Below are positions 1-64,000 of a DNA stretch of 64,000 bases, piece after piece (position 1 is the stretch's first letter; the number at the start of each line of letters is the position of its first letter). The translations under genes and the position numbers were made by a program. Source of the stretch: Tsuneonella dongtanensis (lineage in GTDB: Bacteria; Pseudomonadota; Alphaproteobacteria; Sphingomonadales; Sphingomonadaceae); the NCBI RefSeq assembly GCF_001698205.1, contig NZ_CP016591.1:62001-126000 (forward strand), written 5' to 3'. Under the pieces are notes generated by a model that saw only the letters and a list, made by a program, of their open reading frames with translations, made no database searches and was not told the origin of the DNA.

Positions 1-1797
1 CTGCGCAACATGGGCGTCGAGGCATCCCTGTCGATCTCGATCGTGGTGCGCGGCAAACTCTGGGGCCTGTTCGCGTGCCACCACTACGCACCCCGCGTGC
101 TGCCCTATTCCTTGCGCACCGTTGCCGAGCTCTTCAGCCAATTGTTTTCGCTGCTCCTCGACCGCGTGCTGACGGATACGGGCACGCGCCTGTCCGCGAA
201 GGGTCGCGAGCTGCACGACCGGCTGATGGCGCGTCTCGCGGGTGGAGTGCCGCTGCTCGACAGTCTCCCCACACTCGAAGCGGTGATCGGCGACATTGTG
301 CAGCATGACGGTTCGAGCATTTATATCGACGGGGTGTACAAGTCGCGCGGCTGTGGGCCTACCGAAGAGCAATTCATGGCGCTGATCCCGGCGCTCAATT
401 CGGCTTCGACCAGCCGGGTCTTCGCCTCAAACGAGCTTGCGGCTCGAATACCGGCGGCTCAGGCCTTCGCGGACAAGGTGGTCGGAGCGATGGTCGTGCC
501 CGTCAGCCGCCGTCCACGGGACTACTTCGTCTTGTGGCGGCGCGAACTGCCGCAGGTCGTCACCTGGGCGGGCAATCCGGAAAAGCCCGTCGAATACGGG
601 CCGAGCGGTTCCCGGCTCACCCCGCGCAAGAGCTTCGAGGCGTGGCAGCAGTCGGTGAACGGCAAAAGCGCGGAATGGGCTGAAGACGAATGCCAGATCG
701 CCGAGTCCCTGCGGGTCACCCTGCTCGAGGTGATCCTCCGACTGACCGATGAGGCCGTGCAGGATCGGGCCCGCGCGCAAGAGCAGCAGGAACTCTTGAT
801 CGCGGAACTCAACCACCGCGTCCGCAATATCCTGAACCTCATCCGCAGTCTCATTAGCCAGACCCGGCGCGAGGCGACGGACGTCGCCAGCTTCTCCGAC
901 CTTATCGGCGGACGGATCGGTGCACTCGCCACCGCGCACGATCACATCACCAAGGGCAACTGGTCGCCTGCTTCCTTCAAGGACCTCGTGGCCGACGAGG
1001 CTAGGGCCTACCTGGGCGGGAAGGAAGACCGTGTTTCGGTCAACGGCGACGACGTCCTGATCGCGCCCGAAGCGTACACCGTCGTCGCGCTCGTCATGCA
1101 CGAGATGATGACGAATTCGGTGAAGTACGGCGCGCTGTGCGACAGCCGCGGCACCATCGCCATCGACCTGTCGCGCGATCGCAATGGCGACCTCGAGATC
1201 GCCTGGACCGAACGCGGCGGCCCCGCGGTGCAGGCCCCGCAGCGGCGTGGCTTCGGATCGACGATCACCGAACGGTCGATCCCGTATGAACTACGCGGTG
1301 AGGCACAGGTCCAGTACAAGCTCGGCGGGGTAGAGGCGCGCTTCGTCATTCCACAGCGCTTCGTCCGTGCGGGTGCAGCGGCCAGCGGCGATGGCGCCGG
1401 TGCAGGAGCGGCGAAAGCCACGAATGCGGCGGCCGCGCCCGGCGAGATCCCCGAGCACGTGCTGGTGGTTGAAGACAGCATGATCATTGCGATGGACACC
1501 GAAGACAGTCTTCGCTCGCTCGGGGTCAAGACAGTGACGACCGCCAGCAACGTGAACCAGGCGCTCGCCTCGATCGAGCAGGATCCGCCCGAGCTGGCCA
1601 TTCTCGATTACAATCTGGGCACCGAGACGTCCGATCCGGTTGCGGCGCAGCTTCGCGAGCGAGGCATTCCGTTCGTGATGGCGAGCGGCTACGGCGAGCT
1701 CGAGGACAGCCTCGATGAATTCGGCGCGTTCGCGTTGCTCAAGAAGCCTTACGGCAAGGCCGAGATTGCGGCCGTGCTCGGGAGGCAGGCAGCCTAG
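1..1797 (+). CDS. Bacteriophytochrome-type HWE sensor kinase with C-terminal receiver (5' truncated)
   Basis: The gene runs in from the left edge: codons for L-R-N precede the first Met, so the N-terminal PAS and most of the GAF domain are missing. Residues 1-50 (from that Met) fit the end of a phytochrome GAF domain and 55-225 a PHY domain, with the PHY signatures WRRE near 177, a W-A-G-N-P stretch near 186 and PRKSF near 205. The kinase core is of the HWE/HisKA_2 type, with the phospho-acceptor His269 in ELNHRVRNIL and a conserved N-box around 365-370 (MHEMMTNS). A linker rich in Ala/Gly leads to a receiver domain (about 470-595) with the phospho-Asp in LAILDYNLG. By family it is a cytoplasmic red/far-red light sensor. 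Biliverdin binding cannot be judged because the chromophore Cys region lies outside the window. Its stop overlaps that of manA. Confidence 0.88.
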   Translation: MRNMGVEASLSISIVVRGKLWGLFACHHYAPRVLPYSLRTVAELFSQLFSLLLDRVLTDTGTRLSAKGRELHDRLMARLAGGVPLLDSLPTLEAVIGDIVQHDGSSIYIDGVYKSRGCGPTEEQFMALIPALNSASTSRVFASNELAARIPAAQAFADKVVGAMVVPVSRRPRDYFVLWRRELPQVVTWAGNPEKPVEYGPSGSRLTPRKSFEAWQQSVNGKSAEWAEDECQIAESLRVTLLEVILRLTDEAVQDRARAQEQQELLIAELNHRVRNILNLIRSLISQTRREATDVASFSDLIGGRIGALATAHDHITKGNWSPASFKDLVADEARAYLGGKEDRVSVNGDDVLIAPEAYTVVALVMHEMMTNSVKYGALCDSRGTIAIDLSRDRNGDLEIAWTERGGPAVQAPQRRGFGSTITERSIPYELRGEAQVQYKLGGVEARFVIPQRFVRAGAAASGDGAGAGAAKATNAAAAPGEIPEHVLVVEDSMIIAMDTEDSLRSLGVKTVTTASNVNQALASIEQDPPELAILDYNLGTETSDPVAAQLRERGIPFVMASGYGELEDSLDEFGAFALLKKPYGKAEIAAVLGRQAA

Positions 1798-2600
1798 ACC
1801 GACTGGACGAGGAGCGCGCGCCCACGGAACTCAAGGCGCGCCTCTCCAAGATCGCCCGCCAGTCCGCAGCTCCCCGGCGGGATCGCCAGTCCGTCGATGA
1901 CGACGCTGTCGTCGAGCGGGACGACCAGCGTTGGCCTGCCGCCGTAGCGCGCGAGCGTTTCGCCGTTCGGCGCGCCGTCGGTCCGGTCCAGCCGGAAATG
2001 CGGCCCGTCTACCAGCTTGACCGATCCATGCGCGGGTACATGACACCGCAGGGCCGGATCGTGCGGTGCACCGCTCGCGACCGCGATTGCATCGTCCAGA
2101 TGGAGTTCGCGCGGGCGGCCATAGTCGTACAGGCGATAGGTGACGTCGGAATTCTGCTGGATTTCGACGAGCGAGATTCCCGCCCCGATCGCGTGCACGG
2201 TTCCTGCGGGCAGGTAGATGAAATCGCCCGCCTCGACCGCGAACCACTCGAGCCGGTCCTCGATCGATCCGTCGATCGCGGCCGCGCGAATCGTCTGCGG
2301 CGCGATCTCCTCAGCAAATCCAACAGCAAGCTTCGCTCCGGGCTCGGTTGACAGGACAAGCCAGCATTCGTCCTTGCCCCGTGAGCCGGGTGGCGCATCC
2401 GCATCCGACGGATGGACCTGGACCGAGAGGTTTTCGCTCGTGAACAGGTACTTGACGAGGAGCTGCGGCAATTCGGGCGGCGGGTCGAACCAGATTTCTC
2501 CGACGCATTTGCCAGGCGATGTGCTGAACGGCGGCGGCAAGGCGTCGCGACCCCACACCTTTTCGACGGTTTTCGTTTCGAGCGCGCGAACGGTCGTCAC
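1794..2600 (-). CDS. manA: Mannose-6-phosphate isomerase, class I
   Basis: The 268-residue protein interconverts fructose-6-phosphate and mannose-6-phosphate in the cytoplasm, feeding GDP-mannose synthesis with the adjacent manC product. Type I isomerase features are visible: KVWGR near the N-terminus, the metal-site stretch QVHPSD, KDECWLVL in the middle and a late IYLPAGTVHAIG cupin motif. An upstream in-frame extension is Arg-rich and lies inside manC. I chose the GTG at 2600 because its GTGA overlaps the manC stop, implying translational coupling, and the protein then starts like the family. It is shorter than the roughly 390-residue enterobacterial ManA but normal for the compact alphaproteobacterial form. 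It converges on the phytochrome gene with overlapping stop codons. Confidence 0.9.
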   Translation of the reverse strand: MTTVRALETKTVEKVWGRDALPPPFSTSPGKCVGEIWFDPPPELPQLLVKYLFTSENLSVQVHPSDADAPPGSRGKDECWLVLSTEPGAKLAVGFAEEIAPQTIRAAAIDGSIEDRLEWFAVEAGDFIYLPAGTVHAIGAGISLVEIQQNSDVTYRLYDYGRPRELHLDDAIAVASGAPHDPALRCHVPAHGSVKLVDGPHFRLDRTDGAPNGETLARYGGRPTLVVPLDDSVVIDGLAIPPGSCGLAGDLGEARLEFRGRALLVQSV

Positions 2601-3628
2601 TGGTTCGTGGGCCCCGGCAACTTGCCGACGAGTTGCGTACCTTCTGCGCTGGTCACGAGGACCTCGTCGCCATCGACGACGACGATCACATCCTGGAGGC
2701 CGACCACCGAAACACGCGGGCCGTCGGTATCGACGAGGACGTTCCGGCAATCGACGAGATCGGCCTTGCCGCGTGTCCGGTTGCCGTCGGCATCGCCTGC
2801 GAGCGCGTCGCGCAGGGCGGCCCAGTTGCCGATGTCGGACCACCCCATGTCGGCCGGCACCACCGCCGCGCGGTTGCTGTTTTCCATCACAGCATAATCG
2901 ACCGACTCCGCGGCGATACCCGCGAACGGCCCCGCGGCGGGATGAATGGTGGACCCGTCGCGTTCGGCCCCGTTGATGGCGGCGCGCACCGCCTCGACCA
3001 TCGCCGGCCGGTGCGCGGCGAGCTCGTCGAGATAGGCACCCGCCAGGAACGCGAAGATCCCTCCGTTCCAGGCATAGCCGCCTTTGGCGAGAAAGGTTTC
3101 CGCGGTCGCGCGGTCGGGCTTTTCCACGAAACGATCGATGCGGTATCCGCCCGCGATCGCCTCGCCCCTGCGGATGTAGCCGTAGCCTGTCTCCGGCCGC
3201 TTGGCATTGATGCCGAAAGCGACGAGCCAGCCATCTGCGGCCAACCCTGCCGCCGCGCGGGCAGCTTCCCGGAATGCCTCAGCGTCGGCAATGTGATGAT
3301 CGCTCGGACACACGAGCATGATCGCGTCTGCGGGCAGACTGGCAGCGGCGAGGCCGATTGCGGGCGCGGTGCTCTTCGCCGATGGTTCGACGATCAAGGT
3401 CGCGTCGGGGGAGGACTGATCCGCGACGAGCGCCATGTGATCTTTGCCGGCGACGATGATGGGGCTAGCGAACCCTTCTCCCCGGCATCGGTCGAGTGTC
3501 GCCTGAAACAGCGTGCGCTCTCCCGTCAGCGGCAGGAATGGCTTCGGCCGCGCCTTGCGGCTGCGCGGCCACAGCCGGGTGCCGCTTCCGCCGCACAGGA
3601 TCACGGGAATGATCGTCGGTTCGCTCAT
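2597..3628 (-). CDS. manC: Mannose-1-phosphate guanylyltransferase
   Basis: This enzyme makes GDP-mannose from GTP and mannose-1-phosphate for exopolysaccharide or glycan synthesis. At the N-terminus the nucleotidyltransferase signature VILCGGSGTRLWPRSR is followed by KPFLPL. FVEKPD in the middle and the EKP-type substrate motif are typical of the ManC/CpsB family. At 343 residues it has only the catalytic domain, without the C-terminal cupin isomerase of bifunctional enzymes; that activity is supplied by the overlapping downstream manA. It lies 62 bp downstream of the tonB gene on the same strand, so the three may be co-transcribed. Confidence 0.93.
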   Translation of the reverse strand: MSEPTIIPVILCGGSGTRLWPRSRKARPKPFLPLTGERTLFQATLDRCRGEGFASPIIVAGKDHMALVADQSSPDATLIVEPSAKSTAPAIGLAAASLPADAIMLVCPSDHHIADAEAFREAARAAAGLAADGWLVAFGINAKRPETGYGYIRRGEAIAGGYRIDRFVEKPDRATAETFLAKGGYAWNGGIFAFLAGAYLDELAAHRPAMVEAVRAAINGAERDGSTIHPAAGPFAGIAAESVDYAVMENSNRAAVVPADMGWSDIGNWAALRDALAGDADGNRTRGKADLVDCRNVLVDTDGPRVSVVGLQDVIVVVDGDEVLVTSAEGTQLVGKLPGPTNQ

Positions 3629-3690
3629 CGCAAACGCGCGCTTAGCACCAAATTCCTACCGAACCGCCTAAGCAAAGTGGCCAGGCGCGA

Positions 3691-4410
3691 TCAGAACCAG
3701 CGCTGCCTCCAGTAGAATGGTGCGGCCACCGGGTTGCCCGCGGAATCGGTCGCCGGCTTGAAGCGCAGGCGGTCGACGACGAGGCGGCAGGTGATCCGGT
3801 CCGCCTCAGGGTCGGGGCTCGGCTTGAAGACGCTGCAGTTCGACGCGCGTCCATCGGTGCCCACGGTCACCTTGACGATGACTTCGGTGCCGATCCGCGC
3901 CTCGCGACCGCCGGGCGGGACGGGATAGTCGCGCGCGTTGTTGATCCCGCCCGATACATGGACCGGCTTGGTCGCGATGCCGCCGCCCTGTCCGCTTCCG
4001 CCGTTGCCGCTTCCGGTCCCCGTGCCGGTGCCGCCCGCGCCGGTACCGCTGCCCTGTTCGCGCGCGCCCGATGTGTCGGCCGTGCCGGTCGAGGTCGCCT
4101 TGGGCGCCGGAGGATCGGGCTTCACCTTGATCTTGGGTTCGGGTGCCGCCGTGGGCTTGGGCACCGCCTGCTTGCCCTCTTCGCCAGAGGCGCCCGCGTC
4201 GGGCTCGGGTTCGGGCGGGGGTACGTACTCCTTGGTCTCCACCGTCACCGTGAATGTGGAAAGGACCGCGTCTTCGACCGACGCGGTCATGGTCGGGGCA
4301 AACGCCTTGGCGAGGCCGTAGAAGGCGGCCACGTGCAGCAGCACGATCAGGATCAGCGTGCCTGGCCGGGGCCTGCGCCGTGCGCTGGAGAAGTTGTCGT
4401 TGGCCGCCAT
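3691..4410 (-). CDS. tonB: TonB family energy transducer
   Basis: The 239-residue protein couples the inner-membrane proton-motive force to outer-membrane TonB-dependent receptors. After a short basic cytoplasmic stretch there is one membrane anchor (about residues 17-38, LILIVLLHVAAFYGL). A Pro/Glu/Lys-rich periplasmic spacer with PPPEPEPD and KVKPDPP follows, then a Gly/Thr/Ser-rich low-complexity run, and a TonB_C domain ending in FYWRQRWF. I used the ATG at 4410 (MAANDNFSS); the longer in-frame start would add 47 residues that do not look like TonB. The gene follows an Oar-like receptor gene on the same strand but is separated from it by a terminator-like hairpin, so it probably has its own promoter. 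Confidence 0.88.
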   Translation of the reverse strand: MAANDNFSSARRRPRPGTLILIVLLHVAAFYGLAKAFAPTMTASVEDAVLSTFTVTVETKEYVPPPEPEPDAGASGEEGKQAVPKPTAAPEPKIKVKPDPPAPKATSTGTADTSGAREQGSGTGAGGTGTGTGSGNGGSGQGGGIATKPVHVSGGINNARDYPVPPGGREARIGTEVIVKVTVGTDGRASNCSVFKPSPDPEADRITCRLVVDRLRFKPATDSAGNPVAAPFYWRQRWF

Positions 4411-4461
4411 GGCGACCCAACGCTGCGCAATGCGCCTGCGTTCCGCAAGCGGATAAACGAA

Positions 4462-4490
4462 CGGCGGCGCTCCACGGTGGAGCGCCGCCG
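4462..4490 (-). terminator. Intrinsic terminator-like hairpin after the Oar-like receptor gene
   Basis: A perfect 12-bp GC-rich stem (arms 4462-4473 and 4479-4490) with a 5-nt loop starts 25 bp beyond the receptor stop codon. On the minus strand it is followed by a short T-rich stretch (TTCGTTTAT). Confidence 0.7.
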
Positions 4491-4514
4491 CCGTTGTTCG
4501 GGTTTCAGCTGCGA

Positions 4515-7500
4515 TCAGAAGTCGTAGCTCAGACCCACCTTGATCCGCCACAGCGACGAGCTCGGCTGCACCAGAGCGGCATCGTCAGGCGCGAACGAGC
4601 TGATGATGTAGCGACCCTGCGCATCGACCGGAGTCGATGGCGTGTCCACGACGTTCACTAGACCTTCGAAGTCGCGACGGCGGAACACGTTCCAATCGCT
4701 GTCGAGGAAGTTCAGGAAATTGTCGAGGGTTGCGGTAAAGCGGAATTTGTCGCGACCGTTGAGCGGTCCTGGGAATTCCTGGGAGAAGTTGAGATCGAGG
4801 TCGTAATACCACTCGTTCGAGCAGGAATTGCGCTCGATCGTCCGACCCGCGTACTTCTTGGCGCACGGCAGCGCATCGATGTAGTTGACGAGGCTCTGCA
4901 CTGCCGCCGCATTCGATGTGGGAGCCAGATTAGGATCATTCACACCGGTCGGAATGTAGAGCAGCGCGTTGTCGTTGCCGGATGCGCTGTCGTAAAACCG
5001 GCCCGAACCACCGAAGGTCAAGCTGTAGGGGCGGCCAGAACGAGCGACGAAGGTAAAGCCGAACCCGGTCTTCGCCTCTTCGCTGATGAACGCTTCCTTG
5101 AACTGCGCCGCGAGCGTGATGTTGTGCTTCGTCGAATAGAAGCTGCGTGTCGCTGGCGGATTCTGGCGGTCGAACGCCGCGGTTCCGTCGTAGTTCGAAC
5201 CTGCGGTCGAACGGTACATCGAGCGGCGGTCCTTCGAATCGGTAAAGGCGTAGCCGATATTGATGAAGGTCGATCCACCCTCGGTGAACAGCCCGCGTTC
5301 GAAGCGCTTCGCCAGGATCGCCGAGGCGATCTGCGAAGTGTACTTGCCACCGTTGGTCAGCTGCAGCTCATCGTCACGCGACGTGCTGAAACACGCCGCG
5401 TTGACGTTGGTGTAGCTGATGGCGGTCCCATCCTGAACGAGTCGCGCAGTACAGCCCGCGACGGTCGGATCGATTGCCCGGTTGATCGGCCGCCCGTCGA
5501 TTGTGAAGCCGTTGAGGCCGATCCGGAAGTCCGGCACCTGCGAGAGGTCCACCAGGGTGAGCGGGTTGCGATACTGGCTGCGGATGTAATCGAGGTTCAA
5601 GTTCCAGCCCGAGAAGAAGCTGCCACCCGCACCGAGCGTCGCCGACAATCCCAGGTTATAGCGCAGTACCGAAGGCATCTTGATGTCGGGATCGATGGAC
5701 TGAGTATCGCCACCGCCCTGGGCCGCCAGCGCCTGTGCCGAATTGCGGACGCACTGCGGGAAACCCGTGAAACTGCCGCCTGACAGCACGTTGATGTTGG
5801 TCGTGCCGCACGACGTGGTGTTGAGGTTGCCCGGCGCGGTAGCGAAGCCATCGTTCTGGAACGCGTTGCCGAACCACACCACCGGGTCGCCACCGGAGAA
5901 GACGCCGACGCCGGCCTTGATCCGCAGGTTGCGCGCGAAGCCGAAATCGCCCGCGTCGTAGTCGAGCGCGAAGCGGGGCGCGACGACCGGATCGATATTG
6001 CTGAAGCCGATCGTGTTGGCCTGGCCATAACGCTGGACGAAGCGCGAGTTGAGACGCGGCCGGTCACCGTCGTACCAGTCGACGCGAACGCCTCCGATCA
6101 AGTTCAGGCGGTCTGTCACGTCCCATTCGTCCTGGACGAACGCGGTGTAGATCGTCCGCGAGAACGCTGCCGCAGCGCTTTCGATATTGCCGTCGCGGCT
6201 GTTGTTGATGTCAGCCCCGATGGTGGTGCCCGCTGCCACCGCGGCCGGGTCGGTCGTGCTGAAGCTGGTGCCATTGTTGGGCGTACCCGCAATCAGTGCG
6301 TTGACGTCGCGAAAGTAGAGCGTCCCCGTGCCGTTCTGGACGAACAGGTTGTTGAGGTCGGCCTTGTTCATCTCGGCGCCGAAGGTGAGGGTGTGCGCAC
6401 CCTGGTTCAGGATGCCTTTGGCGCGGAACTGGTCGACGGACACGCTCAGTCTGTTGGCCGAGCGCGAAAATCCAGGACCAGCGACAAACAGCCCGCGGCT
6501 GGTGCCATTGTTCACCCCGACCACAATGCGTGTGATCGGGTTCTCGTCCTGCGCCTCGCCCCCACCGAGCGGGCTCTGTTCGTCGGTGATTTCCGATCGG
6601 GAGTACCCGAACTCGGTCGAGAAATTGTCCGACCAGTTCGAATATAGTCGGCCCGAGTAGTAGTCCGACTGCGATCCCGATGCATAGAAGTTGTTAAGGC
6701 CGGTGATCGTCGACCGGCCGAGGCCGGTGTTGTCGGTCATGTCGTCGGCCTGGACCTTCGCCTCGTTGACATGCTGATAGGTCGCCTCGAGACGATGGTT
6801 GTCCGAAAGGTACGCATCGGCGCGAACGAAATACCGATCGCTCTTGAAGGGCAGTGTACGGGCCACACCGCCGACGTCGATACCGTAGGAATTATTGAGA
6901 ACACCGGCGATCTGATCGAACAGCGCCTGCGTGATGAATGTCCGGTCATTCGCCAGACCCGCGCCCACCGGTCCGGATTCGACGGCATCGACGACATCGA
7001 CACGCTCGTAGGCACCGAAAAGGAACAAGCGATCCTTGATAATCGGCCCGCTGAGGGTTCCGCCGAAGCGCAAGTCCCGATTGACCCCGTTGGCGGCAAC
7101 GCCACCGGCCCGGTCGCCGGACAGATCGAGGTTCGAGTACGTGATGAACGCGCTGCCGCTGATGTCGTTCGAACCCGACTTCGTCACCGCGTTGATCGCG
7201 CAACCCGTAAACGATCCGTAGGTTACGTCCATCGGAGCGAATTCGACCGAGGTCTCACGGATCGCATCGTACGGGATAGGCGTGCCGGTGCGGCTCGAGA
7301 ACGGAGTGTCGGTCAGACCGTAAACGTCGCCCTGGTTGATCCCGTCGACGGTGAAGGCGTTCGAGCGGTCGTTGCCGCCAAGGCATGAAACGCGGTCCGA
7401 TTCCTGATTTCGGTCGAGGCTGACGCGCGGGTCGATGCGGATGACATCGCGCAAGTCGCGCTCGAAGGTGGGAACGCTTTCGAGCACCGCGAGGCCAAAG

Positions 7501-7916
7501 GACTGGCCGGGACCGGTCGTGACGGTGGTCAGGTTAGCGCGCGCTCCCGAGACAACGATCTCGCCGCCACCGGCTGTCAGAGCAAACGAAAGGTCGGCAT
7601 TGCCCTGCAAGGTCAACTGGACGCCCTCAACCGTCTGGCCCTCGAAGCCGCCGGCATTGGCTGCCACTGTGTAAGGGCCGCCGGTTACGAGGCCGTCGGC
7701 GCGGAAGTTGCCGTCTGCGCCGGTCGTCAGGCTACGCTGGGCACCCGTCCGGATGTCGGTGATCGTGACGGTCGCGCCGGGGATCGCATTGCCGGCCTCG
7801 TCAGCGACGGAGCCTTGGATACCGGACGTGATCTGCTGCGCCATGACGGGCGCGGGCAGGATGGCGGTGGCGGAAAGGCTGACGACGCTCGCAGCCAAAA
7901 GATACTTGAGCTTCAT
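4515..7916 (-). CDS. Oar-like TonB-dependent receptor with carboxypeptidase-regulatory-like N-domain
   Basis: The 1133-residue outer-membrane protein has a Sec signal peptide ending near residue 26 (ILPAPVMAQQ). A CarboxypepD_reg/Cna-B-like beta-sandwich domain follows at about 30-115 (GSVADEAGNAIPGATVTITD). Then come a plug domain (about 130-250) with a degenerate TonB box (GGEIVVSGAR), and a large beta-barrel ending in the aromatic residue of YDF. Length and order match Oar/OmpA-related receptors, which often take up large or peptide-like substrates; the substrate is not predictable here. It sits directly upstream of tonB, and a candidate promoter and palindromes lie upstream of its start. 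Confidence 0.87.
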   Translation of the reverse strand: MKLKYLLAASVVSLSATAILPAPVMAQQITSGIQGSVADEAGNAIPGATVTITDIRTGAQRSLTTGADGNFRADGLVTGGPYTVAANAGGFEGQTVEGVQLTLQGNADLSFALTAGGGEIVVSGARANLTTVTTGPGQSFGLAVLESVPTFERDLRDVIRIDPRVSLDRNQESDRVSCLGGNDRSNAFTVDGINQGDVYGLTDTPFSSRTGTPIPYDAIRETSVEFAPMDVTYGSFTGCAINAVTKSGSNDISGSAFITYSNLDLSGDRAGGVAANGVNRDLRFGGTLSGPIIKDRLFLFGAYERVDVVDAVESGPVGAGLANDRTFITQALFDQIAGVLNNSYGIDVGGVARTLPFKSDRYFVRADAYLSDNHRLEATYQHVNEAKVQADDMTDNTGLGRSTITGLNNFYASGSQSDYYSGRLYSNWSDNFSTEFGYSRSEITDEQSPLGGGEAQDENPITRIVVGVNNGTSRGLFVAGPGFSRSANRLSVSVDQFRAKGILNQGAHTLTFGAEMNKADLNNLFVQNGTGTLYFRDVNALIAGTPNNGTSFSTTDPAAVAAGTTIGADINNSRDGNIESAAAAFSRTIYTAFVQDEWDVTDRLNLIGGVRVDWYDGDRPRLNSRFVQRYGQANTIGFSNIDPVVAPRFALDYDAGDFGFARNLRIKAGVGVFSGGDPVVWFGNAFQNDGFATAPGNLNTTSCGTTNINVLSGGSFTGFPQCVRNSAQALAAQGGGDTQSIDPDIKMPSVLRYNLGLSATLGAGGSFFSGWNLNLDYIRSQYRNPLTLVDLSQVPDFRIGLNGFTIDGRPINRAIDPTVAGCTARLVQDGTAISYTNVNAACFSTSRDDELQLTNGGKYTSQIASAILAKRFERGLFTEGGSTFINIGYAFTDSKDRRSMYRSTAGSNYDGTAAFDRQNPPATRSFYSTKHNITLAAQFKEAFISEEAKTGFGFTFVARSGRPYSLTFGGSGRFYDSASGNDNALLYIPTGVNDPNLAPTSNAAAVQSLVNYIDALPCAKKYAGRTIERNSCSNEWYYDLDLNFSQEFPGPLNGRDKFRFTATLDNFLNFLDSDWNVFRRRDFEGLVNVVDTPSTPVDAQGRYIISSFAPDDAALVQPSSSLWRIKVGLSYDF

Positions 7917-7996
7917 GGAATGACGATCCCTTGCATTCGATGAGGAGAATCGGGTGAGGACAGGGTTGCCGTTAGTCGGCTAGCGCGGCTGCCAGA

Positions 7997-8024
7997 AGTA
8001 TCTTCTGTTACGGGTGTGTGACAA
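7997..8024 (-). promoter_or_regulatory. Candidate sigma70-type promoter of the Oar-like receptor gene
   Basis: On the minus strand TTGTCA (8024-8019) and GATACT (8002-7997) are spaced by 16 nt. This predicts a start near 7990 and a leader of about 75 nt before the ATG at 7916. It is inferred from consensus similarity only. Confidence 0.4.
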
Positions 8025-8090
8025 TCGCACGCGGAGTTATCCACACACCCCGCCAATCAACGAAGCTGCTTGATTTCGCTGCCTTTTTTC

Positions 8091-8129
8091 ATGTTGCCGC
8101 AATGCAACATACTGACAAAAAAGTCAGTA
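8091..8129. promoter_or_regulatory. Two abutting perfect inverted repeats, candidate operators
   Basis: The first repeat has 7-bp arms ATGTTGC/GCAACAT separated by 6 nt (8091-8110). The second has 7-bp arms TACTGAC/GTCAGTA around six A (8110-8129), and they share one base. Equal arms and spacers of this size suit a TetR- or MarR-type dimer. They lie about 70-105 bp upstream of the candidate -35 box of the receptor gene and just after the oxygenase gene. No run of T follows on either strand to make them an obvious terminator. Confidence 0.45.
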
Positions 8130-8159
8130 AAGGCTCATCGCGGCGCGTCGCATGGCGAA

Positions 8160-9089
8160 TCAGGCGAGGTTTATCTCGCGAAGCCGCTGCTGCAGGAACT
8201 CGTGGCTCGAGATCGGCTCGGGGTGATCTTCGGGTCGCGCCGGGTCGATGCAGCTGTCGAGTGTGACGATGTCGAAGTCCGGGCGGAAGTGCAGGAAGAA
8301 CGGCATCGAGTAGCGGCTGCGATAGGCCGCCTCGCCCCGGGGATTGACCACCCGGTGCTGGGTCGACTTGAGGCGGCTGTTAGTGAGCCTGTCCAGCATG
8401 TCGCCGATGTTGACCACCAGCGCGCCTTCGGGCGTGTCGACGGCCTTCCATTCGCCCTTGGCGGTCAGCAGCTCCAGACCGGCTTCCTCGGCACCGAGGA
8501 GCAGCGTGATGGTGTTGATGTCGCCATGCGCCGCGGCGCGGATGGCGCCCTCTGCATGCGGTCCGTCGAGCGGCGGATAGTGGAGCAGCCGCATGACCGA
8601 GTTGCCGTCCTCGACCGTCGAGGCAAACCAGTCTTGCGGAAGGCCGAGGTGGATCGCGATCGCTTCGAGGACGCGGCCGCCGGCCTTTTCGAACGCCGCA
8701 TAGAGCTCGGTGAAAGTCTCGCGAAAACCCTCGACCTCGCTCGGCCAGACGTTGTCGGCCATGTATTCGGACAGGGGATGTCCTGCGGGCAGCTCGCGCC
8801 CGACGTGCCAGAACTCCTTGAGATCGTGGACCGCGGCATCCTTCGCCCGCTCGACGCCGAACGGGGTGTAACCGCGCGCGCCGCCTCCGCCTTCGATCTT
8901 GTAGGCCTTCTTGACCTCCTCAGGCAGCGCAAAGAACGCCTTCGAGAGTGCCTCCGCGCGCGCGATCAGGTCCGCGGGAATACCGTGGTCGCGGATGACG
9001 GCGAAGCCGTATTCGCGGAACGAGCGACCGAGTTCGTCGGCGACTTCGTCGAGTGGGCGGGCGATCGATAAGGAGGCGATTTCGGACAT
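8160..9089 (-). CDS. 2-oxoglutarate/Fe(II)-dependent oxygenase, isopenicillin-N-synthase-like
   Basis: The 309-residue cytosolic enzyme has the DIOX_N domain first (GFAVIRDHGIP near 29-38). The double-stranded beta-helix core follows, with iron ligands His188-x-Asp190 (AAHGDIN) and His245 (STQHRVV) and the co-substrate-binding Arg259-x-Ser261 (RYSMPF). Such enzymes hydroxylate or desaturate small molecules using 2-oxoglutarate and O2; the substrate cannot be assigned. The ATG at 9089 was chosen because it opens directly into the conserved N-domain, whereas upstream in-frame codons overlap the nucleoside transporter gene. The transporter gene ends 11 bp upstream, so the two are probably one operon; a nucleoside-derived substrate is possible but unproven. 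Confidence 0.85.
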   Translation of the reverse strand: MSEIASLSIARPLDEVADELGRSFREYGFAVIRDHGIPADLIARAEALSKAFFALPEEVKKAYKIEGGGGARGYTPFGVERAKDAAVHDLKEFWHVGRELPAGHPLSEYMADNVWPSEVEGFRETFTELYAAFEKAGGRVLEAIAIHLGLPQDWFASTVEDGNSVMRLLHYPPLDGPHAEGAIRAAAHGDINTITLLLGAEEAGLELLTAKGEWKAVDTPEGALVVNIGDMLDRLTNSRLKSTQHRVVNPRGEAAYRSRYSMPFFLHFRPDFDIVTLDSCIDPARPEDHPEPISSHEFLQQRLREINLA

Positions 9090-9100
9090 TGGTTGCGACT

Positions 9101-10474
9101 CTAGTAAGGAAGGAAAAGGCCGGCGAGCGCGGCGCTCATGAGGTTGGACAGCGAACCCGCGGCCAGCGCCTTCAATCCCAGCTTCGCGATCACGGGTCTT
9201 TGATTTGGGGCAAGCCCGCCGGTCACGGCCATCTGGATCGCGATGGATGAGAAGTTGGCAAAGCCGCACAGCGCGAAGGTCACGATCGCCCGGCTGCGAT
9301 CGGACAGCGCCGCGGCATCGAGCTGGCCGAGGTCGATGAAGGCGACGAACTCGTTGAGCACGACCTTCGTCCCGAACAGTCCGCCCGCGACCGACGCCTG
9401 ATCCCACGGCACGCCGATGAGGAACATGACCGGTGCGAAGAGAAAACCCAAGAGCTTCTGGAAGCTTAGATTGCCGAAAACCTGACCCACGGAAAAGCAA
9501 AGCCCTGGCTCACCAGTGGCGCAAGCTGCTCGCAAGACACCCTCGCCGAAAAGGCCGAGAATGCCGTTGGCGAGCGCTACCAGCGCGACGAAGGCGAGCA
9601 CCATGGCGCCGACCGCGACCGCCAGCTTCACGCCGGTCTGCGCTCCTTGCGCCGCCGCTTCGATCACGTTGGCGGGCTTCTGGCCTTCCTCGAAGGTCTC
9701 GGCGAGTTCCACTTCGTGCGCCTTGCCGCCTTCGACGAGCGCCGCCGGGCCTTCGGCGCTGATGCGCGCTTCGGGCAGTTCGATCCGGTCTTCGGTTGCC
9801 GGGGCCGGCTCGTCCTCGTCCTCGTCCGGCATGATTATCTTGGCCATAAGGATCCCGCCGGGCGCCGACATGAATGCGGCAGCTAGCAGATAGGGCAGAT
9901 ATTCCGACCCCAGCAGGCCCGCATACGCCGCGAGGATCGTGCCCGCGACGCCCGCCATGCCGACGGTCATGAGCGTGAACAACCGGCTCGGGGTCAGTGC
10001 GGCGAGATAGGGCCGGACGACCAGCGGGCTTTCCGACTGGCCCACGAAGATGTTCGCCGCCGAGCCCAATGCCTCGACCCGGCTGACGCCCGTGACCCAG
10101 CCGATCGCACCGCCGAGCCAGCGCACCAGGCGCTGCATGATGCCGAGGTGATAGAGGATCGACACGAGCGCGGCGAAGAACACGATTACCGGCAAGGCGC
10201 CGAGCGCGAACGTGTTCTGCAGCGGATTATCGCGGCCGAACAGGAATGCCGTCCCTTCGTTGGCGTAGGACAACAACGCGGCAACCCCGTCGGACATGCC
10301 CCGGATTCCGGCCACGCCCCACGGCGTGCGCAGGACGATGAATGCCAGCAGCGCCTGCAGCGCAAATGCCGAGCCGACGATCCTGAGGCTGATCCGGCGC
10401 TTGCCGTTCGAGAGCACGAAGGCGATGGCAAGGATCGCGACGATCCCGATAAGGCTGGCAACGACTGGCGGCAT
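9101..10474 (-). CDS. nupC: Concentrative nucleoside transporter (NupC/CNT family)
   Basis: The 457-residue inner-membrane nucleoside/cation symporter begins MPPVVASLIGIVAIL and has many hydrophobic segments. CNT signatures are visible: GQSESPLVVRPYL in the first half, SAPGGILMAK, and TKVVLNEFVAF with FALCGFANFSSIAI near the C-terminus. A hydrophilic acidic insert around residues 205-255 (DEDEDEPAPATE) interrupts the middle, as in several alphaproteobacterial members. The start at 10474 avoids an Arg-rich upstream extension. It is divergent from yhhQ, another gene for moving a purine-like compound, and precedes the oxygenase gene. Confidence 0.9.
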   Translation of the reverse strand: MPPVVASLIGIVAILAIAFVLSNGKRRISLRIVGSAFALQALLAFIVLRTPWGVAGIRGMSDGVAALLSYANEGTAFLFGRDNPLQNTFALGALPVIVFFAALVSILYHLGIMQRLVRWLGGAIGWVTGVSRVEALGSAANIFVGQSESPLVVRPYLAALTPSRLFTLMTVGMAGVAGTILAAYAGLLGSEYLPYLLAAAFMSAPGGILMAKIIMPDEDEDEPAPATEDRIELPEARISAEGPAALVEGGKAHEVELAETFEEGQKPANVIEAAAQGAQTGVKLAVAVGAMVLAFVALVALANGILGLFGEGVLRAACATGEPGLCFSVGQVFGNLSFQKLLGFLFAPVMFLIGVPWDQASVAGGLFGTKVVLNEFVAFIDLGQLDAAALSDRSRAIVTFALCGFANFSSIAIQMAVTGGLAPNQRPVIAKLGLKALAAGSLSNLMSAALAGLFLPY

Positions 10475-10495
10475 GAGTCCCCCGCATAATGGCGT

Positions 10496-10515
10496 CCGGT
10501 TACGATTGAAACCGG
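10496..10515. promoter_or_regulatory. Inverted repeat in the nupC-yhhQ divergent promoter region
   Basis: The 6-bp arms CCGGTT (10496-10501) and AACCGG (10510-10515) are separated by 8 nt and sit 22 bp upstream of the nupC start. This is a plausible operator; no regulator can be assigned. Confidence 0.3.
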
Positions 10516-10521
10516 AATCGC

Positions 10522-10595
10522 GCCTGCGGCGCGGCGGGCTCTTTTGGGTTCCCACAGGCAATCGCGCAAGCGTCCTTCGCCTGCGCTTTTCTTTT
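10522..10595 (+). promoter_or_regulatory. yhhQ leader with intrinsic terminator and competing pairing: candidate attenuator or riboswitch
   Basis: A terminator hairpin (10564-10572 with 10578-10586; nine pairs with one A-C mismatch, loop of 5) is followed at once by TTTTCTTTT. It lies 28 nt before the yhhQ ATG, so it must be read through for expression. The right arm CGCCTGCG occurs a second time at 10521-10528 and could pair with the same left arm as an antiterminator. That upstream copy can instead pair through GCCTG (10522-10526) with CAGGC (10555-10559), closing a small upstream domain. This three-way exclusivity is riboswitch logic. The region does not match the class I preQ1 aptamer as I know it. 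Confidence 0.45.
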
Positions 10596-10623
10596 CGCGA
10601 GCGCGGTGCCAATCCGTCGCGCC

Positions 10624-11310
10624 ATGAACGAAACCCTTTCGGCCCAGCCATCCGAGGTCCGCGTGCCACGCGCGCTGTTCGTCTATCTGCTGCTTTACGG
10701 CGGCATGACCGTGCTGGCGGGCGTCATGGCCTACAAGCAGGTCGCGCTCTGGCCGACGAGCCTTGCGGTCGAATCGGGCATCTTCGCGTTCTTGCTGCTG
10801 GTCGTGATCTCGAGCACCGTCTCGCAGCTCTACGGCGATGCACGGGCACGCCAGCTCGTGTGGTGGGGTTTCCTGCCCCTGTTGGTCTCGTCGCTCCTGA
10901 TGCAGCTCGTCCTCGCCCTGCCCGCTTCGTCCGAGATGGTGCAGTTCCGAGCGGACGACCTGACCGCGTTCGAACGCGTCCATTCGCAGCTCTGGCGCGT
11001 ATGGATGGCAGGGCCCGCGGCCTACATCGTCTCCCTGCTGCTCAACGTATGGATCTTCTCCAAGCTGCGCGGCGAGGGTGGTGCGGGCGGCACCCTGGGA
11101 ATCATGGTCCGCGGGGCGATCGCCTCCGCGCTGAGCCAGGCGATTGATTCGGTGATCTTCATCACCCTCGCCTTCTACGGCGAATTCGACATCACCAACC
11201 TGCTGATCGGGCAGGTCCTGGCAAAAGTCGCGCTGTCGATCGTGCTGGTCCCGCCGCTGATCGCGCTCGGCGTCAGCCTCGCCCGCCGATTGGACCGGGG
11301 CTCGGTCTAG
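10624..11310 (+). CDS. yhhQ: Queuosine precursor transporter (YhhQ / DUF165, VUT family)
   Basis: The 228-residue protein has six or seven hydrophobic segments. Family-typical stretches are VPRALFVYLLLYGGMTVLAG, SSTVSQLYGDARARQLVWWG, and SKLRGEGG with a later SALSQAIDSVIFITLAFYG. E. coli YhhQ imports 7-cyano-7-deazaguanine (preQ0/preQ1) for queuosine tRNA modification, and I infer the same role. An in-frame GTG lies 18 nt upstream; I prefer the ATG at 10624 because the extension is short and basic, though neither start has a good Shine-Dalgarno sequence. A terminator just upstream suggests control by transcription attenuation. Its stop overlaps the stop of the convergent RibB-like gene. Confidence 0.87.
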   Translation: MNETLSAQPSEVRVPRALFVYLLLYGGMTVLAGVMAYKQVALWPTSLAVESGIFAFLLLVVISSTVSQLYGDARARQLVWWGFLPLLVSSLLMQLVLALPASSEMVQFRADDLTAFERVHSQLWRVWMAGPAAYIVSLLLNVWIFSKLRGEGGAGGTLGIMVRGAIASALSQAIDSVIFITLAFYGEFDITNLLIGQVLAKVALSIVLVPPLIALGVSLARRLDRGSV

Positions 11311-11903
11311 CCGGCCCTCAGCAGGTCGCCGATGTCGGCGACCGGAATGCCGTGCCGGGCGAGGAAATCGCCCATGTCCTCGATGCGCGCCATCTCCCCG
11401 TCGTCGCGCATGATCGAGCAGATGACCGCAGCATCGCCCGCCCCGGCCCTGCGGCAGAGTTCGATTGCCGCCTCGGCCGCGGCGGGCCGCTCGGCGACGC
11501 CGCCCTCCGCCGTGATCAGCGGAAAGATGTGACCGGGGGAGACGATGTCGCTGGCGGTGGAGCCGTCCGCGACTGCGACCGCGATCGTATGCGCCCGGTC
11601 CGCAGCCGAGATGCCGGTCGATACCCCGCTCGCCGCCTCGATCGAACGACCGTGCGGACGGCCCGACTGGTTCTCGCGGCCCGGATTGATCAGCTCTATC
11701 CCGAGCCGCACCGCGCGCGCCGGGGTCACCGCGAGGCAGACGAGCCCGCGTCCATGCGTCGCCATGAAGTTGACCGCCTCGGCGCTGACATGCTTCGCGG
11801 CGACGCAGAAATCGATGTCGCCGCCCCGCAGGCGGTCACCGATGATCACGATGACGCGCCCTTCGGCGAGCGCCGCGAGCGCGGGCTGCAGCGGCCCGCT
11901 CAC
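11307..11903 (-). CDS. Divergent RibB (3,4-dihydroxy-2-butanone-4-phosphate synthase) homologue lacking the acidic loop
   Basis: The 198-residue protein keeps RibB hallmarks: TGISAADRAHTI (96-107), PGHIFPL (123-129) with the metal-binding His125, and an EAAIELCRRAG helix and IMRDDGEMAR near the C-terminus. The catalytic acidic loop, normally D-R-E-x-E-G-D, reads D-R-L-R-G-G-D (23-29). Both Glu are lost, and the Arg before PGH is Ser. It is therefore doubtful that it makes the riboflavin precursor; a changed reaction or a flavin-linked accessory role is possible. The GTG start overlaps the stop of the FMN reductase gene by 4 nt, and it is the last gene of the sulfoquinovose-type operon, whose monooxygenase needs reduced FMN. 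Confidence 0.75.
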   Translation of the reverse strand: MSGPLQPALAALAEGRVIVIIGDRLRGGDIDFCVAAKHVSAEAVNFMATHGRGLVCLAVTPARAVRLGIELINPGRENQSGRPHGRSIEAASGVSTGISAADRAHTIAVAVADGSTASDIVSPGHIFPLITAEGGVAERPAAAEAAIELCRRAGAGDAAVICSIMRDDGEMARIEDMGDFLARHGIPVADIGDLLRAG

Positions 11904-12475
11904 TGCTTGCCCTCCCCGAGCGCGAGCGCCGATGCGCCGCGAAACGTCTGCTTGCCGACGAGCTCGAGCTGCAGCCGCGCGCGGTCTTCGAGGCACTCGC
12001 CGTCGGGCGAGAACAGCCCGTGATAGACCTTGACCGTCGCGCCCATCGGCGTCGGCCAGCCGCGCAAGGCATGGACGATGGAGCGCAGCGTCTGCAGCGT
12101 GCTCATCGTCGCCTGGTCGCCATAGGCCGTTGCGATCAGGCCCACCGCGCGCCCGTCGAGATAGGGCCGCTCGTCCTTCGCCAGATCCTCCAGATAGTCG
12201 AGCGCGTTCTTGACCAGGCCGGAAATGCTTCCGTGGTATCCCGGCGCCGAGATGATCACGCCGTCGGCAAGACGAACCGCCTCGACGAGTTCGGCGCCGT
12301 CCTCGATGCCGTAGCCCTCGCCTCGGTAGTGGGGCAGCGCGCGCAGGTAGTCCCCGCCGAAGATCTTCACATCCGCCCCGGCAGCTTCGGCCGCAGCGCC
12401 GGCAAGCCGCATGGCCTGTTCGGTCGAACTTCCGGGGTTCACGGTGCCGCCGATACCGACGATACGGGTGGTCAT
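11900..12475 (-). CDS. NADPH-dependent FMN reductase (SsuE/MsuE-like, flavodoxin fold)
   Basis: The 191-residue flavoprotein has the phosphate-binding loop GGTVNPGSSTEQ near the N-terminus and APGYHGSISGLVKNALDYL in the middle, the flavin-binding and dimer signature of the NADPH_dep_FMN_red family. It would supply FMNH2 to the two-component monooxygenase encoded two genes upstream, as SsuE does for SsuD, or as the reductase does in the sulfoquinovose monooxygenase pathway. The ATG at 12475 overlaps the glpD stop (ATGA), and its own stop overlaps the RibB-like start (GTGA). The functional pairing is inferred from operon membership. Confidence 0.87.
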   Translation of the reverse strand: MTTRIVGIGGTVNPGSSTEQAMRLAGAAAEAAGADVKIFGGDYLRALPHYRGEGYGIEDGAELVEAVRLADGVIISAPGYHGSISGLVKNALDYLEDLAKDERPYLDGRAVGLIATAYGDQATMSTLQTLRSIVHALRGWPTPMGATVKVYHGLFSPDGECLEDRARLQLELVGKQTFRGASALALGEGKQ

Positions 12476-13956
12476 TGCGGGCACTCCTGCTGCATGTATT
12501 CCTGAAGCGCTGCGGTCTCTTCCGCCGAGAAGCGCAGGCCAAGCTTGGTACGGCGCCACAGCACGTCCTCGGCTGTGCGCGCCCATTCGCGAGTCATCAA
12601 GTGGCGCATTTCGCGCAACCTCAGGCCGTGGCCGAAATCCCGGCCGCAGTCGGACAGATCGGCGGCCCCGTCGAAGATCGCGAAGGCGGTGGTGCCGTAG
12701 GCACGCACCAGGCGATGCGCCGACCCTGCGAGGAACGGGAACCGCGCGGCAAAGTCCGCTTCCAGAGACGCGGCGCCATCGACCCTGAAGTCGCCCCCCG
12801 GAAGCGGCGCATTCCCGGTCCAGTCGTCGCCCTGCAGGCATGGCAGGCGGTGCGCCAGTTTCTCGACTGCTTCGGCGGCGAGGTGGCGATATGTGGTGAT
12901 CTTGCCGCCGTAGACGGTCAGCAGCGGCGCGCCCTCATCGGGCTCGGAAAGGTCGAGGTCGTATCCGCGTGTCGCCGCTTCCGGCCGGCCCGACCCGTCG
13001 TCGATGAGGGGACGGACGCCCGAGTAAGTCCACACCACGTCGTCGGGGGTCACGGGCTTGCGGAAGAAGCGGCTCGCTCCTTCGCACAGATAGGCGATCT
13101 CGTCGGCGCTGGCCTTGATCGGTCCCCCGTCGTGGTCGACGTCGGTGGTACCGATGAGCGTGAAATCCTCTTCGTATGGAATGGCGAAGAAGATGCGGCC
13201 GTCGGGCAGCTGGAAGAAATAGGCGAACGGGTGGTCGAACAGCTTGCGGACCACGATGTGCGAACCGCGCACTAGCCGCATGGCCTTGTCGGGCTCGAGA
13301 CCGCTGCCCGTCAGCAGGTCGATCACGCCGGGTCCTGCCGCATTCACCACGGCGCGCGCGTGGAACGTCTCTCCGCCCGCCGCGATGGTCCAGGCCTCGC
13401 CATCGCGGCGCAGCGCGGTGACCCGACACCGGGTCCGCACTTCGGCCCCACGATCCGCCGCGTCGCGCGCGTTGAGGACGACCAGGCGCGCATCGTCGAC
13501 CCAGCAGTCCGAATAGACGAAGGCGGTCGGGAATTCGGGCTTGAGCGGCACGCCCGCCGGATGGGTCGCGAGCGACACCGTCTCGGTGGCGGGCAGCCGC
13601 TTGCGGCCGCCGATATGGTCGTAGAGGAACAGTCCCGTGCGCACGAGCCAGCGCGGGCGCAAGCCGGGCACATGGGGCAGCACGAAGCGCATCGGCCACG
13701 CGATATGCGGAGCGATGCCCCACAGCCGCTCGCGTTCGGACAGGCTCTCGCGCACGAGCCCGAACTCGTAATGCTCGAGATAGCGCAAGCCGCCATGGAT
13801 GAGCTTGGTCGACGCCGACGAAGTGCCGCCGGCGAGGTCCCCCGCCTCGAGCAGGAGCACTTTCGCGCCACGCCCCGCCGCGTCGCGGGCGATCCCGCAG
13901 CCGTTCACCCCGCCGCCGATGACGGCAAGGTCGTAGAGAATTGACGCCTGGCTCAC
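12472..13956 (-). CDS. glpD: FAD-dependent glycerol-3-phosphate dehydrogenase
   Basis: The 494-residue membrane-associated flavoenzyme oxidises sn-glycerol-3-phosphate to dihydroxyacetone phosphate and passes electrons to quinone. The N-terminal FAD motif is DLAVIGGGVNGCGIARDAAGRG. Typical GlpD stretches follow: GTSSASTKLIHGGLRYLEHYEFGLVRESL, GSHIVV near 230, YSGVRPL, and a C-terminal helical domain with MRHLMTREWARTAEDVLWRRTKLGL. It starts 4 bp after the monooxygenase stop and overlaps the FMN reductase start. In this operon it may process glycerol freed from sulfoquinovosyl glycerol after phosphorylation; no glycerol kinase gene is in the window. Confidence 0.95.
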   Translation of the reverse strand: MSQASILYDLAVIGGGVNGCGIARDAAGRGAKVLLLEAGDLAGGTSSASTKLIHGGLRYLEHYEFGLVRESLSERERLWGIAPHIAWPMRFVLPHVPGLRPRWLVRTGLFLYDHIGGRKRLPATETVSLATHPAGVPLKPEFPTAFVYSDCWVDDARLVVLNARDAADRGAEVRTRCRVTALRRDGEAWTIAAGGETFHARAVVNAAGPGVIDLLTGSGLEPDKAMRLVRGSHIVVRKLFDHPFAYFFQLPDGRIFFAIPYEEDFTLIGTTDVDHDGGPIKASADEIAYLCEGASRFFRKPVTPDDVVWTYSGVRPLIDDGSGRPEAATRGYDLDLSEPDEGAPLLTVYGGKITTYRHLAAEAVEKLAHRLPCLQGDDWTGNAPLPGGDFRVDGAASLEADFAARFPFLAGSAHRLVRAYGTTAFAIFDGAADLSDCGRDFGHGLRLREMRHLMTREWARTAEDVLWRRTKLGLRFSAEETAALQEYMQQECPQ

Positions 13957-13960
13957 CGGA

Positions 13961-15055
13961 TCAGTCGAACTTCAGCGGCCCATGTTCGATGTGCGGCAGC
14001 ACGTAACGCGCGAACATGTCGCACTCGTTGACGTGGGGATAGCCCGAGAGGATGAACGCCTCGATCCCCTCGGCCTGATAGGCGCGCAGCTTGGCGAGCA
14101 CCTGGTCCGGCGTGCCGACGATCGCGGCGCCGCAGCCCGACCGGGCGCGACCGATACCGGTCCACAGGTTCTCCTCGACGAAGCCGTCGCCGTCAGCGGC
14201 GCCGCGCAGTTCGGCCTGGCGCTGCACGCCGTAGTTCTTCGCATCGAGCGAAGCCTCGCGAATAGCGCGGCCCTTCTCGTCGTCGAGCTTCGACAGCAGG
14301 CGGTCGGCGTAGGCGCGCGCCTCGTCCTCGGTCTCGCGCACGATCACATGGACGCGGTAGCCGAACTTGAGCGTACGGCCGTACTTCGCCGCCCGTTCGG
14401 TAAGGTCGGCGATGTTCTCGCGCACCTTGTCCATCGTGTCGGGCCACATGAGGTAGACATCGCAGCCCTCAGCTGCGCATTCGCGGGCTTCGTGGGACAG
14501 GCCGCCGAAATAGAATGGCGGGCACTTGCCGCTGATGGTCTTGATCCGCGGCGGATCGAGCTTGAGCTGGTAGTGCTCGCCCTGGTGATCGATGCTCTCG
14601 CCGTTGAGGAGCTGGCGGACGATCTTCATCACTTCGGTCGCACGGCCATAGCGCGGACCGCCGGGCATCGCCTGTCCCGGCATGTCGGACGAGATGATGT
14701 TGACGTTGAGGCGGCCTGCGGTGCCATCGGCGTTGGGGCCGAGGATACGGTCGAGCGTCGCGATCCGGCGCGCGAGCTGCGGGGGCCAGTCCTCTCCGAT
14801 GCGGGTCGCCCAGAGCAGCTTCATGCGGCGGAGCAGCGGCGCCATGGCTGCCGCGAACACCGTGGTGTCGAGCCCGAGCTGGTACCCCGAGGGCAGCAGG
14901 ATGTTGTCGAACCCGCCCTCTTCGGCGCGCAGGACGATGTTGCGGCAGTGCTCCCAGCTCGACTGGAGCTGCGGATCGGGCACGCCGAGAAACTCGTAGT
15001 CGTCGTCGCAGAGCGCGGAGAACCACGCGATTTCGCATTGTTGCGCTTGGGTCAT
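13961..15055 (-). CDS. smoC: LLM-class flavin-dependent monooxygenase, probable sulfoquinovose monooxygenase
   Basis: The 364-residue protein is a bacterial-luciferase-like TIM-barrel enzyme of the alkanesulfonate monooxygenase (SsuD) group. Recognisable pieces are AEEGGFDNILLPSGYQLGLDT near 43, ATRIGEDWPPQLARRIATLDRI, a GRLNVNIISSD strand, PPFYFGGLSHEA around 190, and a C-terminal GTPDQVLAKL. SsuD enzymes use FMNH2 and O2 to cleave C-S bonds of sulfonates, releasing sulfite and an aldehyde. SmoC does this on sulfoquinovose, giving 6-oxo-glucose. The substrate is inferred from context: the same operon encodes a sulfoquinovosidase, an aldo/keto reductase and an FMN reductase. The ATG at 15055 overlaps the reductase stop; longer in-frame extensions lie inside that gene. 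Confidence 0.82.
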   Translation of the reverse strand: MTQAQQCEIAWFSALCDDDYEFLGVPDPQLQSSWEHCRNIVLRAEEGGFDNILLPSGYQLGLDTTVFAAAMAPLLRRMKLLWATRIGEDWPPQLARRIATLDRILGPNADGTAGRLNVNIISSDMPGQAMPGGPRYGRATEVMKIVRQLLNGESIDHQGEHYQLKLDPPRIKTISGKCPPFYFGGLSHEARECAAEGCDVYLMWPDTMDKVRENIADLTERAAKYGRTLKFGYRVHVIVRETEDEARAYADRLLSKLDDEKGRAIREASLDAKNYGVQRQAELRGAADGDGFVEENLWTGIGRARSGCGAAIVGTPDQVLAKLRAYQAEGIEAFILSGYPHVNECDMFARYVLPHIEHGPLKFD

Positions 15056-15966
15056 GGAAGCCTCTCTCCTCGCGCGGCGACGAGCACCGCGTACCAATCC
15101 TGCCGGGTCCAGCGCATCGCCAGCGCCTGCGCGGCTTCGGCGATGCGCCCGGCGCTCTGCGAACCGACGATGGGGATGATCCCTGCCGGATGCGCCATCA
15201 TCCAGCCGTAGGCGGCAACGCTGCGACTGGCGCCCTGCTCCTTGCCGATCCGGTCGAGCTCGGCAGCGACTGCCTTGTCGCGCGCGCTTTCGGGCGAAAG
15301 CAGGCGGCCGCCTCCAAGCGGCGACCATGCGAGCGGGGTCAGCCCCAGCCGCATGGCCTGGTCGAGCTCGCCGTTCTCGAAGCAGTCGATGCGCAGCGGG
15401 CTGATCTCGGGCTGGGTCGCGACGAGCTTGTGCGTCAGGAAGTGCTGGAGCGCCTCGGTCTGCTGCTGCGTGAAGTTCGATACGCCGATGGACCGGATCT
15501 TCCCGCCGGTCACGGCATCGTCGAGCGCCCGGGCAACCTCCTGCGGGTGCGCCAGGATGTCGGGCCGGTGGACCTGCCACAGGTCGACCATGTCGACCTT
15601 GAGCCGCCGCAGCGATTCGTCGATCGCCTGCGCGAGATATTCGGTCGACTGGTCGTAGGGCAGCGGGGGCCGAATGCCGCCCTTGGTCGCCAGGACCATG
15701 CGAGCGCGAAGTCCCGGCTCGGCCGCGAGCACTTCGCCCAGCAGCGCCTCGGCATCGCCGAACCCGGCATTGCCGTCGAAACCATAAATGTCCGCGGTGT
15801 CGAGCAAGGTGATCCCGGCGTCGAGCGCGGCGTGCACGAGCTTTGCCGCCTCGCCCGCCGAACGACCGTTCTCGGCCAGGCGCCACATGCCCCAGGCAAT
15901 CGGCGACACGTCGATCCCGGTGTGCCCGAGCGACCGGGTGGCAGGCGGGGCGGGCAAAAGGCTCAT
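15052..15966 (-). CDS. smoB: Aldo/keto reductase, probable 6-oxo-glucose reductase of the sulfoquinovose pathway
   Basis: The 304-residue NAD(P)H-dependent reductase has the complete AKR catalytic tetrad: Asp56 and Tyr61 in DTADIYG, Lys95 in ATKGG and His133 in VHRPD. IGVSNFT near 170 and the coenzyme-binding PIVGSQS near 280 are also typical. In the sulfo-SMO pathway of Agrobacterium an AKR reduces 6-oxo-glucose to glucose; I infer that role from its place between the repressor and monooxygenase genes, with 4-nt ATGA overlaps on both sides. Another sugar aldehyde substrate cannot be excluded. Confidence 0.83.
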   Translation of the reverse strand: MSLLPAPPATRSLGHTGIDVSPIAWGMWRLAENGRSAGEAAKLVHAALDAGITLLDTADIYGFDGNAGFGDAEALLGEVLAAEPGLRARMVLATKGGIRPPLPYDQSTEYLAQAIDESLRRLKVDMVDLWQVHRPDILAHPQEVARALDDAVTGGKIRSIGVSNFTQQQTEALQHFLTHKLVATQPEISPLRIDCFENGELDQAMRLGLTPLAWSPLGGGRLLSPESARDKAVAAELDRIGKEQGASRSVAAYGWMMAHPAGIIPIVGSQSAGRIAEAAQALAMRWTRQDWYAVLVAARGERLP

Positions 15967-16976
15967 GCAGATCTCCGGGGCGGCGGAGCGACCGAAGCGC
16001 GCTCGACCAGTTGATGGGGCAGGCGGCGATGCTGTGTCTCGCCGCCCGCGATCAGGATTTCGGCCGCGGTGTGCGCCAGCTCGGCCATAGGCTGATGGAT
16101 CGTGGTCAGCGGCGGCCAGACGGTCCGCGCGAGCGTCGTGTCGTCGAACCCGGCGACCGACAGTTCGGACGGTACCTCGATCCCGCGCGTATGCGCCTCG
16201 GCAAGAACGCCGGCGGCCATGTCGTCGTTGGAAGCGAAGATCGCCGTCGGCGGCTGCGGCATGTCGAGGAGGACCCTCGCCGCGCGCATCCCGCTGTCGA
16301 AGTCGAACTCCCCGTCGATCACCAGCGCGGGTTCGAACGCGATACCCGCCCGATCGAGCGCCTTGCGATAGCCGTAGAGCCGTTCCTCGCTCGCCATGTG
16401 GCTCGGATGGCCTTTCACGAACCCGATCCGGCGGTGTCCATGGTTGACGAGATGCGTGGTCATGTCGTCGCCCGCCTGGACGTCGTCCATGAACACCGAA
16501 CTGGTGAGCGCGTGGTTCGTCCCGGGCGAAATCCGCACGAACGGGATGTCGAGGGTGTCGAGCACCGACAGCACCGGCGCGCAGTCGGTCACCGGAGACG
16601 ACAGGATGATCCCGTCGACGTGGGTTTCGGAGATCAGCCCTCGCACTTCCGCGCCCACCGACGGATCGTCGACGTCGACCGGCTGGGCGAGCAGGCGGAT
16701 GCCCTGCGCATGGCAGAAGTCCCAGCACCCCTTCTGGATCTGGAAGGTATAGTAGGGACTGTGATTGTCGTAGATCAGCGCGACCTGGTTCGACTTCGCA
16801 CCGGACAGGATCCGCGCAGCGACGCTGGGCCTGAAGTCCAGCTCGGCCATCGCGTCTTCGACCCGCTTGCGAGTCGCTTCGCTGACGTAGGGATGACCGT
16901 TGAGCACGCGGCTGACCGTCTTTACCGCCACCCCGGCGCGCGCGGCGACATCGCGGATGTTGGAACGGCCGCTCAT
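15963..16976 (-). CDS. LacI-family transcriptional repressor of the sulfoquinovose-type operon
   Basis: The 337-residue protein has an N-terminal LacI helix-turn-helix (IRDVAARAGVAVKTVSRVLNG, then the hinge helix near LDFRPSVAARIL). A periplasmic-binding-protein-like sensor domain follows, with NQVALIYDN, GHRRIGFVKGH, FASNDDMAAGVL and TTIHQP in canonical order. It lies second in the operon, coupled by ATGA overlaps to the upstream glycosidase and downstream reductase, so it is autoregulated. Its likely effector is sulfoquinovose or a derivative. Palindromes between the operon and the divergent receptor gene (19043-19091) are candidate operators. The Agrobacterium pathway uses a different regulator type. 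Confidence 0.9.
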   Translation of the reverse strand: MSGRSNIRDVAARAGVAVKTVSRVLNGHPYVSEATRKRVEDAMAELDFRPSVAARILSGAKSNQVALIYDNHSPYYTFQIQKGCWDFCHAQGIRLLAQPVDVDDPSVGAEVRGLISETHVDGIILSSPVTDCAPVLSVLDTLDIPFVRISPGTNHALTSSVFMDDVQAGDDMTTHLVNHGHRRIGFVKGHPSHMASEERLYGYRKALDRAGIAFEPALVIDGEFDFDSGMRAARVLLDMPQPPTAIFASNDDMAAGVLAEAHTRGIEVPSELSVAGFDDTTLARTVWPPLTTIHQPMAELAHTAAEILIAGGETQHRRLPHQLVERASVAPPPRRSA

Positions 16977-18973
16977 GCCGCCAGCGCTTTCGGCAGGCCT
17001 GCGAAGATCGCAGCGTGCGGGCTCCCGGGTCGGTAAAACACCGGAGGCTCGCCAACCGGCGCCGCCACTGTGTGCGTCCCGGGAGCGAAGTCGCGCCCCG
17101 ACCAGACGTGCCGCCACGGCGCATCGCCGGGCAGGACGACCTGCCGCGCTCTCGCGCCCTCTTCGACTACCGGTGCCACCATGAGGTCGGACCCGTAGAG
17201 ATACTGATCCCGCACCGCAAACAGGGCAGGGTCGTCCGGATATTCGAGAAACAGGGGTCGCTGGAGCGGGAGCCCGGTCTGGGCCGCTTCGTCGCTCAGC
17301 GCGCGAACGTATGGGGCGAGCGCGGCGTGCACGCGGCTCCATCGCGCGAAGCAGGCGAGAAGTTCCGGGGTGCTGTCGTACTGCAGGTTGTCGTCGGGCC
17401 GGTTGCCTTCGTGACTGCGCATGACGGGTGCGAACGCGGCCAGCTCGCACCAGCGCATGAGCAACTCCTCGGTCCGCACATTGCCGAGCAGCGAGGTGTA
17501 TCCGCCGCAGTCGGAATGGCTGTAGGCGTTTCCGACCAGCCCCGATGACAGCGCGGCGGTTATCACCGTGCCGATGCCGTCGTGGCGGGTGAAATCGACG
17601 CACTGGTCGCCCGCCCAGAGCAGGGGGCAATGCGCCTGGACGCCCGAAAACCCGGCGCGCATGAAGAAGACGGCGTCGCCGGTCTTACCGCGACTGGCCA
17701 GCGCGCGCGCGTTCACTTCCGCCCACAGCACCGGCCACCGGTTGTGCGCTTCCATCGGATCGCTGCCGTCGGCCAGCCTGAGATCGGTGGGAAGGTACTC
17801 GCCGAAGTCGGCCATCCAGCCCATGATGCCGCGGTCGAGCATTTCGCGACCGAGGACACGCTCGGCAAACCAGTCGCGCGTTTCCGCGCGGGTGAAGTCG
17901 ATCACCCCGCAATCGAACTCGCCGAAGTCGACGAGATACACCTCGTCGCTACCCTGCTGCAGGCAGAAATGCCCGCCCTCCAGCGCCTCGGCATAGAGTT
18001 CGGCGTCGTTGGACAGATACGGGTTGGCGTATGCGAGGAAGCGGATCCCGCGCCGGGCCAGCGCTTCGATCCGCGCTTCGAGATCGGGGTATCGCGCCGC
18101 ACTGCGCGCGCCGAGTTGCCAGTCCCAGAACAGGCGGCGACCAAAACTCGTCTCGCGGATGCCCGCCCAATCCTCGCACCACAGGCCGGAGATCGCGGCT
18201 CCGGCTTCGACGAAGCGCTCCAGCCGGTCGAAACTCGATGCCCCCGACTTGAGGCCGACGATCGCACCCCCGATCGCCCAGTCCGGCAAGGGAGGCTGGC
18301 GGCCGAAGCGGCCGGCAAGCTGGCCGACCAGCGCCTTGGGGCCTTCTGCGGCGAACAGTTCGAAACGGGCCATGCTCGACCACACCTCGACCGCGTGCGC
18401 GACCGGATCGGTGAAATCGAGCACGCTGTAGCAACTCGCGTCGAGGTGCACCGCGATCCAGCGCGACGTGAGGAACGTCGGTTGCGGATAGTTGGTGTGA
18501 TAGTAGTCGCCGCCGGCCATCCCGGCCTCGTCCATCGCACGGGTCAGCGCGGTCGACTTGTCGCGGCCCACCCCGGGCTCGCTGGTCCACATCGGAAACC
18601 GACGTCCGCTCAGCGCCAGGTAGCTCATCTGCTCGCCGCCGCCCCAAACGGTCTCACCCGGCTCTGCGTGAAAGCGAATGTAGATGCGATCGAACGCGGG
18701 ATCGTCGCAGCTGACGGTCAGCCCACCGTCCGACCAGTCGAGGCGAGCCCCGTCGAAACGGACGCCGGTCGGGGTCGCGCTCCACTCACCCAGATCGCGA
18801 CGGTCTCGCGGCGCATCGTCGATCCTGAAGTTGCCGCGAACCATCTCGATGTCCGGCGTTCCCCGGGCGATGGCCAGCGCAGGACAATCCGGGGCATGGC
18901 GCAACACGACCCGGCCGCCGAGAAGCAACTCGAATCCGCCATCGCGCGCCCTGAATTCGACCGTTTGCGCCAT
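16973..18973 (-). CDS. smoI: Sulfoquinovosidase (GH31), KERWY subtype
   Basis: The 666-residue enzyme aligns by eye along its whole length with E. coli YihQ: GGGEQMSYL, WTSEPGVGR, GGDYYHTNYPQPTF, RQPPLPDW, GWMADFGEYLPTD, SHEGNRP and PVFYRPGSP. The GH31 nucleophile is Asp389 (MADFGEY) and the acid/base Asp456 (WAGDQ). All five sulfonate-recognition positions known from YihQ (Q-Q-R-W-Y) and the Agrobacterium enzyme (K-E-R-W-Y) are present as Lys242 (GLKSG), Glu267 (WCEDW), Arg280 and Trp283 (GRRLFW) and Tyr492 (GGYTSL). It should release sulfoquinovose from sulfoquinovosyl glycerol or sulfolipid. No signal peptide is seen, so it is cytoplasmic. The ATG at 18973 follows GGGGGAGA; an in-frame start 66 nt upstream adds a non-family N-terminus. 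Confidence 0.93.
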   Translation of the reverse strand: MAQTVEFRARDGGFELLLGGRVVLRHAPDCPALAIARGTPDIEMVRGNFRIDDAPRDRRDLGEWSATPTGVRFDGARLDWSDGGLTVSCDDPAFDRIYIRFHAEPGETVWGGGEQMSYLALSGRRFPMWTSEPGVGRDKSTALTRAMDEAGMAGGDYYHTNYPQPTFLTSRWIAVHLDASCYSVLDFTDPVAHAVEVWSSMARFELFAAEGPKALVGQLAGRFGRQPPLPDWAIGGAIVGLKSGASSFDRLERFVEAGAAISGLWCEDWAGIRETSFGRRLFWDWQLGARSAARYPDLEARIEALARRGIRFLAYANPYLSNDAELYAEALEGGHFCLQQGSDEVYLVDFGEFDCGVIDFTRAETRDWFAERVLGREMLDRGIMGWMADFGEYLPTDLRLADGSDPMEAHNRWPVLWAEVNARALASRGKTGDAVFFMRAGFSGVQAHCPLLWAGDQCVDFTRHDGIGTVITAALSSGLVGNAYSHSDCGGYTSLLGNVRTEELLMRWCELAAFAPVMRSHEGNRPDDNLQYDSTPELLACFARWSRVHAALAPYVRALSDEAAQTGLPLQRPLFLEYPDDPALFAVRDQYLYGSDLMVAPVVEEGARARQVVLPGDAPWRHVWSGRDFAPGTHTVAAPVGEPPVFYRPGSPHAAIFAGLPKALAA

Positions 18974-19042
18974 TTCTCCCCCGGTTGCGTCCGCATAAAG
19001 GCCTGAAAAGCCGACTGCGCCGCCTGTCCCATATGACACCGC

Positions 19043-19091
19043 TTGACATACCGGGTCAATGCGCGCATTTCAAGGGCAACGAAAGTTCGTT
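19043..19091. promoter_or_regulatory. Divergent control region with three palindromes, candidate LacI operators
   Basis: Between the sulfoquinovosidase gene and the divergent receptor gene lie TTGAC-N7-GTCAA (19043-19059), the perfect 12-mer AATGCGCGCATT with central CG (19058-19069) and AACGAA-AG-TTCGTT (19078-19091). TTGACA at 19043-19048 could be the -35 box for the receptor; the 12-mer would then cover its weak -10. Central-CG palindromes are typical LacI-family sites, so the 12-mer is the best candidate. Assignment to the operon's own LacI protein is inference. Confidence 0.5.
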
Positions 19092-19109
19092 TCGCAGGGA
19101 GAGATTTTC

Positions 19110-21446
19110 ATGATCCGTATGGGTTTCCGTTCGCGCGCGCTCGCGCTGTCGGGCAGCATGATCGCGCTTGTCGCGGCGAATCCGGCGCTCGCGCAAGATG
19201 CTTCCGATGCCACCGACGAGGGTGGGATCGAGGAGATCATCGTAACCGCGAACAAGGTCGCCGAGAACGTCCAGGACGTTCCCATCGCAATCACCGCGCT
19301 GACGTCTGATCGTCTCGAGACCGCCGGGACAACCAGCCTCGAAGGCATCACCCAGCTCGTTCCGTCGGTCACGTTCCGCAAGGGCACGACGAGCGCCAAC
19401 AGCGCCATCGTGATGCGCGGGGTCGGCACGATCACCTTCTCGATCGCCGCCGAGCCGAGCGTGTCGACCGTCGTCGACGGCATCGTCCTCAGCCGTTCGG
19501 GACAAGCGTTCATGGATCTCGTCGATGCCGAGCGGCTCGAAGTGCTGCGCGGCCCGCAGGGCACCCTGTTCGGCAAGAACGCCAGCGCCGGCCTCGTCAA
19601 CATCGTCTCGAAGGGTGGTACGGACAGCCTCGAGGCAGAGGCGCGCGCCGAGTACTTCGAAGGGGACGAGTATCGCCTGCGCGGGTCGCTTTCGGGTCCG
19701 CTCGGCACTGACCTGAGCGCGCGCGTGACCGGGTTCTACGGCAGTTACGATGGCAACATCACCAACGTGTTCGGCGGCCAGAACAACCAGGTCAACGGAT
19801 ATGAGCACTACGGCGCCCGCGGCATCCTCGACTATAACGGACCAAGTGCGCGGGTGCGCTTCATCGCTGACCTGTTTCGCGCCAACGACGATTGCTGCGC
19901 CGACGTGACGACCGTCAGCCGCGGCGCAGTCCTCGATGCCGAGCTGGGCCTGCCCGGCGGTGTCGCGCACGGCCTCGACCAGCGCTTCGTGAACCACAAC
20001 CTGGTCACGCAGACGCGCGACCGGCAATGGAGCCTCACCCTGTCGGGTGACCTTGACTTGAGCGATACGCATACGCTGAGCGTCGTCGGCGGATATCGCA
20101 ACTGGCGGAATACCGAGTTGCGCGAAGGCGATTTCCTGCCGCGCGCGATCGTGGGTACGGCCGAGCTCCACGATGAAGGTCTCGTGACAACCGAACAGCT
20201 GTCAGTCGAAGCGCGGATCGCATCGGACAGCGCTCTGCCGTTTTTCTACCAGGTCGGCGCCTTTGCCTGGCATTCGGACAACACTCAGATATTCACTCGC
20301 AGGGACATCACTTGCAGCACGTCGACGTTGCCCTTGGCGCCGAGCGGCGCCCGGCCTTGCAACGTAGCCGATACGGTCAATACGCTGTTCCCCACCGCCA
20401 CCTCGAACAGCGACGTCAGTTCGTCCAACTTCGCCGTGTTCGGCCAGGGGACCTTCCGCCTCTCGGACCTGATCGCGATCACCGGGGGCTTGCGCTACAC
20501 CTGGGACGACCTGTCGTATGTCCACGTCCGCGCGCCGGGCGTGAACGCGACCAACGGAGCTCCCGCAACGGGTCCGGGCATTTCGGGCAATCCCGCGGGC
20601 GGAACGATTGCTTCGGGCGGCAACGGTACGAACATCTCGCGCGGAAGCAGCACCAACGGCAACCTTTCGGGCAAGGCCGTCCTGCAGATCACCCCTTCGG
20701 ACGACGTGATGCTCTACGGCAGCTACACGCGCGGCTACAAGGGACCGGCGTTCAACGTCTTCTTCAACCACACCGCACCGACCAACGCGATCCCGATCGA
20801 CGAGGAAACGTCGGACGCGTTCGAAATCGGTGCCAAGACGCAGTTCCTCGACAACCGCGTCCAGCTCAACGTCGCGGCCTTCTCGGTCGAGTACGACGGG
20901 TTCCAGGCCAATAACTTCGTCACTCTCAACGGTGCGGTCGTAACGAACCTCACCAACGCCGGCACGGTGAAGTCGCAGGGCTTCGAAGTCGACATGCTCG
21001 CGGTTCCGGTGGACGGTCTTACCCTGCGCGCCAGCGCGGCCTATGCCGATGCCTTCGTGAAGCGGTTCAACCCGAATCCGCAGACCAACGCGCCCGACGC
21101 GCGCAACGGCACCCAGCTCCCGCTGGCGCCCAAGTTCGTCTACACGCTGGGCGCCGGCTATGAGGGCGATCTCGGCGGGATGAAGCTCTACCTCGACACC
21201 GATTTCCGCCACGTCAGCAGGCAGTTTTCCGACCTTGGCGAGAGCGGCCCGATCGACCCCTACGGAATCTGGAATGCCTCGGTCGGCTTCTCCGATGCCG
21301 ACGACCGTTATCGCCTGACGTTCCACGCCCGGAACATCACCGACGAGAGCTATGCGCTGCTCAACGTCAGCAACGGCCAGCGCCTGCAAATCCCGCGCGA
21401 TGCGGACCGGTACTTCGGCGTGAGCCTACGCGCGCGCATCCGGTAA
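19110..21446 (+). CDS. TonB-dependent receptor, candidate outer-membrane importer of sulfoquinovosides
   Basis: The 778-residue receptor has a signal peptide ending near residue 29 (AANPALAQD), the TonB box EEIIVTANK, a plug with RGPQGTLFGKNASAGLVNIVS, and a beta-barrel with late KSQGFEVDM and NITDESYALLN motifs. It ends RARIR rather than in the usual aromatic residue. The ATG at 19110 has GGGAGA 9 nt upstream and opens into the signal peptide; an earlier in-frame ATG (19059) lacks both. It is divergent from the sulfoquinovosidase operon across 136 bp carrying palindromes, which suggests shared LacI control and uptake of sulfoquinovose or its glyceride. The substrate is inferred from position only. 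Confidence 0.87.
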   Translation: MIRMGFRSRALALSGSMIALVAANPALAQDASDATDEGGIEEIIVTANKVAENVQDVPIAITALTSDRLETAGTTSLEGITQLVPSVTFRKGTTSANSAIVMRGVGTITFSIAAEPSVSTVVDGIVLSRSGQAFMDLVDAERLEVLRGPQGTLFGKNASAGLVNIVSKGGTDSLEAEARAEYFEGDEYRLRGSLSGPLGTDLSARVTGFYGSYDGNITNVFGGQNNQVNGYEHYGARGILDYNGPSARVRFIADLFRANDDCCADVTTVSRGAVLDAELGLPGGVAHGLDQRFVNHNLVTQTRDRQWSLTLSGDLDLSDTHTLSVVGGYRNWRNTELREGDFLPRAIVGTAELHDEGLVTTEQLSVEARIASDSALPFFYQVGAFAWHSDNTQIFTRRDITCSTSTLPLAPSGARPCNVADTVNTLFPTATSNSDVSSSNFAVFGQGTFRLSDLIAITGGLRYTWDDLSYVHVRAPGVNATNGAPATGPGISGNPAGGTIASGGNGTNISRGSSTNGNLSGKAVLQITPSDDVMLYGSYTRGYKGPAFNVFFNHTAPTNAIPIDEETSDAFEIGAKTQFLDNRVQLNVAAFSVEYDGFQANNFVTLNGAVVTNLTNAGTVKSQGFEVDMLAVPVDGLTLRASAAYADAFVKRFNPNPQTNAPDARNGTQLPLAPKFVYTLGAGYEGDLGGMKLYLDTDFRHVSRQFSDLGESGPIDPYGIWNASVGFSDADDRYRLTFHARNITDESYALLNVSNGQRLQIPRDADRYFGVSLRARIR

Positions 21447-21478
21447 TCGGACAAGCCCGTCGGGTCGGGCACAGCAGC

Positions 21479-21513
21479 GGCCGCGGAAGGAGACTTCCGC
21501 GGCCGTTTCCTTT
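21479..21513 (+). terminator. Intrinsic terminator of the receptor gene
   Basis: A perfect 11-bp GC-rich stem (21479-21489 with 21494-21504) with a GAGA tetraloop is followed by a T-rich tract at 21505-21513, 32 bp after the receptor stop. Confidence 0.85.
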
Positions 21514-21557
21514 GGCCGGCACACTGCTAGGATCGCCGGCACCGATATGGGTGGCCG

Positions 21558-22178
21558 ATGATCGATACTCCGCTGCTTCTCGCCTTCATCGCGGCCGCCG
21601 CGCTTCTGGCGATCACGCCCGGGGTCGATACGGCGATCGTCCTGAGGGCGGCGGCTGTGGACGGAAAGCGTTCGGCACTGCTGGCAGCGCTCGGCATCGG
21701 CACCGGCTGCCTTGCATGGGCTCTGGCGGTCTCGCTCGGCCTTGGCCCTCTGCTGGCTGCTTCGGAAATGGCCTACACCGCGCTCAAATTGGCGGGCGCC
21801 ACGTACCTCGTGTGGCTGGGAGCACGGATGCTCATGCAGCCGCGCGGCGCGTTCGCGCCGGACGTCAACGTCGGAACCGGCCGGGGAGCCTTCGCGCGCG
21901 GCCTCTTCACCAACCTCCTCAATCCCAAGGTCGGGGGATTCTACGTCAGCTTCTTGCCGCAGTTCGTGCCGGCAGGCGCGGACCTGGCCAGTTCTTCTCT
22001 GATCCTCGCCTGCATTCACATCGCGTTGTCGCTGGCGTGGTTCGGCGCGATCATCGCAGCGACGGGGCAGATCGGGCGCCTGCTCCGGCGCCCCGGCGCG
22101 GTCGGATGGCTCGACCGCGCGACCGGTGTGGTGCTGGTCGGCTTCGGCCTTCGCCTCGCGCTGTCGACGCGGTCCTGA
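21558..22178 (+). CDS. LysE-family translocator
   Basis: The 206-residue inner-membrane exporter of the LysE/RhtB family has about six hydrophobic segments. The N-terminal family motif is LLAITPGVDTAIVLRAAAVDGKRSALLAALGIGTG, and NLLNPKVGGFYVSFLPQF in the middle is diagnostic. Members export amino acids and related small metabolites; the substrate cannot be assigned. It stands alone after the receptor's terminator and its stop lies 3 bp from the convergent MFS stop. A role in the neighbouring sulfoquinovose locus, such as export of a by-product, is possible but not supported by family knowledge. Confidence 0.87.
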   Translation: MIDTPLLLAFIAAAALLAITPGVDTAIVLRAAAVDGKRSALLAALGIGTGCLAWALAVSLGLGPLLAASEMAYTALKLAGATYLVWLGARMLMQPRGAFAPDVNVGTGRGAFARGLFTNLLNPKVGGFYVSFLPQFVPAGADLASSSLILACIHIALSLAWFGAIIAATGQIGRLLRRPGAVGWLDRATGVVLVGFGLRLALSTRS

Positions 22179-22181
22179 GGG

Positions 22182-23453
22182 CTACTCGCCCTCGTCCTCA
22201 GCAACGATCCGCGGCACGAGGAAGTGCACCCAGGCAAGCGCCGTGAGATAGGCCAGCGCAGCGGCCCAGAACAGCGGGGCATAGCCGACGCCCGAGGTGA
22301 GCAGCGCGCCGGTCGCTTCCTGGATGCCGAAACCCGCGACGTTGCCGGCGATGGCACCGATCGCCATCACGGTGGCGACGCGGCGCGCGGGCACCGCATC
22401 GGCCGCGAAGCCGAAGATGTTCGTCGAGAAACCTTGGTGCGCGAAGAGACCGAGGCCGATGATCGCCGCCGCGGTCCAGGCGCTGTCGACCGTCAGCGCC
22501 AGCGGGATCGGCAGCACCGCGAGGCCATAGAGGAACATACCGGTCTTGCGCGCAGCGTTGACCGAGCGCCCCTTGCCGAGCAGCACGCCGAACAGCTTGC
22601 CCGCCGTCAGCGCGCCGACGGCCGCCATCGTGAACGCGAGCGCGGTCGGCCCGACGAGTTCGGACTGCGAGAGGTTGAACACCTTGTGGAACAGGTCGGG
22701 CAGCCAGAAGGTGAAGAACCACCAGAACATGTCGGTAATCGCCTTGGCGCCGGCGATCGCCCAGGTCTTGCGGTCGGACAGCGCCTCTCCGTAGGACGAG
22801 CGCACGGGTGCGCCCTCGACCGCCGCGGCACGCGGCAACGGCTTCAGCCGGCGCGTCCCCATGATCCAGAAGGCGAGCCAGACGAACCCCAGCAGGCCGG
22901 TAACGATGAAGGCCGCCTTCCACCCGAACACGACCGCGAAGGGCACGACAGTCAGCGGGGCAAGGATGTTGCCGATGTTGGGTGCGGTATTGACGATCCC
23001 CATGCCCATCGTGCGCTGACGGATCGGCAGGTATTCTGCCGCCGCCTTCACCGCCGCGGGCGTATTCACCGCCTCGAAAGCGACCAGCGCAACCCGCGCG
23101 GTGACGAACTGGGTCACCGTCGCCGCGACCGCGTGCGCCATGCCCGCAACCGACCACATCGCAACCGCGGCACCGTAGGCCAGCTTCACGCCGAAGCGGT
23201 CGATGATCCAGCCGACGAACAGCAGCGCCGCGGCGGCGGCAAGCTGGCTGGCGGACGCGAAGTGTGCGAATTCCGCATCGCCCCACCCGTACTCGGCAGA
23301 AATCGTCGGCTTCAGCAGCGAGAGGACCTGCCGGTCGACGTAATTGATGATCGTGCCAAAGAAGAGCAGCGCGATCAGCCAGTTGCGCGTGCGGGCCAGA
23401 GCCCGGTCTTCGGCAGCCTGATCTGCCGTGCTCGCGCTAACCCCGTCGGTCAT
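22182..23453 (-). CDS. MFS transporter, anion:cation symporter (ACS/ExuT-like)
   Basis: The 423-residue inner-membrane permease has 12 predicted helices. The N-terminal ACS signature is NYVDRQVLSLLKP. RVALVAFEAVNTPAAVKAAAEYLP with the following RQRTMGMGIVNTAPNIG matches hexuronate/galactonate-type transporters for anionic sugars. That suits sulfoquinovose, an anionic hexose derivative, so it is the best inner-membrane importer candidate for the locus. I used the ATG at 23453, which has GGGAG 8 nt upstream; a GTG three codons earlier is the alternative. It is divergent from the YeiH-type exporter gene across 78 bp, suggesting shared control. Confidence 0.87.
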   Translation of the reverse strand: MTDGVSASTADQAAEDRALARTRNWLIALLFFGTIINYVDRQVLSLLKPTISAEYGWGDAEFAHFASASQLAAAAALLFVGWIIDRFGVKLAYGAAVAMWSVAGMAHAVAATVTQFVTARVALVAFEAVNTPAAVKAAAEYLPIRQRTMGMGIVNTAPNIGNILAPLTVVPFAVVFGWKAAFIVTGLLGFVWLAFWIMGTRRLKPLPRAAAVEGAPVRSSYGEALSDRKTWAIAGAKAITDMFWWFFTFWLPDLFHKVFNLSQSELVGPTALAFTMAAVGALTAGKLFGVLLGKGRSVNAARKTGMFLYGLAVLPIPLALTVDSAWTAAAIIGLGLFAHQGFSTNIFGFAADAVPARRVATVMAIGAIAGNVAGFGIQEATGALLTSGVGYAPLFWAAALAYLTALAWVHFLVPRIVAEDEGE

Positions 23454-23531
23454 CCCCGCCACTCCCTTGCGCGCCCTTGCGGCGCGTCACGCTTGCACGA
23501 TACCCATTCGCGCGCGTAAGGGAAGGATAAT

Positions 23532-24653
23532 ATGACACCGTCGGACAATGGCGCCGCTAAGGGGCGGATCGACTGGGACGCGCTGCCCTATGGCGGCGAC
23601 CTGTTCGGCGAGATCTACCTGGCCGAAACGGCGCCGGCTCCGGTCGATGCGAAGCCGCCGCGCAAGCCCCTCTCCCGCTTTCTGCCCGGGCTCGCGGTGG
23701 TCGGTGTCGCCGCGGGAACGGCGGCGTGGCTGGCCGAGCATTACGGTTTCCCGATCATCCTCCTCGGCCTTCTCATCGGCCTCGCGCTCAACTTCGTCGC
23801 GCGCGAAGAGACGACGCATCCGGGACTCGACCTCGCAAGCCGAACCTGCCTGCGCTGGGGCATCGTTGCGCTGGGGTTCCAGGTCACGCTGGCGCAAGTG
23901 CTCGACCTCGGACCATGGCCCTTCGCTGCGCTCATCGCCATCATGCTGGTCGCCTTCTTCGCCGGGGTCGGCGGGGCGGCGGTATCGGGGCAGTCCCGCT
24001 ATGCTGGGATCCTTGCGGGCGGTGCGACCGCGATCTGCGGCGCGAGCGCGGCGCTGGCGCTGTATGGAATCATCGGGCGCGACCGTTTGAGCCAGGCGCA
24101 ATTCGCGCTGACGCTCGTGGGGGTCAGCCTCGCGAGCGCGCTGGCGATGTCGCTCTACCCGGCGATCGCGGGCGAGATGGGTCTCACCGACAGTCAGGCC
24201 GGGTTCCTGATCGGCGCCTCGATCCACGACGTCGCGCAGGCGATCGGCGGCGGCTTTACCTATTCGGACGCGGCGGGGTCCGAAGCGACGATCATCAAGC
24301 TTTCGCGGGTGGCCCTGCTCGGGCCGGCGATGATCCTGGTCGCGCTGTGGATCGGCAATTCGGCCGTGGATGCCCGCCAGCCGATCTGGCGCCGGGTTAC
24401 GCTGCCATGGTTCATCGTCGGCTTCGTGGCGCTGATGGCGGTGAACAGCACGGGCGTCGTGCCCCCCGCGGTTCAGGCAACCTTGATGACAGCATCCAAG
24501 ACGCTGCTGCTGTTCGCGGTCATCGCAACCGCGATGCGGTCCGACATGGCGCTCATCATGCGGCTCGGCTGGCGCGCCGCGACTCCCGTCGTGTGCGCCA
24601 CTCTGGCCAGCTTCCTCGCCGCGGTTGCCGCCCTCTGGCTGGGTGCCGCCTGA
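23532..24653 (+). CDS. YeiH-family putative sulfate/sulfite exporter (PSE family)
   Basis: The 373-residue protein has a hydrophilic N-terminus of about 45 residues and about ten membrane helices. Family features include GLLIGLALNF, the glycine-rich GVGGAAVSGQSRYAGILAGGATAICGASAALAL segment, and GFLIGASIHDVAQAIGGGF followed by KLSRVALLGP. The family (UPF0324/COG2855) is classed as putative sulfate exporters, and members occur beside sulfonate-degrading enzymes. Export of the sulfite or sulfate freed by the monooxygenase is the natural role here. AAGGGAAGG precedes the ATG at 23532. Transport direction and ion are family-level expectations, not shown by sequence. Confidence 0.86.
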   Translation: MTPSDNGAAKGRIDWDALPYGGDLFGEIYLAETAPAPVDAKPPRKPLSRFLPGLAVVGVAAGTAAWLAEHYGFPIILLGLLIGLALNFVAREETTHPGLDLASRTCLRWGIVALGFQVTLAQVLDLGPWPFAALIAIMLVAFFAGVGGAAVSGQSRYAGILAGGATAICGASAALALYGIIGRDRLSQAQFALTLVGVSLASALAMSLYPAIAGEMGLTDSQAGFLIGASIHDVAQAIGGGFTYSDAAGSEATIIKLSRVALLGPAMILVALWIGNSAVDARQPIWRRVTLPWFIVGFVALMAVNSTGVVPPAVQATLMTASKTLLLFAVIATAMRSDMALIMRLGWRAATPVVCATLASFLAAVAALWLGAA

Positions 24654-24668
24654 TCCCTGAAAACGTTG

Positions 24669-24704
24669 GGCCGGCCGCCTTCCGCGAGGAAGACGACCGG
24701 CCCT
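24669..24704 (-). terminator. Hairpin between the YeiH-type gene and the convergent receptor gene
   Basis: The arms GGGCCGG (24669-24675) and CCGGCCC (24698-24704) enclose an inner CTTCC/GGAAG stem. On the minus strand TTTT follows closely (CCAACGTTTTC), so it should terminate the receptor transcript; it may also act on the plus strand. Confidence 0.6.
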
Positions 24705-24732
24705 GCGCCCCCGAGTGGCCCCCCGGCGTGAA

Positions 24733-33355: not shown

Positions 33356-34657
33356 TTACCCGTCGATGCCGTGTGAGCGTGCGTATCGTCCGAACGCGGC
33401 GATGACGAGGTAGCAGATGATGGGTACGACGAGCGCGATGGCGAGGCCTGCGCCGTCGGCGACGAGGCCGAGGGCGGGCGGGATCAGCGCGCCGCCGACG
33501 ATCGCGGTGCACAGCACGCCCGAGGCCTGCGCGGCGCGCTCGTTGAGGCCCTGGGTCGAGAGGCTGAAGATCGTGGGGAACATGATCGAGTTGAACAGGC
33601 CGCAGGCGACCAGCGACCACGCCGCAAGACCGCCCGAGGTCAGCGCCGAGACGGCCAGCAGCGCGATGTTCATCGCCGCGGCCCCCGCCAGCACGTTGCC
33701 CGGCTTGATCGCCCGCAGCACGAACCCGCCGACGAGCCGCCCGACCATCGCGCCGCCCCAGTAGAGCGCGACCATCCGCCCGCCTTCGACAGGACTGAGG
33801 CCGAGCACGCGGTCCTCCGCCATGTAGGCGACCATGTTGCTCGCGATCGCCACCTCGGCGCCGACGTAGGCGAAGATGCACAGCGCGCCGAACTGCAGCC
33901 GCGGGGTCGAGGCCAGCAGCGCCAGCGTGCCGGAGTAGTCGGTCTCCTCCACCTGGCGCCCGTCGAGCGCCTTGCGCCAGAACCAGAACAGCGCCGCGAT
34001 CGCCACCATCGCGATCGCAAGCCCGATATAGGCATGGCCGATCACGGTGGCTTCCGACACGCGGTAGGCGGTGAGCTCGGCCGGGGCCATCGCGGCGGTA
34101 TCGACCGGAGCGGTATCGCCCAGCAGCAGCTCCGCCCCGCCATAGACCATCAGGAACACGCCGACCGAGTTGAACGCCTGCGCGAAGGTCAGCCGGCTCG
34201 ACGCGGTCGAGGGATCGCCCAGCGTCACCACCACCGGGTTCATCGCCACCTGCAGCAGGGTGATGCCGCCGCCGATCACGAAAAGCGCGGCAAGGAAGCT
34301 GGCATAGACCCCGGTGTTGGCTGCCGGCAGGAACAGGAGCGCGCCGGCCGCCACCACCAGGAAGCCGACCACGAACCCGCGGATGTAACCGAGCTTGCGC
34401 AAGAGCACGCCCGCAGGAATCGAGAAGATCGCATAGCTGGTGAAGAAGGCGAACTGCACCAGGTTCGCCTGGAAATGGCTGAGCTGGTAGAGCCCCTTGA
34501 GCTTGGGGATCAGGATGTCGTTGATGTTGGTCACCCCGCCCAGGATGAAGAACACCGCAAAGACCAGGTACAGCACCCGCTTCGACCCATCGGACACGCC
34601 CGCGCCCCCGCTCGAATCGCCCGCCCCCACAGTCGAACCCGGTATCGGTGCCGCCAT
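33356..34657 (-). CDS. Sugar MFS permease (FucP/GluP family)
   Basis: The 433-residue permease has a 25-residue hydrophilic start and 12 predicted helices. The FucP-type opening FILGGVTNINDILIPKLKG, then QFAFFTSYAIFSIPAGVLLRKLGYIRG, the YVGAEVAIAS motif near 260 and LFNSIMFPTIFSLS near 360 are diagnostic of fucose/glucose/galactose:proton symporters. GGGAG lies 10 nt upstream of the ATG. A LacI-type palindrome 35 bp upstream suggests control by a sugar repressor encoded elsewhere. No sugar catabolic genes are adjacent, so the substrate is open; glucose would fit as the product of the sulfoquinovose pathway, but only by inference. Confidence 0.88.
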   Translation of the reverse strand: MAAPIPGSTVGAGDSSGGAGVSDGSKRVLYLVFAVFFILGGVTNINDILIPKLKGLYQLSHFQANLVQFAFFTSYAIFSIPAGVLLRKLGYIRGFVVGFLVVAAGALLFLPAANTGVYASFLAALFVIGGGITLLQVAMNPVVVTLGDPSTASSRLTFAQAFNSVGVFLMVYGGAELLLGDTAPVDTAAMAPAELTAYRVSEATVIGHAYIGLAIAMVAIAALFWFWRKALDGRQVEETDYSGTLALLASTPRLQFGALCIFAYVGAEVAIASNMVAYMAEDRVLGLSPVEGGRMVALYWGGAMVGRLVGGFVLRAIKPGNVLAGAAAMNIALLAVSALTSGGLAAWSLVACGLFNSIMFPTIFSLSTQGLNERAAQASGVLCTAIVGGALIPPALGLVADGAGLAIALVVPIICYLVIAAFGRYARSHGIDG

Positions 34658-34691
34658 CGATCAACTCTCCCTGCACCCGACTTCGCGGGCT

Positions 34692-34705
34692 TGTTAACGT
34701 TCACA
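34692..34705. promoter_or_regulatory. LacI-type operator upstream of the FucP-like permease gene
   Basis: TGTTAACGTTCACA has a central CG and is symmetric at 12 of 14 positions. This is the typical form of LacI-family operators controlling sugar genes in alphaproteobacteria. It sits 35 bp upstream of the permease start. Confidence 0.55.
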
Positions 34706-34810
34706 TTACTTCTTGCCGCGATTGTCCGCGGCTGCAAGACCTAATTTGCGGGGTCGGTGGAGATGGTTTCACTGTGGGGCGCGCGGATGCTATTCCCCTC
34801 TCGAGCCGCG

Positions 34811-35824
34811 ATGACCGGAAACGAGTCCTTCCCCTCCTCGAGAGACCTCGTCGATAGCTTCGGTCGAACGATTTCATACGTCAGGATGTCCGTGACGGAC
34901 CGGTGCGACTTCCGGTGCCGATACTGCATGTCCGAGAAGATGCAGTTTCTCCCGCGCAAGGACCTGATGACGCTCAAGGAGATCGTCGATCTCGCGGATG
35001 TGTTCATCGCACGGGGTGTCACACGCATACGGCTCACCGGCGGCGAGCCGCTGGTCCGCAGGGATGTGGTAAAGCTCATCGGGTGGCTGGGCGAGCGACT
35101 GGGTCGCGGCCTGGAGGAGCTCACCCTCACCACCAACGGATCGCATCTGGCGCAATATGCCACGCAGATTGCTGACGCCGGCGTGCGGCGGGTCAACGTG
35201 AGCCTCGACACGCGCGATCCGGTCAAGTTCCGCCACCTTACCCGGCGCGGGGAGCTGGCACCGGTACTCGCCGGAATCGAGGCTGCCAAACGGGCTGGTC
35301 TCGCCATCAAGATCAACATGGTCGCGCTCTCCGGCATCAACGACGACGAGATTTCCGACATGCTGCGCTGGTGCGATCGTGAGGAGAACGACCTCACGCT
35401 GATCGAGACGATGCCGCTCGGCGCGATCGATGACGATCGTTCGGACCACTTCCTACCGCTCGACGAAGTGCGCCGACGCCTCGTCGAGGAGTTCGCACTC
35501 GTGCCCTCGCTTGCGCGAACGGGCGGGCCCGCGCGCTACTACGAGGCGGCCGGATTATCGACGCGGGTCGGCTTCATCACCCCGCTGACGAACAATTTCT
35601 GCGACGGTTGCAACCGCATCCGGGTGACTGCTACCGGCACCGTGTTCGGCTGCCTAGGCCACGATCAGAGCGTCGAACTGCGAGACGCGCTGCGGAGGGG
35701 AGGCGTTCCCGAAGTGAGCGCCCTGCTCGATCGACTGCTGGCCGGCAAGCCGCGCAGGCACGACTTCCGCATCGAACACGCCTCGCCCGCAGTCGACCGG
35801 CACATGAGCGTCACCGGGGGATGA
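34811..35824 (+). CDS. moaA: GTP 3',8-cyclase (molybdenum cofactor biosynthesis)
   Basis: The 337-residue radical-SAM enzyme converts GTP to 3',8-cH2GTP, the first step of molybdopterin synthesis. The radical-SAM cluster Cys32, Cys36 and Cys39 (CDFRCRYC), the SAM-binding TGGEPL, the second-cluster Cys264, Cys267 and Cys281 (FCDGCNRIR and FGCLG), and the essential C-terminal Gly-Gly are all present. The start is uncertain: in-frame GTG and ATG codons lie at 34757 and 34763, but the ATG at 34811 gives the usual short lead before VDSFGRTISYVRMSVTDRC. It is convergent with moeA-moaC, so the pathway genes are clustered on both strands. Confidence 0.93.
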   Translation: MTGNESFPSSRDLVDSFGRTISYVRMSVTDRCDFRCRYCMSEKMQFLPRKDLMTLKEIVDLADVFIARGVTRIRLTGGEPLVRRDVVKLIGWLGERLGRGLEELTLTTNGSHLAQYATQIADAGVRRVNVSLDTRDPVKFRHLTRRGELAPVLAGIEAAKRAGLAIKINMVALSGINDDEISDMLRWCDREENDLTLIETMPLGAIDDDRSDHFLPLDEVRRRLVEEFALVPSLARTGGPARYYEAAGLSTRVGFITPLTNNFCDGCNRIRVTATGTVFGCLGHDQSVELRDALRRGGVPEVSALLDRLLAGKPRRHDFRIEHASPAVDRHMSVTGG

Positions 35825-35855
35825 TGCGCGTTGTCATTCTTCGGGTTCGCGCGGG

Positions 35856-37046
35856 TTAGAACTCGATACCGGGGACGCTGGCGCCTGCCGGCAGTGCCTG
35901 CGCATGGGCAGGTGACCGCAGGAGGACGTCGGCATAGGCGAGCGCGTGCTGCGCGCCCGAGTCCTGGTTATCGAGCGGGTAGACGCGGCCGTCATCGCTT
36001 CGGCGGGCGCGGATAAAGGCCTCACGATCGCCGTTCGCTCCGAGGGGGCTGCCGAGCACCATCGTGGTCCAGGCATCGCCTGGCGCGGCGGGGCGTCCCG
36101 CGAGGCCGGCGACGAGCGGCGCAAGGAACAGTCGAGCAGTGACGAGCGCGGACGTCGGATTTCCGGGGAGCCCAAGGACGAGCTTGCCAGCGGCCTTGCC
36201 GAGCCAGACCGGCTTGCCGGGCTTGATCGCGACCTTGGCGAACAGCAAATCCAGCCCGTGCGGATCGAAAGCGGCCTTGGCGAAATCCCGTTCCCCCACC
36301 GAGGCGCCGCCGCTTACCACCACAAGATCGGACTGTCGCAACGCTTCGCCGGCTGCACGCTCCATGGCGGCAAGGTCATCGCCCAGCCGAAGCGTCCCGC
36401 AGAATTCGCCGCCATGACGCACGACCAGCGCGTCCACTCCGAAGGAGATGCTTTCGGGGATGGCGCCTGGCCGACCGCGCGCCGAACCGGGATCCGCCAA
36501 CTCGTCGCCGGTCGCCAGCAGGCGGACACGTGGGCGCCGCCAGCACGTCACTTCCGCCAGGTCGGCCGCAGCAGCCGCCACCATTTGCCGCGGTCCCAGC
36601 AGGGTTCCTTCGGTCAGCAGCGCGGTGCCCGCCGCGAAGTCTCCCGCCCTGACGCGGATATTGCGACCGGGCGACGGCGCATCGGCGAATACCGCGCAAT
36701 CGCCATCCTTCTCGACCACTTCCTGCACGACGACCCGATCGGCGTGTGCCGGGATCGGGGCGCCGGTGAAGATACGGGCGCATTCGCCCGAGGCGATCGA
36801 GCCAGGATCGTCAGCGCCAGCGAAGACTTCCGAAACGATCCGGAGCCGGACGGGCGGCTCTTCGAGATCGGCGCTGCGAACTGCATAGCCATCCATGGTC
36901 GAGACGTCCCGCGGGGGGGAATCGACCCGGGCGACGACCGCTTCGGCAAGCACGCGTCCGGCAGCCTTGGCAAGAGCGACGGGCTCCTTCCCGAGTGGGT
37001 GCGCCATGGTGAAGAGCCGTGCGCGCGCCTCGTCGAATGAAATCAC
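35856..37046 (-). CDS. moeA: Molybdopterin molybdotransferase
   Basis: The 396-residue enzyme inserts molybdate into adenylylated molybdopterin. Visible family motifs are [10 protein letters not shown] at the start, [18 protein letters not shown] near 45, [20 protein letters not shown] near 95, LLATGDEL near 180, [14 protein letters not shown] near 245 and [17 protein letters not shown] near 300. The GTG at 37046 overlaps the moaC stop (GTGA), giving a start aligned with the family. It forms an operon with moaC and is convergent with moaA. Confidence 0.94.
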
Positions 37047-37516
37047 GGCCGCTTCCAGTCGTCCGATTTGCCCCCCGACTTTTCGACGACGCCGATCGCG
37101 TCGATCGTCATGGTGCGGTCGATTGCCTTGAGCATGTCGAAGAGAGTGAGCGCAGCGACCGAAACCGCGGTCAGGGCCTCCATCTCGACCCCCGTCGGTC
37201 CCTTGGTCTTGACGCTCGCCTCGATCCGGAAACCGGGCATCGCCGGGTCGGGTGCGATCGCGACCGCAACCGAAGTGAGCGCAAGAGGATGACACATGGG
37301 GACGAGGTCGGCCGTGCGCTTGGCCGCCATGATACCGGCGATCTCGGCCGTGGAGACGACGGCACCCTTGGGAACGCGACCTTCCGCCACCGCGTCGAGA
37401 GTGTCGCTCTCGCAGCGCAGCACTCCCACGGCCTTTGCCATGCGCACCGTGTCGGCCTTGTCGCCGACATCGACCATGCGTGCGCGACCCTGCGCGTCGA
37501 TGTGCGTCAATCCCAT
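37043..37516 (-). CDS. moaC: Cyclic pyranopterin monophosphate synthase
   Basis: The 157-residue enzyme converts 3',8-cH2GTP, the MoaA product, into cyclic pyranopterin monophosphate. The sequence begins [20 protein letters not shown], with the catalytic-site stretch [10 protein letters not shown] near 70 and [32 protein letters not shown] as in all MoaC proteins. I used the ATG at 37516 because GGAG lies 9 nt upstream; an ATG 15 nt earlier has no ribosome-binding site. Its stop overlaps the moeA start by 4 nt. Confidence 0.95.
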
Positions 37517-37609
37517 CGCGGCAGTCTCCATTGAGGCGCGCAGGGCGTGGTCAGTGGTGAACGACGCAGTCCGTCGCTAACCGGTCTCCGCGCCGGATAG
37601 CCTGTTACG

Positions 37610-37769
37610 CAGGGAATCTACAGGGAAATTCGCCCGTTGTGGCCACTGACGGGGCATCGGCGGCTCGCTATCTCCCCGGATTATCGAGGAAACTCGCGGC
37701 AGATTCCCTGGTGATTCAAACAGGGAATTATGTGACACGATGTGCCCCGATCGGCATTAATGCAGGGAT
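37610..37769. repeat. Cluster of CAGGGAAT-type repeats at the edge of the mobile module
   Basis: CAGGGAAT occurs at 37610-37617 and 37721-37728, CAGGGAAAT at 37621-37629, and CAGGGAT at 37763-37769. The inverse ATTCCCTG at 37703-37710 forms a perfect 8-bp inverted repeat (10-nt spacer) with the copy at 37721. The last copy lies just before the start of the following gene. This marks the junction between moaC and the phage-like genes and could be recombination or operator sites. Confidence 0.55.
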
Positions 37770-37772
37770 CCC

Positions 37773-38387
37773 ATGGCCACATACGACCTGCGGTATCTCA
37801 GGAAGCCGGCCCCGCTCATCCGCGCGATCGGGCGCGGGCACCGCGCATCGGACGAAGAGCTACTGGAGGCAGTCGACCTTGTGCGGCCAAGAATGCTGCC
37901 GCGAAGATTGTACAGTGAACTCACCCGCCAGCTAGATCCGGCAACCGAACGTCGCGGACGACCGCCATCCGGGAGGGTATCGAAGGCCGAGCTGATCCAT
38001 GCCGTCGAACGGGTCAGACATCCCGAGATCCCGCCGGAATTCCTCGCGCACCTTGCTGCTCGGCTTCGCGCCGGCAGGCGGTTTACGATGGCCGACAGCA
38101 ACCGCGCCTATCACCTGCGCTGGAGAACACGCAATCGGGACGTGCTCATCAACGGGCTCTACGACGAGGTTTACGAGATGCTCGAAAATAGTCCGCGCAC
38201 AGTGGTTCACCCGATCCTTGGCACGTTCGAGGTACCGCGAGATCTGCGCCGAACGCGCCACGAAACCGCGCTACTCCTGACCCGGACAATGATGGCCGAG
38301 CGGCTCGGACTTTCGATGCCCGCGCTTTCGACAATGGCAAAAATCATCGCCGAGTCCCGCCTGAGAAAAAGACGGCCCAGAACGTAG
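37773..38387 (+). CDS. Hypothetical protein, phage-module associated
   Basis: I do not recognise this 204-residue protein. It is basic and helix-rich, with an Arg/Pro-rich linker in the middle (ERRGRPPSGRVSK, about 60-72) separating two similar-looking helical parts, each with an ELL or ELI-x-AV-x-xVR pattern (EELLEAVDLVRPRMLP at 28-43 and AELIHAVERVRHPEIP at 73-88). This internal similarity suggests a duplicated small domain. The C-terminus is strongly basic (SRLRKRRPRT), compatible with nucleic-acid binding. There is no signal peptide or membrane segment. It precedes a ParB-methyltransferase pseudogene by 59 bp and follows the CAGGGAAT repeats. Confidence 0.6.
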   Translation: MATYDLRYLRKPAPLIRAIGRGHRASDEELLEAVDLVRPRMLPRRLYSELTRQLDPATERRGRPPSGRVSKAELIHAVERVRHPEIPPEFLAHLAARLRAGRRFTMADSNRAYHLRWRTRNRDVLINGLYDEVYEMLENSPRTVVHPILGTFEVPRDLRRTRHETALLLTRTMMAERLGLSMPALSTMAKIIAESRLRKRRPRT

Positions 38388-38446
38388 GTCATCCACTCTC
38401 CTGACTGCACTATCTGAGCGCTCCTTCTTTCGACGGGAGCGCATCA

Positions 38447-39753
38447 ATGACCGACATCAACCACCCGAAAATCGAGCTGCTGGCTACCAGCTCGCTGATC
38501 CCCAATCCGCGCAATGCGCGCACGCACTCGGACAAGCAGATCTCGCAGATCGCAGCGAGCATCGACCGGTTCACGTTCCTCGTGCCGATCGTGATCGATG
38601 ATGCGAATGCGATCCTCGCGGGTCACGGTCGGTGGCTCGCCGCGAGGCAACTCAGGCTGTCCGAAGTCCCGACCATCCGGGCCCGCTTTCTGACCGAGGC
38701 TGACCGCCGCGCGTTTGTCCTCGCGGAGAACAGGATCTCCGACTTGTCGGGCTGGGATGACAACATCCTGGCTGAGGAACTGAACATCCTCTGGAATGAC
38801 GGCTACGAGCTCGAGATCACCGGGTTCAGCACCGCCGACCTCGACTTCTCGATCCCGGAAGAGAAAGCAGCCCCGCCCGATGAGACGGTCGAGCTGCCCG
38901 ACGCGGGTCCGACGGTCTCGCGGTCCGGTGACCTGTGGCAGGCAGGCCAGCACCGCCTCTACGTTGGTGACGCGCGCGAGGTTGCCAGCTGGGAAGCCCT
39001 GCTCGGCGATGAGCGGGCGGACATGGTCTTTACGGACCTGCCCTACAACGTTCCGATCGACGGGTTTGTCTCGGGAAACGGTAAGACCCGTCACCGCGAG
39101 TTCGTGATGGGCGCAGGCGAGATGAGCGCGCCCGAGTTCACCGCGTTCCAGCGCGCGATCTTCCGCAACTGCGTGCGGTTCTCCGTCGATGGCTCGATCC
39201 ATTATCAGTGCATGGACTGGCGACACTGCCGCGAGACCCTCGACGCCGCAGATGGCATCTACGACCAGTGGAAGCAGCTGGTGGTCTGGAAGAAGACCAA
39301 CGCGGGTCAGGGGGCGTTCTACCGGAGCCAGCACGAGCTGGTATTCGTGTTCAAGCGGGGAAGACCAGGCACACCAACAACTTCGGGCTCGGCCAGAGCG
39401 GTCGCTACCGCACCAACGTCGTCGAGTATGCGGGCACCAACACCTTCCGCAAGGGCCGCGACGCGGACCTCGCCGCACACAGCACGGTGAAGCCCACCGC
39501 GCTCGTCGCTGACTTCATCCTCGATTGTTCGAACCGGGGCGACCTCGTGGCCGATCCGTGTATCGGATCGGGCACCACGCTTATCGCCGCACACCGCACC
39601 GGCCGCCGCGGGGCGGGGATCGAGATCGATCCCGGCTACGCCGACACGGCGCTGAAGCGCCTCGCCGCCACCTCCGGTCTCGTGCCGACGCTCGTCGGCG
39701 ATGGGCGCAGTTTCGACGAGATCGCAGCCGAACGCCTCGCCTGGGAGGACTGA
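38447..39753 (+). pseudogene. ParB-domain DNA adenine/cytosine-N4 methyltransferase, frameshifted
   Basis: The N-terminal ParB/Srx-like nuclease domain reads NPRNARTHSDKQISQIAASI and ILAGHGRWLAARQL. A beta-class amino-methyltransferase follows, with motif IV DLPY (FTDLPYNVP) and later motif I DPCIGSGTTLIAA with HSTVKPTALVADFI. The reading frame breaks at the G run 39357-39360: after SQHELVFVFKRG the continuation KTRHTNNFGLGQSGRYRTN is in another frame, and a one-base gain restores it to the stop at 39753. It looks like a one-base deletion. It may be true inactivation, a variable homopolymer or a sequencing error. The start at 38447 has GGGAG upstream. It is followed immediately by DUF5681 and terminase genes. 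Confidence 0.85.
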
Positions 39754-39754
39754 G

Positions 39755-40258
39755 ATGGAGATCGACGACGGGAAAGGCGAGGAGCCGGAAGATGGCGCAG
39801 TCGGCTACGGCCGTCCGCCACGGCAGTCGCGCTGGAAGAAGGGGCAGTCGGGCAACCCCTCGGGCCGCCCGAAAGGTACAAGGGGGCTCAAGACTGACCT
39901 GCGCGCCGAGCTGATCAGCCGCATGGAGATCAGCATGAACGGCAAGCGCGTGAGCGGAACGAAGCAGCAGCTGATGCTCCGTACGCTCACCGCACGGGCC
40001 GCCGCGGGCGACGTGAAGGCCACCCGCATCCTCATCGACCTCGTGTTGCAGGTATTCGGGCCCGAGGACCAGGGCGGCGGGCCGAAGACGTTGTCTCGCC
40101 CCGATCAGCAGATCCTCGACGAGTTGCTCGGTCGGAAGACCGGGCCCTCCGTCATTGCCGATGCTCGCCCGCAGGACCGGGGCGGGATCGGTGGCGAGAC
40201 CCAAGATGACGCCATGTCCACGAACCCCGATCCCGACAACCACGATACCGACCGATGA
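39755..40258 (+). CDS. DUF5681 domain protein (terminase-associated)
   Basis: The 167-residue protein has the DUF5681 signature GYGRPPRQSRWKKGQSGNPSGRPKGTRG near residues 18-45, rich in Gly, Pro and basic residues, followed by helical segments. The C-terminus is polar and acidic (STNPDPDNHDTDR). Members are encoded next to phage terminase genes in alphaproteobacteria and may be the small terminase subunit or a DNA-binding partner; that role is inferred. GGGAGG lies 6 nt before the ATG at 39755, and the stop overlaps the terminase ATG by 4 nt. Confidence 0.8.
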   Translation: MEIDDGKGEEPEDGAVGYGRPPRQSRWKKGQSGNPSGRPKGTRGLKTDLRAELISRMEISMNGKRVSGTKQQLMLRTLTARAAAGDVKATRILIDLVLQVFGPEDQGGGPKTLSRPDQQILDELLGRKTGPSVIADARPQDRGGIGGETQDDAMSTNPDPDNHDTDR

Positions 40259-41799
40259 CTGGCTTTGCTGCCGAGGACCCGCAGGGCCTCCTCACCGAAC
40301 TGTGCCGCAACGATTTCACCGCGTTCATGCGGCGCGCCTGGCCGTGGATCAGCGGCGGCGAACTCCTGATGTGGAATTGGCACCTCGACGCGATTGCCTA
40401 CCGCCTCGAGCGCATCCAGCACGGTGAGACGAGGCGGCTGCTCGTCAACCTTCCGCCGCGCAACGCGAAGTCGAAAACGGTCTCGGTGGCATGGGTCGCG
40501 TGGATGCTGGGCATCGACCCGACGCTCAACTTCGTGTGCGTCAGCTACTCGCAGGAACTCTCGAACAAGATGGCGCGCGACTGCCGCGCGATCATGGAGA
40601 GCAGCTGGTACCGCGAGATCTTCCCCGGCACCGTAATCTCGAAGGCGCGCTCGGCCGCGTGGGACTTCGAGACCACGCGCGGAGGGGGCCGCCTCGCGAC
40701 CTCGGTCGGCGGCACGCTGACCGGGCGCGGCGGCGACATCATCATTCTCGACGACGTGATCAAGCCCGAGGAGTCGTTCTCCGACACGGTGCGCGAGAGC
40801 GTCAACGAGTGGTTCCGCTCGACGCTCGCCTCGCGCCTCAACGACAAGATGACCGGCGCGATCATCTGCGTGATGCAGCGGCTCCACGAGCACGATCTCT
40901 CGGGAATGCTGATCGAGACCGGCGTCTGGGATCACCTCTCGCTGCCCGCTATCGCCACGCGCGACGAGACGATCATGCTCGCGCGCGGCGGGGTCCACCG
41001 CCGTTATGCGGGCGATGTGCTCCACCCGGCGCGCGAGCCGCTTGACGTGCTGCTGGAGCTGAAGGTCGCGATGGGCAGCCTCGCGTTCGCCGCGCAGTAC
41101 CAACAGGATCCGATGCCCGCGAAAGGCAACGTGTTCCGCGCGAACTGGCTGAGGGTCTATCCCGCAAGACAGCAGTCCGAACGCTATGGCCAGATCGTCC
41201 AGTCGTGGGATACCGCCATCAAGACGGGAGCCAACAACGACTTCTCGGTCTGTGTAACCGCACGGATCGTCGGCAAGGAGGTGCACATCCTTCACGTCTG
41301 GCGCGGCCGTGTCGAGTTTCCCGGCCTACTCAGGCAGGCTGTCGCTCTCGCACAGGAGTGGAACCCCGGCACGATCATCATCGAGGACAAGGCCTCGGGC
41401 CAGCAGCTGCTGCAGGCTCTGCGTTCGGGTCACTTTCCCGGGGTGGTCGATCCGATCGGCCGCATCCCCGAACTCGACAAGCGCTTGCGCGCATCCGGGG
41501 TCAGCAGCATGGTCGAGGCCGGCCAGCTTCTCCTGCCCTCCGAGGCCGTCTGGCTCGACGACTTCCGCCGCGAACTCCTCGCGTTCCCCAACGCGCGTCA
41601 CGACGACCAGGTCGATGCGCTCGCGCAGCTGCTCGACTGGGTCCGCCGCCAGTGGGTCCACGTACCGCCTACTAATTGCGGGCCGATGCTGGTCACGTTC
41701 CATGATGACGGAGGCATCGAGGTCTCGGGAGAAGATTACGGGCTGTTCGAGCAGAGCTGGTTCCCGCGCAAGCCGTTTGATCCTTGGGGGTGTGCCTGA
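40255..41799 (+). CDS. Phage terminase large subunit
   Basis: The 514-residue packaging motor has an ATPase domain with a Walker-A-like NLPPRNAKSKTVSVAW (about 65-80), VCVSYSQELSNKMARDCR and Walker B IIILDDVIKPEESF near 162. The RNase-H-like nuclease domain shows SWDTAIKTGANNDFSVCV near 319, IIIEDKASGQ near 378 and a late RHDDQVDAL metal site. All motifs look intact. No portal, capsid, protease or tail genes follow, so it is the remnant of a phage packaging module or part of a domesticated element. Confidence 0.93.
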   Translation: MTGFAAEDPQGLLTELCRNDFTAFMRRAWPWISGGELLMWNWHLDAIAYRLERIQHGETRRLLVNLPPRNAKSKTVSVAWVAWMLGIDPTLNFVCVSYSQELSNKMARDCRAIMESSWYREIFPGTVISKARSAAWDFETTRGGGRLATSVGGTLTGRGGDIIILDDVIKPEESFSDTVRESVNEWFRSTLASRLNDKMTGAIICVMQRLHEHDLSGMLIETGVWDHLSLPAIATRDETIMLARGGVHRRYAGDVLHPAREPLDVLLELKVAMGSLAFAAQYQQDPMPAKGNVFRANWLRVYPARQQSERYGQIVQSWDTAIKTGANNDFSVCVTARIVGKEVHILHVWRGRVEFPGLLRQAVALAQEWNPGTIIIEDKASGQQLLQALRSGHFPGVVDPIGRIPELDKRLRASGVSSMVEAGQLLLPSEAVWLDDFRRELLAFPNARHDDQVDALAQLLDWVRRQWVHVPPTNCGPMLVTFHDDGGIEVSGEDYGLFEQSWFPRKPFDPWGCA

Positions 41800-41905
41800 A
41801 TCAGGAGGGTCCAAACTCGCAAGATCTGCTGGTTGGTCCCGCGCGTTTCTCCACACACGCGAGGGGCGACAGCATGTTTCCTATCTGGTGAGTGAGCGTG
41901 CAGGA

Positions 41906-42775
41906 CTAGTTCGCATTGAGGCCGACCTCGCGCGTGTGCAGACGCTCCTTCCAGCTGCTCTCGAGCGCGACCAGCGCGGCTACATCGAGGTCTGGCGAGG
42001 TGCGCTCGAGAATGCTGAAGCGTAGCGCCGATGGATCGCTTTTCCTGAGTTCGCGGTTCCCTCCATGGCCGGTCGCCGCATAGCCCAGCCAGCGACCGAG
42101 GATGTTGTCCGCTCCACCCGCCGAGCCGATGTAGGAAGAGCGGCGGTCGGCATCGTGGATCAGGTAGACTCCGCGCCACTGGGCGAGCGCCGCTCGCCAG
42201 GATGTCGGCATCGCATGAAGCTCATTCCATGCCAGTACCAGCTCGCGCCAGTCGGGCAGGCCCTGCACGAAGCGGCTCTCCTCGACGATTGTCTCGATCG
42301 GGAACACGCCTCGCCCCGCCCAGCGCCACCAGTTCTGGGCCGGCTTGGGCCACGCGACGGTCAGCTTGCCGATCCATTCGCGGTAGTGGTCGAGCGGCTC
42401 CAGATCGAACGCAAGGCAATCGGGAATGTCCGGCGAGCGCCCACTCATTCCGAGGCGCTCAAGCTCGGCATTGCCAGGGAAATCGCGATAGCCCGCGTGA
42501 TCGAGCGTCGTCCACTTGCCGATCCGGTAAACCCCGGCAAAGGTCGCCCGGGCCGGCTCGAGACCGATGAACGATGCGATGTGACTGCCCTTCGTCATCG
42601 CCTTTTCGAGCGTCACCCACTGGATTTGCTGGTAGGCCAGCCAGAGCTCGGGTCGTTCCTCGACCAGCCAGGGCAGCACGCGGCGCAGCTTCTTCTCGAT
42701 CGGGAAATGACGAACAGTCAGGGTGTCGGCGGGGTCGAGATCGACGAGTTCAAGCAATGTGTTGAAGTCGAGCAC
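41906..42775 (-). CDS. GIY-YIG nuclease-family protein
   Basis: The 289-residue protein has an unassigned N-terminal two-thirds (LDFNTLLELVDLDP with many Trp residues) and a C-terminal GIY-YIG domain from about residue 200. GVYLIHDADRRSSYIGSA is followed by the Arg of GRWLGYAATGHGGN, ending with ALESSWKERL. The catalytic Tyr pair, Arg and terminal Glu of the fold are plausible. A similar N-terminal domain plus GIY-YIG arrangement occurs in defence or mobile-element proteins, so a role in phage or plasmid biology is possible. It is convergent with the terminase gene and divergent from the XRE pseudogene. Confidence 0.75.
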   Translation of the reverse strand: MLDFNTLLELVDLDPADTLTVRHFPIEKKLRRVLPWLVEERPELWLAYQQIQWVTLEKAMTKGSHIASFIGLEPARATFAGVYRIGKWTTLDHAGYRDFPGNAELERLGMSGRSPDIPDCLAFDLEPLDHYREWIGKLTVAWPKPAQNWWRWAGRGVFPIETIVEESRFVQGLPDWRELVLAWNELHAMPTSWRAALAQWRGVYLIHDADRRSSYIGSAGGADNILGRWLGYAATGHGGNRELRKSDPSALRFSILERTSPDLDVAALVALESSWKERLHTREVGLNAN

Positions 42776-42845
42776 GGCACCCCGGGATCCGTTTACACAT
42801 TAAAGGTGATAAACTGCCTTGGCCTCAATCGCCAATGCTTTGTGC

Positions 42846-43052
42846 ATGGATATGCGCAAGCTCGTCGGCGACAACTGCGCCCGTCTGCGCAAGGAGCGGG
42901 GGTGAACGCAGGAGCAACTCGCGGAGCGCTCGGGTCTCTCGCAGCAGTATCTCAGCGATCTGGAACGCGGAAAGCGGAACCCGACGATCGTGACAGTCTA
43001 CGAGATCGCGCAAGCGCTGCAGGTGTCGCATCTTGAATTGCTGATGATTTAG
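42846..43052 (+). pseudogene. XRE-family helix-turn-helix regulator with in-frame TGA
   Basis: Translation from the ATG at 42846 gives MDMRKLVGDNCARLRKERG, then TGA at 42903-42905. The same frame continues to 43052 with TQEQLAERSGLSQQYLSDLERGKRNPT and IAQALQVSHLELL, a textbook XRE/Cro-C1 domain. The stop sits where family members have Trp or Leu (R-G-x-T-Q-E), so TGG to TGA is the simplest change. The rest of the frame is intact, suggesting a recent event. It is divergent from the GIY-YIG gene across 70 bp containing GTTTACAC and GTGATAAAC, imperfect inverted half-sites that may be its old operator. Confidence 0.8.
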
Positions 43053-43633
43053 GCCTTCTCCAAGTAGCGATAATTGTCCCTGGCTGCTGTGAGCGAGCTA
43101 GCAAGCAAGGAAGTCGAGGTGAAACGGGGTCGGCAATGGTCCAGGATCAGCAGTGACCCCGCCCCGCGCATCCCACTGCCTTTGGCGGGGATATCTCCAT
43201 CGCCGCGGAATAATCTCTGACCGTGCGCATCGGCACAAATGGGCCTGGCATCGACCGCAAGGCCTCCACCGCAAATCAGACCCATCGGCCTTGCAGCGCT
43301 TGATCGTCAACACGAGACGCAGGCGCAGCTCACTTTCGCGGCACCGACCGGAAGTTATCATTGGGAACATCGAGTGCTCGAATTGCCGGACACCGATGCC
43401 CAACTTGCAAAACCAACGATAAGCGACTCAAACAAGCGTTTCCTGGCACAACCGCTTCGCAGTCCTACTGATCAAGCTGTACGCCCCTTACCTCGATCGG
43501 CAGTCACTCGCATTGGCAAGCTCAATGCCGTGCAATCTGAATGAGATTCGCATCGGGGTAGCTGTATTGTTTTATCATTCCCGCTCCATGGAACTAGGCA
43601 GGAGATCCATCAGTACGAGAAGGGGGAGATACG
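43053..43633. other. Gene-free junction between the phage module and the AT-richer island
   Basis: In these 581 bases I see no convincing gene or RNA. A 7-bp inverted repeat (CGGGGTC/GACCCCG, about 43123-43160) lies in the left part. Short open frames on both strands resemble nothing I know. Composition becomes clearly richer in A and T to the right. It may hold decayed insertion-sequence DNA and the promoter of the receptor gene starting at 43634. Confidence 0.5.
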
Positions 43634-45892
43634 ATGAAATCACGGTCACGCACGAGATTTGCTTGTAGTTGCTCCAAGCTCGCAATGGTGCCGCTGTCGA
43701 TGTTGAGTATCAGTGGGGCAGCGATCGCCCAGACAGCGCCTTCCGTCGCAGATGCCACCCCCCCCGAAATCATCGTCACCGCCAATCGGTCTGAAAGTTC
43801 AATTCAGGACGTCCCAATTTCAGTCACAGCGATCAGCGGAGACGAATTGCGCGATCGCAACGTGGTGAATCTGCGCGACGTTGTCGCGCTCGTACCGAAC
43901 TTCTCCTTTCGAGATTCAGGTTTCAACATCCAGTATAACATCCGTGGGTCCGTTTCTATCCAGACCTCGGGCTTCCAAGAGCAACCTGTTTCAACATATA
44001 TTGACGACGTTTTTCTAGGGTCACCGGTGGCAAACGACGCAGGTTTGTTCGACCTCGAGCGGGTCGAAGTGTTGCGTGGGCCCCAAGGCACTCTCTTTGG
44101 TCGAAACTCGACCGGCGGCCTGGTGAATTTCATCACCGCCAAACCGGACGAGGAATTTGGCGGATACCTTAATGTCCAGCTAGGCCGCTATTTTCATCGA
44201 GTGGCAGAAGCGGCAGTCAACGTACCTCTTGGGCCGAACGTTCGCACACGCTTTGCCGGCAAATACGTTGGCCGCGACGACTGGCAGAAAAATGTTGGCG
44301 CGGGTGGCGGCGGATTTGGAGCGCTGAATCAATTGGCCGGCCGCTTCTCTCTTGAAGCGGATCTGGGACCTGACCTGACCGCGTTGGTTCAAATCCAACA
44401 TAATCGCAACCGCGATAATCAGTATGCCAACACCGGGCTTGGCGGGAGCGATCCCAGTCGCCTTGTTCCCGGCAATGGATCGACACGATTCAACTGCGAT
44501 CTAGAGCGGATTCTAGCCGGCGCCTGTGCCGATGTCACCGGCGCAGGGGTGGTCCGTCGGGCCACTTTCATGCCGGCTGACAAGAAGGTCGTATCGATCG
44601 ATGTGAACGACGTCTACCGCGACCTAAATTTCACCAACCTAATTGGCCGTCTCACTTGGAACTTAAATGCCCAGACAACGATCACTTCGCTGACGTCTGG
44701 CCAATTCATGACCTTCCTGAACTATGATGAGTTCGATGGGACCGATTATCTTCGGTTCGGTGGTGATCGCGGAAATAAAACCAAGCAATTCCTTCAGGAA
44801 TTGAGGGTCAATGGCCAGTATGACACGATTGATTACGTTGCAGGCCTATTTTACCTTAATGTAGATTCTCGCAATACCGATGGCATCATCCCTGACCAAC
44901 CACTCCGCTTAAACCCGACAACAAAATCCTTTGCGGTTTTCGCAAACATAACCGCAAGAATCGCAGAGGGATTGAGTTTGATCGCTGGCGGACGGCAGAC
45001 TTGGGAAGATAAGGCAATTTCTGTTCGTCGTCCATTCACAGGAACAACAACGAACTCGTTTGACGACAAGCGAACGGATTCTTTTTTCACCTATCGCCTC
45101 GGCCTTCAGTATGAGCCTACTCCTGACGTGCTGCTGTTTAGCACGTACAGCACCGGCCAAAAATCGGGCGATTTCGACACTCCGAATTCCGCGACGGGCC
45201 AGACTAATTATTTTTTACCCGAACGAACTGAGTCGGTCGAAGTCGGAGCCAAGACCAGCTTTTTCAACAGAGCCCTTGTAATAAATCCGACATTGTTTTG
45301 GCAAAAGACCAAGGATTATCAGTTTGGAGCGCCGGCAATAGATCCGAACACTGGCAGACCAACGACGATAAATAATCCTATTGATTCCTATACTTCTCTC
45401 GGATTCGAGCTCGAGACGGTAGCCCGCCCGAGTCGGGGCATCGAACTTGGAGCGACTGTTGGCTATAACAGAACCGAGATCCAAGATCCGGGGACGCGCA
45501 CGCAGACGGTACAAAACGTCGTCTATCCCTTAGATGGCAACCAGATGCCCGGCACTCCTAAATGGCAGGTGAATACTTACGGTGCCTACTCGGCCGACCT
45601 CGGCGATGGCAGCTTGCTGAAGTTCCAAGGTGAATATCAGTGGCAATCCAAGATTTTCTGGGACATTTCGAACAACCCGTTTGCAATTGAGAAACCGTAT
45701 GGAATCGCGAATTTCCGGATCAACTGGTCGGATGCGAACGATCAGCTCAGTGTCGGCGCTTATGTCGAGAACGCGTTTGATAAAGAATACGCCTCATTAC
45801 GTTTCTGGCTGCCCGGATTCCCGCTGTACGTCATCCAATGGGGCAACAATCCAGGTCGCACTTACGGGCTGACAGCTGGTCTGCGTTTCTAG
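43634..45892 (+). CDS. TonB-dependent receptor of the glycan/sulfatase island
   Basis: The 752-residue outer-membrane receptor has a signal peptide ending near residue 33 (SISGAAIAQTAP), TonB box PEIIVTANRSE, plug motif RVEVLRGPQGTLFGRNSTGGLVNFITAKP, and barrel motifs LFSTYSTGQKSGDF and VENAFDKEYASLRF. It ends in Phe (TAGLRF). AGGGGGAG lies before the ATG. It leads the island and is followed on the same strand by a sulfatase gene after a 103-bp gap, suggesting import of a sulfated glycan or glycoside. The substrate is inferred from neighbours. Confidence 0.9.
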   Translation: MKSRSRTRFACSCSKLAMVPLSMLSISGAAIAQTAPSVADATPPEIIVTANRSESSIQDVPISVTAISGDELRDRNVVNLRDVVALVPNFSFRDSGFNIQYNIRGSVSIQTSGFQEQPVSTYIDDVFLGSPVANDAGLFDLERVEVLRGPQGTLFGRNSTGGLVNFITAKPDEEFGGYLNVQLGRYFHRVAEAAVNVPLGPNVRTRFAGKYVGRDDWQKNVGAGGGGFGALNQLAGRFSLEADLGPDLTALVQIQHNRNRDNQYANTGLGGSDPSRLVPGNGSTRFNCDLERILAGACADVTGAGVVRRATFMPADKKVVSIDVNDVYRDLNFTNLIGRLTWNLNAQTTITSLTSGQFMTFLNYDEFDGTDYLRFGGDRGNKTKQFLQELRVNGQYDTIDYVAGLFYLNVDSRNTDGIIPDQPLRLNPTTKSFAVFANITARIAEGLSLIAGGRQTWEDKAISVRRPFTGTTTNSFDDKRTDSFFTYRLGLQYEPTPDVLLFSTYSTGQKSGDFDTPNSATGQTNYFLPERTESVEVGAKTSFFNRALVINPTLFWQKTKDYQFGAPAIDPNTGRPTTINNPIDSYTSLGFELETVARPSRGIELGATVGYNRTEIQDPGTRTQTVQNVVYPLDGNQMPGTPKWQVNTYGAYSADLGDGSLLKFQGEYQWQSKIFWDISNNPFAIEKPYGIANFRINWSDANDQLSVGAYVENAFDKEYASLRFWLPGFPLYVIQWGNNPGRTYGLTAGLRF

Positions 45893-45995
45893 CATGTCTC
45901 GATATCGTAAATTTGAGGAGCGTTAGGATAACGATTTAGTTCTACACACCAGATTGTTCCCGCGGCGTCGGCACTTCTGAGGGAAGTTTTGTGGC

Positions 45996-47690
45996 ATGAG
46001 CCTGACCCGTCGGCAGACGACAATGCTTGGACTGCTCGGACTTAGCGGGTGCGCCTCTAAGTCACTTTGGCCCGCGACCGGCAAGTACGGCACCCGCCGC
46101 GAGGTTCGCCCGAACATCGTGCTGATTGTGTTTGAAGATATGAGTCAGCGCATCAGGGCGTTTGGTGACCCGATCGCGCGGACACCTTGGCTTGATGCCT
46201 TCGCCGAGCAATCCGTCTTATACCCAAATGCATTTGCAACCTCAGGAGTGTGCGCTCCCAGTCGATCTTCGCTAATCACCGGAGTTCATCAGCAGACGCT
46301 CGGCACTCATCATATGAGGACAAAGTCGCCGATGAAGGGGCTCGATGCAGGCGGACCGATTGATTACGAGGCGGTGCCTCCACCCTCTGTTAAAGCGTTC
46401 CCCGAGCTGTTGCGGATGGAAGGATACTACACTTCAAATAATGGTAAAACGGATTATCAATTCGGCGACCCATTCACCGTATGGGATAAGAATGGTCACG
46501 GCGCAGATTGGAGCGGTCGTCGAAACAAACAGCCTTTCTTCGCAATGTTCAACATACTTGAGACGCACGAAGGATATATTTGGCCAGAGGACCGGGAATC
46601 TGACGACCCACTTATAAACAGCATCACCGAAATAAATCGCCGCGATCTGAGAGGTAAGCGACGGCTAATCGATGCCGACGAGGTCAGGATACCGCCATAC
46701 CTGCCAAATACCCCCATTGTTCGTCGGGATTTAGCTACTCACTATGACAACATTGCCTTCGCCGAGCGCAAAGCTGGCGATATTGTAGCCAAACTAGATG
46801 CGGAAGGCCTCCTTGACGATACAGTCATCATTGTGACCACGGACCATGGCGATGGTCTGCCGCGGATGAAGCGCACCGTTTACGATAGTGGGATCAAAGT
46901 GCCGCTGATGGTTCGCCTCCCCAAAACAAAGCGAGCCGGCACGGTCGATCCTCGCCTCGTCAGCTTTGTTGATTTGGCTCCGACTATATTGGGCTTAGCT
47001 GGTGCGGACGCCCCGCCATTCATTCAGGGAAGAGACTTTCTCAACGGACCGTTACGACACTACATCTTTGCCGCGGCTGATCGTCATGACGAGGTCCCCG
47101 GGCGTACCAAGGCGGTTCGCGACGCTCGTTTCAAATACATACGAAATTGCAGACCTGATCTGGCTGTTCTACAACATTTAAAGTTCCGTGATGCCCTGCC
47201 GACGATGCAGGAAATATGGCGCTTGGCAGCGAAAGACACTCTCACTCCTGAGGCTCGTCGTCTCGTAACGGCCCCTAGTTCGCGAGAAGAACTTTATGAC
47301 ACGGTAGCCGATCCAGACGAGGTGAGAAATCTTGTTCGTGACAACCAATACCAGCATGTTCTCAGCCGCCTGCGAAATGCAATGGACGCGTGGATTATAT
47401 GCACTGGTGACCTAAGCGCTATTCCCGAGAGAGACATGGTCGAGGCAATGTGGCCACGATCTAAGCAACCGAAGACAGCTCCACCCCTAATATCCGTTGA
47501 AGACAACAGGGCCATTCTCTCAGGGGATACGCCGGGATCGAGCATCGGTTACAGTGTCGATAATCTGGATGCGTCGCGATGGATCATATATGCAGGGCCA
47601 GTCATAATACACTCGGGAATGACGATAAAGGCAAAGGCGATCCGTTACGGATATGCCGAAAGTGATACAGTCACATACAATATTGTTTGA
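45996..47690 (+). CDS. Sulfatase (formylglycine type), probable Tat-exported lipoprotein
   Basis: The 564-residue enzyme has a twin-arginine start (SLTRRQTTMLGLLGLSGC) whose LSGC is also a lipobox at Cys19, so it is likely anchored in the periplasm. The catalytic motif is Cys86-A-P-S-R90 (SGVCAPSRSSLITG); Cys86 would be oxidised to formylglycine. Metal-site residues fit Glu47-Asp48 (FEDMS) and the late TTDHGDGLPRMKRTVYD. It resembles N-sulfoglucosamine sulfohydrolase-type S1 sulfatases (SGSH-like). A C-terminal stretch of about 100 residues with a beta-rich tail is extra. No formylglycine-generating enzyme gene is in the window. It probably removes sulfate esters from an imported glycan. Confidence 0.88.
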   Translation: MSLTRRQTTMLGLLGLSGCASKSLWPATGKYGTRREVRPNIVLIVFEDMSQRIRAFGDPIARTPWLDAFAEQSVLYPNAFATSGVCAPSRSSLITGVHQQTLGTHHMRTKSPMKGLDAGGPIDYEAVPPPSVKAFPELLRMEGYYTSNNGKTDYQFGDPFTVWDKNGHGADWSGRRNKQPFFAMFNILETHEGYIWPEDRESDDPLINSITEINRRDLRGKRRLIDADEVRIPPYLPNTPIVRRDLATHYDNIAFAERKAGDIVAKLDAEGLLDDTVIIVTTDHGDGLPRMKRTVYDSGIKVPLMVRLPKTKRAGTVDPRLVSFVDLAPTILGLAGADAPPFIQGRDFLNGPLRHYIFAAADRHDEVPGRTKAVRDARFKYIRNCRPDLAVLQHLKFRDALPTMQEIWRLAAKDTLTPEARRLVTAPSSREELYDTVADPDEVRNLVRDNQYQHVLSRLRNAMDAWIICTGDLSAIPERDMVEAMWPRSKQPKTAPPLISVEDNRAILSGDTPGSSIGYSVDNLDASRWIIYAGPVIIHSGMTIKAKAIRYGYAESDTVTYNIV

Positions 47691-47774
47691 ATATTTCCGC
47701 TGCTTAGTTGCGATTCAGTCTACTTAGTGAGGACTGACGAATACGCCGATGAGCAACAAGACGAGATCGCGCTA

Positions 47775-50207
47775 TCAATCTACAGGTTCGATTTCGACCG
47801 TAAATGCAGGCGCCGAGTATTCCGCCAAGATACGTCTTTCGCCGGAAAGTTGAACTTCGACTTCCTCGTGAATGTCTTCCGAAGATTCTCCAATTTTCAG
47901 TTTCAAGGCACCTGGCTCGACGGCCAATGCGCCATCGATGCCGTGAAAGGCAAAGCTTTCGGCAGGTAGTGTAAAGGCAACGCGGCGACATTCGCGCGCC
48001 GGTACCGGAACCCGGCTAAAGGCCTTAAGCTCCAGAACGGGCCGGGTGACACTGCCAACCGGGTCGGTCACGTAAAGTTGGACGATTGCGTCTCCATCCC
48101 GACTGCTAACGTTACGAACATCTACCCAAAGCTGTATGTCGTCGCCCACTGCGTAGCTTTCGCTTTTCACCTCAATGTTTGAAAATTCAAATTCGGAATA
48201 GCTGAGGCCATGGCCAAAAGGAAACAACGGCGAAGCTTGCTGATCAGTGTAATCACCGAATACCTGGCTGCGACCGGCCGACGGTTTTCGGTTGTAGTAG
48301 AGCGGCATCTGCCCGACAGATCGCGCCAGACTAACGGGCAAGCGACCGGAAGGGTTGACCAGTCCGTACAACAGTTCAGCTATCGCCTGCCCTCCTTGCT
48401 CCCCAGGCAGCCACGCTTCGACAATTGAGCCGACATTCTCGGCTGCCCAGCTGAGATCGAGCGGGCGGCCATTCAGCAAGACAAGCACAACGGGCGTGCC
48501 GGTTGCGACGACTGACCGCAGCATCTCCTCTTGCAGGCCCATGAGCTTCAGATCGACCCGATCGTTGAATTCGCCGTCAGTGCAGTCGCGCGCCAATCCA
48601 GAGCGTCCGCCAAGGCATAGAATGGCGACATCCGCCTCACGCGCAAGATCGACTGCCTGCTGCAGCCCGCTGCGCTCGTCGCCCCTGATAGAGCAGCCTG
48701 GAAGGTATGAAATCTCAACCTCAGCGGGTGCGACACTGCGCAAGCCCTCAAAAATTGAAACGGTGGGCGGAAGATGCTCGTCCCAAGATGGTCGCTCGAT
48801 ATTGCTGGCTTTATCGTAGGCGAGATCGCTGGCTGCGGCAGGCAAAGCGAACACCATATCGCGCGGGGGCGTAGTGCGGGATGTGTCTCCCTCAAAGTCA
48901 GGCATGCCGCCGAACTGGAATTCATAGAATGAAGGGTAGTGGTAGGCTCCTTGCACCAGCCGGGCTGAATTGGCCGCCGGACCGATTAAGGCGATTTTCC
49001 CAATTTTACGGTCGAGCGGCAGAAGCGGCCCGTCGTTTTTTAACAGAATGAGCGACTTGCCGGCGACTTCGCGCGATAGCTCCACAAATTCCGCACAGCC
49101 GAAGGCTAGCCCAACAGTCCCTTCGTCGACATAACGATTCTCGAATAATCCTAGCGAAAACTTCTGCCGAAGAATCCGCCGAACCGCCCCGTCGATGTCG
49201 GCTATTTCTATCTCGCCCTCCGCCAACGCTTTGCGCAGCGCGTCGTTATATAAGTCGAGTTCTGGCAATTCGATATCTATACCGGCCTTGATTGCCTGTT
49301 TGGCAGCCTCTTGCGCGTCGACGGCACTGTTATGATAACAATGCAGACTTGACAGTGTATCGTAATCCGAAACGACCGTGCCTTCGAACCCTAACTCATC
49401 TCGGAGAAGTCCGGTGAGCAATTCGCGCGATGCACCGCAGGGCACTCCGTCGATTTCCTGATAAGCGTTCATCACACTCCCGACGCCAGCTTCGCGTATC
49501 GCGGCTGTAAATGGAGGCAGGAATGTGTCACGAAGGGCGCGATGGCCGAAATCGGCGGGCGCCCAGTTGAGCCCGCCTTGACCCCCGCTGTAGGCAATAA
49601 AATGTTTGGCGGTACAGGCTATTCTCGGGCCGCGTTCAGTTTCCTGAGCGCCTCTTATGTATGCCACGCCCATGCGCCCAGCCAGCATGGGATCCTCTCC
49701 GAAAGTTTCCTCTACCCTGCCCCATCTGTGATCGCGCACGACGTCCAGCACCGGAGCCAGAACCTGGTGCGCGCCGACTGCTTGCATCTGCCTTGCGATA
49801 ACGCCGCCAATCCGTTTGGCCAGATCGGGCTCGAACGTAGATGCTAATCCGATTGGCATCGGAAATGTCGTCGCTCCGCGGATCATCAGCCCGCCGCACC
49901 CTTCCTCATGCATGATTGCGGGGATCTTGAGCCGGGTGCGATGTTCCAACCAACGCTGGATGGCGTTGTTGTTGCGAGCCAGTTCCGCCGGTGCAAGCAA
50001 CATACTATTCCGGGTGATGTGACCTACGCCGTTGTGCAAAACGCGCACAGCCACCTCTTCGAGAACCGAACCCGCTTCGGCGATCGATCGGCCCCACACC
50101 CCCCCGATCTGCGCAATCTTCTCATCCAAAGTCATCCGCGCGAGAAGATCGTCGGCGCGCGTGTCGGTGTTTAGTCCCGCGTCTAGATATCTGGCTTCAA
50201 AAGTCAT
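47775..50207 (-). CDS. Glycoside hydrolase family 3 beta-glycosidase
   Basis: The 810-residue enzyme has the GH3 N-terminal TIM barrel with VLAPVLDVVRDHRWGRVEETFGEDP, KHFIAYSGGQGG (201-212) and nucleophile Asp281 in VVSDYDTL. The alpha/beta sandwich follows (IALIGPAANSARL, AILCLGGRSGL), then a fibronectin-III-like C-terminal domain (PFGHGLSYSEFEFSN). Members are beta-glucosidases or beta-xylosidases; specificity is not predictable. No signal peptide is seen, so it is cytoplasmic. Its ATG overlaps the stop of the racemase-like gene by 4 nt, linking the two in an operon. Confidence 0.92.
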   Translation of the reverse strand: MTFEARYLDAGLNTDTRADDLLARMTLDEKIAQIGGVWGRSIAEAGSVLEEVAVRVLHNGVGHITRNSMLLAPAELARNNNAIQRWLEHRTRLKIPAIMHEEGCGGLMIRGATTFPMPIGLASTFEPDLAKRIGGVIARQMQAVGAHQVLAPVLDVVRDHRWGRVEETFGEDPMLAGRMGVAYIRGAQETERGPRIACTAKHFIAYSGGQGGLNWAPADFGHRALRDTFLPPFTAAIREAGVGSVMNAYQEIDGVPCGASRELLTGLLRDELGFEGTVVSDYDTLSSLHCYHNSAVDAQEAAKQAIKAGIDIELPELDLYNDALRKALAEGEIEIADIDGAVRRILRQKFSLGLFENRYVDEGTVGLAFGCAEFVELSREVAGKSLILLKNDGPLLPLDRKIGKIALIGPAANSARLVQGAYHYPSFYEFQFGGMPDFEGDTSRTTPPRDMVFALPAAASDLAYDKASNIERPSWDEHLPPTVSIFEGLRSVAPAEVEISYLPGCSIRGDERSGLQQAVDLAREADVAILCLGGRSGLARDCTDGEFNDRVDLKLMGLQEEMLRSVVATGTPVVLVLLNGRPLDLSWAAENVGSIVEAWLPGEQGGQAIAELLYGLVNPSGRLPVSLARSVGQMPLYYNRKPSAGRSQVFGDYTDQQASPLFPFGHGLSYSEFEFSNIEVKSESYAVGDDIQLWVDVRNVSSRDGDAIVQLYVTDPVGSVTRPVLELKAFSRVPVPARECRRVAFTLPAESFAFHGIDGALAVEPGALKLKIGESSEDIHEEVEVQLSGERRILAEYSAPAFTVEIEPVD

Positions 50208-51049
50208 TTCCGTCTTTCTGCGTGTCCTCGCCCGCGCTTAGGCTCGAGAGTGCTTTCAGTCAGAAGTTCTCCGAAACCCGTTGCGTTTGCAGGATGGCCG
50301 GCCAGCAAACAGGCGTGCCAAAAGGCCGCTTGATTGCTCGTGACAACGGGACGATTGAATTGATTCTCAAGCCGTTCGATCACTTCCAAGGCTCTTGTCG
50401 CCGTGCAAGAGAGGAAGATTCCATCAGCAGACCGCGGATCAAGCCGGGCCACCGCGTCGATCCAGTCCTGAGCAGAGATCCTGGCGTGATCGTCATCGTT
50501 ATCGCTGCCAAAGCCGCTTGCACCAACAACTTCGATATGGTGCCTTTCAAACCATTCGATAGCCCGCTTGTTGACCTCTTCGGTATATGGTGTGGCGAGC
50601 ACGATCCGTTTAATTCGGAGCTCTTTGAACGCTGCGAGCGAGGCGGATGCCGGGTTGGTCACGGAAATTTCCCGCCGCCCCTCTTGCAAGCGGGCGGCCA
50701 GCCTCTCCGGTCCGATAATCATCGAGGCGGCTGTGCATCCGAATACTATGACATCGAGCTTCGATTCCGGGACCAACAGTTCCCCGATCCCACCGAGCCC
50801 AGCGGCGAGCGCCTCAAATGACGCGATCGTATTGGGCGTCACAAGGGGAATTCGCGTCGTGAATACTGCGACATCGCCTTCGCTCGCAGCAGCCAGACGG
50901 TGAAAATCCTGCTCTATCGCCAAGTCGGTCGATAGCGCGATGAGCCCGATCCGTGCGTCCTGGCCGTGCGGCTCCACGGTGGTTGTCGTTAGCACACTTT
51001 GAATGATGATATGTGACTCCCCTTTTTGCCGATGGCAGTCCCTATTCAA
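50204..51049 (-). CDS. Asp/Glu racemase superfamily protein (maleate isomerase / EutA-like)
   Basis: The 281-residue protein has the two catalytic cysteines of the superfamily, Cys105 in VIVFGCTAAS and Cys215 in FLSCTATRA, with RIGLIALSTD at the start of the domain and PYTEEVN in the middle. This arrangement fits maleate isomerase, arylmalonate decarboxylase or EutA of ectoine utilisation rather than true aspartate racemase. The start is uncertain: I give the TTG at 51049; a GTG at 50998 is a later option without a well-placed ribosome-binding site. It is upstream of and coupled to the GH3 gene, and divergent from an operon including an ornithine-cyclodeaminase-like gene. Confidence 0.75.
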   Translation of the reverse strand: MNRDCHRQKGESHIIIQSVLTTTTVEPHGQDARIGLIALSTDLAIEQDFHRLAAASEGDVAVFTTRIPLVTPNTIASFEALAAGLGGIGELLVPESKLDVIVFGCTAASMIIGPERLAARLQEGRREISVTNPASASLAAFKELRIKRIVLATPYTEEVNKRAIEWFERHHIEVVGASGFGSDNDDDHARISAQDWIDAVARLDPRSADGIFLSCTATRALEVIERLENQFNRPVVTSNQAAFWHACLLAGHPANATGFGELLTESTLEPKRGRGHAERRK

Positions 51050-51143
51050 GCTTGGGGCGTTCCCGTTATGAAACCTTTTGATTGGAGATACATCGGGCTC
51101 ATACGGATAGTTGGCGGGACCTTTTTTCGTTTAGTTTGAGTGT

Positions 51144-51149
51144 TATAAT
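51144..51149 (+). promoter_or_regulatory. Perfect -10 box ahead of the M20 peptidase operon
   Basis: TATAAT lies about 95 nt upstream of the GTG start at 51245, in the AT-rich divergent interval 51050-51244. No good -35 is seen 17 nt upstream, so activator help or another spacing is possible. Confidence 0.35.
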
Positions 51150-51244
51150 CACTGACCTCACTATTCTTTCGCGATCTTGAGAAGGCTCCGTGCCGGGCCT
51201 AGACCGGATCGTGATCTCCTATGGCAACAGGGAAACAATAACCC

Positions 51245-52381
51245 GTGATCGACGATAACTGGACGGTCGAACTATCTCAAAAGCTAATCCGGCTTGATAC
51301 GGTCGATCCACCGGGCAATGAGGAAGCCGCTGCGCGCGTGGTCGCCCAAGCGCTGGCCGAATATGGGATCGATGCGGAACTTCAGTCGATCGGCCCCGGG
51401 CGATCGAACCTCGTCGCTCGTGTGAAGGGATCGGGCGAAGCGGACGCTCTTATCTATTCGGCGCATTTCGACACCATTCCTGTAAATGCCGATGAGTGGT
51501 CGGTCGATCCCTTCGGCGGCGAAGTGAAGGACGGCCGGTTATATGGTCGCGGATCGACCGACATGAAGGCGGCGATGGCCGCGATGGTGGCTGCTGCGAT
51601 CCAACTAAAAGAAAGCGGACAACCGCTCAAAGGCGATCTGGTTCTCGCTTTCACCGCCGCAGAGAATACCGACTGCCGAGGTGCACATCTGCTTGTGGAG
51701 AGCGGGATCCTAGAGGGTGCCGGTGCACTTCTGATTAGCGAACCGACCTCGCTCAAGGTTTTCGTCACCGAGAAAGGTGCACTGTGGCTGCGGGCGAGTG
51801 CCACCGGCGTGTACGGGCACAATGCCTTCTCGGAGGATCGCGATGGTGATCGGGGCAATGCAATCATCCGCATGGCCGAATTCCTGACCAGAGTGCGTGA
51901 TCTCGAGCTCGATGCACCGGTTCACCGTCACTTGGGCCCTCCAACCATCAATGTGGGTCTGATCGAAGGCGGGATTTCCCGTCCCCTGATCCCGCCTTCT
52001 TGCTCGGCCTCCATCGATATTCGAACGGTCCCAGGCTTAACCAATGATGCGATCATAAAGGCGTTCGAGGCGATTGCTGGCGAGTATGTCACTATCGAAT
52101 ACGTTGATTTCAAGCCGGTGGTCGATACGGCGGATGATCACCCTTTCGTCGAACTGTGCATGGCGAGTTGCGAAAGCGTGTTCGGCTCCGCTCCAGAATT
52201 GACAGGGGTGCCATATTACACCGACGGTGCGATCATTGCGCCGGCGCTTCACATTCCGATGGTCATCCTCGGCCCGGGCGACGTCGGTAAGAGTGGTTCG
52301 ATCGATGAGTACGTCGACCTCGACAAGCTGGCCCTCGCCCAGCAAGCCTATGTCGAAATCGCAAGGCGCGCCTTGCTGTGA
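51245..52381 (+). CDS. M20-family metallopeptidase/deacylase (ArgE/DapE-like)
   Basis: The 378-residue enzyme has metal and catalytic positions His74 and Asp76 (YSAHFDTIP), Asp106 (GRGSTDMKAAMAAM) and Glu140. The usual Asp-Glu-Glu at the active site reads Ala-Glu140-Asn141 (FTAAENTDCRG): the general base is kept but the second metal-ligand Glu is Asn. A lid domain (VYGHNAFSEDR, INVGLIEGG) and a C-terminal YTDGAI complete the fold. It probably hydrolyses an N-acyl amino acid or similar amide, but the altered metal site leaves activity open. It starts with GTG, and its stop overlaps the next GTG start by 4 nt. Confidence 0.85.
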   Translation: MIDDNWTVELSQKLIRLDTVDPPGNEEAAARVVAQALAEYGIDAELQSIGPGRSNLVARVKGSGEADALIYSAHFDTIPVNADEWSVDPFGGEVKDGRLYGRGSTDMKAAMAAMVAAAIQLKESGQPLKGDLVLAFTAAENTDCRGAHLLVESGILEGAGALLISEPTSLKVFVTEKGALWLRASATGVYGHNAFSEDRDGDRGNAIIRMAEFLTRVRDLELDAPVHRHLGPPTINVGLIEGGISRPLIPPSCSASIDIRTVPGLTNDAIIKAFEAIAGEYVTIEYVDFKPVVDTADDHPFVELCMASCESVFGSAPELTGVPYYTDGAIIAPALHIPMVILGPGDVGKSGSIDEYVDLDKLALAQQAYVEIARRALL

Positions 52382-53337
52382 CAGGTCCGGTGATCGTTTC
52401 TTGCAAGCGCATTCGCGAGGTGGTCAAGCTCGATGAAAGCGCAATCACGGCGGTAGAGCAGGCATTCGCAAAACTGGCCAACGGCAATGTGATCATGCCC
52501 CCCGTGCATCAGATCTTGGTCGACGACTATCACGGTCAGACCTGCGTCAAATCAGCCTATGTAACAGGCGATCCATATTTCGTATCCAAAGCCGCGTCGA
52601 CCTTTCATGACAACGGACGGCTGGGACTTCCCAAAACAAGTGGCCTAATGCTGGTGTTCGATGCGCAGACCGGATTTGTAGATACGATCCTGCTCGACGA
52701 TGGTTATCTCACCGCGATGCGTACCGCCGCAGCTGGAGCTGTATCCGCAAAATGGCTGTCGCGTCCGGATGCTGACAGTGCGGCCATCATCGGCGCAGGC
52801 AAGCAGGCTCGCCTGCAGCTCGAAGCGTTGACCCTGGTTCGCGATATCCGTTTTGCAAGATTGTGGTCACCTACTTACGACAACGCTAGGCTGGCCGCTG
52901 ACGAACTTTCAAAGCAGCTGGGCTTTACGGTGGAAGCCGCAGCTTCTCCGCAGGAAGCTGTGCGCGGAGCGGCAATCATCGTTACCACCACGCCGGCGCG
53001 ATCGCCTGTTATCATGGACGAATGGGTGGCCCAGGGCACCCATATCACGGCCATGGGGTCCGACGCCCCCGGCAAGCAAGAACTTGACCCTGCACTGATC
53101 AAACGCGCAGCGCCCTATGTCTGCGATTCGCGAGAGCAATGTCGCACACTGGGCGAGTGGCACGCCGCGATCCGGGCTGGGGTCGTGAGCGAGTCGCTGG
53201 AGGCCGTGGAGATCGGCGAGATCGTGGCCGGCTCACGCCCGCTGGCGCGAGCGCAGGATGCTATCACCGTGTGCGATCTTACCGGACTGGGGGTTCAGGA
53301 CGCGGAAATTGCATTGCTCGCAAGGGCGCGTGCGTGA
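52378..53337 (+). CDS. Ornithine cyclodeaminase / mu-crystallin family protein
   Basis: The 319-residue protein has the family's substrate region (KSAYVTGDPYFVSKAAS near 59, then DDGYLTAMRTAAAGAVSAKWL) and the NAD(P)-binding Rossmann motif IIGAGKQARLQLEAL near 135-150. ITAMGSDAPGKQELDP near 223 is characteristic. Members include ornithine cyclodeaminase, cyclic-imine or iminosuccinate reductases and EutC of ectoine degradation. The reaction here is not assignable; reduction of an imine or deamination of an amino acid released by the M20 enzyme is plausible. GTGA overlaps join it to both neighbours. Confidence 0.87.
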   Translation: MTGPVIVSCKRIREVVKLDESAITAVEQAFAKLANGNVIMPPVHQILVDDYHGQTCVKSAYVTGDPYFVSKAASTFHDNGRLGLPKTSGLMLVFDAQTGFVDTILLDDGYLTAMRTAAAGAVSAKWLSRPDADSAAIIGAGKQARLQLEALTLVRDIRFARLWSPTYDNARLAADELSKQLGFTVEAAASPQEAVRGAAIIVTTTPARSPVIMDEWVAQGTHITAMGSDAPGKQELDPALIKRAAPYVCDSREQCRTLGEWHAAIRAGVVSESLEAVEIGEIVAGSRPLARAQDAITVCDLTGLGVQDAEIALLARARA

Positions 53338-54629
53338 TTGAACTGCGAGTGATAGGCGAAGATCCGGAGGTCGACGGCAGCATTAAGGGCATGCCGCCCG
53401 GTCATCCAGCCGTCGCCCTTTCACAATTGGGCAAAAAGGAATGGTCGATCACTGCTGGCGATTTGCCCTTCCCCGTCGCGGTGCTGAAGCAATCGGCCAT
53501 CGCGACCAATCGGGAATGGATGCGCCAATTCCTCACCGAGAGCGGAGCGCTGATTGCACCCCATGGCAAGACGACCATGAGCCCGCAATTGTTTGCAATG
53601 CAACTGGACGACGGAGCTTGGGGACTTACCGCTGCGACGGCCAATCAGATCGCCGTCTATCGCAAATTCGGCATCAATCGCATCCTGATGGCGAATCAAC
53701 TCGTCGGTCGCGCCAACATTGCGTTTATCGCGAACGAATTGGTGCGAGACGAAAATTTCGAATTTTATACGCTGGTTGATTCCGTCGCCGCAGCAGAAAT
53801 GCTGGCCAATGGCGCGCAGGCGGCCGGCTTAGAACGCGGCTTCAACGTACTTATCGAGATAGGCGCACGCGGGGCAAGAACCGGTGTCCGCAGTGTCGAA
53901 GAAGGTCTGACGCTTGCCAAATCGCTGCAACGCCTTGCGCCGCATGTGAGGCTGTGCGGTGTCGAATGTTACGAAGGTGTTTTTCCAACGGCGACGCCTG
54001 CTGAACGTGTCCAGCTCTCGGCAAAATTGTTCGCGAACATGATGATGCTTGCCGACGCTATCGAAGTGGAAAATCTGTTCGCACCGGGTGACATTCTGAT
54101 AACGGCCGGCGGAACGGAATTCTTCGACCTCGCCGCCAGAACCATGGCCAGGTCGACCAACAGGCGCAGGACCTGCATCATCCGGAGCGGATGCTACCTG
54201 ACTCACGATGATCTGGCATATGAACATGCGTTTCAGCGCATGCTCCAGCGCACCCCGGAATTGGAAAGGATTACGCCGCGCCTGCAGCCCGCGCTAGAAG
54301 TGTGGACCTGCGTTCAGTCGCGTCCGGAGCCGAATCTTGCCTTGCTTACCGCGGGCAAGCGAGACGTTTCGTTCGATTTCGACCTTCCCATGGCGAAATG
54401 GTGGTCGTCCGGTGGAGCGCAGCCGGAGCGGCTCGGCAAAGACTATGAGTGCTTCCGCCTTAACGACCAGCACATTTTCCTGCGCATCCCGGACGACAGC
54501 CAGTTATCGGTCGGGGACTATGTCGGATTGGGCGTCAGTCATGTCTGCACGACGTTCGACAAATGGTCGCTGATCTACCTGGTTGACGACGAATATGACG
54601 TCACCGGAGCGATCCGGACATACTTCTGA
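53334..54629 (+). CDS. PLP-dependent D-serine dehydratase / amino-acid deaminase-like protein (fold type III)
   Basis: The 431-residue enzyme has an alanine-racemase-type barrel with the PLP lysine Lys79 in APHGKTTMSP. The C-terminal beta domain carries a His-x-Cys pair (VSHVCTTFDKW), the zinc site of eukaryotic-type D-serine dehydratase and related D-amino-acid deaminases. Other members are D-threonine and 3-hydroxyaspartate aldolases. The GTG at 53334 overlaps the preceding stop; a long upstream extension in frame lies inside the cyclodeaminase-like gene. It closes the M20/OCD/deaminase operon, so I infer release of ammonia from an unusual, perhaps D-configured, amino acid. Confidence 0.84.
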   Translation: MIELRVIGEDPEVDGSIKGMPPGHPAVALSQLGKKEWSITAGDLPFPVAVLKQSAIATNREWMRQFLTESGALIAPHGKTTMSPQLFAMQLDDGAWGLTAATANQIAVYRKFGINRILMANQLVGRANIAFIANELVRDENFEFYTLVDSVAAAEMLANGAQAAGLERGFNVLIEIGARGARTGVRSVEEGLTLAKSLQRLAPHVRLCGVECYEGVFPTATPAERVQLSAKLFANMMMLADAIEVENLFAPGDILITAGGTEFFDLAARTMARSTNRRRTCIIRSGCYLTHDDLAYEHAFQRMLQRTPELERITPRLQPALEVWTCVQSRPEPNLALLTAGKRDVSFDFDLPMAKWWSSGGAQPERLGKDYECFRLNDQHIFLRIPDDSQLSVGDYVGLGVSHVCTTFDKWSLIYLVDDEYDVTGAIRTYF

Positions 54630-54641
54630 CTCTACGTCACT

Positions 54642-55994
54642 TTACGCGCCGCTTACCGGATCTCTTAGCTGAAGGTCCCTGAGCGGCGCAAACTCGGCTA
54701 CGGCCGCATTGGAGCGCGCTTTCATGTCCTCCCAGATTTCTGGATAGCTCTGTGCCGCGTTGTAGGATTCAGAAGGATCTGTAAGCATGTCGAAAAGCGG
54801 CGGATAATCCTGCCGCTCGAAAGCGTAAGCATATACCCGGTAATTGAACCGACGAACGAGTTTCCAGCGTTGCGTACGAATTCCTGCGACTTCGGCATTG
54901 TCGAACAGGATAAGCTGTTCATGAGGACTAGGCGCGCCGTTCTCCAGCACATCGGCGATGTTCCGGCCGTCGAATTCGCGATCTTCAGGCAAGGACACGC
55001 CAGCATAGCCGAGCGCGGTGGGCAGGATATCGATGCCCATTGCGATCGAGTCCGATATGCGCCCCGGGCGTATCTTTTTGGGATAACGCACAATAAATGG
55101 AACACGGTACCCCCCTTCATAGCCCGCGGAACCCTTGCGCCCGTGCAATTCGCCGGCTGATCCTTCGAACCAAGGTCCGTTGTCAGACGTAAAGATGATG
55201 AGGGTATTATCATCTATCCCCAGCGCAGCCAGTTGATCTATTATCGCGCCCACGCCTGTATCCATCTCCTCCACCACGTCTCCGAAGGCGTGTGCCCATG
55301 ATTTTCCTTTGAAGGCGGGGTGCGGATCAAGCGGCAAATGCGGCGCAGTATAGGGAAGGTAGAGAAAAAAAGGCCTGTGGTGGTTCTTCTGGATGAAATC
55401 GTGGGCTGAGGCATTAAAGCTTGCCGTCATCATTCGTGGATCGATCTCGATCGAGCCGTGGCCGCCGCTGCCCTGCTGCAGCAGTGTCAGCGGGCGCGGC
55501 CCCTCGTTCCCGTGCAATGAAGTCGAGACGTATTCGAACCCGAACGACTGCGGCAGGAATTCCGGTCGTGCGCCGCCAAGATGCCACTTGCCGATCAAAG
55601 CAGTGGCATAGCCTGCTCGCTGCAAAAGGCTGGCAATAGTTACTTCATCGGGGCGCATACCATAATTGGCATTGGGCATCACGACTTCGTTCGCCAAGCC
55701 GGCTCGAATGGCATAGCGCCCGGTCAGCAACGCCGCACGCGAGGGCGAGCATAGGTTCTGTCCAGCATAGCAGTTTGTCAGCCGCACGCCTTCGAAGGCA
55801 AGCCGATCGATACGAGGCGTTCTGACGAGGCGAGAACCGTAACAGCTAAGATCCGCCCAACCGAGGTCATCAGCAAGGAAAACGATTATGTTCGGAGGCC
55901 GGTCTTGACTGCGGCCGGCGCTGATGGCGCTAGTGACAGGTAGAAAGGCGCTCCCCAGTGCCCCCGATACGATCTCACGGCGCCGGAAGGTCAC
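54642..55994 (-). CDS. Sulfatase (S1, arylsulfatase-like), Tat-exported
   Basis: The 450-residue enzyme begins with a twin-arginine signal ([18 protein letters not shown]). Sulfatase features follow in order: Asp42-Asp43 ([10 protein letters not shown]), the formylglycine motif Cys82-S-P-S-R86 ([15 protein letters not shown]), GKWHLGG near 137, the metal-binding SDNGPW near 271, and [22 protein letters not shown]. It should hydrolyse a sulfate ester in the periplasm. The GTG start overlaps the VOC-gene stop by 4 nt, placing it last in the operon acetamidase-VOC-sulfatase. Confidence 0.9.
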
Positions 55995-56428
55995 GTGGCG
56001 AAAAGCTGGCTACGGTCTTTAAAGGCCTTGAATTCCAGCGCATTGCCGGATGGATCGAGAAAGAACATGGTCGCTTGTTCGCCCACCTCTCCGGCAAAGC
56101 GAATATATGGCTCTATCACGAACTCCACGCCTTCATCACGCAGACGATCTGCTAGGTGCGAAAACCTTTCCATGTCCAACACGACGCCGAAATGCGGCAC
56201 CGGAACATCATGTCCATCCACTGGATTGTGATGACAATCTCCTTGTCGTTTCTCAGCCAAATTCGGATCGAGATGGGCAACGATCTGATGGCCAAACAGA
56301 TCGAAATCGACCCATGCGTCGTCACTTCGGCCTTCCGCGAGGCCCATCGTCCCGCCGTAGAAGGCTCGTGCGGCAGCGATGTCGTGCACCGGAAACGCGA
56401 CATGGAATGGGGAGAGATCTACGCTCAT
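55991..56428 (-). CDS. VOC (glyoxalase/bleomycin resistance/dioxygenase) family protein
   Basis: The 145-residue protein has two beta-alpha-beta-beta-beta modules, with [23 protein letters not shown] at the start, [15 protein letters not shown] in the middle and [15 protein letters not shown] at the end. The two His and the final Glu could bind a metal as in glyoxalase I. Close relatives are small uncharacterised dioxygenase-like VOC proteins; the substrate is unknown. I used the ATG at 56428, with GAGG 6 nt upstream, rather than an in-frame start 48 nt earlier overlapping the acetamidase gene. Confidence 0.83.
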
Positions 56429-56438
56429 CACGTTCCTC

Positions 56439-57386
56439 CTATACGAGCATGGATACATCAATTGCGCAATGGACACCTTTGCGCACGTTCACCAATTGAG
56501 ATATCGAAAGATCGGTCGCTAGGCTTGCATGCCGATAGGCTTCGCCACTCGATAAGCCGAAGCGATCTCCAAGCAGGAGAACCGCCTGACGCAACGCCTG
56601 CTTTGCCGCGAGTTCTAGATCTTCGTCGACAGCCATCGTGATTAGAATACCGTCGCGCTCGCCCCACGGAAAAGGAAGGAGCGCGCCGCCAGGCACAAGA
56701 TCGAAACGGAATGTTCCGGAAAGAGCGGTCTCAGCCGCCGTCCCATTCACCTCGCCATCCCCTTGGATGGCATGCCCGTCTCCGCACGAAAAACCGGCGC
56801 CGGACTGATACACCGGAAAATGCACTGTGGCTCCCGGACCGAATAATCGGATATCCATGTTTCCGCCGAAAACGCCCGGAATTAAAGACGATACCCTCCC
56901 TAGCTCGCTTGGGGGTTGCACTGCCATAACGCCGAAAAACGGCCGCGCCTTGACGGTGCTGCCCCACGGGAACTCAATCGTGCCCCCCTGCGGGTCAACG
57001 GGTAAGATCAGTAAGTCAACGTCTGGCTCAAGTTCGGGCAGCACGCCGCTTCCGGGACCGATTTCATTCCAGGCAAAGTTCTGCCGTAACCGAATGTCCA
57101 GCACACTAACTGACAAAAGATCGCCGGGCTGCGCTCCTTCGATCGCAATCGGCCCGGTAAGGATGTGCGGCCCCATATCCGACGCAGTTGTAGCGACGAT
57201 CTCAAGGTGGTCGGACAGTATCCCAAAACGCTCACGGTCTTTTGGCATTCGATCTTCGCCGCTCGAAACGGTATTGACCACGACCACGTCGCCCGGGTTT
57301 ACTGTAACTACTGCTGGCAAGTGTGGATCCAAGAAGCCCCAATGTGTCGTCGCAGGAGAAGCGGGCAGGTTTATGGGCCTGGCCAT
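56439..57386 (-). CDS. Acetamidase/formamidase family protein
   Basis: The 315-residue protein has the FmdA/AmdA fold with the stretches [42 protein letters not shown] and [14 protein letters not shown] (the GDxHxxQGDGE catalytic signature). It would hydrolyse formamide, acetamide or a related short amide to acid and ammonia. The start at 57386 gives the usual N-terminus but lacks a strong ribosome-binding site. It heads a minus-strand operon with VOC and sulfatase genes and is divergent from a LysR gene that may control it. Confidence 0.9.
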
Positions 57387-57558
57387 TGGGCCAATCTTCG
57401 CAACTGAATCGGGTGTGCGCCACGCCTTCACACAGCAGAGATATATTCGAACTGGTCGCCGCCCGAGCGAAAACGACGCAGGCAATATGAATCGCGCTTG
57501 TTATCACATTTCCGTATTTGATCGCCGTTTTGGCCCGCCTGACCTACTGTGGTTGTTA

Positions 57559-57586
57559 TGCCAACGCTGATCTTGGGGTACTGGCA
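57559..57586. promoter_or_regulatory. TGCCA-N18-TGGCA dyad in the LysR/acetamidase divergent interval
   Basis: TGCCA (57559-57563) and TGGCA (57582-57586) are inverted half-sites 46 bp upstream of the LysR start, a location usual for autoregulated LysR control. The 245-bp interval 57387-57631 otherwise shows nothing recognisable. Confidence 0.25.
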
Positions 57587-57631
57587 TGCATGTCAATTCA
57601 CCGAGTTTGAGCGACGGAGAGATATCTGACT

Positions 57632-58525
57632 ATGGTTGTCCGATTACCACCCTTGCACGCGCTTCGGGCTTTCGAGGCGGTAGCGCGTCTTGGCTCTCTG
57701 TCAGCCGCGGCCGACGATCTGTGCGTCACGCATTCGGCGATTGTCCACCAGCTGAAGCAACTGCAGGATTGGCTGGGCGTACCGCTCTTTGTCCGTGGGC
57801 CCAGAGGTCTGGAACTGACTGAAGCGGGAAAGCGATATCGCGTACCAGTCTGCGAATCTTTCGCGCGAATGGCCATCGAAACGCAATACCTCAGGAAGGA
57901 GCAAGATAATTCATCTGTGCGCGTAAGCGCACTTCCAATGTTCGGAATAGCCTGGTTGCTGCCACGTATGCCGGATTTCTGGGCTCGGCATCCAACAATA
58001 AATGTGGCACTTACATATTCACCACCCAACGTTCGCGAATTTCCTGATCACGATCTATGGATCGGCTTCGAAGAAGATTCGAACGTACCAACACGAGGGC
58101 GCGCGCCACTGATGAACGGGGCGACCGTTCCGGTATGCAGTCCGCTCTATCTTGACCGCAAGGGGCCCATATTACAACCATCTGACCTGACCGGTCACGA
58201 CCTCCTCCACGAGGAATCATACGATCCGTGGAACGCGTGGTTTAGCGCCAATGGTATCGAACCCGAGCTGGCCGAGCGCGGGCGTGTCTTGACGGATGGA
58301 AATCTACTCCTTGCAAGCGTACTCGCGGGCGACGGTGTGGCGCTAGTTCACAAGGCTATCATCAGCCGACATTTGAAATCGCATACACTTGTCCAACTGT
58401 TCGACTGCCAAGTCGAAGAAAAGTTCGGCTATTTTTTGTCCTGGGATCCCGAGGTTACCCTACGGCGGAGTGTTCTTACTTTCCGGGACTGGCTTCTTGA
58501 ATGTGCAAACGAGGCAATCGGTTAA
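57632..58525 (+). CDS. LysR-family regulator (GcvA-like)
   Basis: The 297-residue protein has an N-terminal winged helix (LPPLHALRAFEAVARLGSLSAAADDLCVTHSAIVHQLKQL) of the GcvA/AmpR type, then a LysR substrate-binding domain (RVSALPMFGIAWLLPRMPDF; DLLHEESYDPWNAWF; GVALVHKAIISRHL). GGAGA lies about 11 nt before the ATG. It is divergent from the acetamidase operon and overlaps the SMP-30 gene by one base (TAATG), so it may regulate both. The inducer is unknown. Confidence 0.9.
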   Translation: MVVRLPPLHALRAFEAVARLGSLSAAADDLCVTHSAIVHQLKQLQDWLGVPLFVRGPRGLELTEAGKRYRVPVCESFARMAIETQYLRKEQDNSSVRVSALPMFGIAWLLPRMPDFWARHPTINVALTYSPPNVREFPDHDLWIGFEEDSNVPTRGRAPLMNGATVPVCSPLYLDRKGPILQPSDLTGHDLLHEESYDPWNAWFSANGIEPELAERGRVLTDGNLLLASVLAGDGVALVHKAIISRHLKSHTLVQLFDCQVEEKFGYFLSWDPEVTLRRSVLTFRDWLLECANEAIG

Positions 58526-59391
58526 TGAGCGTGAAGTTGGAATGTCTTTGGCCCGTCGCGTCAACTCTGGGAGAAGGGCCGCGCTGGTCCACTAACGAGC
58601 AAAGTCTTTACTTCGTCGACATAAAGAAGCCGTGCCTCCATCGGATCCATCCCGAGACCGGCAAGACCCAATCATGGGTTATGCCAGACGAAATCGGCTT
58701 TGTCGGCTTTTCGGAGAACAGCGAAATGCTGGGAGGGTTCTCTGACGGGATCTATCGGATTGGGCGGAACGGTATCCGTGGAGAGCGAATAGCCTGTCCC
58801 GAACCCGATCTCCCGGGCAATCGGCTTAACGACGGGATCGTAGATGCCGACGGCAATCTGTGGTTCGGTTCGATGGACAATTCGGAGAAAGCAGAGACAG
58901 GTGCGCTTTATCGGTTATCGCCCGACGGCAAACTCGTAACGGTCGATCGGGGCTACTGCATCACAAATGGCCCTGCGTTCAGTCCCGACGGGAAAACTCT
59001 CTATCACACCGATACACTTAGGCGTGTGATATATCGTTTTGATATTGAAGAGACAAACGTCTTCAATCGCAAGGTCTTTGCGAGAATCGATGAAGAGGAA
59101 GGCTGCCCGGACGGGCTGACTGTCGATGCAGACGGGTGCATATGGTCGGGCTTGTGGGGCGGCTGGGGACTGTTGCGGTTTGCGCCTGATGGGGGACTGA
59201 TTACAAAACTGGAAGTGCCAACCGCGAATGTCACAGCCTGCACCTTCGGGGGAAGGAACCTCGACACACTTTTCATAACAACAGCCCGCAAGGGATTATC
59301 GGATATAGATCTCCTACGACAGCCGCTCGCTGGCGGTTTGTTTGTCTGTGATCCGGGAGTAAAAGGGCTCCCTCAGCACCTATTTGCGTGA
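58525..59391 (+). CDS. SMP-30/gluconolactonase family protein
   Basis: The 288-residue six-bladed beta-propeller has the metal-site Glu17 in LGEGPRW, NRLNDGIVDADGNLWFGSMD near 100, ITNGPAFSPDGKTLYHTDT near 145 and CPDGLTVDADGCIWSGLWGG near 193. These are the conserved metal and substrate stretches of gluconolactonase, arabinolactonase or regucalcin. It would open a sugar lactone to the aldonic acid, consistent with oxidative sugar catabolism in this island. The ATG shares its A with the LysR stop. The 3' end overlaps the convergent GH2 gene by 19 bp. Confidence 0.88.
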   Translation: MSVKLECLWPVASTLGEGPRWSTNEQSLYFVDIKKPCLHRIHPETGKTQSWVMPDEIGFVGFSENSEMLGGFSDGIYRIGRNGIRGERIACPEPDLPGNRLNDGIVDADGNLWFGSMDNSEKAETGALYRLSPDGKLVTVDRGYCITNGPAFSPDGKTLYHTDTLRRVIYRFDIEETNVFNRKVFARIDEEEGCPDGLTVDADGCIWSGLWGGWGLLRFAPDGGLITKLEVPTANVTACTFGGRNLDTLFITTARKGLSDIDLLRQPLAGGLFVCDPGVKGLPQHLFA

Positions 59392-62300
59392 GGGTGCCCG
59401 AATGGTGTGTCAACTTGTACAGTCAGAAGGTTGCGCACCCATTTACGAGCAATATCGGGATGAACGCCATTGGCTGTCCCTGAAAGCGAACTGTACAGTC
59501 CGGCGATTGAAGAAAACAGGAGTTCGCCCTTTCCAATAGGGATCCTGACCATTGCCGCGGCAAGTTCTGGCTGGTGATCGCGACCATAGACCACAAGAAC
59601 TTGAGCATCGTCGTTATCGAGCAACAAGCCATCCGCGAAACGCCCCAGTTGGTCTGGAGCAAACCAAGCGCCAGCGCCGCGCGGATCAGCTTGGTACTCC
59701 CACCCGAGGGCACATCGGCTAGGAAGGCCCGCAAATACCGCGGAATCTTCCCCGGCTATGTACCAACTGCCCGTCCAACTCGCCATTGCTGGCCCTAATG
59801 TACCCCGATTGGGTAGAATTCCAGTATTCTGAAACTGACGGGCCCAATGTTTTGTTTCCGCGCTGCCATCGGCTAGAATCACAAGGCGGCCGCCATTTTC
59901 TGCGTAATCAATAATGGCTTGAGTGAGCGCCTGGCGACCTTGTATCACAATCACAGGCGCCCGGAACAACTGCACTGGCGCGACCCCGATCTCTCGAAGG
60001 AAGGAGGCCAAATTACAACCTTCCTCCAAGATGGTGGCAGCAATATCAGGCCCCGAACGCCAATCGACTATGAATATGTCCTCCGTCGCCGTGAGTTCAG
60101 TATCCTGGAAAGTAGCCCCTGAATGCAGGCCGAGATACCCCGGCCCACCAACTAGGATCTCGATTCCTTCGAGGAGCAATTCGGCATACACTTCGCCGCC
60201 GCTGATTGTGACACTGCGCTTGGCAACCTCTTGCGCGCCCGCCGAGAGCTGCAAAATTCCGCTCCCAGATACACCGCAATCATTCACTAGGTAAACGTCC
60301 ACTATCACTCGCGTGGACGTGGCGTGTACGAGGCCACGCGGCTTGATTACCAGTTGCAACGCACGGTTTGCGCGCGCGATTTCCGTGGGAGGCGCCTTGG
60401 GCCTTCGATACAAGTCGACGATCCCGGTATGCTGTTCAAATGGCTCGCTTTCCCAACCGCTCAGCGCGAAACCATCGACGTTGTCGGAAATCCGCATGTT
60501 GCCGATGACACGCGCCCAGAAATGCGCGCTTCGCACTGCTACTTCACGTGACAGCGCGGCGTGGTCAGCGAAAAATGGTCTCCATCCACGACGACCGAGA
60601 AAGTCGTCATAACCCTTGCGCAGCAATTCCTCGCGATCCGATTGCCAGCCAGTTGAAGCGGTACAGTCTAGCGGATCGGGCGAACCCGAACCGAGCACTT
60701 CACCCCAGAAAACGATCTCGGACCGATTGTCCGATGCATGGCTGAAATCTTGCGGCGAGCGATAAATCCAGTCCTGCCATACGCCGGGACCGCCAACCGT
60801 GTGATTGTCCCACCAGCCCGACCAGCCATCGCCGCGATCGTGATGATATGATGGGTCTCCAGGTAGAACATATGCTTGCTGGTCAGCGTAGTGTCGCATA
60901 TCCTCCGGTACGTTCTCAGCACCGGCAAATCCGGACTTTAAGACGACAATTCGGGTTGGATCGGTCGCGCGAACCATTTCCAGAATGTCACGAACCGCCG
61001 GGTCGAGCGCAGATTCCTCTACCTGTTCGTTCTGAATTCCGACGACTACGTGCGATGGACTATTTCGATCGCGACGGATCATCCGCGCGATCTTCTCGCG
61101 CATGTAACCACGTTCGAACGCGCTGGCTCCGGTCCACGCCGCTCGACCTGCACCCGGCTCCTGCCATCGAAGCAGGCCTGCACGGTCAGCCGCTGCGATA
61201 GCGCGCGCATTGGCGATATTGCGGTGTGCAGTCAGCGTATTGAATCCTAATTCGCGAACTGCCTTAATTTCCGCTTTGAGAGCGGTTTCGCTCGGGAAAA
61301 GTCCGCTGCCCGGCCAATAATTCCAGCTGATCGCTGATCTGAGACGGATGCGTTTTCCGTTGATCCGAAACATTGCGCGGTCGCCGATACCTGTGACCGT
61401 AAACCAACGGAACCCGACTTTGACTGAGCGTCGGTCGCTGACTGTGTTGCCGACCAGACATTCTACGGTTAACTCGTAAAGCGTAGGGGAGAGGGGCGAC
61501 CAGAGAGCGACGGCAGCATCCCGCACCTCAAAGCTTGCCTTACATTCACGCGTGATGAGTTCGTTTCGCCAGATTACAGTCTCATCGCTGCACGGTCTTA
61601 GAATACATCGACAGGTGGCGTCCCCCGAAAGCTGCACATCAATGTCGGCCGTGCCAGCGTCGGCGCGATTGCGAAAAAAAATATCGACAATACGCGACGG
61701 CCCGGTCGCTCGCAGCTCAATGCCGCTGTCCAATCCTCCGAAGCCGTGGCTTAAAGGAAGTATCTGCTCTCCCCAAACTAGTGCAAGAGCGGTTGGAGGC
61801 TCGTCAGCTCCGGCGCGATCGTGAAAGTCGCACCAGTCTAGGCGTCCACCAGGATTTGTGATCCGTATAGCAAGGCGATTGCGCGCACCAAGCCGAACCG
61901 CAGCTGTAGCGTCACAACTGAATGGCGTTTCGCCAATCACATCATAGCCGATTAGTTGTTCGTTGAGGAATACTTCCGCCCGTAATCGCGCTGCAGGAAC
62001 ATGCAGTTCGAACGTGCGCCCTGTCCAGTCGACAGGCAATTCGAAATCGTGCCAGAACCAGCTGACACCATAATAAATGCCGTTCTCGTCAAGCGGGTCG
62101 TTTTTGGCAAAAAAGTACTCGCGGCTCGAAAGTCGAGTCTTACCCCACCGACCCCAGAAATACTGCTCGACCGTCGCCGGCAGGCACGCGTGCGCCGCCT
62201 CGCCATTGGCCGCTTTCTGATCGAGTACAGACCATCCCCCCGTGGGAGCGCGTTGTTGCAACTCCGCTAGATCGAAAGTTCCCGGAAGATGAAGGGTGTC

Positions 62301-62399
62301 GTTGCGCCAGCCAGCCTCACGATCGGGCCAGATATACCATCCTTGTGACAGATCGAGCAGGCCATGGAGGATCGTTTCAGAACTTGCCGTAGCGGACAT
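59373..62399 (-). CDS. Glycoside hydrolase family 2-type enzyme
   Basis: The 1008-residue enzyme has an N-terminal jelly-roll sugar-binding domain (FWHDFELPVDWTGRTFELHVPAARLRAEVFLN near 116-147), an immunoglobulin-like domain (about 235-340, ending KVGFRWFTVTG) and a TIM barrel beginning FRINGKRIRLR. The probable acid/base is Glu458 in GIQNEQ and the nucleophile Glu567 in VFWGEVLG. A C-terminal region of about 350 residues is extra. No signal peptide is visible. Substrates of such enzymes include beta-galactosides, glucuronides and mannosides. The ATG at 62399 has GGAGG 3 nt upstream and overlaps the RraA-like gene by 23 bp; an in-frame start 60 nt earlier lies deeper in that gene. Confidence 0.87.
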   Translation of the reverse strand: MSATASSETILHGLLDLSQGWYIWPDREAGWRNDTLHLPGTFDLAELQQRAPTGGWSVLDQKAANGEAAHACLPATVEQYFWGRWGKTRLSSREYFFAKNDPLDENGIYYGVSWFWHDFELPVDWTGRTFELHVPAARLRAEVFLNEQLIGYDVIGETPFSCDATAAVRLGARNRLAIRITNPGGRLDWCDFHDRAGADEPPTALALVWGEQILPLSHGFGGLDSGIELRATGPSRIVDIFFRNRADAGTADIDVQLSGDATCRCILRPCSDETVIWRNELITRECKASFEVRDAAVALWSPLSPTLYELTVECLVGNTVSDRRSVKVGFRWFTVTGIGDRAMFRINGKRIRLRSAISWNYWPGSGLFPSETALKAEIKAVRELGFNTLTAHRNIANARAIAAADRAGLLRWQEPGAGRAAWTGASAFERGYMREKIARMIRRDRNSPSHVVVGIQNEQVEESALDPAVRDILEMVRATDPTRIVVLKSGFAGAENVPEDMRHYADQQAYVLPGDPSYHHDRGDGWSGWWDNHTVGGPGVWQDWIYRSPQDFSHASDNRSEIVFWGEVLGSGSPDPLDCTASTGWQSDREELLRKGYDDFLGRRGWRPFFADHAALSREVAVRSAHFWARVIGNMRISDNVDGFALSGWESEPFEQHTGIVDLYRRPKAPPTEIARANRALQLVIKPRGLVHATSTRVIVDVYLVNDCGVSGSGILQLSAGAQEVAKRSVTISGGEVYAELLLEGIEILVGGPGYLGLHSGATFQDTELTATEDIFIVDWRSGPDIAATILEEGCNLASFLREIGVAPVQLFRAPVIVIQGRQALTQAIIDYAENGGRLVILADGSAETKHWARQFQNTGILPNRGTLGPAMASWTGSWYIAGEDSAVFAGLPSRCALGWEYQADPRGAGAWFAPDQLGRFADGLLLDNDDAQVLVVYGRDHQPELAAAMVRIPIGKGELLFSSIAGLYSSLSGTANGVHPDIARKWVRNLLTVQVDTPFGHPHANRC

Positions 62400-63036
62400 A
62401 AGCCTCCTTCGGATCGATGCCTCCCAATATTGCCTTGCGTACGAGGCTCTCCGTGGCAATCACACGCTCTGACTCAGTGATGATATCCTCCACCATCTCG
62501 GCTGGAATACGCACGATTCCGTCGCAATCGCCGAGAACGAAATCACCTGAGCGAACGATAACGCCTCCGATACTGATCGGTGCGTCGAATTCCTCTGGCA
62601 CCCATGCCCCCACGATATCTCGCGGCGTGTGGAAACTTGAAAAGACGGGGAAACCAATCTTCCTAATGAAGCTTGTATCGCGGCAGCCGCCATCCACTAT
62701 GAAGCCTCGCACGCCGCGAAATTGAAGCGTCTCAGCAGAAAGCTCCCCCATCAATGCTCGGCCAGAATCCTGCGGCTGGCATACCACGACAGAGCCTTTC
62801 GGTATGGCAGAGAGCATCTCTGTCCAACGGAGCAGACTCTCATGCGGGGAAATGCTCGGCTCTGGGCGACCGCGGACCGTGAAGGCCGGTCCGGAAGCTA
62901 CCATGGCGCGGTCAAGGGGTACGATTCTGTATGGCAGAAGGCAGTCAGTAAGGCCGCGTTCTCGCAACACGTCGAACACAGCACCTGAATAACAGCCCTG
63001 CAATCTTTGCGACCAAGTTTCCTGTGTTTCAGACAA
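62377..63036 (-). CDS. RraA-like / 4-hydroxy-4-methyl-2-oxoglutarate aldolase family protein
   Basis: The 219-residue protein has the RraA fold signatures GELSAETLQFRGVRGFIVDGGCRD (97-120, with the conserved Arg119-Asp120) and GGVIVRSGDFVLGDCDGIVRIP near 155-175, preceded by YSGAVFDVL. Class II HMG/CHA aldolases of this family cleave pyruvate from 4-hydroxy-2-oxo acids; related proteins occur in sugar-acid pathways. Its place between rhamnosidase and GH2 genes suggests a late sugar-acid step. The TTG start at 63036 is supported by GGAGGGT just upstream, which also covers the stop of the preceding rhamnosidase gene. Confidence 0.84.
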   Translation of the reverse strand: MSETQETWSQRLQGCYSGAVFDVLRERGLTDCLLPYRIVPLDRAMVASGPAFTVRGRPEPSISPHESLLRWTEMLSAIPKGSVVVCQPQDSGRALMGELSAETLQFRGVRGFIVDGGCRDTSFIRKIGFPVFSSFHTPRDIVGAWVPEEFDAPISIGGVIVRSGDFVLGDCDGIVRIPAEMVEDIITESERVIATESLVRKAILGGIDPKEAYVRYGKF

Positions 63037-63038
63037 AA

Positions 63039-64000
63039 TTACCCTCCATTGCTAAGTGAGAGCACGGTCGCACCCGCTTCGATCCGATGTACTTCGCCGT
63101 TCCAGTGAAGGTTGCCGGAGCAATTCGGCGGCACCAGCAGTTCGACCTCCAGACTCCGCGAATTAAGATGCCAGCCGCATCGCGCCGTGCCGTACGGGGT
63201 ACGGACGCTTGCCGATGCGTGTTCGAGTTTGCCGCCAGGCCTTGGAGCGAAGCGCAGTCTACGCCAGCCGGGAGCATCTGGCGCCAGTCCCGCAACGCTA
63301 GAAAACAGCCAGTCGGTGCACGAGCCAAGCGCGACATGACAGAGCGAATTGCCCCAATCCGATTTGAGCTCTCCGTCGTCGTCGAACGGATCCCAAAGCT
63401 CGGGAATAGTGGTCAGCCCGCTGCGTTGCCAATAGGCGAAGCCCGGCCGCGACTGCGACTGGAACAGCGAATACGCCAAATCGGCCCGTCCGATCTGCGT
63501 CAAAGCCGGTAATATATGCGCGATGCCGTAAATGCCGCTCGTGAACTGACCTTCCTGTTCGACAACCCTTGCGAACTGCCTACAGACGGAATCCGACTTT
63601 TCTTGCGGCACCAAGCCCATGCTGATTGCGAGGGCGAAACTGGTCTGCGAACCTGTCCCGACAAGTCCATTTGAATTAATGAACTCGCCAGCAAATGCCT
63701 GCTTCGCCTTTACCCGATGATCGCAAAGTTCCGCAGTGGCATCATGGCCGAGCGCTGCGGCCATTCGCGCGACCCGATCGATGGTCTGTGAGAGGTAAGC
63801 CGTGCAGAGCAAGGAAGGGTCCGTGCCTTCGTCTCGCGCCAACCAATCGATATTGAGCAGGGAAGTATCTTCAGGATGCCAAATATAATCCGGAGCTGCG
63901 TTCAGCGAGTGCCTTACGAAGTGGAGCGCCGCCGGGAAAACGTTCTCCAGCAATCGAAGATCGCCAGCATGTTCATATGTAGTCCAAGGTATAAGCACAG
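63039..64000 (-). CDS. Alpha-L-rhamnosidase (GH78), C-terminal part, truncated by the window
   Basis: About 320 C-terminal residues are visible; the rest of the protein lies beyond the right edge. The (alpha/alpha)6 catalytic barrel shows IPWTTYEHAGDLRLLENVFPAALHFV, then DWLARDEGTD, SYxFAL-type TSFALAISMGLVP, and PELWDPFDDDGELKSDWGNSLCHVALGSCTDWLFSSVAGL with the conserved acidic and Trp residues. The GH78 C-terminal beta-sandwich follows (WRRLRFAPRPGG, VRTPYGTARCGW). It should remove terminal alpha-L-rhamnose. It is followed at 2 bp by the RraA-like gene, so rhamnosidase, RraA and GH2 genes form one operon. Confidence 0.9.
   Translation of the reverse strand, partial: VLIPWTTYEHAGDLRLLENVFPAALHFVRHSLNAAPDYIWHPEDTSLLNIDWLARDEGTDPSLLCTAYLSQTIDRVARMAAALGHDATAELCDHRVKAKQAFAGEFINSNGLVGTGSQTSFALAISMGLVPQEKSDSVCRQFARVVEQEGQFTSGIYGIAHILPALTQIGRADLAYSLFQSQSRPGFAYWQRSGLTTIPELWDPFDDDGELKSDWGNSLCHVALGSCTDWLFSSVAGLAPDAPGWRRLRFAPRPGGKLEHASASVRTPYGTARCGWHLNSRSLEVELLVPPNCSGNLHWNGEVHRIEAGATVLSLSNGG

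Follow-up and report, generated by a model that had tools for sequence, protein, structure and literature searches.

The transport genes that adjoin the sulfoquinovose (SQ) breakdown operon of Tsuneonella dongtanensis encode a TonB-dependent receptor (TBDT), an MFS permease and a putative exporter which, judging from comparisons of sequence, very probably form the import and waste-export system of the breakdown genes. They lie in a window of 64,000 nucleotides (contig NZ_CP016591.1, positions 62,001 to 126,000), and we consider it highly probable that the whole constitutes a LacI-repressed carbohydrate utilization (CUT) locus for SQ, in which the TBDT and the MFS permease would import SQ or SQ glycosides and a YeiH-like protein would act as exporter. 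This reading is built on gene identities, linkage, a common DNA element and the co-segregation of this element with the type of LacI, from which we infer the binding of LacI, the substrates, the direction of transport and the inducer.

SQ is the sugar of plant sulfolipids, with an output given as ~10 billion tons per year in published abstracts. In mangrove water, the assimilation of 13C-labeled SQ was dominated by Novosphingobium (PMC13372026). A literature search, the reach of which did not extend to the work of Liu et al. 2021 on N. aromaticivorans, found no description of the SQ uptake route in sphingomonads. The present analysis supplies named candidates for the receptor, the permease, the exporter, the regulator and the operator sequence.

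Organization of the locus

The relevant features, in window coordinates, are the following:

11307..11891, minus strand: ribB, 3,4-dihydroxy-2-butanone-4-phosphate synthase (PF00926)
11900..12475, minus strand: smoA-like FMN reductase (PF03358)
12472..13956, minus strand: glpD, glycerol-3-phosphate dehydrogenase (NF009906 and NF008899 above cut-off)
13961..15055, minus strand: smoC, SQ monooxygenase of the LLM family (PF00296; best solved relatives 7olf/7oh2)
15052..15966, minus strand: smoB, aldo-keto reductase, 6-oxo-glucose reductase (PF00248; best solved relatives 7bbz/7bby)
15963..16976, minus strand: LacI-family regulator, likely repressor of the regulon (PF00356 and PF13377)
16973..18973, minus strand: smoI, GH31 sulfoquinovosidase (best solved relatives 5ohy/5ohs, then 5aed YihQ)
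19034..19048, no strand: Operator 1, TGACACCGCTTGACA, smoI/TBDT1 divergent promoter region
19110..21446, plus strand: TonB-dependent receptor TBDT1, candidate SQ or SQ-glycoside receptor (PF07715 and PF00593)
21558..22178, plus strand: LysE/RhtB-type exporter gene (PF01810), between TBDT and MFS
22182..23462, minus strand: MFS permease, ACS/SLC17-like (DgoT-like), candidate inner-membrane SQ or SQ-glycoside importer (PF07690)
23532..24653, plus strand: YeiH-like (PF03601) membrane protein, candidate sulfite/sulfate exporter
23533..23547, no strand: Operator 2, TGACACCGTCGGACA, MFS/yeiH divergent region, overlapping the yeiH ATG in the window genome

The operon smoI-lacI-smoB-smoC-glpD-smoA-ribB contains the enzymes that characterize a sulfo-SMO/ASMO cluster. 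SmoI aligns over its full length with the sulfoquinovosidases (SQases) 5ohy/5ohs (E 1e-241) and displays no obvious signal peptide, and the SmoC-type monooxygenase and the SmoB-type reductase are encoded by adjacent, overlapping genes. The TBDT, MFS and yeiH genes lie outside this operon and by their orientation are separate transcription units: the TBDT gene is divergent from smoI, the MFS gene is convergent with TBDT/lysE, and yeiH is divergent from the MFS gene. The probable start of the TBDT is at 19110, preceded by GGGAGAG, although the longest open reading frame begins at 19059.

All three transport genes recognized in the initial annotation are intact open reading frames of the predicted kinds adjoining the sulfo-SMO operon, but the LysE/RhtB-type gene at 21558-22178 had been overlooked. 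None of the 80 relatives' loci searched (0/80) carries such a gene, which excludes it from the transport set, and its presence in the window is probably incidental. Likewise, a second TBDT, an esterase and dctA/dctBD (24733-33300) were ruled out as members, as they are not kept at the smo loci of relatives.

Linkage and a common putative operator

In order to assess linkage, 398 genomes of the host's family (104 SmoC+ and 294 SmoC-) were compared, with 15 kb as the limit of nearness. Members of the TBDT family are present in 94/398 genomes; 91 of these 94 are SmoC+, with 83 within 15 kb. For the MFS family the corresponding counts are 98/398, 92 and 61, and the Fisher p-values for such counts ignore the shared ancestry of the genomes. 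Seen from the SmoC+ side, 91/104 genomes have a TBDT of this family and 92/104 an MFS permease of this family, which leaves 13 and 12 genomes, respectively, without one at the cut-offs used; SmoC- genomes almost never have either. All seven plasmids with the TBDT family (7/7) are SmoC plasmids, and transporter and breakdown genes co-occur across dozens of genera. Culturable relatives that have the locus include Tsuneonella litorea YG55, Blastomonas aquatica and Novosphingobium pentaromativorans US6-1. Since the adjacency of transporters and operon is conserved across the family, it lies far beyond chance. Homologous loci keeping the enzymes without these transporters had been named beforehand as evidence against the association; within the family the counts above speak for it, whereas other lineages can have the enzymes without these transporters. 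The smoC loci of Rhizobium have an ABC importer nearby and those of Ruegeria a TRAP importer, so that one transport module can replace another from lineage to lineage.

The element TGACACCGNNNGACA is matched exactly at only two places in the 3.0-Mb genome, smoI/TBDT and MFS/yeiH. In the 80 relatives' loci 69 sites were found (0.45 expected), none of them within any mapped gene, and they are positioned at the same two divergent promoters, the placement of Operator 1 being kept in 41/42 loci having close lacI and smoI. The presence of the element co-segregates perfectly with the headpiece type of the neighboring LacI, and the proposed regulation does not account for those of the relatives' loci that have other LacI types, as they do not have it. 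In five genomes MFS-yeiH-glpD is found at a remote locus, where the site is retained.

Operator 2 reads MTPxD in the window, where it overlaps the ATG, and might be taken for mere coding sequence. This was rejected because in relatives it is conserved and non-coding: in many of them the frame stops immediately or a base other than A precedes the TG, yet the motif persists, and it is also found ahead of glpD or smoA. A -35 box (TTGACA) as the only conserved element was rejected as well, Operator 2 having no TTGACA. That the two promoters have such an operator in common suggests, in silico, that they are co-regulated, presumably through binding of LacI, and the operator offers a DNA signature for locating the regulon in other genomes. 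The "complete transport shell" described in the initial annotation is supported by linkage and the common operator, and its transport genes are supported by sequence as partners of the SQ operon; the word "complete" overstates this a little, because the YeiH-like gene is enriched rather than exclusive and the substrates of all three proteins are predicted ones.

Roles proposed for the transport proteins

We hypothesize that SQ or one of its glycosides, of which SQ-glycerol is the likeliest, is taken through the outer membrane by the TBDT with energy provided via TonB, and that the DgoT-like MFS permease would carry it into the cytoplasm together with protons. The SQase would cleave the glycoside to SQ and glycerol, smoC/smoA and smoB would turn SQ into glucose with release of sulfite, glpD would use the glycerol once phosphorylated, and the YeiH-like protein would expel sulfite or sulfate. 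LacI, bound to TGACACCGNNNGACA at the two divergent promoters, would repress the smoI operon, TBDT, MFS and yeiH until released by the sugar or a product.

The role of the YeiH-like protein as sulfite/sulfate exporter, a candidate role suggested by its domain and context, is less certain. The protein scores 171 bits against PF03601 (cut-off 24.5), and a search of PDB sequences gave no match. The family label given to it at first holds for this domain and is looser than implied, because the match to TIGR00698 (YeiH putative sulfate exporter) reaches 101.2 bits and the cut-off is 232.6. This shortfall also leaves considerable room for a different role, in the transport of some other anion or in general sulfur homeostasis, with the gene merely co-regulated or co-located, an explanation that we do not favor but take seriously. 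In fact, the YeiH-like gene is present in 72/294 SmoC- genomes, in two of which it adjoins glpD and smoA without smoC, and six TauE-family proteins of the window genome are possible sulfite exporters. Against this, the gene is strongly enriched among SmoC+ genomes (85/104), its promoter keeps the operator even at the remote locus, and in Ruegeria TM1040 a putative sulfate exporter is also found near smoC.

The plug and barrel domains of the TBDT (PF07715, PF00593) are above the Pfam cut-offs, and its model (pLDDT 82.7) matches solved TBDTs, with a fold resembling FyuA (4epa). Assignment of its ligand via fold or sequence fails, as the matches are mostly siderophore and other metal-complex receptors. 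It is unlikely, though conceivable, that this is a dedicated outer-membrane receptor whose ligands extend beyond SQ-glycerol to larger parts of sulfolipids, namely lyso-SQDG or even intact SQDG; if so, TonB-driven sulfolipid scavenging would be common to sphingomonads and reach Caulobacter, Phenylobacterium and Nitrospirillum. SQ is small enough to pass through porins, and a receptor for siderophores or other metal complexes might stand beside the operon by chance, with only the MFS permease serving SQ. We regard this as improbable: siderophore receptors do head the NCBIfam, PDB and fold comparisons, but this is expected because such receptors dominate TBDT profiles, and both the confinement of the family to SmoC+ genomes in 91/94 cases, mostly at no more than 15 kb, and the promoter region and operator in common with the SQase gene argue for a receptor of SQ or its glycosides.

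Regarding the permease, PF07690 is above cut-off, and the model (pLDDT 90.6) has a DgoT-like fold, its best PDB matches being 6e9n/6e9o (DgoT; TM 0.73-0.78), which are also its best solved relatives by sequence. The best NCBIfam match, TIGR00893 (D-galactonate transporter), is of the ACS type originally assigned, although its 123.5 bits fall short of the cut-off of 395. Residues D43, R44 and E130, aligned with Asp46, Arg47 and Glu133 of DgoT, are invariant across 47 sequences. Rows with internal stops were left out or trimmed in three of the alignments used in this work. That the permease exports a product or by-product while another transporter imports SQ is the least probable alternative: the direction of transport is not readable from its sequence, and in E. 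coli an MFS protein, YihP, serves to export DHPS, a sulfonate product (PMC12890257), but the sulfo-SMO pathway has no organosulfonate by-product (PMC9594981), the permease retains the residues that correspond to those for proton coupling in the symporter DgoT, a related MFS gene follows the SQase gene in a cluster with a TauD-type dioxygenase instead of smoC, and the genes of the window that surround the operon showed neither an ABC nor a TRAP importer.

Comparison with known systems

With the YeiH family of putative sulfate exporters (PF03601, TIGR00698) the window protein shares the Pfam domain and the tie to a sulfite-releasing sulfonate pathway, and differs in falling below the TIGR00698 cut-off, its exporter role being putative. 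The permease shares its fold with DgoT, the D-galactonate:H+ symporter of E. coli (PMC6532931), and keeps the equivalent of Tyr44 besides those of Asp46, Arg47 and Glu133; in contrast, identity is ~22%, the residues aligned with the galactonate-contacting Tyr79 and Gln164 differ, and an invariant Lys240 is found in the MFS family.

The sulfo-SMO/ASMO pathways of Agrobacterium (smo) and Novosphingobium aromaticivorans have in common with the window locus the SQase, the SQ monooxygenase, the flavin reductase and the 6-oxo-glucose reductase, as well as the complete use of the SQ carbon, which for the window locus is a prediction (PMC9594981). Whereas Agrobacterium imports SQ-glycerol by an ABC importer (PMC9594981), the window locus has a TBDT and an MFS permease, its regulator belongs to the LacI family, and its operon includes glpD and ribB as well. 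Similar desulfonation enzymes are thus paired with different importers by lineage, namely TBDT/MFS, ABC or TRAP.

The design is that of the sux CUT locus of Xanthomonas campestris (PMC1790865), in which a TBDT, an inner-membrane sugar transporter, a LacI-family repressor and a sugar enzyme belong to one regulon, and the window locus likewise combines a TBDT, an inner-membrane transporter, a regulator and a degradative enzyme. SuxC is described as being of the Na+-melibiose/H+ cotransporter type (PMC1790865), whereas the permease of the window is DgoT/ACS-like, the substrate would be a sulfonated sugar, and a putative sulfur exporter is added to the set.

Gene content of the locus

The genome of T. 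dongtanensis (3.0 Mb in one contig, with an estimated completeness of 100%) carries the smo genes for sulfoquinovose (SQ) breakdown in an operon that runs on the minus strand from 18973 to 11307, in the order smoI-lacI-smoB-smoC-glpD-smoA-like-ribB, with neighboring genes overlapping or nearly abutting. At this locus the nearest named relative is Tsuneonella litorea, with a SmoC identity of 93%.

smoI, minus strand: GH31 sulfoquinovosidase (SQase); best solved relatives, the SQases 5ohy/5ohs
smoB, minus strand: aldo-keto reductase; best solved relatives, 7bbz/7bby
smoC, minus strand: LLM monooxygenase; best solved relatives, 7olf/7oh2
smoA-like, minus strand: FMN reductase, after glpD and before ribB
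19110-21446, plus strand: TonB-dependent receptor (TBDT), divergent from smoI
21558-22178, plus strand: LysE-type gene, after the TBDT
22182-23462, minus strand: MFS permease, opposite to the TBDT and LysE-type genes
23532-24653, plus strand: YeiH-like gene, divergent from the MFS gene

The initial annotation described the TBDT, an ACS-type MFS permease and a YeiH exporter as they are placed here; it left out the LysE-type gene, and its YeiH and ACS labels were too firm, both proteins falling below the curated NCBIfam cut-offs. The last gene of the operon, ribB of the riboflavin pathway (11307-11891), recurs in 22 of 80 loci from relatives, mostly adjoining smoA, and may boost flavin supply to the flavin-dependent monooxygenase. 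Past yeiH, the 24733-33300 region encodes a second TBDT (1040 aa), an acetylesterase-like protein, a DctA transporter and two ORFs resembling two-component regulators of DctA, none of which is retained at the smo loci of relatives.

Linkage of the transport genes to SmoC

Of 398 genomes of the family, 104 have SmoC (E <= 1e-90), spread over 37 of 96 genera, a patchy distribution that makes a presence/absence test feasible. The TBDT family (E <= 1e-130) was found in 94 genomes, 91 of them with SmoC, and the MFS family (E <= 1e-85) in 98, 92 of them with SmoC; on the same contig and within 15 kb of SmoC, they occur in 83 and 61 genomes, respectively. The YeiH-like protein (E <= 1e-40) is present in 85/104 genomes with SmoC versus 72/294 without it. 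The corresponding Fisher values (3.6e-71, 1e-68 and 6e-25 for TBDT, MFS and YeiH-like) are too small, because genomes were counted as independent, and the near-exclusivity of the linkage over some 34 genera stands independently of them. In the three genomes with the TBDT family and no SmoC (G268, G302 and G328; completeness 76, 69 and 95%), TBDT and MFS are still adjacent despite the absence of SmoC.

Of 80 relatives' loci retrieved at lengths of up to 20 kb, 70 have the TBDT family (at least 38% identity), 68 have it encoded opposite to smoC, and 45 have TBDT and MFS genes no more than 1 kb apart. Relatives at the locus fall into two classes of identity to the window proteins, about 62-90% and about 38-46% for the TBDT and 53-91% and about 36-50% for the MFS, indicating that the slot is often retained though the protein differs. 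Two genomes with SmoC have an MFS gene with an in-frame stop (L110 3557-4762 and L079 2533-3786; TAG in G073, TGA in G242), perhaps decaying copies or sequencing errors.

In a separate plasmid collection, 7/7 records with the TBDT family belong to SmoC plasmids. One named example of the linkage is pLA3 of Novosphingobium pentaromativorans US6-1, with the arrangement TBDT | SQase-lacI-AKR-LLM-glpD-glycerol kinase. Further named examples come from Erythrobacter, Porphyrobacter and Blastomonas, and more distant ones from Caulobacter sp. HMWF025 and Nitrospirillum amazonense.

A sulfo-SDO (dioxygenase) pathway has been reported from Gammaproteobacteria. A sphingomonad devoid of SmoC possesses a possible sulfo-SDO cluster (L235, G237:C1:2062000-2074000, 1719-10006), in which a TauD-type dioxygenase adjoins a SmoB-like reductase, together with an SQase (63%), a related MFS (58%) and an MFS_2 sugar transporter.

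A shared putative operator and its probable regulator

Relatives have smoI-TBDT intergenic regions of differing length and sequence, with TGACACCGCTTGACATA in common. Genome-wide, the core TGACACCGNNNGACA is matched exactly at two positions and no others, 19034 (smoI-TBDT) and 23533 (MFS-yeiH), and a control pattern has no match in that genome. A slightly looser form, TGACANCGNNNGACA, occurs 69 times in the 80 loci versus 0.45 expected from windowed shuffles, and none of these occurrences lies inside a mapped gene. Among 42 loci with a close LacI and smoI, 41 have the element at smoI-TBDT and 26 a second site at the promoter of MFS or yeiH, a count that includes loci ending short of this promoter; both loci extended across it (L239 and L240) carry the site. 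The second site is retained also where glpD or smoA comes after MFS, and it is not mere coding sequence, given that the frame across it stops immediately in many relatives. Five genomes, all of one genus, have MFS-yeiH-glpD remote from the smo locus (281 and 310 kb away by listed coordinates in two, on another contig in three); in them the remote MFS-yeiH promoter carries TGACACCGCAAGACA and the smo locus TGACACCGCTAGACA. At least two exact matches per genome are found in 42/104 genomes with SmoC versus 18/294 without. Three genomes lacking SmoC, all from one genus (G196, G237 and G273), each have three scattered copies of TGACACCGGTTGACA, perhaps the operator of a related LacI regulon.

The element is present in the locus in every case where LacI has the headpiece [VI]KTVSR..N[GDN]H.YV and AARIL[SA]G, and in no locus where it has another (mostly NKE.YV and AAR[TAS]LAG). 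Given this split and the placement of the element, the element-bearing promoters are likely regulated by the linked LacI. The TBDT, MFS, YeiH-like protein and often glpD thus likely form one putative regulon with the smo enzymes, and both the linkage to SmoC and the common operator support the initial reading of these genes as a transport set for the SQ operon.

Proposed import route and comparison with known systems

At the start used, no signal peptide is obvious to the eye in the SQase, so SQ glycosides would need to enter the cytoplasm intact; the conserved candidate for carrying them over the inner membrane is the MFS. The MFS model (mean pLDDT 90.6) has DgoT, a galactonate:H+ symporter, as its closest match. 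Across 47 relatives there is no variation at the positions corresponding to DgoT Asp46, Arg47 and Glu133, whereas the residues that align with the DgoT sugar contacts Tyr79 and Gln164 differ; these changes and an invariant lysine, K240, might suit a sulfonate substrate. The TBDT model has an ordinary TBDT fold; SQ or an SQ glycoside is proposed as the TBDT ligand on grounds of linkage and regulation.

The SQase would free glycerol, which would account for glpD in the regulon; one FGGY-type kinase is encoded elsewhere in the genome. Sulfite from SmoC would have to be oxidised, assimilated or exported, and the regulon's candidate exporter is the YeiH-like protein, to which six TauE-family proteins in the genome are alternatives; one PF00174 protein is also encoded. 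In two genomes without SmoC from the genus of T. dongtanensis (G228 and G368; L228 5135-8261 and L229 5719-8959), yeiH points away from adjoining glpD and smoA-like FMN reductase genes, and smoC, this TBDT, the MFS and the operator are lacking; the set may be left over from a lost cluster or reflect another use of the genes.

The sulfo-SMO/ASMO pathway itself is already known (PMC9594981, PMC12890257, PMC13372026). In contrast to the TBDT and MFS of the present locus, a sugar ABC cassette adjoins smoC in Rhizobium sp. WSM4643 and a TRAP transporter in Ruegeria TM1040, which also encodes a putative sulfate exporter some 7 kb from smoC. A TBDT for SQ is not apparent in literature pairing "sulfoquinovose" with "TonB", as covered by titles, abstracts and word counts and excluding the primary N. 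aromaticivorans paper. Carbohydrate-utilisation (CUT) loci such as sux (PMC1790865) share the same design of TBDT, inner-membrane transporter, LacI and enzyme, and what appears new here is that the sulfo-SMO pathway probably draws on an importer of the CUT type, with a new substrate that we infer.
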